Part shown: positions 1-38,319 of the stretch, piece by piece
How positions within the stretch are numbered: position 1 is the stretch's first letter
How the letters are laid out: each line of letters begins with the position of its first letter
From: an uncultured Chthonomonas sp.
GTDB taxonomy: Bacteria > Armatimonadota > Chthonomonadetes > Chthonomonadales > CAJBBX01
Direction: 5' to 3'
Length of the DNA: 38,319 nt
Assembly (NCBI GenBank): GCA_903951425.1
Contig: CAJBBX010000175.1
Span: 1 to 38,319, forward strand
Position numbers and translations under genes: made by a program
The notes under the pieces: generated by a model
Database searches by the model: none
What the model saw: the letters and a program-made list of their open reading frames with translations, nothing else
What the model was told of the DNA's origin: nothing

Positions 1-67
1 CCTGCGGGGCCACCCCGCCCCGCCGTTCATCGCGACGCCAACGGAAGCGCCGTGCAACGCGGATGCG

Positions 68-122
68 CGGCGGGCTACTTATGGGGGGTCCTTCGGCCAG
101 ACGGCGGCCTCAGGATGACGGC
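68..122. repeat. Intergenic REP-like repeat, copy 1
   Basis: A 55-bp stretch is repeated with about five differences at 620-673. Its core (ccttcggccagacggcggcc followed by tcaggatgacgg) is an imperfect palindrome, with arms ccttcggcc and ggcctcagg. It looks like a dispersed non-coding element rather than part of a gene. I see no confident gene in 1-145; bases 1-67 hold nothing I recognise. Confidence 0.7.
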
Positions 123-145
123 CCCGGGGGGGCAGGGCGCCTGTG

Positions 146-188
146 TCAAGGTGTTCACTTTCTGACATCAACAAAGTGAACACCTTGA
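146..188. repeat. Perfect 16-bp inverted repeat (hairpin 1)
   Basis: The arm tcaaggtgttcacttt (146-161) pairs perfectly with 173-188 across an 11-nt loop. The same arm sequence is used again in the hairpin at 224-266, exactly 78 bp further on. It lies just downstream (minus strand) of the stop codon of the ATPase remnant, so it could act as a transcript-end hairpin, but there is no T-tract. Confidence 0.8.
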
Positions 189-223
189 TCTTGTCTACAT
201 CCACCGCCGTCCGGTCCAAGGCG

Positions 224-266
224 TCAAGGTGTTCACTTCCCAGCCTTGGCAAAGTGAACACCTTGA
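224..266. repeat. Perfect 15-bp inverted repeat (hairpin 2)
   Basis: The arm tcaaggtgttcactt (224-238) pairs with 252-266 across a 13-nt loop. The arm is identical to that of the hairpin at 146-188, whereas the loop and the DNA between the two hairpins are unrelated. It ends 7 bp from the stop codon of the minus-strand ATPase remnant. Confidence 0.8.
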
Positions 267-272
267 TCTGGT

Positions 273-605
273 TCAGGCCGCGGGCCCTGTCCGCTCGCAG
301 TCTGGCAGCGACCACTGCCATCCGCGCGGAATCCTGGCGCTCTCCACTGCGAGTTGGCGCTTCACGCGGTTCAGCGTCATGGTGCTGATCCCCTCCGCCT
401 CCGCGCGCTCGATCACCTCCGCCGCCGCTACCGGCCCCTGCGCCAGCGCCTCTTCCAGGAACTCTCGGGCCTGGTCCCGGGGGCGGTCGCTGGGTAGCTC
501 GAGGATCTGCTCCGGCGTCAGGTTGCTCTTGCCGAGCCACTCGATCCGCGCCGTGGCTCCCGCCGGGACCGTGCGGTAGAGCAGCGTCGGCAGCTCCGGC
601 GCCGC
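273..605 (-). pseudogene. C-terminal remnant of AAA-family ATPase/helicase
   Basis: Reading leftwards from about 605 to the TGA at 273-275, one frame encodes a roughly 110-residue tail. It contains LTPEQILELP, then AREFLEEALAQGPVAAAEVI, then EGISTMTLNRVKRQLAV and a final GWQWSLPD. This is the wHTH-like C-terminal region typical of AAA ATPases of the RepA/phage primase-helicase kind, which usually end in a short W-x-W-x-LP segment. The RecA-fold core (Walker A and B) is missing: homology stops at the repeat at 620-673 and there is no start codon with a ribosome site. I infer a 5'-deleted, inactive gene. The family assignment rests on remembered sequence pattern, not a search. Confidence 0.6.
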
Positions 606-619
606 GCAATGCCGGGGTT

Positions 620-673
620 CGGCGGGCGGCTTACGGGGGGCCTTCGGCCATACGGCGGCCTCAGGATGACGGC
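620..673. repeat. Intergenic REP-like repeat, copy 2
   Basis: This is the second copy of the repeat at 68-122, in the same orientation, differing by one single-base indel and about four substitutions. It lies where the recognisable ATPase homology at 273-605 stops, so it may mark a deletion or insertion junction. The following stretch to 811 has no gene that I can support; a weak -10-like cataat lies at 720-725 without a convincing -35. Confidence 0.7.
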
Positions 674-811
674 AAGGGCGCAGTCAGCGCGGTCAGCGCC
701 GCCCGCCTGCCGGTGCAGGCATAATACCTACGGTTGGCCGTGTGCCCCAGGCAACACCGCAGGGGCGCAGATCGGCCTCACGACCACCGCCTGACACCGG
801 GGAGCCCGCCC

Positions 812-1939
812 TTGCGCAAGCTGAAGTGGACCGAACATGCCGACCTCGCCATCCGCAAGACCCGCGCCGTGGGCCGCGCGGAGTACCTCGACCACATGAC
901 CTTCGTGCGGAACGAGCGGCCGCTCTTCACGGAAATCTTTGGCCCGCTCATCGGCCTGAAGGAGGAGTGGGAGGAGCAGGGCGCCACGCCGGAGGAGCTG
1001 GACATGTCCGCCTTCCGGTACCGGTGCCCGCGCATCGGCGGACTGCCGGTGGCGACTGGGTGGATGGGCGGCACGGCGCCCGAACTGCTGGAGGAGACCG
1101 AGACCGTCCGCATCACGCGGGATGCCATGGGCCGGACCATGAAGCTGGCCAGGGGCGCATCCACCCTGGCCCTGCCGCTGGACTGGCCCGTGCGAAACAT
1201 GGACGACTGGCTGAAGGTGAAGCCGCGATACGCCTTCAGCGAGGATCGGCTGGCGGGACCGTGGGAGCAGGCGGCGCGCGACCACCTGGCCGCCGACCGC
1301 GCCGTCTCGGTGGGCATCCCCGGCGGCTACGACGAGCCGCGGCAGCTGATGGGAGACGAGGCCGCCTGCCTGGCCTTCGTCGAGCAGCCCGAGCTGATCC
1401 ACGACATGCTGCAGACCCTGGCCGATACCGCGCTCCGAGTGCTGGATCGGGTCTCGGCTGCCGTGCCGGTGGACATTCTCTCGGTGCATGAGGACATGGC
1501 CGGGCGGAGCGGTCCCATGGTGGGACCGGTGGCGATCCGCACCTTCATCGCGCCCTACTACCGCCACGTATGGGAGATGCTGCGCGACCGGGGCGCCCGC
1601 CTCTTTGAGCAGGACTCCGACGGCAACATGAACCCGGTGATCGAGGCCTTCCTGGAGGCCGGCATCAACTGCATGTATCCCATGGAGCCCGCGGCGGGCA
1701 TGGACGTGGCGACCGTGCGGGAGCGCTACGGGCGGCGGCTGGCCTTCTTCGGCGGGATCGACAAGCATGTGCTGCGTGGCACGCGGGCCGACATCGACGC
1801 CGAGCTGCAGCGCAAGGTGCCTCCGATGCTGGTCACAGGCGGCTGCATGTTGGCGCTGGACCACCGCATCCCCAACGGTACTCCGCTGGAGAGCTACCGC
1901 TACTACGTCCGGCGCATGTGGGAGATGCTGGAGCCCTGA
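812..1939 (+). CDS. Uroporphyrinogen decarboxylase-like (URO-D superfamily) protein
   Basis: This 375-residue protein fits the URO-D/MtaA-CmuA methyltransferase superfamily in length and pattern. Hallmarks are the middle VDILSVHEDMAGRSGPMVGP block, then FFGGIDKHVL and the terminal GGCMLALDHRIPNGTPLESY, which closes the TIM barrel in environmental members. There is no signal peptide, so it is cytoplasmic. Such proteins are usually not the haem enzyme; many act in methyl transfer or have unknown substrates, so I give no gene symbol. Start: TTG at 812 is chosen because ggggag lies about 7 nt upstream and homology begins just after it; the frame is open back to 734, but that extension reads as noise. 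The end overlaps the start of the CPBP protease gene by 22 nt, suggesting translational coupling. Confidence 0.85.
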   Translation: MRKLKWTEHADLAIRKTRAVGRAEYLDHMTFVRNERPLFTEIFGPLIGLKEEWEEQGATPEELDMSAFRYRCPRIGGLPVATGWMGGTAPELLEETETVRITRDAMGRTMKLARGASTLALPLDWPVRNMDDWLKVKPRYAFSEDRLAGPWEQAARDHLAADRAVSVGIPGGYDEPRQLMGDEAACLAFVEQPELIHDMLQTLADTALRVLDRVSAAVPVDILSVHEDMAGRSGPMVGPVAIRTFIAPYYRHVWEMLRDRGARLFEQDSDGNMNPVIEAFLEAGINCMYPMEPAAGMDVATVRERYGRRLAFFGGIDKHVLRGTRADIDAELQRKVPPMLVTGGCMLALDHRIPNGTPLESYRYYVRRMWEMLEP

Positions 1940-2547
1940 GCGCGCCGCGGGAGGAGCCGGCGGGGCCGGTGCTGCACGCGGCCCTCCAGATGGCGGCGCC
2001 GTACCTGGCCGTGGCGCTCTTCATGGGCGTCTGGTCGAATGCGTGGCTCTGCCTGCTTGCCTACCACGCGCAGGTACTGGCATGGTCGTGGCGGCGCGTG
2101 GCCCTCTGCCTGCGAGGCTGGGATGCACGCGCGGCGCTGGCGGTCGGCTTGCCATGCGCGCTGGCTGGACCCGCCCTCTGGCTCCTGCTGCCGCATATGT
2201 CGGAGCACCGGCCGGCGGAGTGGTTGGCGGGCTACGGCGTGAGCCGGGCGGGGTTGCTGCTCCTCGCGCCATACTTCGGCCTGGTCCATCCGCTGTTGGA
2301 GGAGGCGCATTGGAGCAGGCTCCGGCGGCGCGCACCAGCGGCGCACCTGCTCTTCGCGGGCTACCACCTGCTGGTGCTGCGGGGCCTTCTGGCGCCGGGT
2401 TGGCTGGCGCTCTGCTTCGGCTGCCTGGCGTCGGCCTCGGCGATCTGGGGATGGGCGGAACGGCGGTCAGGCGGCGGCCTGCGGGCTTGCTGGCTCGCGC
2501 ACGCCGCCGCCGATCTGGGTATCGTCGTCGCGGCGATCCTGCGGTAG
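1918..2547 (+). CDS. CPBP-family intramembrane glutamic endopeptidase
   Basis: This roughly 209-residue, very hydrophobic protein has several membrane segments. It carries the three polar motifs of the CPBP (CAAX-protease/Abi) family: adjacent glutamates (E128-E129, LLEEAHWSR), a histidine in FAGYHLLVL, and a final WLAHAAADL. The spacing EE-x4-R is one residue longer than the usual EE-x3-R, so activity is uncertain. These enzymes cleave peptides inside the membrane, or process prenylated or bacteriocin-type peptides. The GTG start at 1918 lies inside the upstream URO-D gene; a second in-frame GTG at 1969, behind ggaggag, is an alternative. It converges with the SulP gene with only 5 bp between the stops. 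Confidence 0.75.
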   Translation: MGDAGALSAPREEPAGPVLHAALQMAAPYLAVALFMGVWSNAWLCLLAYHAQVLAWSWRRVALCLRGWDARAALAVGLPCALAGPALWLLLPHMSEHRPAEWLAGYGVSRAGLLLLAPYFGLVHPLLEEAHWSRLRRRAPAAHLLFAGYHLLVLRGLLAPGWLALCFGCLASASAIWGWAERRSGGGLRACWLAHAAADLGIVVAAILR

Positions 2548-2552
2548 CGCCC

Positions 2553-4853
2553 TCAGCGCGCCCGCATGAGCAGGCCCGCCACCAGGCGGTGGACCTCGAT
2601 GGCCAGTTGCGGGTTCTCCTGCTCCAGCCTCAGCAGGGCGCCGGCGTCCAGCACGTGCGCCTCGGTATCCGAACCCGCCACGTAGTCCATCGGCGAGACC
2701 CACGGGCCCAGCGCGGCCTCGGGCGCGAAGGCGTCGCCCTGGCCCAGTGTCCGGAGCCGCGCCGCGCCTCCCGTTTCGGCGGGATCGCGCTCGCCAATCG
2801 CACCGTGGGCCACCAGGCAGAGGCCCGGCGCCGCTTCGCCCGCCGCAACCAGCGTCCGGCCTGCCGCGCAGTCGATGCGCCTTGTGCGGCCCTCCAGCGC
2901 CTCGATCAAGGCCTCCGTCGCCTCCCGCTCCTCCAGTTCGCGCAGCAGCTCCTCGCCGGCGGAGGCGAGTAGGTCGGCACGGGCCGCGTGTCCGTGCGGC
3001 GCGCCGGAACTCATGACGCTGTCGATCGAGGCGAGCAGGGCATCCTCGGCCATGGCCAGCGCCTCATCAGCCGTCGCCGCGAAGGTCACGCCGCCCGCAT
3101 CGGCGCCGAGCTGGCCCCGCAGCAGGGCCTCGAGGCGATCCGGCGCGGAAGCGATCACGTAGCGCTCGATCCTCGGCTGTAGCTTGCGGACGAGGTTGCC
3201 GAAGCCGCTCACCGCGGTGATGTCGAAGCCCGTCACGTCCGTGAAGTCGAGGACAATCCAGCATGGGCGCCCGTCCGGCATTGGCAGCACGTCGGCCGCC
3301 ACGGCGTCCATGAGCTTTGCGCCGGAGCCGAAGAAGATGTACCCCGCGAGCCGGTAGACGCGCACCTGCTCGCCGTGGGTCCGCAGGAGGCGCCGCCGGG
3401 GAGCGGACCGCTCGCGCCGGCTGCTCAAGGTGGCGCCTGTGCCCGAGCTTCGTACCAGCGGCACACGGCTGATGCGCCCCACGAAGAGGACCACGGCGGC
3501 AACCAGGCCCACGAGGACGCCCTGCATGAGCCCGGTGAAGCAGACCACGGCGCAGACCGCCACCATGAGCAAGTAGTCGGCGGCCGGCATCTTGCGGCGG
3601 CCGGCCACGAGCCAGTCGCCGGTGTTGAGCAGGCCGGTCAGCATGAGGGAACCGCCGTAGAGGGCGTTCGGCACGCAGTCCAGCGCCGCGCCGCCGAAGA
3701 AGAGCACAACGCCCAGGAGTAGCGCCGAGACGAGGCCGGTGGAGCGGGTCTCGGTATGCGTCCTGATGCCAAGGTAGGTGAGGCCGATGGCGACGTAGCC
3801 CGCCTGGCACCCGGTCCCGGCCGCCAGCACGTTGGCCGCGCCGTTGGAGGCCATCTCCTGGTTCAGGTCCACGTCACGGCGGGCCATGTCGGCCAGGCCG
3901 CCCGTGGCGAAGAGCATGTTAACCGTCGTCAAGAGCGGCACGGCCGCCAGTTCTGCAAGGTGGCGCTCGAGCAGGTCCCAGCGCACGAGGGCGATGTCCG
4001 CGAAGTGCAGCGCGGGCCAGACAGCGCCTGACGGGAAGGGCGCCATGAGGAAGCCCAGCCGCCTGGCCTCCGCCATGTCCAACCCCGCCGAAGCCGCCAC
4101 GACGTGGAACAGGGCGACCATAAGCACGCAGGCGGCGGGCATCACGAGGTAGTGCGGGCGGCGGGTCACCATGGCGTAGGTCGCCAGCGCCCATGCTACC
4201 CCCGGTGCCCAGAGCACGGCCGTGCGCGGAGCGAAGTAGGCGGCCGGCGACGCCGCTCCGGGCGCCAGGCCCGACATCACGGTGATGCTCGCCCGCAGGA
4301 GTAGCCACCCCGCGCCCGCCACCAGGCCGCCCACGATGGGGTAGGGCGTGATGCGGACCAGGTTGGCCAACCGCAACCGGGCTCCGACGAGGAAGAGGAT
4401 GCCGGTGGCCAGCGTGGTCAGCATCATGGCCGCCGTGACGGTGACAAAGAGCTCGCGCCCGCCGCCAGCCGCGGCCACGGCCCGCGCTCCCACGCCTCCC
4501 GCCATGGACGCCGCCAGCGAGGCAAGGAGCACGCCGGGCAACTCCTGCGGCTTAAGAACCATGGTGCGGATACCGCTGCTCAGCGAGGCCACCACTGCCA
4601 TGGCCAGCGCACCGGCCGCCGCCATGCCTGCGCCGGCGGGCCGGTAGGGGGCCAGCGGACCGACGAAGATCATGCTGATGTTGGCCACCGAGGCCACGAG
4701 GTTGACGAGGAAGACCGCGCCGCCCATCCCCAGCGCCCCGATCAGGCGCGGCGAGAGGAGGTCGTCCCGCAGTTCGCGGCCCAGGGCCCGCGCCGACAGC
4801 CACGCCCGGTGGTTCGGTCGGCCGGATGGGGCTTCGCTTGGCGCCATGGACAT
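2553..4853 (-). CDS. SulP-family anion transporter with STAS and cNMP-binding domains
   Basis: This 766-residue three-part protein starts with a SulP/SLC26 membrane domain of 10-14 hydrophobic segments (about residues 30-470), including the MVLKPQELPGVLLASLAA stretch. A STAS domain follows from about residue 490, with IVLDFTDVTGFDITAVSGF at the usual nucleotide-interaction loop. The last roughly 120 residues form a cyclic-nucleotide-binding (Crp-like) sandwich with AAGRTLVAAGEAAPGLCLV and an LGQGDAFAPEAALG phosphate-cassette-like stretch. This architecture is known from a SulP branch that includes yeast YGR125W-like proteins. The likely substrate is sulfate, bicarbonate or another small anion. 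The ATG at 4853 has gaggg upstream; a second ATG lies two codons on. It diverges from the GH116 gene across 144 bp. Confidence 0.85.
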   Translation of the reverse strand: MSMAPSEAPSGRPNHRAWLSARALGRELRDDLLSPRLIGALGMGGAVFLVNLVASVANISMIFVGPLAPYRPAGAGMAAAGALAMAVVASLSSGIRTMVLKPQELPGVLLASLAASMAGGVGARAVAAAGGGRELFVTVTAAMMLTTLATGILFLVGARLRLANLVRITPYPIVGGLVAGAGWLLLRASITVMSGLAPGAASPAAYFAPRTAVLWAPGVAWALATYAMVTRRPHYLVMPAACVLMVALFHVVAASAGLDMAEARRLGFLMAPFPSGAVWPALHFADIALVRWDLLERHLAELAAVPLLTTVNMLFATGGLADMARRDVDLNQEMASNGAANVLAAGTGCQAGYVAIGLTYLGIRTHTETRSTGLVSALLLGVVLFFGGAALDCVPNALYGGSLMLTGLLNTGDWLVAGRRKMPAADYLLMVAVCAVVCFTGLMQGVLVGLVAAVVLFVGRISRVPLVRSSGTGATLSSRRERSAPRRRLLRTHGEQVRVYRLAGYIFFGSGAKLMDAVAADVLPMPDGRPCWIVLDFTDVTGFDITAVSGFGNLVRKLQPRIERYVIASAPDRLEALLRGQLGADAGGVTFAATADEALAMAEDALLASIDSVMSSGAPHGHAARADLLASAGEELLRELEEREATEALIEALEGRTRRIDCAAGRTLVAAGEAAPGLCLVAHGAIGERDPAETGGAARLRTLGQGDAFAPEAALGPWVSPMDYVAGSDTEAHVLDAGALLRLEQENPQLAIEVHRLVAGLLMRAR

Positions 4854-4997
4854 GTGAAGGGCCCTCAGGATGGCTGCCGGCAGAACGGTACCGAGGCGGC
4901 AAGCCTGTGTCCAGTATATCCGGCAGACCCTCCCGCGCAGGAACCGCGCGCCCCCGCGTCGAACTACGCGGCAATCCACCACCAAAGAGGCCAGCCC

Positions 4998-7900
4998 ATG
5001 AAGCGCAAGTGCAACTGCGCCGGTTCGTGCGTACCCGTGTCGGACGTTTCCCGCCGTGAGTTCATCGGCATCGCCGGGCTGGCCGTAGGCGCCTCCGCCG
5101 CGGCCGAGCCTCCGCCCGTGACCGAGGCGGAGGTGGCCCAGTGGCGCAAGGCCGCGCTGCAGCCCGACAAGCCCCGCGTCTACCTCTCCGGCAAGCACAC
5201 CGACGCGCGAATGCACCTGGGCGGCATCGGCACCGGCAACTTCGAGATCGGCGCCGACGGCCAGCTGACCACCTGGCAGCTCTTCAACACCCTGCGCGAC
5301 GGCGAGGTGCCCTTCACCTTCGGCATCCGGTGCGGCAAGGCAGCCCGCCTGCTGCAGACCGCCGGCGGCCCCGACTGGCCCAGGGTGAAGGCTATTGAAA
5401 TGCGCGGCGAGTACCCCATCGCCCGGCTTAAGTTCGTCGACCCGGCCCTGCCCGTGCAGGTCGAGCTGGAGGCGATGACGCCCTTCGCTCCGCTTGATAC
5501 CGACTTCTCATCCATGCCGCTGGCCCTCTTCACCTTCCGCGTACGGAACCGTAGCCGGAGCGCACAGACCGTGGACCTGGCCGCCTTCATGCAGAACCCC
5601 GTGGGCTACGAGGCCGACGGCGCGCCCAAGGGCCTGGAGCACCCCCGCTACGGCGGCAACGTGAACGAGGCCTCGGTCACGAAGCAGGGCGCCGCCCTCC
5701 GGATGTCGGCCCGGACCGGCGCGAAGCCCGCACTGGACAAGCCTCGGCGCATCTTCACATCACTCAGCACGGGCGCACTGAACCAGCCCTTTGACGACCG
5801 ACCTGAGGCGTTGCGGCTCTTCGGGCTTGAGGCGTTGCAGGAGGCCATGGCCGCGGGGGGCGACCTCTCCGACGCCGTCGTCTGGCTGGAGGATGTCTCG
5901 GCAGACGTGAACCCCGCGCTGCTCCGCTCGGCCTCCTCGGCCGCCGCCGGCGGCGCCCTGGTGCTCTTCTCCGGCGCCCTCCAGCCGCTTCTGGGGGCCT
6001 ACGCGGCCGCCACGCAGGGCAGGGATATTGGAAGCGCCCGCGTCGAGCCGCCGACGGTCTTCGAAGACTTCGAGTCAGGCTATCGGAACTGGACCGTCGA
6101 GGGCGACGCCTTCGGCAAGGAGCCTGCCGCAGGCACCCTTCACGGACAGCAGCACGTCTCGGGCTTCATGGGCAAGCGGCTCGTAAACACGTTCCTCAAC
6201 GCCGATGTGTCTACGGGCCGCCTCACCAGCAAGCCCTTCACCATCAACCGGGCCTTCGTCAGCATGCTGGTGGGCGGCGGCAGCCGGCCGACGACGCAGG
6301 TGCGCCTGCAGGTAGGCGGCAAGACCGTGCGCGCAGCCTCGGGCCGCGACAACGAGCGGTTGGAGCTGGTCACCTGGGACGTGCGTGAGTTCAAGGGCAA
6401 GGAGGCGCGCATCGTCATCGCCGACGAGGACACCGGTGGATGGGGGCACATCAATGTGGACCAGATCGAGTTCACCGACATGCCCGGCTCCATCGAGGCG
6501 CTGCAGGTCCTCGCAGGCATCCTCCCGGCCCGCTTCGCCGGCATCGACGCCGATGGCGCCCTGGCCGACGGACGGGCGCGGCTTCGCCTGGCAGGCGCGT
6601 CGCCGACGCCCGATGCCGTCGAGGCCGTCGCGCCAAACGGAGCCCGGATGCTTCAGCGTCCCCTGGGGAAAGGCCGCGTCGCCATCCTCTTGGGCGGGCT
6701 TCTGGGCCCGAACGGGCCGGTGGACGTCCAGAACCGCCAGCGCGCCTACCGCGACCTCTGCGCCCTCACCGGCACCCTCTACACCGCGCCCGAAGGCAAG
6801 CACCCCGGCGCGCCGGGCACGGGCGCCCTTAGCCTCCTGGCTCTGAGCCCCGGCAGCACCGCCGCGGCCTCGTGCGGCGACTGGGGCGAGGCGTGGACCC
6901 GCTTCGTCACGGACGGCAAGTTCGACGCCCAGGGCGGGCGCACCGAGCCCACTCCGCAGGGGCGCACCCTGAACGGCGCCCTCGCCACGCGGGTTCAGCT
7001 TGCTCCGGGCGCCTCCGCCGAGGCGGTCTTCGCGCTGGCCTGGCGCTACCCCAATAAGTACAATCCCGGCGGCGTCGCTATGGGCACGCACTACTCGGTC
7101 CGCTGGCCCAGCATCGCCAAGCTCGAGGATGCCGTCCGGCGTGGCCACTCGGCCATGGCACAGCGGACACGGGGCTTCCGCGATACCTTCTACGACTCGA
7201 CGCTGCCCTACTGGATGCTCGACTGCCTAACCTCGCAGGCGGCCATCAGCCGGCACATCGGCATCACGTTCCGCATCGCCAACGGCGACTTCTTCGGCTG
7301 GGAGGGCTCCAACGGCTGCTGCCAGCCCACCTGCACCCACGTCTGGGGCTACGAGCAGTCGCTCTCGCGCCTCTTCCCGGACCTGGCGCGCATCATGCGC
7401 AAGATCGACTACAAGCACCAGCAGCGGCCCGACGGCGGGGTCAACAACCGCACCGACGTCCCCTCGCCGCCCCGGCCCACCGGCGAGCAGCCTTTCGCTG
7501 ACGGCCACGCCTCCTGCATCCTCAAGGCCTACCGCGAGGCGGTGAACTGCCAGGATCAGGCGTGGATGCTGGAGCAGTGGCCGCACATCAAGCGCGCCGT
7601 GGAGTACCTTATCGGCCGCGACGCCGCCACCTCCGACGCCGAACCGAATGGGGTGCTCGAGGACGACCAGTGGAACACCTACGACGAAGCGCTGCACGGC
7701 GTCACCACCTTCATCTCCGGCTACTACCTGGCCGCGCTGAGGGCCGGTGAGGAGTGGGCCAAGCGTGTGGGCGACCTGGCGACAGCCGCCCGCTTCCACA
7801 GCATCTTCGAGCGCGGCCAGGCCCGCCAGGTGGACCTCTGTTGGGACGGCGAGTACTTCCGCCAGAACCTGCCTGGCTACGAGGGCATGCCCGGTGAGGT

Positions 7901-8696
7901 GGGACCGGGCTGCATGTCCGACCAGCTCATCGGCCAGTGGTGGGCGCACCAGCTCGGGCTCGGCTACATCCTGCCCGAGGACAAGGTGAAGTCGGCGCTC
8001 AGCGCCGTCTTCCGCCACAACTGGAAGAGCGACCTGACCGGCTGGAAGCACATCCCCCGCGCCTTCGCCGGCGATCGCGACAAGGGCCTCATCATCGTCA
8101 CATGGCCCAAGGGCGGGCGGCCCCCGCACGTCATGCTCTACTCCGACGAGGTCTGGACCGGCATCGAGTACCAGGTGGCCGCGCACCTGATGTACGAAGG
8201 ACTCATCAGCGAGGGGATGGCCGTGGCCAAGGCGGCCCGCGACCGGTACGACGGCGTGCCCCGCGCTCCCATCCCGCGGAACCCATGGAACGAGATCGAG
8301 TGCGGCGGCCACTACGCCCGGGCCATGTCCTCCTGGTCCATGCTGCTCGCGCTCAGCGGCTGGCGGACAGACGCGCCGGCGGGGCTGGTGGAGTTCGCGC
8401 CGCGCTGGACGCCCGAGAGATTCCGCGCGCCCTTCGTGGCGGCCGCGGGCTGGGGCTCCCTTCGCCAGACCCGCACCGCCACGAGCCGGCGAAACGAGAT
8501 TCGCGTGGTCGAGGGCATTCTGCAGGTCTCTACGCTACGGCTCGCCGCCTCGGGCACGGTTCGCACGGTCTCCGTGACCTGCGCCGGCAAGCGGCTGGAG
8601 GCGAGCCACAGGGTCGTCGACGGCATGGTCGAGATCACCCTCGCCAAGCCGGTCGAGGTGGCGGCGGGCAGGACGCTGGCGGTGACGCTCGCGTAG
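4998..8696 (+). CDS. Tat-exported GH116 glycosidase with nested insert domains
   Basis: This 1232-residue protein starts at the ATG behind aaagagg. The N-terminus has a Cys-rich leader and then a Tat motif (SRREFIGIAGLAVGASAAA). GH116 N-terminal sandwich sequence follows (MHLGGIGTGNFEIGADGQL). Residues about 270-598 interrupt it: a glutamine-amidotransferase-like stretch (WLEDVSADVNPALL, GGALVLFSGALQPLLGAY, then GKGRVAILLGG) is itself split by a carbohydrate-binding-like sandwich at about 353-497 (FEDFESGYRNWTVEGDAFG to GGWGHINVDQIEF). The GH116 N-domain then resumes (GRTLNGALA, FALAWRYPNKYN) and leads into the alpha/alpha barrel. By alignment with human GBA2 from memory, the likely nucleophile is E769 (FFGWEGS) and the acid/base D896 (WNTYDEA). 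It probably cleaves beta-gluco- or xylo-configured glycans outside the cytoplasm. Confidence 0.88.
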   Translation: MKRKCNCAGSCVPVSDVSRREFIGIAGLAVGASAAAEPPPVTEAEVAQWRKAALQPDKPRVYLSGKHTDARMHLGGIGTGNFEIGADGQLTTWQLFNTLRDGEVPFTFGIRCGKAARLLQTAGGPDWPRVKAIEMRGEYPIARLKFVDPALPVQVELEAMTPFAPLDTDFSSMPLALFTFRVRNRSRSAQTVDLAAFMQNPVGYEADGAPKGLEHPRYGGNVNEASVTKQGAALRMSARTGAKPALDKPRRIFTSLSTGALNQPFDDRPEALRLFGLEALQEAMAAGGDLSDAVVWLEDVSADVNPALLRSASSAAAGGALVLFSGALQPLLGAYAAATQGRDIGSARVEPPTVFEDFESGYRNWTVEGDAFGKEPAAGTLHGQQHVSGFMGKRLVNTFLNADVSTGRLTSKPFTINRAFVSMLVGGGSRPTTQVRLQVGGKTVRAASGRDNERLELVTWDVREFKGKEARIVIADEDTGGWGHINVDQIEFTDMPGSIEALQVLAGILPARFAGIDADGALADGRARLRLAGASPTPDAVEAVAPNGARMLQRPLGKGRVAILLGGLLGPNGPVDVQNRQRAYRDLCALTGTLYTAPEGKHPGAPGTGALSLLALSPGSTAAASCGDWGEAWTRFVTDGKFDAQGGRTEPTPQGRTLNGALATRVQLAPGASAEAVFALAWRYPNKYNPGGVAMGTHYSVRWPSIAKLEDAVRRGHSAMAQRTRGFRDTFYDSTLPYWMLDCLTSQAAISRHIGITFRIANGDFFGWEGSNGCCQPTCTHVWGYEQSLSRLFPDLARIMRKIDYKHQQRPDGGVNNRTDVPSPPRPTGEQPFADGHASCILKAYREAVNCQDQAWMLEQWPHIKRAVEYLIGRDAATSDAEPNGVLEDDQWNTYDEALHGVTTFISGYYLAALRAGEEWAKRVGDLATAARFHSIFERGQARQVDLCWDGEYFRQNLPGYEGMPGEVGPGCMSDQLIGQWWAHQLGLGYILPEDKVKSALSAVFRHNWKSDLTGWKHIPRAFAGDRDKGLIIVTWPKGGRPPHVMLYSDEVWTGIEYQVAAHLMYEGLISEGMAVAKAARDRYDGVPRAPIPRNPWNEIECGGHYARAMSSWSMLLALSGWRTDAPAGLVEFAPRWTPERFRAPFVAAAGWGSLRQTRTATSRRNEIRVVEGILQVSTLRLAASGTVRTVSVTCAGKRLEASHRVVDGMVEITLAKPVEVAAGRTLAVTLA

Positions 8697-8704
8697 GGAC
8701 ACAA

Positions 8705-8740
8705 GCGGCCCCGCGGGTCCGGTGGGCTTCGCGGGGCCGC
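8705..8740 (+). terminator. GC-rich 11-bp hairpin between GH116 and ankyrin genes
   Basis: gcggccccgcg (8705-8715) and cgcggggccgc (8730-8740) are perfect complements around a 14-nt loop, 8 nt after the GH116 stop. It is a strong candidate for a transcript-end or attenuating stem. No T-run follows, and the stem finishes just before the ribosome site of the ankyrin gene, so it might instead limit translation of that gene. Confidence 0.5.
8721..8738. repeat. 18-bp direct repeat, left copy
   Basis: The sequence ggtgggcttcgcggggcc occurs here and, identically, at 10897-10914. The two copies bracket the ankyrin-repeat gene. The left copy makes up most of the loop and the 3' arm of the hairpin at 8705-8740. 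Confidence 0.75.
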
Positions 8741-8751
8741 GAGGACGAGCC

Positions 8752-10764
8752 ATGCAGAGCACCCAGATTTGCTACGCCGCCGCCAGGGGTGACCTGGAGT
8801 GCGTTGCGCGGCAGCTCAAGCGCGGAGTGCCTCCTGACGCGCGGGATGGGGAGGATCGAACACCGCTCATCATCGCAGCCGGCGACGCCCGCGCCGGCAC
8901 GGAGATGCTGCACCTCCTGATCGAATCCGGCGCCGACCCGAACGCCGTGGCCTCCATGCTGGAGAAGACGCCCCTGGCCGTGGCGGCGGGTTCCCTGCGG
9001 CCCGAGTGGGTCCGCGGGTTGCTTGACGCCGGCGCCGACGCCGCGTACCAGAGCAGCCAGGGCTACGGCGCGATCGTGACTGCCGTCTATCACTCCAACC
9101 TGCGGCGGCGGGACGAAGGCCTGCAGGTGGTGCGGATGCTCCTGGATGCCGGCGCCCATCCCTCCGGTGTGACGTCTTACGGCGAGTCCCCGCTCCGCGT
9201 CGCGTCGCGCCTCGGGCGGTTCGAAACGATTAGGCTGCTCCTGGAGGCCGGCGCGGATGCCGGGCAACTCGGGTGGTCGCCGCTCCATCGGGCGGTCGCG
9301 CTGGGGTCGCTGGAAGAGGTGACGGACCTGCTGCGCCGTGGAGCCGATCTGGCCGCCCGCGACTGGTGGGAACGCACGCCGTGGCTCCTCACCCTGGCCG
9401 TCGGCGACGTGGCGAAGGCAGAGGCGCTCCTGCGGGCGGGCGCCGTCCTCGCCGACAGGGGCCGCTGCTCCGAGACGAACCTGACCTGCGCCGCGCTGAA
9501 TGACAGCGCGCGGTGCGTGGCCTGGCTGATCGAGGAGGGAGTGGACGTGAAGGCGGCCGATGAGTTCGGCGAGACGTCCCTGATGGCGGCGGCAGAGAAC
9601 GGGGCCGTGGCGTGCGTGGCCGTGCTGCTTGCGCGCGGCTCGGACCTGCACGCCGTGAACCACGTCTCCTCGTCCGCCGTGAACTTCGCGGCCACTCTGG
9701 AGGTCCTGCACCTGCTCGTGGGTGCGGGCGCCGACCTGAACCACGTGGACGGGACCGGATCGTCCGTACTCAAGGACGTCGCCGAAGGGGGCGACCTTGA
9801 GATGATCCGCGCCGCCCTGGAGCTGGGCGCGACGGTCGATATCACCAGCACCGGCGACACGCCCCTCCATGCCGCGACGGGCGCGGACCAACTGGAGGCC
9901 ATGCGCCTCTTGCTGGACGCCGGCGCCGACCCCAACGCCCAGGATGTGGACGGCTGCACCCCGCTCATGTTCGCCAGGAGCGCCGACGGCGTTCGGCTTC
10001 TGCTGGCCCACGGCGCCGACGTGCAGAGGCGCGACGAGATCGGCGACACGGCGCTGGCGTCGCAGCGGGACCCAGACGCGACCCAGGCGCTACTTGAGGC
10101 GGGAGCGTCGGTCAACCCGCCCGAGGCGGATGGTGGCGGCGCCCCGCTCACAGGGGCGGCCAGGGCAGGCGCGGCGGCGCAGGTCGAGGCGCTGCTGGCC
10201 GCAGGCGCGGATGTCCGAGCCGCAACGCGCGACGGCCTGACGGCGCTGATGTCGGCCGCCGAGGCGGGCGCGGCCGACGCCCTGCGGGTCCTGCTGAAGG
10301 CGCGGGCGCCGCTGGAGGCCAGGGACCGCCAAGGCCGGACCGCGCTCTTCTACGCCTCGGCGCCGGAGGCCTTCCCGATGCACACGGCGATGGAGCGCAT
10401 TCGGGGCACCGACATCCGCACCGTGGCTCGCGAGCGGTTCGGGATCGAGATGCCGGAACTACCGGACGGTATCGAGGCGATGTCGGCCTGCCGGTTCGCG
10501 GCCGGCTACTCGTACGGCGATGCCACCGAGGCGGTCGAGGTCCTGCTGGCCGCCGGCGCCAACGTGAACGCCCGCGACCGCATGGGCATGACGCCCCTGC
10601 TGCTGGCCGTCTCCTGCGGAAGCCCGGCCCGCGTCCGCTGCCTGCTGCAACGCGGGGCCGACGCCCGGGCGCGGTCGAGGCTACTGAAGACCGCAGGCCG
10701 GGAAGCGCGCAAGCACCCCGACCCGGAGCGCCGGGAGCAGATCCTGCGCCTACTCAAGGGCTGA
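8752..10764 (+). CDS. Ankyrin-repeat protein
   Basis: This 670-residue protein consists of about 18 tandem ankyrin repeats and little else. The roughly 33-residue period shows the consensus helix-turn-helix pattern, for example LLDAGADPNAQDVDGCTPL and LLAAGANVNARDRMGMTPLL. An irregular linker, about residues 535-595 (EAFPMHTAMERIRGT onward), separates the last repeats. There is no signal peptide, membrane segment or enzyme domain, so it is probably a cytoplasmic protein-interaction scaffold. The start is the ATG at 8752 with gagg upstream; an in-frame start at 8722 would lie within the hairpin. Nothing nearby explains its partner. Its flanking 18-bp direct repeats suggest it was inserted between its neighbours. 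Confidence 0.92.
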   Translation: MQSTQICYAAARGDLECVARQLKRGVPPDARDGEDRTPLIIAAGDARAGTEMLHLLIESGADPNAVASMLEKTPLAVAAGSLRPEWVRGLLDAGADAAYQSSQGYGAIVTAVYHSNLRRRDEGLQVVRMLLDAGAHPSGVTSYGESPLRVASRLGRFETIRLLLEAGADAGQLGWSPLHRAVALGSLEEVTDLLRRGADLAARDWWERTPWLLTLAVGDVAKAEALLRAGAVLADRGRCSETNLTCAALNDSARCVAWLIEEGVDVKAADEFGETSLMAAAENGAVACVAVLLARGSDLHAVNHVSSSAVNFAATLEVLHLLVGAGADLNHVDGTGSSVLKDVAEGGDLEMIRAALELGATVDITSTGDTPLHAATGADQLEAMRLLLDAGADPNAQDVDGCTPLMFARSADGVRLLLAHGADVQRRDEIGDTALASQRDPDATQALLEAGASVNPPEADGGGAPLTGAARAGAAAQVEALLAAGADVRAATRDGLTALMSAAEAGAADALRVLLKARAPLEARDRQGRTALFYASAPEAFPMHTAMERIRGTDIRTVARERFGIEMPELPDGIEAMSACRFAAGYSYGDATEAVEVLLAAGANVNARDRMGMTPLLLAVSCGSPARVRCLLQRGADARARSRLLKTAGREARKHPDPERREQILRLLKG

Positions 10765-10818
10765 AGGGGCCCGTTTGGGTCGCAATGTAGCTGCCTGCGC
10801 CTGGCATCTGTCCCACCA

Positions 10819-12795
10819 TCAGACGGGTCCCGGGACTGGACGCAGGGACGGGCTCCGGTTCGGCCGCCGTCGTGGAATGCTGCGTCGCTCGCTGGTGGTG
10901 GGCTTCGCGGGGCCTCTTGCGCAGACGTACGGCACCGTCGTCCCCTCGCCCCTCCTGAGTACCCTGACCTCCTTGCCGCGCTTCTCGCTCACGAGGGTGG
11001 CGTACGGATCGTTGTTGCAGCAGACTTCGGTGAAGAAGGCGAAGACGCTGGAGTCGTCATTCACAAACATGGGCGCGAGTGCGCCCGCCGTCGTGGTGTA
11101 GCTGAAGCCTCCGAGTATCTCACTGCGCCCTCCGCCGCGCGTCTCAAGGACGGTGCCGCCGCGCTCGGTCTTGTAGCCCAGGACCCACACGTCGCCGGCG
11201 TCGTTCTGGAGGTGCGTGCCCTGGTTCTCAATGTTGACCTGGCGTCCCCACAGCCGTTGCTTGTGGAGCCGGAGGTTGTGCGTGACCACGTCCTCAAAGA
11301 ACAGCTCGCCGCCCTCCGATCCTGGGGCAGACGTGAGGTCGCAATCGGAGACGCTCCTGAACACGATTGTGCGTGCGGTCTCGATGGTCAAGCCGTTGCC
11401 GATGGTCGAGAAGTGCTCGATCACGAGCACCGGCTTCTGGCCGCCTACTACCCGGAAATCGGATGCCATTCGCTTGCCGTAGTTGATGGCCCCGCCCAGG
11501 CCCACCACGCGCCTCACTCTGCCGTCGATCCTGACGGTCTTCAGCAGTCGGTAACTACCGGGCATGAAGACGGTGGTGGCGCCGGAGTCCATGGCCTTTT
11601 GGATGGCCGGCGCGGAATCGTCTCTGCCGGTCGGGTCGGCGCCGAACGCGTCAACGTTGGCCCACGTCCGAGGATCGTCCCATGGCGCGTCAGGCGTCTC
11701 CTTCACAGCGAGCCGAAGCGACTGCGCGGGCGATGGGAAAAGGCTGGCCGCGGGCTGCGAGCAATACTCGCCTATGTCGGGTCCTTCGCTCCCGGGCCTA
11801 TCGTCGCCGGTGATGCGGTACGCAGCGGCCGAGTCCGGTGTCTTGATATCCGCGAGTGCGCGGCGGTATCCCGTCGTCTTGATGCCCCGCAGGAAGATTC
11901 TGCCGCCGTTGAAGTTGATGATGGCCGGCGCTCCGGCGGCATCGCCGTAGCCGGTAAGCTCCGCGTCGACCAGGGAGAGCGTGCCGTAGGTGGTGACGGC
12001 CGGAACGGCGCTGCTGCTGGTAAGGCTGCGGATGCTGATGGGTTGCCCTTCGTTCCTGAGGCCGATCTGGCGTTGCCCTCGCAGCGTGATGTCCTCGAAA
12101 GTCTGGCTGTTGACGGCGCGGCCGCAGGCGATGCCGATCCCGAAGCCGATGACTTCGCACCGGCGGACCAGCAAGGGGCCGTTCATATCGCGATGGGCCA
12201 GGTCGAGGCCTACCACGCCGCTGCCCTCGGCCGCCATGAAGCGGCAGTTCCGAACCGCGCCGGAGTTGTTTGAGTAGAACTGCAGGGCGACCGCACCGGG
12301 GTTCCGCGCGCCCACATCGAACGTCAGGTTCTCGACGTAGTTGTGGAACCAGTCCGCCGAACCGAAGCCGCCGCACCACATGATGGCTTCGGGCCTTCCC
12401 GCGTCAGTGAACGAGCTGTCCTTGAGCCGAATCGTGGTCGAGTCACGCTGCTCCCCTCGCAGCATGGTCATCCCCCAGTTATCGCGATCCTGCCACTTCT
12501 TGGGCCATGTCAGCGTGCGACTGACGAGATATGTTCCCTTCGGGAAAAAGAGCAATCTCTGGCGTCCTACGTTCTCGTTCAGGGCACGCTGCAGGGCCTC
12601 GGTATCATCGGTTCGCCCGTCGCCTCTCGCTGAATAGGGCGGCCGGGTTACGTCCACCACGAACGGGGATGCTGGGTAGCGCTGACCACCTGGGGGCGCC
12701 GCCGCGCCGCCGCCGCCGGAGAGCAGTCCGAGTGCCGCCACTACCATCCCCGTCGTGCGTCGGTATAGCCCTATGAACTTGCGTGTTAGTATCAT
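10819..12795 (-). CDS. Secreted double pectate-lyase-fold protein (GH55-like)
   Basis: This protein of about 658 residues has a Sec signal (MILTRKFIGLYRRTTG, then VVAALGLLSG and cleavage near GAAA-PPG). It contains two pectate-lyase-3/GH28-related starts: SARGDGRTDDTEALQRAL at about residue 55 and DAFGADPTGRDDSAPAIQKA at about 378. Each is followed by repetitive right-handed beta-helix sequence. Two tandem helices of this kind are the architecture of GH55 exo-beta-1,3-glucanases, although substrate and catalytic residues cannot be fixed here. The start at 12795 gives a clean signal peptide; ATG 12822 is an alternative and neither has a strong ribosome site. The last 25 or so residues are Arg/Pro-rich and begin at an 18-bp repeat, so the natural C-terminus may have been replaced. 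The 5' region is AT-rich compared with the rest of the window. Confidence 0.82.
   Translation of the reverse strand: MILTRKFIGLYRRTTGMVVAALGLLSGGGGAAAPPGGQRYPASPFVVDVTRPPYSARGDGRTDDTEALQRALNENVGRQRLLFFPKGTYLVSRTLTWPKKWQDRDNWGMTMLRGEQRDSTTIRLKDSSFTDAGRPEAIMWCGGFGSADWFHNYVENLTFDVGARNPGAVALQFYSNNSGAVRNCRFMAAEGSGVVGLDLAHRDMNGPLLVRRCEVIGFGIGIACGRAVNSQTFEDITLRGQRQIGLRNEGQPISIRSLTSSSAVPAVTTYGTLSLVDAELTGYGDAAGAPAIINFNGGRIFLRGIKTTGYRRALADIKTPDSAAAYRITGDDRPGSEGPDIGEYCSQPAASLFPSPAQSLRLAVKETPDAPWDDPRTWANVDAFGADPTGRDDSAPAIQKAMDSGATTVFMPGSYRLLKTVRIDGRVRRVVGLGGAINYGKRMASDFRVVGGQKPVLVIEHFSTIGNGLTIETARTIVFRSVSDCDLTSAPGSEGGELFFEDVVTHNLRLHKQRLWGRQVNIENQGTHLQNDAGDVWVLGYKTERGGTVLETRGGGRSEILGGFSYTTTAGALAPMFVNDDSSVFAFFTEVCCNNDPYATLVSEKRGKEVRVLRRGEGTTVPYVCARGPAKPTTSERRSIPRRRPNRSPSLRPVPGPV
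10897..10914. repeat. 18-bp direct repeat, right copy
   Basis: Identical to 8721-8738, same orientation. On the minus strand it encodes part of the tail (RGPAKPT) of the double beta-helix protein, at the place where that protein's family-like sequence appears to end. Confidence 0.75.
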
Positions 12796-12905
12796 TATGG
12801 ATAGCCTAATAGTGTTAATCATGCTTGCATGGAGCGTGCCACTGGAGGCGGCACTGGCAGCATGGTACTCGATGCCTGCACGGTACAATCTGGCAGGACA
12901 GCGAC

Positions 12906-13112
12906 ATGGTATCAGATCGATCGATCACAGAGCCAGCGCAGGAGACAGTGCGGTGGTTCAGCCCGCACCGTGCCGTCCTGTTTGGCTCCGATGCCCACGG
13001 CCAGGCCATCGAGTACTTGGACGTCGACCTGCCGGTCTGCGCGCCGGAGTACCTTGAGCATCGCGACGTGGTTCATGGCGGCAACGTGTTGTATGAGGCC
13101 GGGGCCGCGTAG
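12906..13112 (+). pseudogene. Shrunken MNT-type nucleotidyltransferase remnant
   Basis: A 68-codon ORF behind an agga site starts like a minimal nucleotidyltransferase (WFSPHRAVLFGSDAHGQA, compare the family's LFGSYARGEA). It ends like one (CAPEYLEHRDV, then GGNVLYEA, compare the usual final G-x-VLYEA). The middle, including the catalytic S-D-x-D-L stretch that binds metal, is missing, so about 25-30 residues appear deleted. In full form these proteins pair with HEPN toxins or modify partners; no HEPN gene is adjacent. I infer a decayed, non-catalytic relic. Recognition rests on the two short end motifs. Confidence 0.55.
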
Positions 13113-13176
13113 CGCAGGAGCCCGCCGCCGTCTGGCCGAATCTAGGCGCACTTCCCGCCAAAGGAGCCCTGCCGCC

Positions 13177-15729
13177 ATGCGTTTCGCCCTCCTCGCGCTA
13201 CTCATCTTCGCCCTTGCGACGGCCGCTTCCGCCGCACCCGAGCCGCTGGAAAGGCGGCTGCGCTTCTCCGCGCGCACGGCGCCCGACGCCCTGAAGTGGC
13301 AGCGCGCCTGCCGGGCCAAGCTCTTCGCCCTGATGATGGGCGGTGGCCAGCCGGCCCGCGTGCCTCTGGCGCCGCAGGTGCTGAGACGCGAGGTGGCCGG
13401 CAATGGCTCCTACGTGCTTGAGGAGGTGACCATCCAGTCGCTGCCCGGCCGTCGGGCGCACCTCTGGGTGGCGTCGCCCACGGTGCGGCGCGGCAGGCTC
13501 CCGGTCGTTCTGGCCATCCATGGGCACGGCGGAACCGGCGAGGAGATCGTCCGCGGGCAGAGCCTCTACTGGTACGGCAAGGCGCTTGCCGAGATGGGCT
13601 ACGTGGTGGTGGCGCCCGACGTGGGCCAGCACGACCTGCAGCACCCCGACTGGACCCTCATGGGCGAGCGGACGTGGGACGCCATGCGCGCGCTGGACTA
13701 CGCCGAGACGCGCCCCGACGCTGACAAGAGCCGGATGGCGGTCTGCGGCCTGTCGCTGGGCGGCGAGACCACCATGTACGTGGGGGCCATGGACACGCGC
13801 CTGAAGGCGGTGGACGCCTCGGGCTGGCTCACCACCGTGGCGAACATGCGAAACGGCCACTGCACCTGCTACGACTTCCCAGGCCTGGCGACGCACTTCG
13901 ACTTCTCCGATATCTTCGGCTGCATCGCTCCGCGGCCGCTTGTCTGCGAGATCGGCGAGAAGGAGCGCGCGCCCGGCGGCTTCCCGGTGGCCATCGCGCG
14001 GCCCGCGTTCGAGGAGGTCCGGCGCGTCTACCAGGTCTTCGGCGCCGAGGAGCAGGCGGAGGTGCACATCCACCCGGGGCCGCACGTCTTCGTGGGCAAC
14101 CACTTCTGGCCGCGCCTGCAGGCGGCCATCGGCAAGCCCGCGCCCTGGGCCGCGACGCCCAAGCCTGCGGCGGAAGCCTTGCGCCGGGCCGAGGTCTACC
14201 GTCGCGCCGTGGCCGGGGCCGTGGGCGTGCTGGACGGCTGGATGGCAGTCCGCGACCCGAAGCTCGGCATGGTTCCGCGCCAGGTGAACGAGCCCGTCTG
14301 GGCGCCCAGCGACAACGGCGCCGACCTGATGCCCTTCCTCTTCATCGCCGAGCACTTCACCGGCCACGGGCGGCGCGACGACCTCCTGGCCATGCTCAAG
14401 CAGGAGCAGCGCATCACCAACCGCGTGGGCGTGCTGCCGGACTGGCGCTCCTTCAAGACCGGCACATGGGTCCACCCGCAAGTCGATGTGAACCGGCTCA
14501 TCTTCTGCGCCGCGGAGTACTGCAAGGACGGCCTCATGCCTATGACGGAGGCCATGGGGCGCGGCCCGTGGACCGAACGCATGGAGGAGCTACTGGACGC
14601 CATCGACGAGAAGGCGCCGGTGCAGACGGCGTTCGGGCGCATCCCGGCCGTGGACACCGAGGTGAATGGCGACCTGCTGCAGACGCTGGGACGCATGCAC
14701 TTCCTCACCGGGGACGCCAGGCACCTGGAGCGCGCCCTGCGCATCGCCGATGCCTACTGCCTGGAGGTGATCCCCGGCGGCGGCGGCATCCCGGCCTATC
14801 GGTGGGACTTCGCGGCTCACAAAGCCACCAATGACACCTTCAACCTGAACGACCACGGCAACGAGATCATCCTCGGCCTCGCCGAGACCTACATCGCGGC
14901 GAAGGCGGCCCGACCCGAGAAGGCGCGCCAGTACAAGCCCGCCCTGGACCAGATGTTCGCCCGCCTGCTCGACAAGGCGCGGAACGCTGACGGTCTCTGG
15001 GTGAACCTGGTGGACGCGAGCACGGGCAAGGTGCGCGTGGCCTCCACTCCGGATACCTGGGGCTACGCGCTCTGCGCCGTGGCGGCCTACGGCGATGCCT
15101 CAGGCAACGCGGCCCTGACCGCCGAAGCCGAGAAGGCCCTGGCCGCGCTGGCCAGCCCGGCCTACCTCACCTGGAGCGGAGCCGACTCCTACGCAGACTC
15201 CATCGAGGGCGCCATCCTGCTGTACAGGCGCTTCCGGTCGCCGGTGATCGAGCGCTGGCTGGAGACCGTCGTCCCTGTTTTCGTGGCGCACCAGCAGCCG
15301 AGCGGCATCGTAGAGGCGTGGTACGGCGACGGCAACTTCGCCCGCACCGCGCTGATGGAGGCCTTCCGCTGTTCACAGGGCGCCTATTGCCTGCCCTGGA
15401 AGCCGATGCTGGGATGCGGAGCCGTGGCCGAGCGAAACGGGCTACGGGTTGTGGTGACGTCGGGCGAGGAGTGGTCCGGCAAGCTACTGCTCGACACGCA
15501 ACGGCACAAGGCCATGCACCTTCCCAGCGACTACCCCCGCCTGAACCACTGGCCGGAGTGGTTCACCGTGACGCCCGGCGCGATGTACCGCGTGACCGTC
15601 GGCTCCCGCAAGCCTGCGACCATGGATGGCGCCGCCCTGGCCGCCGGGCTACCGCTGGCAGTCCACGCAGGCAAGCCGATCACCGTGCGCGTGGAGCCGC
15701 TGGCGGTGGCGGGCGACGGCGGGCGCTGA
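13177..15729 (+). CDS. Secreted esterase fused to an alpha/alpha-barrel glycan-active domain
   Basis: This 850-residue protein has a Sec signal (MRFALLALLIFALATAASA). Residues about 30-330 are an alpha/beta-hydrolase of the acetyl-xylan-esterase/dienelactone-hydrolase kind. The oxyanion region is IHGHGG, the nucleophile S193 sits in GLSLGGE, and H303 in HPGPHVFVG is the likely catalytic histidine. Residues about 340-770 are helical repeats with conserved aromatics and acids (NGADLMPFLFIAEHF, FNLNDHGNEIILGLAETY, GADSYADSIEGAILLY). They resemble an (alpha/alpha)6 toroid of the GH88/GH105/GH127-like type, followed by a small beta domain. The two activities together would deacylate and trim the same glycan. 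I chose ATG 13177 for the signal peptide; the frame is open upstream, but that part overlaps the nucleotidyltransferase remnant. The Rpn nuclease gene follows after 13 nt. Confidence 0.85.
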   Translation: MRFALLALLIFALATAASAAPEPLERRLRFSARTAPDALKWQRACRAKLFALMMGGGQPARVPLAPQVLRREVAGNGSYVLEEVTIQSLPGRRAHLWVASPTVRRGRLPVVLAIHGHGGTGEEIVRGQSLYWYGKALAEMGYVVVAPDVGQHDLQHPDWTLMGERTWDAMRALDYAETRPDADKSRMAVCGLSLGGETTMYVGAMDTRLKAVDASGWLTTVANMRNGHCTCYDFPGLATHFDFSDIFGCIAPRPLVCEIGEKERAPGGFPVAIARPAFEEVRRVYQVFGAEEQAEVHIHPGPHVFVGNHFWPRLQAAIGKPAPWAATPKPAAEALRRAEVYRRAVAGAVGVLDGWMAVRDPKLGMVPRQVNEPVWAPSDNGADLMPFLFIAEHFTGHGRRDDLLAMLKQEQRITNRVGVLPDWRSFKTGTWVHPQVDVNRLIFCAAEYCKDGLMPMTEAMGRGPWTERMEELLDAIDEKAPVQTAFGRIPAVDTEVNGDLLQTLGRMHFLTGDARHLERALRIADAYCLEVIPGGGGIPAYRWDFAAHKATNDTFNLNDHGNEIILGLAETYIAAKAARPEKARQYKPALDQMFARLLDKARNADGLWVNLVDASTGKVRVASTPDTWGYALCAVAAYGDASGNAALTAEAEKALAALASPAYLTWSGADSYADSIEGAILLYRRFRSPVIERWLETVVPVFVAHQQPSGIVEAWYGDGNFARTALMEAFRCSQGAYCLPWKPMLGCGAVAERNGLRVVVTSGEEWSGKLLLDTQRHKAMHLPSDYPRLNHWPEWFTVTPGAMYRVTVGSRKPATMDGAALAAGLPLAVHAGKPITVRVEPLAVAGDGGR

Positions 15730-15742
15730 GGGAGGGCGACCG

Positions 15743-16750
15743 ATGGCATCACGCCGCAAGTTCGACAGCCCGTGGAAGACGATCCTCGAGGCGCTCTTTC
15801 CGGAGTTCATGCAGCTGTTCGTGCCGGAGGCGCACGCCGACATCGACTGGACGCGACAGCCCAAGTTCCTGGACAAGGAGCTGGCGCAGACCGTCCGGGG
15901 CGCGCCATCGGGCCCGCAGGCCGTAGACCGTCTAGTCGAGGTGGCGCTCCTCGATGGCTCCCCCACATGGGTGCTGGTCCACATCGAGGTGCAGTCCCAG
16001 CGCGACACAGCGTTCGCGAGCCGCATGTTCCAGTACCACACGCGCATCCTCGAGAGGTTCCATCGGCAACCGGTCAGTGTGGCCGTGCTGGCAGACAGTG
16101 AGCCCGGGTGGCGTCCGGATGGCTTCGGCTACGCAAGGTGGGGCTGCAGCGTCCGGCTCGACTTCCCCGTAGTGAAACTGATGGACTGGGCCAACCGGCC
16201 CGAGGCGCTCACCGAGAGCGGGAACCCCTTCGGCATCGCGGCGGCTGCGCACCTGGCCGCACTGGCGGCCGGCAAGCGTCCCAATTCGCGATACGTGCGG
16301 CGCAAGGCGCTCTATCGCGACATGCGGCGGATGGGGGTATCACAAGAGAAGGCGTCGGCACTGATGACCTTCATGGACTGGGTCCTGGAACTCCCCGAGG
16401 AGCTAGACGACCGGTTCTGGAGCGAAGTGAATGAGGAAGAGGGTGGATCGACGATGCAGTACATGTCCAGGTTCGAGATGAAGGCGATCGAGCGAGGCCG
16501 TCAGGAAGGCGTTGCTCTCGGCCGTCAGGAAGGCGTTGCTCTCGGCCGCCAGGAGGGCGAGGCGAGGGGGCTCCGGCAGGGCCTGTTGGAGGCCGTGCAA
16601 CTGGGCCTTGAGCTTCGCTTCGGCAAGTCCGCGCTGGCGCAGATGGATGAACTGCGCGGTATTGAGAGCGTTGAGACCCTGAAGCGCGTGAAGGACGCCC
16701 TCACCACCGTGGCGGGCCCTGCCGAACTTCGGAGCATCTACTCGGCGTAG
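15743..16750 (+). CDS. Rpn/YhgA-type PD-(D/E)XK nuclease (putative transposase family)
   Basis: This 335-residue protein is of the recombination-promoting nuclease family, often annotated as DUF4351 or PD-(D/E)XK transposase. The nuclease core is visible as LVHIEVQSQRD (E82-x-Q84), followed by FASRMFQYHTRI. The N-terminus (FDSPWKTILEALFPEFMQLF) matches the family opening. Near residue 252 come in-phase GRQEGVAL repeats, then the helical C-terminal segment (LLEAVQLGLELRFG). It is cytoplasmic, with ggagg ahead of the ATG. It follows the secreted esterase fusion by only 13 nt and converges with the sulfatase gene, 13 bp between stops. It is probably a selfish or RecA-independent recombination gene unrelated to glycan use. 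An intact frame suggests recent activity. Confidence 0.88.
   Translation: MASRRKFDSPWKTILEALFPEFMQLFVPEAHADIDWTRQPKFLDKELAQTVRGAPSGPQAVDRLVEVALLDGSPTWVLVHIEVQSQRDTAFASRMFQYHTRILERFHRQPVSVAVLADSEPGWRPDGFGYARWGCSVRLDFPVVKLMDWANRPEALTESGNPFGIAAAAHLAALAAGKRPNSRYVRRKALYRDMRRMGVSQEKASALMTFMDWVLELPEELDDRFWSEVNEEEGGSTMQYMSRFEMKAIERGRQEGVALGRQEGVALGRQEGEARGLRQGLLEAVQLGLELRFGKSALAQMDELRGIESVETLKRVKDALTTVAGPAELRSIYSA
16496..16560 (+). repeat. 24-bp tandem coding repeat
   Basis: Two perfect 24-bp units (16496-16519 and 16520-16543) and a diverging third encode GRQEGVAL, GRQEGVAL, GRQEGEAR. They sit in the helical linker of the Rpn-family nuclease, a place where members vary in copy number. Perfect identity of the two units indicates a recent slippage expansion that kept the frame. 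Confidence 0.9.
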
Positions 16751-16763
16751 GGGCGCGCGCACC

Positions 16764-18347
16764 CTATCCGGTCTTAGCCTGCGCCCGGTGCGTATCCTCC
16801 ATGGTCTGCCACAACGCGGCCATGGCGGCCACGCGGTCGGGGTGCTTGGCGCTCAGGTCGTGCTGCTCGGATCGGTCCGTGCGCAAGTTATAGAGCTCCC
16901 ACGGGCCGCCCTTCACCGACACCAGCTTCCACGGCTCATCGCGCAGGGCTCGGTGGCCCTCGTGGTGGAAGTAGAGCGGGCCGCGCGGGACGGCGGCGTG
17001 GCTCCGGACCGCGGGCATGAGGCTGCGTCCTGGCGGCGCGGGCGGCGTCAGCCCGTTCCAGGTCGGCTCCGGTCTGGCTCCTGCCATATCCGTCATCGTC
17101 GGCAGGATGTCCACGAAGTGGCAGGGGCTGTGGCGCAACTCACCACGATCGGCGATGCCCCGAGGCCAGTGCATGATGAGCGGCGATGAGATGCCGCCCT
17201 CGTGGACCCACGACTTGTGCAGCCGGAAGGGCGTGTTGGCCGCGGAGGACCAGCCGGGGCCCAGGCAGAGGAATGTGCCCCGGGAGCCTGGCGCTCGGCT
17301 CTTGTCATGCTCGTCGCCGCGGATCATCTGCTCGGCGCTGGCGCCGTTGTCCGACACGAAGAAGGTCGCCGTGTCGTCCCACGCGCCCATGGCCCGCACC
17401 TGGTCCAGCACACGGCCGATCTCCTGGTCCATTCGGTCCACCATGGCGGCGTGGATGGCCATCTTCAGCGCCTGGAACTCCTGTTGCTTGCGGTCCAGTT
17501 CGGTCCAGGGCACGGCGTACGGGGCCTCGCCCTCGCCCACCAGGTCCGAGAGCTCCTTAGGAGTGCGGTTCCACGATGGGATCACGTTGCGCTCCAGCTT
17601 CGGCAGTTCGCAGTTCACCAGTCCCATGCTGCGCATACGCCGCCAGCGGGCGGTGCGCATCACGTCCCAGCCGCGCAGGTAGGTCTCGCGGTAGCGGTCG
17701 ATGTCCTCCTGCAGGGCGTGGAGCGGGAAGTGGGGCGAGGTGAAGGCCAGGTAGAGGCAGAACGGCTCGTCGCCATGCTGCTCCTGATGCTCACGCAGGA
17801 AGCCGACGGCGTGGTTCGCGATGGCGATGGGCGCGTAGTAGCCCTCGTCCGGGCCCACCGGCCGCAGCGAACGGTCATCCAGCATGTGGTTCTTCGGGTC
17901 AAAGAAGCGGTCGTGGTCGTGGAGGACGTAGGAACGGTGGAACCCGCCGTCTGCCACGACCTTCGGCGCGCCCATGAGGTGCCACTTGCCCGAGTGGTAG
18001 CAGCGGTAGCCCGCGGGACGCAGATAGTGCGGGATCACGCGGGCCCACTTCGGCAGCGGCTCGCCGGGCGGGTCCATGCGCACCTGCTGGGCATAGTAGC
18101 CGGTGAGAAGGCACGAGCGCGAGGGCCAGCACCGGGCCGTGGAGCAGCACTGCGTGAAGCGCAAACCACCGGCGGCCAGGGCATCCAGGTTCGGCGTGTG
18201 GACGTCGCCGCCGTAGCAGCCCGGGTCGGAGTAGCCCATATCGTCGGCCACGATGACGACCATGTTGGGCCTGCGCCGCCGGTCGGGACCTTGCGTTGCT
18301 GCAACGCTGGCGGCCGCGGCCGCGCCGATGAACTCGCGTCTGGACAT
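16764..18347 (-). CDS. Tat-exported sulfatase (arylsulfatase family)
   Basis: This 527-residue protein begins MSRREFIGAAAAASVAA, a Tat signal sharing the SRREFIG core of the GH116 protein. MVVIVADDMGYSDPGCYGG gives the metal-binding aspartates. CWPSRSCLLTG holds C73, the cysteine converted to formylglycine in type I sulfatases. FFVSDNGAS and the late HDLSAKHPD region are also family-typical. It removes sulfate esters from a glycan or aryl substrate in the periplasm or outside. The ATG at 18347 is preceded by gagggtgag; ATGs at 18371 and 18368 upstream are less well placed. A separate maturase is needed and is not in the window. It is the last gene of the long minus-strand block. Confidence 0.93.
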   Translation of the reverse strand: MSRREFIGAAAAASVAATQGPDRRRRPNMVVIVADDMGYSDPGCYGGDVHTPNLDALAAGGLRFTQCCSTARCWPSRSCLLTGYYAQQVRMDPPGEPLPKWARVIPHYLRPAGYRCYHSGKWHLMGAPKVVADGGFHRSYVLHDHDRFFDPKNHMLDDRSLRPVGPDEGYYAPIAIANHAVGFLREHQEQHGDEPFCLYLAFTSPHFPLHALQEDIDRYRETYLRGWDVMRTARWRRMRSMGLVNCELPKLERNVIPSWNRTPKELSDLVGEGEAPYAVPWTELDRKQQEFQALKMAIHAAMVDRMDQEIGRVLDQVRAMGAWDDTATFFVSDNGASAEQMIRGDEHDKSRAPGSRGTFLCLGPGWSSAANTPFRLHKSWVHEGGISSPLIMHWPRGIADRGELRHSPCHFVDILPTMTDMAGARPEPTWNGLTPPAPPGRSLMPAVRSHAAVPRGPLYFHHEGHRALRDEPWKLVSVKGGPWELYNLRTDRSEQHDLSAKHPDRVAAMAALWQTMEDTHRAQAKTG

Positions 18348-18458
18348 TGGCTCACCCTCTCGCGCCATCATACTCCGCTCCCGTTCAGCCATGGAGGTGC
18401 TGCAAAGGGAGTGTACCCATGGTGGGCGCCGCACAACCGCAGTGCGACCTCCAGGCCC

Positions 18459-18653
18459 TCAGGTTGTGATCCTGGCACTGGGCTCCCGGCCCCCTGGCCA
18501 TCCCGGTTCCTCGCTGCACTCCTCAACGGGCGTTGCCATGCCCTCGCGGATCGACTCCGCCATACCAGGAATGGACTGCAGGGCGAGCGTCTCCTCCACT
18601 GCCGCCTCGTCCTCATCCGTGAGCACGGCAACGTCGATCGTAATGTCGTTCAC
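18459..18653 (-). CDS. Small antitoxin-like protein overlapping the alpha-galactosidase stop
   Basis: A 64-codon ORF whose GTG start overlaps the TGA of the alpha-galactosidase gene (GTGA). Its sequence has an acidic N-terminal half (VLTDEDEAAVEETLALQ) and then SIPGMAESIREGMATPVEEC. This matches the C-terminal pattern of Phd/RelB-like type II antitoxins as I remember them, where PGM-ESI-EG-ATP-EEC is common. No toxin gene (RelE or ParE type) is on either side: the 111 bp downstream, before the sulfatase, hold no gene. It is possibly an orphan antitoxin captured at the end of a glycosidase transcript. The tail beyond EEPGW looks like read-through. Confidence 0.55.
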   Translation of the reverse strand: MNDITIDVAVLTDEDEAAVEETLALQSIPGMAESIREGMATPVEECSEEPGWPGGREPSARITT

Positions 18654-21274
18654 TTCCTTCCGTACCGGATGGCGAAGGCCTCGGGCGCGGCGGCTGAGGT
18701 GAGGCGCAGTCCCTTGTCGGCCAGTTCGCGGCCCGATACGGTGGTCTCGATGCCCGTGTCGAGGTTGCGGATCACGTAGATCGCCTTCGGGTCGATGCCC
18801 TTGAGCTTGAGGCGGATCTCGGCGTCGGGGCATTCGTTGCGGCGGAAGGCCTGCACGGCGCCTTCGCCCCTTTCGGGCAGGTCGAACTGCCAGGCGATCC
18901 ATGCTTTGGAGTCCTGGCTCGTGGGCGTCAGCGGGTAGTAGTCGCCGGTGTAGCACTGGCTCAGGTCGCGCCAGGCAGCTACGAGCCGGCGCAGGTGGTC
19001 GTAGTCCAGGTCCGGCTCCCGCACGTCGATGCCGGAACCGAGGCTGGGGGCGGCGTTGGACCAGAAGGCATAGGGCTGCACGGGCGTCTTGCCGCCGCCG
19101 TAGTAGGGCGCGCCGTCGGAGGCCACGGTGCCGGTGCCGTGGTACGGCAGCCACATGGAGATGCCGTAGGTCATGCACTGGTGGCCGATGGCCTCGTAGG
19201 CGTAGTCGCTGCGCCAGAGGGGCACGGAGCGGCGCATGGTCTCCAGGTCGTTGCGTCGTCCGCCTGAGGCGCAGGAGTCGATCAGCATGTCCGGATGCCT
19301 CCTGCGCAGCTCATCCCAGTAGGCCAGGTAGCCCATGACGTGCTTGATCTCGGTGATGCCCTGCCGGTCGGGCTCGTCATTGGCGCGCCAGAAACCCAGC
19401 GGGTCGATGTTGAAGTCCTGCCGGTAGAGGCCGATGCCGTTGTCGGTGATGAGCTTGTCGACATGCTCCACGAGCCACTTCCAGGCCTCGGGATTGCCCA
19501 GGTTCAGCAGCTTCTGCGCGTCGTCGGAGCCCCGGGCGCGGACGGTGTTGGGCTTGAATGCAGCAGCGTCCGGCGCGGGACCGGACGGCAGCCAGCCATA
19601 GCTCCAGGCGCCGTTGGGGTTGCGGTCATACGAGAAGCCCCGGGCCGCCTCATGCACGCTGCCGTCAGGGTCGGTGAGCCTGGCCTCGAGCCCGGTGGAA
19701 TCGCACTGGTGGGTCCCGTTGCCCCAACCCACCACGAAGTCCAGCGCCTCGCCGGCGCCAAGGCGCACGGCCTGGCCGTGCTTCGCCTCGCGTCCGGCGC
19801 CATTCAGTCCGATGAAGCCGCTGAAGAGAGGCTTGCCGGCCTGCAGGATGTGGACATCGGTGGTCGTCTTCTCGTCGATGCCGAGGAACGTGGCGTCGAG
19901 GCGGTACTCGCCCGCCGCCGGGCAAGTCCAGCGCACCACGCAGTACTCGCCCTTGGGACCGGGGTGGAAGGAGAGGCGGCCGGGCTTCCAGTGTATGCCA
20001 CCCATGCGGATGTCGCGGTCGGTGCTGTTGAAGGCGACGCCGGGGTCGGGGCCTCCGAGGTCGGAACGCCAGGCCAGTAGGCCCGCCATGGCGTCGGCCT
20101 TGCCCGGCTCGGCGGAGAGGAGCCACTCTGGATGCGTCTCGTAGAGCCAGGTGCCGGGGGCGACGCGCTCGGGCTCGAACCAGACGAGGATGCGGCCGCC
20201 CCGGTCCCGGGCGCGGTCGCTGATCGGCTTGAAGCCGTTGGGGAAGCGCTTGCGGTCGACCTCCCACGTGCCCACCTGCGGCCAGCCCTGCTTCTGCACG
20301 TACCAGCCTGCGTCCATCCACCAGTAGTCGAGCTTCAGGCCCAGCTCCGCGTAGCGGTCGATGTGCATGATCTGGTTCGCCTCGTTGGCGCCGATCATCT
20401 CCTCGTAGGCACGGGAGCTGCTGGCCACAAACTGCGGCGGCGGGAGCTTGCCGCCGGGCTTCGGCATGCTGTGCGCCCCCATCCAGCGGCGCCAGAGGTT
20501 CTGGCCGCGCACCCAGTCCTCGCCCTTGCCGGCCTGCCACCAGAGCAATGCCATCAGCGGCGAGCGGACCTCCTCGCCGGGGTGCAGCACGAAGCGGGTG
20601 AGCTCCTGGCCGGCGCGGAGGCGCACGGCGCCGGGCTCGGCGTGGGTGAAGTCGGCCGACCACTGGCCCGGCCAGCCCACGGCGGCGATGAGGCCCTTGC
20701 CGGCCCACTCCAGGTTGAAGTAGGACATGTCGGAGTTGGTGGGGCGCCCGCCCGCGGCGCCGATGCGCTTGGAGGCGCCCTGCGGCAGCGGCGTCACCAG
20801 CGGGCTGTAGTCAGACTTGTTGGCCGGCGAACCGACGTTGTGGTGCAGGATCGGCTCGCCTGCGCCGCCCTCGTAGGCGGCGTCGATGGCGTTGATATCC
20901 TGCAGCAGGGGCGTGTCGGAGCCGCCCTTGTTGGCGAACCAGAGCGTCCACTCAACCACCGGGTAGTCGGAGTAGGCCACGGCGTCGCAGCGCACTTGAA
21001 GGCCGCCGGCAGGATCGGTCCAGGTGGTGGTGGTCCGGGTTCGGCCGCTCTCCAGCTTCTCAGCGGAGCGCTTGCATGGCCAGGCCGCCAGCAGTTGAGC
21101 CGAGGGCTTGCCGCCGTAGGTGAAGGAGAAGGGCAGCGCCTCGGCGCCGGCCTGGAGGTGCGCCCGGGCCCAGCCCCGTGCCGAGGCCATCTCAGTGCGG
21201 CTGGGCGAACCGGCGGCGGCGGAGACGGCGATGCATGCCGACAGGGCCAGCAGGATCAGTGTCGATGGGCTCAC
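18650..21274 (-). CDS. Secreted GH36 alpha-galactosidase with inserted sandwich domain
   Basis: This 874-residue protein starts at the GTG at 21274, six nt after aaggagg. A Sec signal follows (SPSTLILLALSACIAVSAAA). The other GTG, at 21304, overlaps the upstream stop but has no such site. After the GH36 N-terminal sandwich, the barrel shows YWWMDAGWYVQKQGWPQ, the nucleophile D620 in YRQDFNID, and SCASGGRRNDLETM leading to the acid/base D690 in WRSDY. Between HPEWLL (about residue 382) and LLNLGNPEAW (about 587) there is a roughly 200-residue insert that is absent from ordinary GH36 enzymes. It contains HPGPKGEY, TTTDVH, DSTGL and finally NPNGAWSYGW. The reaction would be release of alpha-1,6-galactose from oligosaccharides or galactomannan. 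It lies 26 bp behind the clan-A glycosidase gene, as an operon. Confidence 0.93.
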   Translation of the reverse strand: MSPSTLILLALSACIAVSAAAGSPSRTEMASARGWARAHLQAGAEALPFSFTYGGKPSAQLLAAWPCKRSAEKLESGRTRTTTTWTDPAGGLQVRCDAVAYSDYPVVEWTLWFANKGGSDTPLLQDINAIDAAYEGGAGEPILHHNVGSPANKSDYSPLVTPLPQGASKRIGAAGGRPTNSDMSYFNLEWAGKGLIAAVGWPGQWSADFTHAEPGAVRLRAGQELTRFVLHPGEEVRSPLMALLWWQAGKGEDWVRGQNLWRRWMGAHSMPKPGGKLPPPQFVASSSRAYEEMIGANEANQIMHIDRYAELGLKLDYWWMDAGWYVQKQGWPQVGTWEVDRKRFPNGFKPISDRARDRGGRILVWFEPERVAPGTWLYETHPEWLLSAEPGKADAMAGLLAWRSDLGGPDPGVAFNSTDRDIRMGGIHWKPGRLSFHPGPKGEYCVVRWTCPAAGEYRLDATFLGIDEKTTTDVHILQAGKPLFSGFIGLNGAGREAKHGQAVRLGAGEALDFVVGWGNGTHQCDSTGLEARLTDPDGSVHEAARGFSYDRNPNGAWSYGWLPSGPAPDAAAFKPNTVRARGSDDAQKLLNLGNPEAWKWLVEHVDKLITDNGIGLYRQDFNIDPLGFWRANDEPDRQGITEIKHVMGYLAYWDELRRRHPDMLIDSCASGGRRNDLETMRRSVPLWRSDYAYEAIGHQCMTYGISMWLPYHGTGTVASDGAPYYGGGKTPVQPYAFWSNAAPSLGSGIDVREPDLDYDHLRRLVAAWRDLSQCYTGDYYPLTPTSQDSKAWIAWQFDLPERGEGAVQAFRRNECPDAEIRLKLKGIDPKAIYVIRNLDTGIETTVSGRELADKGLRLTSAAAPEAFAIRYGRK

Positions 21275-21300
21275 GGCTCTCCTCCTTGCGCTGGGCGCGT

Positions 21301-23361
21301 TCACTTGGCGTTCACCTTGAGGTTGCGGCCTACCAGCCAGACCGGCTCCTCGGAGGCGCGGGCGGGAAGGCTCGCAAGACGGTTGCCCATCATATCGAGG
21401 GCGGCGGCCTTGCCGGTCACCTTCAGGCCGGCGGGTCCACCGGGGCTCCAGACCAGCAGCAGGTCGTCCTGCCCGCGCCGATACCGCGCGGTCCAGACGG
21501 CCCCGCCCGAGGCAAGGCCCACCGGCTTGGCTCCCGCCGTCTGCCGCGCGAAGACGCTGAAGGCAGCCACGGCGGGCTTAGGGGCGCAGTTGAGGTCCTG
21601 ATGGCGGATCACGCCGAAGTTATGTTCGTTGTAGGTGGGCTCGGCGCCGTCGTCCTTGAGGTCGTACCAGTAGAGACGTTCCACGGACCCGCAGGTCTGC
21701 AGGATGGCCGCCGTTCGCACGCAGAGCGCGGCCTGTGCGCCCTCGTCCACGCCTGCGCGGCCCAGGTGCGTGGGGTAGCCGATCTCGGTGGCCCACATGT
21801 GGCGGGGCGCGCCACCCTCCACTGCCGCGTCGAGGATGCGCCGCATGTCGCCTGCCAGGTCGGAGGTCTCGGGCGGCGACGGGTAGCGGTACGGGTGGAT
21901 GGAAAAGGCATTGAGGGCGGGCGTGGCGCCGGCGCGGAACATGCGGGCCACGACCTTGCCGCAGTCGACGCCGTACTCGCCGCCCACGCCGCAGATCGCC
22001 GCGTCGGGCCGCACCGCCCGGGCCGCCTCGGCGGCGGGCTTCATCAGCTTGCCGTAGGCCTCAGGACCATGGTCGCCGGGCTGGCCGCCCATGCCGCAGC
22101 CGCCGATCCACTCGTTCCAGATCTCGAAGTCCCGCACGGTGTCGCGGGTGGCGCCGGCCAGGGCGCCGCAGTAGGCCGCGAAGCCGGCGATGGCCTCGGG
22201 CGAGTTGGGAAAGCTGCCACCGTCGTAGTTCTTGTTCGCGTAGTCGAAGATGATGAGCGGCTCCAGGCCCACCTTCCGTGCGTGCTCGAGGTACTTCGCG
22301 GCGTAGTCGGGCAGGGCGAGGTTGCCCTTGGTCGGCTCCATGGCGCCCCAGCTGATCTCATCGCGGAAGCGGGTGAAGCCGTAGCGCTTCATCAGGTCCA
22401 TGGTCTCCAGCGGGTAGGCGTTCTGGCCGTAGTGGGTGCAGAGGCCCAGGAAGGGGTTGCCCGCCGTCGCCGATGTGGGGAGGACGGCGTAGCGGAACTC
22501 GCGGCCGCAGCGGACGCCGTCGGCGCCGGCGACCTCAAAGCGCACGGCGAACCAGCCGCACCGCGCCGCGGGCGCCTCTACCACGGGACGCTCAGAGCGC
22601 CTGCGTGAGGAGTCCAGGCTCTTGCCCGCATGGTCCAGCAGGCTCCAGGTCATGGGTTCGCCGTTGGCGTAGGCCCGCACTCGAATCTTCTCGCCCGGCG
22701 CGTAGACGTTGCCGAAGCGGCTGCCGGCCACCTCCACGGTGATCGCGTTGGGCCGCTCCACCAGGCTGCAGGTTGCCAGGTCTGCCAGGCGGACGGTTGC
22801 CTTGCCCTTGAAGCCGGAGTTGGGCCGATCGAAGACAAGGCCCGCAACGGTGAGCTCGCCGTCCAAGCGGCCGTTCCCGTCGCCGGCCCACGTCTGGCCG
22901 CCTTTCAGCAGGTAGTAGACGCGGTGCCAGCCGCGGGAAGTGTCCTCCTGGCCGTAGAACTGGTGCACCTCGCCCGACGCATCGGCGATGCGCAGGGCCG
23001 GCACGATGGACGGCAGGCTACGCTCGGAGAGGTAGCAGAGGCCCTCGACGCCCTCCGGCAGGCGAAGCGGCTTGTTCAGGTCAACGTACTCGAGGCCGGC
23101 CTTGCCCGAGAAGTCGGCGTCCACGCGGAGCGCGGTGCGGCCCGTCTGCGTCTCCACACGTGCCGTGGCCCGGCAGTTCTGCTCGCCCGCCAGGGGCTTC
23201 CACTCCAGCGGCGAGGCCGTCAACGTATCGATCACGGCGCCAACGGCGTGGCGCCTCTCGGCGCTGTTGGCCGGCTCCGGGCAGGCCATCGGCTTCCACG
23301 TCTGGGCCGAAGCGGCGGCGCAGAGGCCGGCGAAAAGGATGACGGCGGCGAACCTGGGCAT
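21301..23361 (-). CDS. Secreted clan-A (GH39/GH5-like) glycoside hydrolase
   Basis: This 686-residue protein has a Sec signal (MPRFAAVILFAGLCAAASAQ). Residues about 20-300 are beta-rich and probably carbohydrate-binding. A TIM barrel then runs from GLCTHYGQNAYPLETMDLMK to about 600. The two catalytic glutamates are visible as E417 in DFEIWNEW (acid/base after beta4) and E526 in MWATEIGYPT (nucleophile after beta7), the clan-A arrangement. A short C-terminal sandwich ends in NLKVNAK. Retaining beta-glycosidase activity (xylosidase, glucanase or similar) is likely, but the substrate cannot be read from the sequence. ATG 23361 has aaggaga upstream. It lies 46 bp behind the PEBP-fusion gene, and the alpha-galactosidase follows. 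Confidence 0.85.
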   Translation of the reverse strand: MPRFAAVILFAGLCAAASAQTWKPMACPEPANSAERRHAVGAVIDTLTASPLEWKPLAGEQNCRATARVETQTGRTALRVDADFSGKAGLEYVDLNKPLRLPEGVEGLCYLSERSLPSIVPALRIADASGEVHQFYGQEDTSRGWHRVYYLLKGGQTWAGDGNGRLDGELTVAGLVFDRPNSGFKGKATVRLADLATCSLVERPNAITVEVAGSRFGNVYAPGEKIRVRAYANGEPMTWSLLDHAGKSLDSSRRRSERPVVEAPAARCGWFAVRFEVAGADGVRCGREFRYAVLPTSATAGNPFLGLCTHYGQNAYPLETMDLMKRYGFTRFRDEISWGAMEPTKGNLALPDYAAKYLEHARKVGLEPLIIFDYANKNYDGGSFPNSPEAIAGFAAYCGALAGATRDTVRDFEIWNEWIGGCGMGGQPGDHGPEAYGKLMKPAAEAARAVRPDAAICGVGGEYGVDCGKVVARMFRAGATPALNAFSIHPYRYPSPPETSDLAGDMRRILDAAVEGGAPRHMWATEIGYPTHLGRAGVDEGAQAALCVRTAAILQTCGSVERLYWYDLKDDGAEPTYNEHNFGVIRHQDLNCAPKPAVAAFSVFARQTAGAKPVGLASGGAVWTARYRRGQDDLLLVWSPGGPAGLKVTGKAAALDMMGNRLASLPARASEEPVWLVGRNLKVNAK

Positions 23362-23407
23362 GGCGCATTCTCCTTGCGTATTACAGCCGGAGTCTACCTG
23401 CCCACAG

Positions 23408-25567
23408 TTACGGTCGCGCGGGTTCGGCCTCCTCGGTCTCGTTGCCGCGCGTGTAGTTCGTGCTCAAGCCGGCCGAGGCCAGGACTTTGCCGCGCATGGC
23501 ATCTAGCAGCACCTGCCGGGTAACGTCGGCCGGCGCCGCCGAGATGCGGAGCGGCTCCGAGAGCGCGTAGAGCGTCAGGATGTAGGTCTTGGCGCCCGGT
23601 CCCTTGGAGTGGGGCGGCGCGTAGGCGGTCTTGTGGTCGACACTGTTGCTGCCCGCGATGCCGACCCCGGTGCTGCCCTTGGCGAGGCTCCGAACGGTGG
23701 CCGGGATGTTGTAGAGGGTCCAGTACCACTTGGTGTTGCCCTCGGGATCGACGTGGTGCATCGTCAGGGCGTAGCACTTCGTCGCGGTCGGCGCGCCGGA
23801 CCACTCCAGCGGAGGGCTGGCGCTGTCGCCGTCGCCGGTGAACTCGACCGGGAGCACACCGTCCGCGCCGATGGCGGGGCTCCGAAGGACGAAGCCGGCC
23901 TGTTGCTTCGGCGCGCTCGGGGCCGGCCGGGCGGAGCCGCCCGAAGGCGGCCCCGCGCTCTTGGCCGGAGCGAAGAAGAAGTGATCCGTGGTCGGGATCG
24001 GCACCGCGGCCTGCACCGGATCGGAGTAGATGTAGGCCGGCGCGCTGGTGTAGCCGTCCAGATTGCGGAGCCGCACCAGTTCGGCCCGCTGCTCGCCGGT
24101 TAGGGTCTTGCCTGCCGTGGCGAATGCCGCCGCGTAGAGGTATGACATGGCGCCGTCCAGTTCGCCGTAGCGGCGTCCGAGCGCCACCACCTTCTCCTTG
24201 CTCGCCTGCCCGCCGGTGAGGAACTTCCGGAGCTCCTGGGCGATGGCCTGGCGAACGGTGACCACCTCGTTCATGTCCTTGCGCTGCAGGTCGGGGATGG
24301 CGACGATCGGCCGGCGCTGCTCCTGGGAGAGCGTGGCAAGGAAGCCCTGGCCGCTGTCACCCGTCACCGATGTGCTGATGTCGTAGTCGCGCTTGCCCAT
24401 CGCCGGCATATCCTTCATGTAGAAGCCGCCGAAGTAGGTGCCGTGGCGCTCTGGGCAGAAGTAGACGTCCGCTTTGACCGATCCGGCGTACCAGCTGAAG
24501 AACTCGCTGGCGCAACTCATGTAGGCCACGTTCACCGGCTTCTCGGTGCCGCGCGGCAGCTTGTAGCCGGAGACGTCCAGGTCGGGCCATGTGTTGAAGT
24601 CGCCGAACTTCATCTTGCCAAGGTACGCCTTCTGATCGGCCGTCAGGGAGCCGGCGATCCGGCCGAAGACCCGTGACCGCTCATAGCTGATCTCAGCGTC
24701 GAATGCAAAGATGTCACCGACCGCGCGCACGACCGCGGCCTTGTTGAGCCCGGAGCTACCCGATGGGATCTCCCCGGCCAGGTTGCGGCAGAAGGCCTTG
24801 ATGAGCGGCAGGCGCATCAGCGCCAGCTTGTTCATCTGCACGGCCTCCTGCCGGGCCATGGCCTCAAGCATCTGCTTCTGCGCGGGCGTCATGGTATGCA
24901 GGACGTTGGCCACCACCCGGTCGAGGAACTTGGGGTTGTGCCCGGCCTGCGCGGCATCGATGTCGCGCATATACTGGAACCCGAAGTAGTCGCAGACCTT
25001 GCCGGGCGGCAGGAACGTGCAGGCGCCGTAGTCGCCCGTGATGAAGGCCAGCCCGCTGAAGGCGATCGTATGGAGTTGGGCGTTGTCCGAGATGGCCTGC
25101 TCCAGCGAGTATGCCTGCGGGCCGCCCTGGCCATGGCCCCGCGGCCCGCCCTGACCCTCGTCGCCCGGTCCATCCGGTCCACCAGGCCCGCCGGGCCCGC
25201 CTTGGCCCTGCTGCTGCCGGCCTCCGGGCCCGTTGGCCCGCCCCCCCGCGCCCTGGGCCGGGAGGTTGGCCTTGTTCACGAGCTTCAGGTCCTTGGCGGA
25301 GTACTGGTAGAGCACGTTGCCGACCAGGGCGTAGACGTAGTCGTTGTTGGCAACGACTACCGCCTGCTGCTGCGCCGGTGGCCGCCTCTCGTCGGTCCGG
25401 CCCCGTTGCGCGTTGGCGCCTCCGCGAGCGGCGCCCGATGCTCCGGCCTCGGGGCGGTCCTGCGCGTCGCCGTCCTGGGCGCAGGCCCCTATCGCCCCCG
25501 CCGTCAGGGCGCAGGCCGCCAGCGCACTCCAGCCGGCGCAACGTCTGATGGTCCATCTCGATCTCAT
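23408..25567 (-). CDS. Secreted LTxxQ-repeat protein fused to a PEBP (YbhB/YbcL) domain
   Basis: This 719-residue protein starts at the ATG behind ggaggacagg. The leader ends in AIGAC, a plausible lipobox with C29. Residues 68-103 hold one quinoprotein/propeller-like strand set (NNDYVYALVGNVLYQYSAK). A Gly/Pro/Gln-rich linker follows (about 105-150). The main domain (152-535) has LTxxQ-like motifs at 226 (MTPAQ), 308 (LTADQ), 413 (LSQEQ) and 489 (LTGEQ), with the block ADVYFCPERHGTYFGGFYMK at 366-385. Residues 557-708 are a complete phosphatidylethanolamine-binding-protein domain (LPVEFTGDGDSASPPLEWSG, WYWTLYNIPA). I do not know the function of the main domain; LTxxQ motifs recall Spy/CpxP chaperones. 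The downstream paralogue copy in the frameshifted gene pair (27347-25714) lacks the PEBP part. Confidence 0.8.
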   Translation of the reverse strand: MRSRWTIRRCAGWSALAACALTAGAIGACAQDGDAQDRPEAGASGAARGGANAQRGRTDERRPPAQQQAVVVANNDYVYALVGNVLYQYSAKDLKLVNKANLPAQGAGGRANGPGGRQQQGQGGPGGPGGPDGPGDEGQGGPRGHGQGGPQAYSLEQAISDNAQLHTIAFSGLAFITGDYGACTFLPPGKVCDYFGFQYMRDIDAAQAGHNPKFLDRVVANVLHTMTPAQKQMLEAMARQEAVQMNKLALMRLPLIKAFCRNLAGEIPSGSSGLNKAAVVRAVGDIFAFDAEISYERSRVFGRIAGSLTADQKAYLGKMKFGDFNTWPDLDVSGYKLPRGTEKPVNVAYMSCASEFFSWYAGSVKADVYFCPERHGTYFGGFYMKDMPAMGKRDYDISTSVTGDSGQGFLATLSQEQRRPIVAIPDLQRKDMNEVVTVRQAIAQELRKFLTGGQASKEKVVALGRRYGELDGAMSYLYAAAFATAGKTLTGEQRAELVRLRNLDGYTSAPAYIYSDPVQAAVPIPTTDHFFFAPAKSAGPPSGGSARPAPSAPKQQAGFVLRSPAIGADGVLPVEFTGDGDSASPPLEWSGAPTATKCYALTMHHVDPEGNTKWYWTLYNIPATVRSLAKGSTGVGIAGSNSVDHKTAYAPPHSKGPGAKTYILTLYALSEPLRISAAPADVTRQVLLDAMRGKVLASAGLSTNYTRGNETEEAEPARP

Positions 25568-25640
25568 GGTCCTGTCCTCCTCTGGAGGCGCCTGGCGGTT
25601 GGTCCATCCCCCCACCAGGCGTCTACCAGTCTCACTTTGG

Positions 25641-25667
25641 CAGGCGCAGATGACGCCTGCGTGACGG
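25641..25667 (-). promoter_or_regulatory. 27-bp conserved upstream element, copy A
   Basis: This element differs at two positions from 27457-27483. Its core tgacgcctgcgtga is a near-palindrome (tgacgc and gcgtga half-sites). It begins 74 bp upstream of the PEBP-fusion start codon. The element is non-coding in both places, so shared regulation of the two paralogues is the simplest reading; a leftover of their duplication is the alternative. Confidence 0.6.
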
Positions 25668-25713
25668 CAACGGGCGTCTCTGCGTGATTTGCGAAATCGC
25701 TGCGCCGCCGATG

Positions 25714-26298
25714 TCACTTCACCTGGAACGGGGCGCTATCGACCGTCTGCAGTCCGGTCGCGGTAGCGCGCAGCGTGTAGGCGCCGGGCTTGTCGATGCT
25801 GAGCCCGGGGAACGTCGCGATACCGGCCACTGCGGCGACGGAAGTCACTCCGCGTAGCTTGGCCCAGGTCCGGTTGATGCCCAGGTTCAGGCTGACCACG
25901 GTGGTGGCCGTGGTGACTACGTTGCCGGCTGCGTCGACGATCGCGATCCGCACGGGCGGGCTGATGGCCGCTCCCACGCGCGTTCCCACGGGCTGGACCG
26001 ACACCGACAGCTTGGCCGGGACGGACGGCGCCGCGAACAGGTAGTCCGTGTTGGCTATGTACGGCGCCAGGAGCGACACGTCAGTGATGACGGCCGAGTA
26101 GAGGAACGGCGTTGTGCAGACAGTGAAGTCAAACGGCGTTCCGTCGGCGTATGTGCCGCGCAGGATTTGGGCCCGTAGCGTGGCGAGCTTGGCCTTCTGG
26201 GCGTCCGTCAGCGAGCGCCGGAGTTGGGCCATGGTGGTGGCGTACCGTACCTCGTTCTCGCCATCCAGTTCGCCGTAGATCGCGGACCTGGCAAGCAC
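25714..26298 (-). CDS. C-terminal part of frameshifted LTxxQ-repeat protein (Ig-like tail)
   Basis: This frame continues the protein of 26208-27347 after a frameshift in a GC dinucleotide run at 26302-26312. Just upstream of its nominal GTG start it reads RAYVLARSAIYGELDGE, matching RRYGELDGAMSYLYA of the PEBP-fused paralogue. It supplies the fourth LTxxQ-like motif (LTDAQ). The last roughly 105 residues form a bacterial Ig-like (BIG/invasin-type) domain: SVPAKLSVSVQPVGTRVGAA, then RIAIVDAAGNVVTTATTVV and SIDKPGAYTLRATATG. It has no credible ribosome site of its own, so by itself it is not a real start. It should be read as one gene with its upstream part, 27347 to 25714. Confidence 0.7.
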   Translation of the reverse strand: MLARSAIYGELDGENEVRYATTMAQLRRSLTDAQKAKLATLRAQILRGTYADGTPFDFTVCTTPFLYSAVITDVSLLAPYIANTDYLFAAPSVPAKLSVSVQPVGTRVGAAISPPVRIAIVDAAGNVVTTATTVVSLNLGINRTWAKLRGVTSVAAVAGIATFPGLSIDKPGAYTLRATATGLQTVDSAPFQVK

Positions 26299-27347
26299 AT
26301 AGGCGCGCGCACCTGCGCCAGGTACGCGGCGGTGGGCGGAATTGGGGTGACGAGGGTCCGTAGCGCGACGGCGATGTCGCTCCGAGCCTGCACCATGTTG
26401 ACGGCGCCTGCGTAGAGGTTGTTGCGCTGGGCATCCACCAACTGGGTGAACAGCGCCGCCTGCGCCGCCGTGACGTAGCCGAGGCGGCTGTCGCAGAGGG
26501 CGCTGCCTGCGTCGGCCGTGAGCGACTGCGAGATGCCGTAGCCCTCGTGCCCCATCGCCGGCGCGTCCTTCATGTAGAAGGAGCCGAAGTACGTTCCGTG
26601 GCGCTCGGGGCAGAAGTAGACGTCGGCCTGCACCGAGCCGGCGTACCAGCTGAACAGGTCGCCCGCGTAGGTCATCACGGCCACCGACTGGTCGTGCGAG
26701 AGGCCGCGGAGTCTATCTCGGACCTGGTCGCCTGTGATGTCGGGCCACGATCCCCAACCCACGCCCGCCATGGCGTCGAGGTAGGCGACCTGCGCCGCCG
26801 TCATGCTCCGGTAGATCTCGGCGTAGAGGACCGCACGGTCGAAGCTGATCTGCCCATCGATGATGTAGAGGTCCCGGGACGTGGACTTCACGGCGGCGAG
26901 GCTCAATCCCGGCGATCCGGCGGGCCCGGTCCCGTCCACCAGCCTGCGGAACGCCTTCATCAGCGGGTAGCGCTTGGTGCCGTACGCGTTGATCAGGTCC
27001 ACCTGGCCGGTGGCCACGGCCTTGAGCGCCGCCAACTGCGCGTCGGTGAGGATGAAGAGCACGTTGTCGGCCACCCGGCTCAGGAAGCTGGTGTTGTGGC
27101 CCATGTTGTCTGGATCGTTGTCGCGGAGGTACTGGAAGCCTGTGTAGTCCGCCACCTTGCCGGGCGGGAAGAACGACTGCGCCTCCAGGTTCCCTGTGAT
27201 CATGCCCAGGCCGGCGAACGCCAGCGTGGTCCGCTGCGCCTGGTCCGAGATGGCCTGCGCCAGCGTGTGTTCCTGCGCGGCCGCAGGCATCGCCGACCAG
27301 AGCAGCATCGCCGCGGCGAGCGCCGCGGCTCTCAATCCATCTCTCAT
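26208..27347 (-). CDS. Secreted LTxxQ-repeat protein, N-terminal part (frameshifted)
   Basis: The ATG follows aaggagcggg and opens a Sec signal (LRAAALAAAMLLWSAMPAAAQ). The mature part aligns closely with residues 152-450 of the PEBP-fused paralogue: TLAQAISDQAQ, FFPPGKVADYTGFQYLRD, SWYAGSVQADVYFCPERHG and FYMKDAPAMG. Three LTxxQ-like motifs lie at about 100, 182 and 292. After about residue 348 the sense continues in another frame; the nominal end (PMCLPGPRSTANW onward) is nonsense. A two-base gain or one-base loss in the GCGCGC run at 26302-26312 explains it, either a mutation or a sequencing error. Here the PEBP domain of the paralogue is replaced by an Ig-like domain. Function unknown; secreted. 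Confidence 0.75.
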   Translation of the reverse strand: MRDGLRAAALAAAMLLWSAMPAAAQEHTLAQAISDQAQRTTLAFAGLGMITGNLEAQSFFPPGKVADYTGFQYLRDNDPDNMGHNTSFLSRVADNVLFILTDAQLAALKAVATGQVDLINAYGTKRYPLMKAFRRLVDGTGPAGSPGLSLAAVKSTSRDLYIIDGQISFDRAVLYAEIYRSMTAAQVAYLDAMAGVGWGSWPDITGDQVRDRLRGLSHDQSVAVMTYAGDLFSWYAGSVQADVYFCPERHGTYFGSFYMKDAPAMGHEGYGISQSLTADAGSALCDSRLGYVTAAQAALFTQLVDAQRNNLYAGAVNMVQARSDIAVALRTLVTPIPPTAAYLAQVRAPMCLPGPRSTANWMARTRYGTPPPWPNSGAR

Positions 27348-27456
27348 CCCGCTCCTTCCTCTCTACGGGTAGCCCGCGGCGGCGCGAGGGGATGCTCCTG
27401 CCGCGCATGGAAGGCGAGTGGTGGAGCGCCGCGGCTACCCGTGGCACCTATGCTAT

Positions 27457-27483
27457 CAGGCCCAGATGACGCTTGCGTGACGG
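27457..27483 (-). promoter_or_regulatory. 27-bp conserved upstream element, copy B
   Basis: Second copy of the element at 25641-25667, with core tgacgcttgcgtga, starting 110 bp upstream of the ATG at 27347. The surrounding 284-bp gap (27348-27631) otherwise holds no gene that I can support. Confidence 0.6.
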
Positions 27484-27631
27484 CGGCCGAAATGGCAAAG
27501 ATCGCGCGGGCGGCGCCTCGGCCGCCGGGCAACCAGGCAAGCCGGCGGCGTGATGCGAGGCGGGGCAAGGGGGATGGCGGGCTTCGGGTTCGCGAAGCCC
27601 TGGTGGAGGGCGCGTGCCCGGGTCAGGTCGA

Positions 27632-29725
27632 CTACTTGCCTACGGTCACGGCCGCGCCCACCTGCGACCGCACGGTTCCCGCGGATGAGCGCACGGTGAA
27701 CGAGCCGCCCTCCACCCGGATGTCCAGCGTGCGGCCGCGTATGCGCAGGCCGCTCAGGGCCATGCGCGGCGAGAAGGCCGGGGGATGCGGGTCCACGGTG
27801 ACGGATCCGTCGGCGTGCGCCTGGATGCCGAAGAGGCCGAAGATGACGGCCTGCGCGCCGGTGGCGCCGTCCAGCGTGCACTGGAGCGGCGTGTCGCGGC
27901 GGTAGTCGATGCGCTCGGCCACGATGCTGTCTCCCCAGTAGGGGAGCCGCTCGCCCCACCAGAGGATGCGCTCCAGGATACTGGCGGCCTCGGCGGGCCG
28001 GCCGGCGCGGCAGAGCTTCTCGATGACCTGCGGCGGGAAGCAGGTGCAGGCGCCGGGGCCGCCGTTGTCCACATCCGCCGGGTCGTAGGCCGGGTCGCCC
28101 TTGGCCAGGCTGTGCATCCCGTAGGCCGAGAGGAACTCGCGGTCGTTCAGGTGGCTCAGGAGGCCCTCCTCCTGCTCGGCGTCCAGCACGCCGCTACCGA
28201 AGAGCTTGTACATCTGGATGGTCCAGCGCAGGTCCCTCTTGCCGCCTGCCACGAAGACGAACCAGCGGGCGCGAGCGTCCCACAGCTCGCGTTTGAGCAG
28301 GGCCTTGAGCTGCGCCGCGCGGTCGCCCAGCCAGGGGCGGGGTTCGCCGGCCAGTTCGCAGAGCGATTGCGCCCAGAGGTAGCCCTGGTACCGGCGGCCG
28401 TTCAGGTCCGGCATCACATGGTTGTAGGGGTAGCCGCGCCGCAACTCCAGGTGGCTGTTGGAGGGGCCGTAGTCGATCATCGCCACCGGCTTCGCCGGGT
28501 CATCCAGAACGCCGGCATGGTGGACCACCCACTCCAGCACGCTCCGCCCGTTCACCTGCTCGCGCAGCAAAGCCGTGTCCCCGGTAAGCTGCACGTAGTG
28601 ATAGATCGAGCCTAGGATCTTCTCCTGGTTCACCGGATACCAGGGCCCGAACGCCGCGCCGGTGATCGGGTCGAAGGCGAAGTGGGTCGAGATATCGCAC
28701 TTCAGGTAGTGGAGGATGTGCGCCCGGGCCGCGGCGGGGTCTGCGAGCGGCAGGATTTCCCAGACCTCGCCGTAGTTCCAGAGGTAGCAGCAGATGCAGC
28801 CGCCCTTCACGCTCCCGGTCGAATAGTAGGGCTGTAGCATGAACTCCGGCACGTCCCAGCGGTTGGTGAGCAGATGGACCAGCGATCGGTTGTAGAAGGC
28901 CACCAGGCGCGGATCCGACGCCTGCAACCGGGGCAGCCTCTGGAAGAGCGCCTCGGCCCGGCGCGACCAGTGGCGGCGGGTGGCCTCCATGGCCCGGCCG
29001 GGATCGGCTGCCAGGCGGGCGCACTCGGCGCGGGCCTCGGCCTCCGGGCCCAGCGCAAGCACGGCCCAGACGCGGCGCGCCTGCCCGGGCCGCAGGCGCA
29101 CGGACGCGCTCCAGTGCGACCCCTCCGCATCCCATGTTCCGGCAACGCCCACGGTGCGGAGCGCTATGCAGAGGCCGGCCGCCACGCGCTCCACACCGCC
29201 CTGGACCGGACGCGAAGGCGCAGGCGTGGAGCTGGCCGGGCGGGCGAACTCCCAGGCCGGGCTCTTGTCCAGCGTGCCGGAGAAGGCCAGCTCCAGCGGC
29301 ACATCGACCGCCACGGAGCCGTCGTTTCGAACCTCGGCTTCCAGCGTCAGCGATCGCGAACCGGCCGCGGCCAGCGTGGTGGTCCTGACCGCCACGCCGC
29401 CCCATCGCCCGTAGCGCACCACCTGCATGGGCAGCCACTCGTACCGCTCGGCGGGCAGCGACCGTCCGAAGAGCCGGAGGTCCAGCCGGAGGTCGGACGA
29501 GACATAAGGAGGCGCCCAGACGCCCCTTACGGCGCTCAGGTCGGAGTGCGCAACCCCGCACGAGAGCCGCCCGCCGACGATGCCGAAGTGCTCCTCGTCG
29601 AGGATGCTGCGCCCGCCATCCATGCCGAAGAGTCGGAGCGCAGGCGAGATGGACGAATCCGCCGCGGCAGGCGAGGCCACCGCAACCACCACGATCGCGG
29701 CCAGGGCCGCCGCAAGCCAGGGCAT
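27632..29725 (-). CDS. Secreted (alpha/alpha)6-barrel glycosidase
   Basis: This 697-residue protein has a Sec signal (MPWLAAALAAIVVVAVASPAAA). The first roughly 260 residues are a beta-sandwich. From about 270 a helical toroid follows with FYNRSLVHLLTNRWDVPEF, WNYGEVWEILPLADP, FDPITGAAFGPWYPVNQEK and MIDYGPSNSHLELRRGY. Repeated acids and aromatics face the pocket, as in GH63, GH65-like and related inverting enzymes. The C-terminus is a short beta domain (LRIRGRTLDIRVEGGSFTV). I cannot assign a family number or substrate. The ATG at 29725 is preferred over the long open frame upstream, because that extension translates a decamer repeat. It is the first gene of the minus-strand block and diverges from the M48-type gene across 230 bp. 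Confidence 0.78.
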   Translation of the reverse strand: MPWLAAALAAIVVVAVASPAAADSSISPALRLFGMDGGRSILDEEHFGIVGGRLSCGVAHSDLSAVRGVWAPPYVSSDLRLDLRLFGRSLPAERYEWLPMQVVRYGRWGGVAVRTTTLAAAGSRSLTLEAEVRNDGSVAVDVPLELAFSGTLDKSPAWEFARPASSTPAPSRPVQGGVERVAAGLCIALRTVGVAGTWDAEGSHWSASVRLRPGQARRVWAVLALGPEAEARAECARLAADPGRAMEATRRHWSRRAEALFQRLPRLQASDPRLVAFYNRSLVHLLTNRWDVPEFMLQPYYSTGSVKGGCICCYLWNYGEVWEILPLADPAAARAHILHYLKCDISTHFAFDPITGAAFGPWYPVNQEKILGSIYHYVQLTGDTALLREQVNGRSVLEWVVHHAGVLDDPAKPVAMIDYGPSNSHLELRRGYPYNHVMPDLNGRRYQGYLWAQSLCELAGEPRPWLGDRAAQLKALLKRELWDARARWFVFVAGGKRDLRWTIQMYKLFGSGVLDAEQEEGLLSHLNDREFLSAYGMHSLAKGDPAYDPADVDNGGPGACTCFPPQVIEKLCRAGRPAEAASILERILWWGERLPYWGDSIVAERIDYRRDTPLQCTLDGATGAQAVIFGLFGIQAHADGSVTVDPHPPAFSPRMALSGLRIRGRTLDIRVEGGSFTVRSSAGTVRSQVGAAVTVGK

Positions 29726-29810
29726 GGTCTGGTTAGCTCCCAGGAAGGTGATGATCCTCAGTACTGCGCGGAGCGTGACGGCTCCTGCTTGGGTGGGGCG
29801 GAGCGCCGGG

Positions 29811-29853
29811 GAGATGAGACGGACGAGACGCGTGGGACCTATGGGACGGATGG
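29811..29853. repeat. Degenerate decamer repeat
   Basis: About four successive 9-10-nt units of the form GGGAC-NNA-T (gagatgagac, ggacgagacg, cgtgggacct, atgggacgga) lie in the divergent intergenic region. This resembles short periodic minisatellites found between genes in some Planctomycetes-like genomes. It accounts for the spurious Ile/Arg/Pro-rich reading upstream of the glycosidase start at 29725. Confidence 0.55.
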
Positions 29854-29955
29854 CATGGCGCAACGCCGGTGTGCGCCCCGCTGCCCGCTCGGCACAGGTT
29901 CCCGTCCCTGTCGCGTACACTATGACATGCCCCTCTCCTTCATGGCGCCGCTCTC

Positions 29956-30771
29956 TTGAGACGCGCCCACCGTTGGCCCTGGCGTGCGCTGGGCGTGCTT
30001 GGCTGCCAGATGGCCGCTTTCGGCGCCTGCGCTGGGTTCGCCGTCTGGGTTTCGCTGCTAGCCGAGACGCCCCCGTGGTTGCCTGCGCTGGCTACCGGGC
30101 TGGTGGCGGCGCTGGTGCATGCCGTGATGGCGGGCTCGGCGGAGCGGACGCGACGGACCCAGTCGCGCCGGCAGGGCTTCCACCTCTGCTTCCCGGCGGC
30201 CCAGCGAATGGCGCTCCTCTCGGGCGTGGCGATCCGCGGCGTGACGATTCTGAATGACCCCGTCATGAACGCGGCCGCCCGGTGCGCCGGCCGGATTGAG
30301 CTCACCTCGGGCCTCCTGAGCGGTTTGTCCGCCCATCAGCTGGACGCCGTCATCGCCCATGAGGCGGGCCACCTGAGCCTGAAGCGGCCCATATCGGCCC
30401 TCGCCGTGCGCCTGCTCAGGAGCCTCGCGCTGGGACTTGGCGCAGGCGGTATGGTGGTAGCCGTGTCGGTGGCGGCGGGTTGGCCGCCGCAGGTCGCCGA
30501 GATGGCCGCCACCCTCGCGGCGCTCGCCGCGCTGGCCCTCGGCTACGGAGCGGGCGCCCGAGCCCGCGCGGCGGAGTATGCCGCCGATCGCTTCGCCGCC
30601 CGCGTGCTCGGCGTCCCCGAGCAGATCATCGGCGCCCTGGAGGCGATGCACGCCGCCGACGGCCGCGCGAACCACCTGTCGCGCCTGGAGGAGTCGGTCT
30701 CAACACACCCTTCGCTGGACAACCGCCGTCGCGCTCTGCAGGATTGGTGGGGCCCGCACGGGCCGGCGTAG
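29956..30771 (+). CDS. M48-like integral-membrane metalloprotease
   Basis: This protein of about 271 residues has two N-terminal hydrophobic segments (LGVLGCQMAAFGACAGFAVW and LPALATGLVAALVHAVMAG), followed by a zinc peptidase core. The core is H135-E-A-G-H139 (IAHEAGHLSLKRP) with the third ligand E207 in RAAEYAADRFAA. Two more hydrophobic stretches lie between them, as in HtpX/Ste24 relatives. The C-terminal STHPSLDNRRRAL is the typical M48 ending. It degrades or processes proteins at the membrane. The only plausible starts are TTG 29956 or a downstream GTG; a stop at 29923 closes the frame and no ribosome site is evident. Not obviously linked to glycan use. Confidence 0.85.
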   Translation: MRRAHRWPWRALGVLGCQMAAFGACAGFAVWVSLLAETPPWLPALATGLVAALVHAVMAGSAERTRRTQSRRQGFHLCFPAAQRMALLSGVAIRGVTILNDPVMNAAARCAGRIELTSGLLSGLSAHQLDAVIAHEAGHLSLKRPISALAVRLLRSLALGLGAGGMVVAVSVAAGWPPQVAEMAATLAALAALALGYGAGARARAAEYAADRFAARVLGVPEQIIGALEAMHAADGRANHLSRLEESVSTHPSLDNRRRALQDWWGPHGPA

Positions 30772-30879
30772 CCCTAACGGCCCGGACGGATGGGATGCGG
30801 TCGCCGTTACTTCCCGCAGGAAAACCCGCTACGAACGCCGAATGGTTCGGCAACATCCCGTGTTGGAAGGGCGCACACC

Positions 30880-32496
30880 ATGACCTCGCGGTTCACTCGT
30901 CGAAGCTTGCTGGCGGCCGCCGGCGCGGCATCGGTCGGAGCATCGGCCACGCGCGTGCGGGGACAAGGCCAAGCGGCTCCCGGCCCGCTCTTTACGAACC
31001 CGCTCGATGTGAAACTGGCTGATCCCTGCATGATCCGGTCCGGCGGAACCTACTACCTGTATGCCACGGCATCCATGCCCGAGGATGCCGACCAGGGCAT
31101 GCCCGTCTGGTCGTCGCAGGATCTGGTCCGCTGGCAGTGCCACGGTTGGGCCTTCCTCAAGACATCCAACGGATGGGGCACGCACTGGTTCTGGGGACCG
31201 GACGTGCACCGTTTGGGCAATGCCTACCTGATGCACTACGGCGCGTTCCGCAAGGTGGACGGCAAGGCCGTCGGCCGCATATGCGTCGCCCGGAGCGCTT
31301 CTCCGCTCGGCCCATTCACCGACGTCAAGGCGCCCATGTTCGAGTGGACCGGACGGGGAGACGCCATTGACGCCTTTGTGTTTGAGGAAGTCGGCGGCGC
31401 GGCGATCCTCTACTTCACCGATGCGTGGAACGGGCGCAACACGATCTGGGGAGCCAAGCTGACACCCGACCGCCTGGGCCTCGCGGAGGCGCCGAAACTC
31501 CTGCTTGAGCCCAATCAACCCTGGGAGGTGGAGCCCGTCAACGAAGGCGCCCACGTATGGAAGCACGGCTCGACCTACTGCATGATGTTCTCCATCAACG
31601 ACTTCCGCAATCCCGCCTACGCCATGGGCTTCGCGACGGCCCCTGCCCCGATGGGACCGTGGACCAAACGGACCGAGGGGCCGGTGATCCGCCAGGCGCC
31701 GGGACTGCCCGGGCCGGGATGCGCCGGTCTCATCGCGTCGCCGGACGGCAAAGAGACGTGGGCCTACATGCATGTGCATCTGCATCCCGACGGCAATGCG
31801 CGGCAACTGGCCTTGAGCAAAGCCCTCCTCACGACGACGCCGGGCGGGCAGGCGGACCTGCGCATCGAGCCGCTCACGGTCGCGCCCCAGCCGGCGCCGT
31901 CGGGCGCGCCTGCGCGTCGCGAGCCTCGGAGCGACACCTTCGGCGGCGATGCCCTTGATCGGTCCCTCTGGACGGTCGTCGACGAGAGCGCGGACCACTG
32001 GCGCAAGGAGCCCGGCAGGATCGTGGTCACGGCGCTCGACGGAGATATGTGGAAGCAGCGCTGCGACTACCGCAACCTGTTCTTGCAGGGGCCGGCGGCG
32101 GGCGACTTTGAGGTCGATATCCAGGTGGAAGCCGCGCTGCAGGGGAACTACGAGCAGTGCTTCATCATCGCATGGCAAGACGCCGGCAACTACGTGCGTC
32201 TGGGGATGGTGCATGCAGACGGCCCGAAGTTCAGCACGGCGATAGAGTTGAACGGTGTGTACGAGGAACTGATCACGCCGAACAGCCTCGGCTCGAAGGT
32301 GGGGCTGAGGCTGGTTCGCCGCGGCGATCTCTGGAGCTTCGTCGTCGGCGCAGGAGGCCGATGGACGCCGGTCGGCGCTTCGCGCGAGGCGCGCCTTGCC
32401 CTGCCGAGGATCGGTTTCGGAGCCGTTGCGCCCGGAACCAAGCGGCCCTACGCGGCAACCTTCCGGAACTTCACAGTGGCGCGAAAGGCGACGTGA
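30880..32496 (+). CDS. Tat-exported GH43-type beta-propeller glycosidase
   Basis: This 538-residue protein opens MTSRFTRRSLLAAAGAASVG, a Tat signal. A five-bladed GH43 propeller spans about residues 38-345: the base D48 in LADPCMIRSGGTYYLYATAS, a second acid D164 in AIDAFVFEE, and the general acid E222 in PVNEGAHVWKHGSTYC. Residues about 360-535 are a concanavalin-like C-terminal sandwich (SDTFGGDALDRSLWTVVDES, FRNFTVARKA). Arabinan, xylan or galactan side chains are the usual substrates for this clan; the exact one is not readable. aagg lies ahead of the ATG. The pectate-lyase-fold gene follows after a 128-bp gap that contains a pyrimidine repeat. Confidence 0.9.
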   Translation: MTSRFTRRSLLAAAGAASVGASATRVRGQGQAAPGPLFTNPLDVKLADPCMIRSGGTYYLYATASMPEDADQGMPVWSSQDLVRWQCHGWAFLKTSNGWGTHWFWGPDVHRLGNAYLMHYGAFRKVDGKAVGRICVARSASPLGPFTDVKAPMFEWTGRGDAIDAFVFEEVGGAAILYFTDAWNGRNTIWGAKLTPDRLGLAEAPKLLLEPNQPWEVEPVNEGAHVWKHGSTYCMMFSINDFRNPAYAMGFATAPAPMGPWTKRTEGPVIRQAPGLPGPGCAGLIASPDGKETWAYMHVHLHPDGNARQLALSKALLTTTPGGQADLRIEPLTVAPQPAPSGAPARREPRSDTFGGDALDRSLWTVVDESADHWRKEPGRIVVTALDGDMWKQRCDYRNLFLQGPAAGDFEVDIQVEAALQGNYEQCFIIAWQDAGNYVRLGMVHADGPKFSTAIELNGVYEELITPNSLGSKVGLRLVRRGDLWSFVVGAGGRWTPVGASREARLALPRIGFGAVAPGTKRPYAATFRNFTVARKAT

Positions 32497-32532
32497 CGCT
32501 GCGGTACCTGCGGCAAGCCCGCCGCGGCGCCG

Positions 32533-32578
32533 TCCCTTTCGACTTTCGACTTGCCCCTTTCCACTTCCCACTTCCCCG
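32533..32578. repeat. Polypyrimidine short-period repeat
   Basis: About 46 nt are almost only C and T on the plus strand, with recurring ctttcgact and ccacttccc units. On the minus strand it reads as a GGGAAGTGG/GAAAGTC pattern. It lies in the gap between the GH43 and pectate-lyase-fold genes. It is a simple-sequence intergenic element, not a gene; a -10-like tatgct follows at 32584-32589 without a good -35. Confidence 0.55.
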
Positions 32579-32624
32579 TCCGGTATGCTTTGGCCGGCCC
32601 CAATGCGGCCGCGGGAGGTCCTCC

Positions 32625-33890
32625 ATGCAATCCCTTCTTATGTTCTGCCTGGCTCTGACGGCGGCCTGCGCCGTCATGGGGCAGGCCCCCTTGCCGAAGA
32701 GCGTCAATGCGCGCGACTTCGGGACCGTGGGCGACGGCGTCGCCGATGACACGGCCGCCATCCAGAAGGCGCTGGATGCGGTGCAGGGCGCGCCCGGCGT
32801 GGTGCACCTGCCGGCGGGCAAGTTCCGCATCAGCGCCACGCTGCTGGTGCGCGACGGGGCCACGCTGCTGGGCGAGGGCGCCCGGTGGGAGAACACGGCC
32901 ACCCAGATCGTCATCATGCAGCCGGGCTTCGCGGCGGTGCGGCTCCACCATGCCTCTGCGCTGAAGGGCGTCTGCCTCTCCTACCCAAACAACCGCAAGA
33001 ACGTGCAGCCCGTGAAGTACCCGCCCGCCATCCTGCTGGGAGGCATCAATCCCGCCGTGGAGGATGTCACCTTCGACTGCGCGTGGGACGGCGTCTCCAC
33101 GGTGCCGGGCATCCAGACCGGCCAGTCGCTCTTCCGCAACCTGACCGGGCACATCCACAACGTGGGCATGCACCTCTCGGGCATCCGCGACGTGGTCCGC
33201 GTGGAGAACGTCCACTGGTTCGTGGGCGGCGACCCCATCGACGCCACGGCCTACTACACGCGCAACCGCGTGGGCTTCGAGCTGGGCGACGTGGACGGGC
33301 TCATCATGAGCAAGTGCTTCGTCATCGGGGCCAAGACCTTCTTCCACCAACTACCCACGAAGGACACCACCGACGGCACGAAGCAGCCCGCGCACTCGCT
33401 GGGCCTGCACATCGACCAGTGCTGGATCGAGGATGTCGACAACGGCTTCATCTTCGAGGGCACGTCCGGCTTCGTGCTGGAGAGCACGAACATCCTCGTG
33501 CGCAAGGGCGGCGTGGGCGTGCGTGTGGACGCCGATCACCTCTTCTACAACGCGGTGATCACCGGCGTGCAGGTGCGGCCCTTCGACCAGCCGATCCGCG
33601 GCTTCGAATACCGCGTGAAGAACCCCCACGAGCGGAACCGTCTCAGCATCGCCGACTGCCAGGTGACCATGGGCTCGCCGGCGGTCCACCTGATGAAGGG
33701 CGCCATCCGGGCAAACATCCACGACAGCCACTTCAAGAGCGTGCCCGGCCAGCCGGCGGTGCAGATCGACGAGGGCGTCACCCTATTCACGCTGACCAAC
33801 AACGTCCTCACGTCGGCCATGCCGATCCGTGACCAGAGCGGACCCAAAGCGCAGAAGACCATCGCCGGCAACCTGGTCGAAAAGCCGTAA
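32625..33890 (+). CDS. Secreted pectate-lyase-fold (GH28-related) protein
   Basis: This 421-residue protein has a Sec signal (MQSLLMFCLALTAACAVMG; a lipoprotein-type Cys is possible at AAC). It then shows the pectate-lyase-3 opening VNARDFGTVGDGVADDTAAI and a right-handed beta-helix of about 12 turns. It is half the size of the double-helix protein at 10819-12795 and only distantly similar. No GH28 catalytic aspartates stand out, so substrate and even enzymatic activity are open. gggagg is well placed ahead of the ATG. The GH42-like gene starts 16 bp after its stop, so the two are probably co-transcribed. Confidence 0.87.
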   Translation: MQSLLMFCLALTAACAVMGQAPLPKSVNARDFGTVGDGVADDTAAIQKALDAVQGAPGVVHLPAGKFRISATLLVRDGATLLGEGARWENTATQIVIMQPGFAAVRLHHASALKGVCLSYPNNRKNVQPVKYPPAILLGGINPAVEDVTFDCAWDGVSTVPGIQTGQSLFRNLTGHIHNVGMHLSGIRDVVRVENVHWFVGGDPIDATAYYTRNRVGFELGDVDGLIMSKCFVIGAKTFFHQLPTKDTTDGTKQPAHSLGLHIDQCWIEDVDNGFIFEGTSGFVLESTNILVRKGGVGVRVDADHLFYNAVITGVQVRPFDQPIRGFEYRVKNPHERNRLSIADCQVTMGSPAVHLMKGAIRANIHDSHFKSVPGQPAVQIDEGVTLFTLTNNVLTSAMPIRDQSGPKAQKTIAGNLVEKP

Positions 33891-33906
33891 GGGGGGCGAA
33901 CGAACC

Positions 33907-36900
33907 ATGAACCCACTCGTGGCCGCACTGGCGATGGCCCTGCTGGGAGGCGCGCCGGCGGGACCGGCAGACCCGTTCGCCTACCCGGCCGACGCCGAGT
34001 GGAGGGCGCAGTGGGTCTGGGGCTCGGAGGCGCCGCATGGCCCCAACGGCTGGTTCCGCCGCACGATCCAGGTGGGGCCGGGCCTCACGGCGGCCTGGGC
34101 GCAGATGAGCGGAGATGACGGCTACACGCTCTTCGTGAACGGCCGCGAGGTGCGCCGGGGCGGCTTCTGGTGGAAGACCACCGATCGGGCCGACCTGCTA
34201 CGGTTCCTGCGCCCCGGCGCCAACGTGCTGGCCGCCCGCGCGGCCAATGCGGCGCACCCCGGCGGATTCCTGCTGCAGGCCGACCTCCTCTACGGCGGCC
34301 GCCTGCAGACCGAGGCCACCGGAGCGGAGTGGCGCTTCACCAACCGGGAGCCGGGGGAGGGCTGGGCGGAGGCCGGGTTCGACGACAGCGGGTGGGAGCG
34401 CTGCAAGCCCATGGGTTCGCCGCCGGCGGCCTCGCCCTGGGGCGCGCTGCCGTTGGCCTACGCCGGGCCGCGCTTCCCCGTGCGGCTGGAAGCGCCCGTG
34501 GCCGCGCAGCGCGTGAGGGCGGGCTCGACGCTCACCTTCGCGCTGGAGCTGTCCGTGCCGCCGCAACCCGCCGGCCGCAGCACGCTGGACGTGGCCCTGC
34601 GCGACGACGCGCGGCTGGCCGCCCGTGCGTCGATCCCGGTGGCGCTGCCGGCCCGCGGCGGCCGCGTCTTGCTGAAGGTCCGCGTGCCGGTGGGCAGGTA
34701 CGCGTCCGATGGCCGTCTCCGCATCGAGGCCGGGTTGCGGGGCTCGCGCTACACCAACCCGAGCATCAGAGGCTTCCGCGTGGGCGAGGTGACCATCCAG
34801 CGATCCGTGCCGCCGGGGACGGTGACCACCGCCGAGGTGAAGCCCTACCATGGCGCGCCGACGCTTCATCTCAACGGCAAGCCCGCCTTCGCGCTCTGGT
34901 TCTACCAGGGCCAGCCGAACCCCCGCGACCTCCGCGCCTTCCACCGCGCCGGCGTGGATGTCGTCACCACCGATATGCCCATGGGCTGGACCGGGCCGGG
35001 CAAGAGCGACTTCGCGACCTTCGATGACGCCGCGGCACGCATCCTCGACGCCAACCCCAACGCCTACCTCGTCCCGCGGCTCTGGCTCTCGGCGCCCGGC
35101 TGGTGGCTCGACGCGCATCCCGACCAGATCGTGAAGATGGCCGACGGCACGGGCTGGGTCGAGAACGGGCTTGGCGGCACGCGGCACGAGTCCTTCGCAT
35201 CCGAGCTCTGGCGACGCGAGGCCGGCGAGGCCCTGGCGCGCCTCATCCGCCACGTGCTGGCCTCGCCCTACTCGGACCGCGTCATCGGCTACCATCTGGG
35301 CAACGGCATCTACACCGAGTGGCACGCCTGGAGCGCGCCCAACATCCCCGATATCTCCGAGCCCATGCGCCTGCGGATCGCCGCGTTCGCCCGCCGCCGC
35401 TACGCTGGCGACGAGGCCGCCCTCAGCGCCGCCTGGGGCATGCCCGACGTGACGTTCGACACCGTCCGCTGCCCCACGCCGGCCGAACGCCGGAGCGGCG
35501 ACGTGGGCGTCTTCCGCGACCCGGCTCGATCGCGCTTCGTGGCCGACGCCTACGAGGCGTTCCACCTGGCGTCCGTCGAGGCGCTCCTCTCGTTCTGCAG
35601 GGTCGTGAAGCGCGAGACGCGACGCCGGGCCTTCACGCTGGCCTTCTACGGCTACTTGCCCGACCTCGAATGGCCGCAGGAGGGCGACCACCGCGCTCTG
35701 GACGTGCTGCTGCGCTCGCCAGACATCGACTGCCTCTCCAGCCCCCACTCCTACGAGCGGCGGGCGCTGGGCCAGGACGGCCTGTTCCGGCACCATCCCG
35801 CCTCGGTCAGGCTCCACGGCAAGCTCTTCATCGATGAGGGCGACGACCGCACGCACCTGGCCAACGACCCGCAGTTCACCCACGTGAAGAGCGCCGCCGA
35901 GGCCGCCGCCGTGCTGCGCCGTGCCGCCGCCAATACGCTGACGCACCACGTCGGTATGTGGTACATGGACCAACAGGGCAACTGGTTCAACGACCCGCGC
36001 CTCATGGCCGAGATCGCGCGGCTCAGGCGCCTGGGCGACGAGTCGCTGGCCTCGCCCCGGCGGCGCACCGCGCAGGTCGCCGTGGTCATCGCGCCGCACA
36101 GCGACTTCCACATGGCCGGACGCACCTCCGGGCTGGACCACGTCACGTTCGCGCTACTCCAGAAGCAGGTCGGCGAGCTCTGCCGCGCCGGGGCGCCCTT
36201 CGAGGTCTACCTGGTAGACGACCTGGCCGACGCGCGCATGCCCGACTACAAGCTCTACGTCATGCTGGAGTGCTTCGCCCTGACCGACGGCCAGCGAGCG
36301 GCCGTGCGGCGCAAGCTCACGCGCTCCGGGGCCACGGCGCTCTGGTTCTACGCTCCAGGCTACGTCACCGATCGCGGCCTCTCGGCCGAGGCAGCGTCCG
36401 AACTGGCGGGCATGGCCCTGCGAGCCGAAACGGCGCCGAGGGAGCTCAAGCTCACCACATGCGACCCGACGCTGGGGCCGTTGGGCATGGAGTTCGGGAC
36501 CGGGGGCAGCCAGTCGCCGTCGTTCACGTGCGCCGACGGCGGCGCCCGGCCGCTGGCCCGGTACGCCGGATCGGACGCCGTCGGCATGGCATCCAAGGGG
36601 AGGGCGATCTTCTGCGCCGTGCCCGGCCTGCCCGCGGCCATGCTCCGGGCCGTCTACCGCATGGCCGGCGTGCACATCTACGCCGACGCCGACGACCCGC
36701 TCACCGCGGACGCCCGTTTCGTCGCCCTGCACACAGCCACTGCCGGCGCCAAGACGATCCGCCTGCCCGAGCGCCGCACGGTGCTGGACGCCCTCACCGG
36801 CGCCACGGTTGCCCGCAACGCAGCCGGCTTCAGCTTCGCGGCGCGCCGGCACGAGACCTGCATTTTCAGGCTGGTGGACCAGGGCGCCGCTCCGGTCGGG

Positions 36901-36915
36901 CATGGGCGGCAGTAG
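33907..36915 (+). CDS. Secreted GH42-like glycosidase with N-terminal jelly-roll
   Basis: This 1002-residue protein has a short hydrophobic leader (MNPLVAALAMALLGGAPAG). Residues about 30-205 are a rhamnosidase/CBM67-like jelly-roll (EWRAQWVWGSE, FFRR-type strand, NVLAARAAN). A linker sandwich follows to about 305, then a TIM barrel with GH42 traits. E471 in GIYTEWHAW is the likely acid/base, and E644 in KLFIDEGDDRTH matches the nucleophile position of the large GH42-like families. A Rossmann-like trimerisation domain follows (VAVVIAPHSDFHM, DYKLYVMLECFALTDGQRAA), then a C-terminal sandwich (RTVLDALTGATV). Beta-galactosidase or a related beta-glycosidase role is inferred. aaggggggc precedes the ATG. 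Confidence 0.85.
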   Translation: MNPLVAALAMALLGGAPAGPADPFAYPADAEWRAQWVWGSEAPHGPNGWFRRTIQVGPGLTAAWAQMSGDDGYTLFVNGREVRRGGFWWKTTDRADLLRFLRPGANVLAARAANAAHPGGFLLQADLLYGGRLQTEATGAEWRFTNREPGEGWAEAGFDDSGWERCKPMGSPPAASPWGALPLAYAGPRFPVRLEAPVAAQRVRAGSTLTFALELSVPPQPAGRSTLDVALRDDARLAARASIPVALPARGGRVLLKVRVPVGRYASDGRLRIEAGLRGSRYTNPSIRGFRVGEVTIQRSVPPGTVTTAEVKPYHGAPTLHLNGKPAFALWFYQGQPNPRDLRAFHRAGVDVVTTDMPMGWTGPGKSDFATFDDAAARILDANPNAYLVPRLWLSAPGWWLDAHPDQIVKMADGTGWVENGLGGTRHESFASELWRREAGEALARLIRHVLASPYSDRVIGYHLGNGIYTEWHAWSAPNIPDISEPMRLRIAAFARRRYAGDEAALSAAWGMPDVTFDTVRCPTPAERRSGDVGVFRDPARSRFVADAYEAFHLASVEALLSFCRVVKRETRRRAFTLAFYGYLPDLEWPQEGDHRALDVLLRSPDIDCLSSPHSYERRALGQDGLFRHHPASVRLHGKLFIDEGDDRTHLANDPQFTHVKSAAEAAAVLRRAAANTLTHHVGMWYMDQQGNWFNDPRLMAEIARLRRLGDESLASPRRRTAQVAVVIAPHSDFHMAGRTSGLDHVTFALLQKQVGELCRAGAPFEVYLVDDLADARMPDYKLYVMLECFALTDGQRAAVRRKLTRSGATALWFYAPGYVTDRGLSAEAASELAGMALRAETAPRELKLTTCDPTLGPLGMEFGTGGSQSPSFTCADGGARPLARYAGSDAVGMASKGRAIFCAVPGLPAAMLRAVYRMAGVHIYADADDPLTADARFVALHTATAGAKTIRLPERRTVLDALTGATVARNAAGFSFAARRHETCIFRLVDQGAAPVGHGRQ

Positions 36916-36971
36916 CCAAACGCGCAACTCGTCGCATGCCGCCTCTCGCTACCCGCCGCGGCCCGCTGCGC

Positions 36972-36994
36972 TATACTGGTTGAACCGGTTATAT
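36972..36994 (+). promoter_or_regulatory. Candidate promoter -10 with overlapping LacI-type operator
   Basis: tatact (36972-36977) looks like a -10 hexamer and is followed at once by ggttgaaccggttatat. Its aaccggtt centre (36983-36990) is a perfect palindrome of the CcpA/LacI-family type. It lies 121-143 bp upstream of the DUF5060-type glycosidase. A repressor binding there would overlap the transcription start. No LacI gene is in the window, and the -35 is not convincing. Confidence 0.45.
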
Positions 36995-37114
36995 GGATTG
37001 CCGTAGCGCTTCCGCCATCCGAGGCCGTCGGTATCCTCGGCATGGCCGTGCGCGGGTCGGCAACCCCGGCGTGACCGGTACGCTTACCGATCTCAGGCGT
37101 CTAGGAGCGATGCG

Positions 37115-38319
37115 ATGCCTCAGTCACGGGTGGTCTACCGCGTCTGCCGACGGATCCATGCCGCGCTCTGGTCGGCCTGCCTGGTGCTCCTGCCCGGCGC
37201 CCCGGCCTCGGCCGCCCCGCAGATCGGCGCCGTCCGGAACCTGACCCAGAGGGTCAGCCGGTACGGGCGCCTCGAGTTGGCGGCGCCCATCACCGGGGCC
37301 TGGACCAACCCCTTCGACCCGGACCAGGCCGACGTATGGGCCGAGTTCACCTCTCCCAGCGGGCGGAACCTCCGCGTGCCGGCGTTCTGGCACCAGGGCT
37401 ATGCGGAGAGCCCGCCGGCCACCCCGGTGCGCCGGCAGATGGACACGGTAACGCTGTTCGCCTACGACCGCGACTGGGCAGCGGGCACGCGGTGCGAGTT
37501 CTACATCGACGACGTGAGCCTCATCGACCGGCAGGGCCGCGAGCAGCCGTACGACGACATGGAGATGGGATCCGACCCACGCCAGGAGGCGCTCCAGGCG
37601 CCGGCGCTGACCTGGTCGACCACGGTGCGCCGAAGCGGTAAGCGCTCCCTGCTCTTCGCGCCCGCTTTCGAGGGACAGACCCGCTGGCCAAGCGTCCTCT
37701 TCCGGCTCGGCGGCAAGGACTGGACCGGCTACCGCGGGATGGCGCTCTGGGTCTACCCCCGGTGCGAGACCCCGATCGGTCCGCTACGGATCTACTACAC
37801 CGACAAGGTATGGGGCAAATCGCGCGACGGCGCCTGGGAGCCGCGCGCCGGTGCACTGAAGCCGAACCAGTGGAACCGGCTGGAGTGGCGCTGGGTCGAC
37901 CCATGGCCATCGGTCAACCTGGCCGCGGTCGGGGCCCCGGAGTGGCGCGCGCGGTTCACTCCCACCGAGGTCGGCCGGTACCAGGGGCGCCTCACCGCCC
38001 GCGACAGGGAGGGCGCGACCGCCTCCGCGCCGTTCGCCTTCGATGTCGCGCCGTCGTCCGGCCACGGATTCGTCCGCGTCAGCAAACAGGACCCGCACTA
38101 CTTCGCCTTCGACGACGGCGCCCCGTTCGTCCCCATCGGCCACGACGTTCCGCTCGGCCTCCCGGACGTGCGGGCGTGCTACCCGCGCATGAAGGCGCAT
38201 GGCGAGAATGCCACCTACTTCATCCTCTGCCCCTATGACCTCTCGTTCGAGTGGAACCAGTTGGGCGTCTACGACCTGGAGCGGGCAGCTCGGATCGACC
38301 GGGTGATCGAGGCCGCGGA
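37115..38319 (+). CDS. DUF5060-type secreted glycosidase, 3' truncated by the window end
   Basis: The ATG at 37115 has aggag 7 nt upstream; 401 codons are visible before the window ends. A long leader (MPQSRVVYRVCRRIHAALWS, then CLVLLPGAPASAA) precedes a DUF5060 domain. Its first half (NPFDPDQADVWAEF, SPSGRNLRVPAFWHQGY) ends near residue 96. Its second half (APEWRARFTPTEVGRYQGRL) starts near 268 and leads to the GFVRVSKQDPHYFAFDDG hinge and the beginning of a DUF4038-like TIM barrel. Between them sits a roughly 165-residue carbohydrate-binding-like insert whose blocks appear in rotated order (EFYIDDVSLID before GKRSLLFAP and PNQWNRLEWRW). Catalytic residues lie beyond the window. The putative operator at 36972-36994 is upstream. 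Confidence 0.85.
   Translation, partial: MPQSRVVYRVCRRIHAALWSACLVLLPGAPASAAPQIGAVRNLTQRVSRYGRLELAAPITGAWTNPFDPDQADVWAEFTSPSGRNLRVPAFWHQGYAESPPATPVRRQMDTVTLFAYDRDWAAGTRCEFYIDDVSLIDRQGREQPYDDMEMGSDPRQEALQAPALTWSTTVRRSGKRSLLFAPAFEGQTRWPSVLFRLGGKDWTGYRGMALWVYPRCETPIGPLRIYYTDKVWGKSRDGAWEPRAGALKPNQWNRLEWRWVDPWPSVNLAAVGAPEWRARFTPTEVGRYQGRLTARDREGATASAPFAFDVAPSSGHGFVRVSKQDPHYFAFDDGAPFVPIGHDVPLGLPDVRACYPRMKAHGENATYFILCPYDLSFEWNQLGVYDLERAARIDRVIEAA

Follow-up and report, generated by a model that had tools for sequence, protein, structure and literature searches.

The window analysed here, a stretch of 38,319 nucleotides that is the whole of contig C175 of its genome, closes with an open reading frame that runs off the contig end and very probably specifies a secreted GH5-like glycosidase carrying a circularly permuted CBM11-like beta-sandwich in a loop of its N-terminal DUF5060 domain. 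Matches to a profile of the rejoined insert, rotation scans, relatives recognised as CBM_11 and a match to CtCBM11 together lead to this reading. A short link connects the old N- and C-termini of the inserted domain; the new termini, as read from the sequence, lie between the third-last and second-last strands, the loop at which the chain enters from DUF5060 and returns to it. This arrangement has been conserved across a group of Armatimonadota enzymes, mostly by inheritance with the host gene.

The reading frame (37115-38317, plus strand, like all features of this gene given below; 401 aa) covers the 5' portion of a gene whose 3' end lies beyond the contig, and it encodes, in order, a probable signal peptide (MPQSRVVYRVCRRIHAALWSACLVLLPGAPASA, 37115-37213, predicted from the sequence), a split DUF5060 with the insert, and the start of a GH5-like barrel. 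Pfam PF16586 (DUF5060) matched the frame in two stretches, with 33.5 bits against a cut-off of 27.2. The first half, up to FWHQGYAE (37220-37408; Pfam match at residues 47-94, E 5.2e-8), is delimited by our alignment A1 and, by way of the complete orthologue L007, corresponds to residues 22-72 of the mannanase ManDH5, while the second half (GAPEWRARFTPTEVGRY..., 37919-38062), which at A1 positions 236-302 matches insert-less DUF5060 proteins, corresponds to ManDH5 residues 82-149. The GH5-like catalytic domain begins with GFVRVSKQDPHYFAFDDG... (38063-38317) and is cut by the contig end. The orthologue L007 (923 aa, 89% identical to the window protein) matched ManDH5, a GH5 beta-mannanase with DUF5060 from Dictyoglomus (PDB 9gmj, 9gpc), with an E-value of 6.6e-54 for 9gmj. 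Both catalytic glutamates of ManDH5 are aligned in L007; the window gene ends before them. In the same comparison the Glu of WEPVAELDG falls opposite ManDH5 Glu303, the residue mutated in the PDB entries of that enzyme, and GEFG pairs with TEFG. The likeness to ManDH5 thus covers the host architecture and the catalytic barrel, whereas its DUF5060 lacks the insert, residues 72 and 83 flanking the site.

The insert that interrupts DUF5060 is 163 residues long (37409-37897). Its initial 47 residues (VRRQMDTVTLFAYDRDW...EFYIDDVSLID, 37409-37549, ending in ...VRRQMDTVTLFAYDRDWAAGTRCEFYIDDVSLIDRQGREQP) are the C-terminal two strands of an ordinary CBM11-like domain and occupy positions 115-162 of the rejoined profile, even though they lie upstream; the remaining 116 residues (YDDMEMGSD...PNQWNRLEWRW, 37550-37897) are the N-terminal part of the ordinary domain, at rejoined-profile positions 1-120. 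The first-pass annotation had the insert open with the last strand of such a sandwich, and that strand is indeed present, though as the second of a transposed pair. Between the two pieces the short link LIDRQGREQPYDDME (37520-37564) leads from the old C-terminus to the old N-terminus, as located by alignments A1 and A3 and by the joint from the rotation scan. Ten other proteins keep the insert in the same order, at identities down to 25%, and with the window they form the set of 11 inserts used throughout. A profile of DUF5060 plus insert (A1) found matches in 122 of the 291 genomes of the phylum; among the matches listed, all but ten insert-bearing genes comprise just the two halves of DUF5060 (at ~4-69 and ~235-302 of the profile), next to each other, with a gap of 0 to about 10 residues between profile positions 69 and 236 in the ~23 insert-less loci examined. 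Because the halves adjoin in most DUF5060 proteins of the phylum, and because ManDH5 has no insert either, we regard this as a clean domain insertion, as had been proposed from the letters alone. The viral contigs searched contained no relatives.

The proposal that the inserted domain is circularly permuted was likewise borne out, by profile searches, by rotation scans and by profile-profile alignment. The 11 inserts were cut at the link, between DRQGREQP and YDDME, and rejoined in the other order to give profile A3, the native order giving profile A4. A search of the phylum with A3 brought up about 50 other domains, each matching in one piece across the artificial joint at position ~116 (best E 3.4e-16), while the DUF5060 inserts match it in two swapped pieces. 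The native-order profile aligns end to end with ten DUF5060 inserts only, and ordinary domains score much lower with it (29.9 bits versus 61.1 with the rejoined profile for G258:C146, and 36.5 versus 60.4 for G273:C161). A scan of every rotation against a profile built from 20 domains in ordinary order gave the best score at the same joint for all 11 inserts, each gaining 20-35 bits on rejoining; the window insert rose from 34.3 to 62.8 bits, and 200 shuffles of it reached at most 4 bits. Since those 20 training domains had themselves been found with the rejoined profile, the scan was repeated with domains found by Pfam CBM_11 only, a profile blind to the question, which picked the same joint (best rotation 38-46), the score rising less, from 26.5 to 32.9 bits. 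Profile-profile alignment covered 149 columns rejoined versus 110 in native order. The inserts therefore align better to unpermuted relatives once rejoined, and do so at a consistent joint, as is expected of a circular permutation.

The link between the insert and CBM11 goes through intermediates, because the window insert alone, native or rejoined, had no Pfam match, and because neither it nor profiles A3 and A4 alone had a match in the PDB. A comparison of the rejoined insert with family profiles, as had been recommended, thus gave nothing directly and led to CBM_11 by way of the ordinary-order relatives, two of which match that family in Pfam (L020, E 4.7e-9; L021, E 0.0031). A mixed profile of rejoined inserts and ordinary domains (A6), which includes CBM_11 members, matched CtCBM11 over residues 10-168, through the joint, with an E-value of 6e-7, and gave weaker matches to xylanase CBMs. 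Once rejoined, the insert shows the DDxE, DW, W, DD succession of CBM11 (Pfam CBM_11; CtCBM11 of Clostridium thermocellum endoglucanase H, PDB 1v0a/2lro), DDxE and DD being kept relative to CtCBM11 itself. It differs from CBM11 in being circularly permuted, so that strand order and termini are not those of the family, in lying inside another domain instead of at an end, and in its cut site and ligand residues, which are taken up below. As neither the ordinary order nor the ligand residues are found, we call the domain CBM11-like and not a member of CBM11.

Structure prediction, which the first-pass annotation had also recommended, was informative for the host and not for the guest. AlphaFold (AF2) was run with four sequences. 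For the insert in its DUF5060 context the mean pLDDT was 72 and the pTM 0.45, and in a fold search against the PDB the DUF5060 part alone was matched convincingly, to ManDH5 (Z 15.8, rmsd 2.2, 126 aligned residues). The insert alone was modelled with a mean pLDDT of 65 and a pTM of 0.61; a search of the PDB with this weak model gave a best Z of 5.9, with no match clearly ahead of the rest and no CBM among those listed, so the predicted fold of the insert was of low confidence and was not confirmed. It is the sequence evidence, not the AF2 models, that carries the conclusion of a permutation.

How else might such an arrangement come about? A rearrangement of the joints during assembly or binning, a concern raised when the insert was first described, would fit a gene that sits at a contig end; yet contig L007, from an independent metagenome-assembled genome, is colinear with the window over 6.2 kb (32089-38319) at 88.9% identity, L009 and further independent loci carry the same joints, and these are retained at the 25% identity of the most distant loci. 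With ten orthologues sharing the order of the insert, one of them on an independent colinear contig, an assembly artefact is a negligible prospect and was rejected. It would also be conceivable that two independent small elements, a strand pair and a separate domain, lie side by side by chance, and the low-confidence in-context AF2 model does not fix the pairing of the pieces. Against this, both pieces occur together, in the same swapped order, in 11 of 11 proteins, every one of which gains from rejoining, and about 50 other proteins have the pieces contiguous, in ordinary order, in what appears to be one domain of ~160 residues, as does CtCBM11. We consider such a coincidence very improbable, and two separate small domains were discarded on these sequence grounds, namely the rejoined profile and the rotation scans. 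A permuted domain could, further, have entered DUF5060 more than once, in two groups, instead of in a single event. The tree of the catalytic barrels places eight of the insert-bearing enzymes in one group and the pair L018 and L019 apart from it, and the eleven inserts do not come together as one group in a tree of their own; the branches of L018 and L019 are long, however, and a single clade was not rejected for either the barrels (p-AU 0.33) or the inserts (p-AU 0.125). The insertion site and the joint are exactly the same in all 11, which favours one origin and leaves repeated entry unlikely.

The alternative that deserves most weight concerns function: the permuted domain may be a structural spacer whose sugar binding has been lost, its permutation being neutral. 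We take the ligand residues of CtCBM11 to be Tyr22, Tyr53, Tyr129, Tyr152, Arg126 and Asp128. In our alignment, on which these correspondences depend, none of the tyrosines is kept: Tyr22 is absent, the columns of Tyr53 and Tyr152 hold Trp, and Arg126, Asp128 and Tyr129 have no counterpart, loop 126-129 being absent from the insert. The chain has been opened precisely at this ligand loop, where the new termini lie, and the conserved positions of the insert are mostly of a structural type (DDxE, DW, WN, DD). Because the ligand residues of the cut loop are without counterpart, sugar binding by the insert stays putative. On the other side, the Trp aligned with Tyr152 is invariant and the domain has been retained and conserved across distant enzymes, which suggests selection beyond the filling of space. 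We regard a mere spacer as a real possibility, if somewhat the less probable outcome. For the permuted CBM11-like domain itself, attachment by two linkers instead of one would keep one face of the module in a set position next to the catalytic domain, and the insert might there serve in substrate binding and positioning, or in packing, for a hydrolase of beta-mannan or a related substrate.

One of the insert-bearing loci, L008, lies on a contig labelled Victivallales (Lentisphaerota), has 69% G+C and is nested among Armatimonadota sequences; either misbinning of an Armatimonadota contig or a transfer may account for this. Its reading frame stops early (658 aa), a change of frame being likely.

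The DUF5060 insert is not the only rotated insert in the phylum. The window holds another in a GH36 barrel (19517-20083, minus strand, in the reading frame 18650-21304, minus strand), which is also circularly permuted and, as first noted, belongs to a different family: it is a domain with the motif FSxxxNPNGxWSYG (NPNGAWSYG in the window copy), whereas the DUF5060 insert is CBM11-like. Once rejoined, the GH36 insert matches in one piece the ordinary-order domains L128 (3-178), L130 (1-171), L131 and L132, which are either short and secreted or terminal; the match to the window copy and to its relatives inside GH36 and GH2 barrels (L126, L127) comes in two swapped pieces. Two heparinase II/III enzymes (L083:232-3849 and L084:3-3599, both minus strand) have, within their N-terminal catalytic domain, an inserted CBM11-type domain that is permuted, with a break point different from that of the DUF5060 insert; rejoining took the score of L083 from 58 to 128 bits and that of L084 from 60 to 119 bits. 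In the DUF2961 proteins L087 and L088 (residues 65-227 of the reading frame) only the first strand (DDFESGQEW) of a CBM-like domain has moved behind the last, and rejoining adds 10 bits. With permuted inserts also in GH36 and in heparinase II/III hosts, and a shift by one strand in DUF2961 hosts, the suggestion that rotated inserts recur holds within the phylum. Near its N-terminus L083 has, in addition, a CBM11-like domain in ordinary order. In the GH123-like enzyme L082 (reading frame 1-4650, residues ~780-940) there is a possible further rotated CBM-like insert, for which the rotation scan gave no clear result.

As to how such inserts arise, a stretch one domain long, cut out of phase from tandem copies, could settle in a host loop; alternatively, the settling stretch could be what is left of a duplicated insert after loss of both outer halves, and tandem duplication, as first proposed, is a plausible route. 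Tandem copies do exist (L085 and L081, and several on one reading frame in G226 and G236), and the ordinary-order copies that were read stand mostly directly after signal peptides or near C-termini, both of which fit the idea of an out-of-phase insertion of one domain. Among the matches listed, no DUF5060 showed the state expected of an intermediate, with the insert in ordinary order or in duplicate. A bolder view, which we put forward tentatively and think rather doubtful, is that, in this phylum, circular permutation goes systematically with the insertion of accessory beta-sandwiches into enzyme domains, inserted copies being rotated and terminal ones not. The inserted DNA would then be an out-of-phase stretch of this kind, and at least three unrelated permuted inserts (the CBM11-like domain in DUF5060, the NPNGxWSYG domain in GH36/GH2 and the CBM11-type domain in heparinase II/III), together with the shift by one strand in DUF2961, would all stem from a single process.

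Both ingredients have precedents. CBM36 and CBM60 modules reportedly stand alone and are not inserts in a host domain. They are families other than that of the CBM11-like insert, and share with it a natural circular permutation, here linking two groups of sugar-binding modules, as the work is summarised where it is cited (Montanier et al. 2010, J Biol Chem 285:31742, cited in PMC4725902 and PMC4444583). An accessory module likewise sits inside another domain where CBMs interrupt a catalytic SGNH domain, as in NmApe1; the passage on these in the review PMC9487903 does not speak of a permuted module. A search of the open literature, with most subscription journals outside its scope, found no paper on permuted inserts in glycosidases and, on DUF5060, a Lactobacillus genome study only. 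Circular permutation and domain insertion are thus each known; the present cases combine the two repeatedly, in different glycosidase and lyase families of one little-studied phylum. The permuted order explains why such inserts escape family annotation, as the window insert does in Pfam. Natural sets in both orders, the rotated inserts and the ordinary terminal domains, now allow tests of how permuted inserts arise and of whether holding a binding module by two linkers alters the action of the enzyme.

Other genes of the window include the neighbour of the host gene (33829-36915, plus strand), with a weak match to the N-terminal domain of alpha-L-rhamnosidases and a weak GH42 barrel match, in a region colinear in L007; a frame of 769 aa (23408-25717, minus strand) with a C-terminal phosphatidylethanolamine-binding protein domain; and an ankyrin-repeat protein of 680 aa (8722-10764, plus strand).
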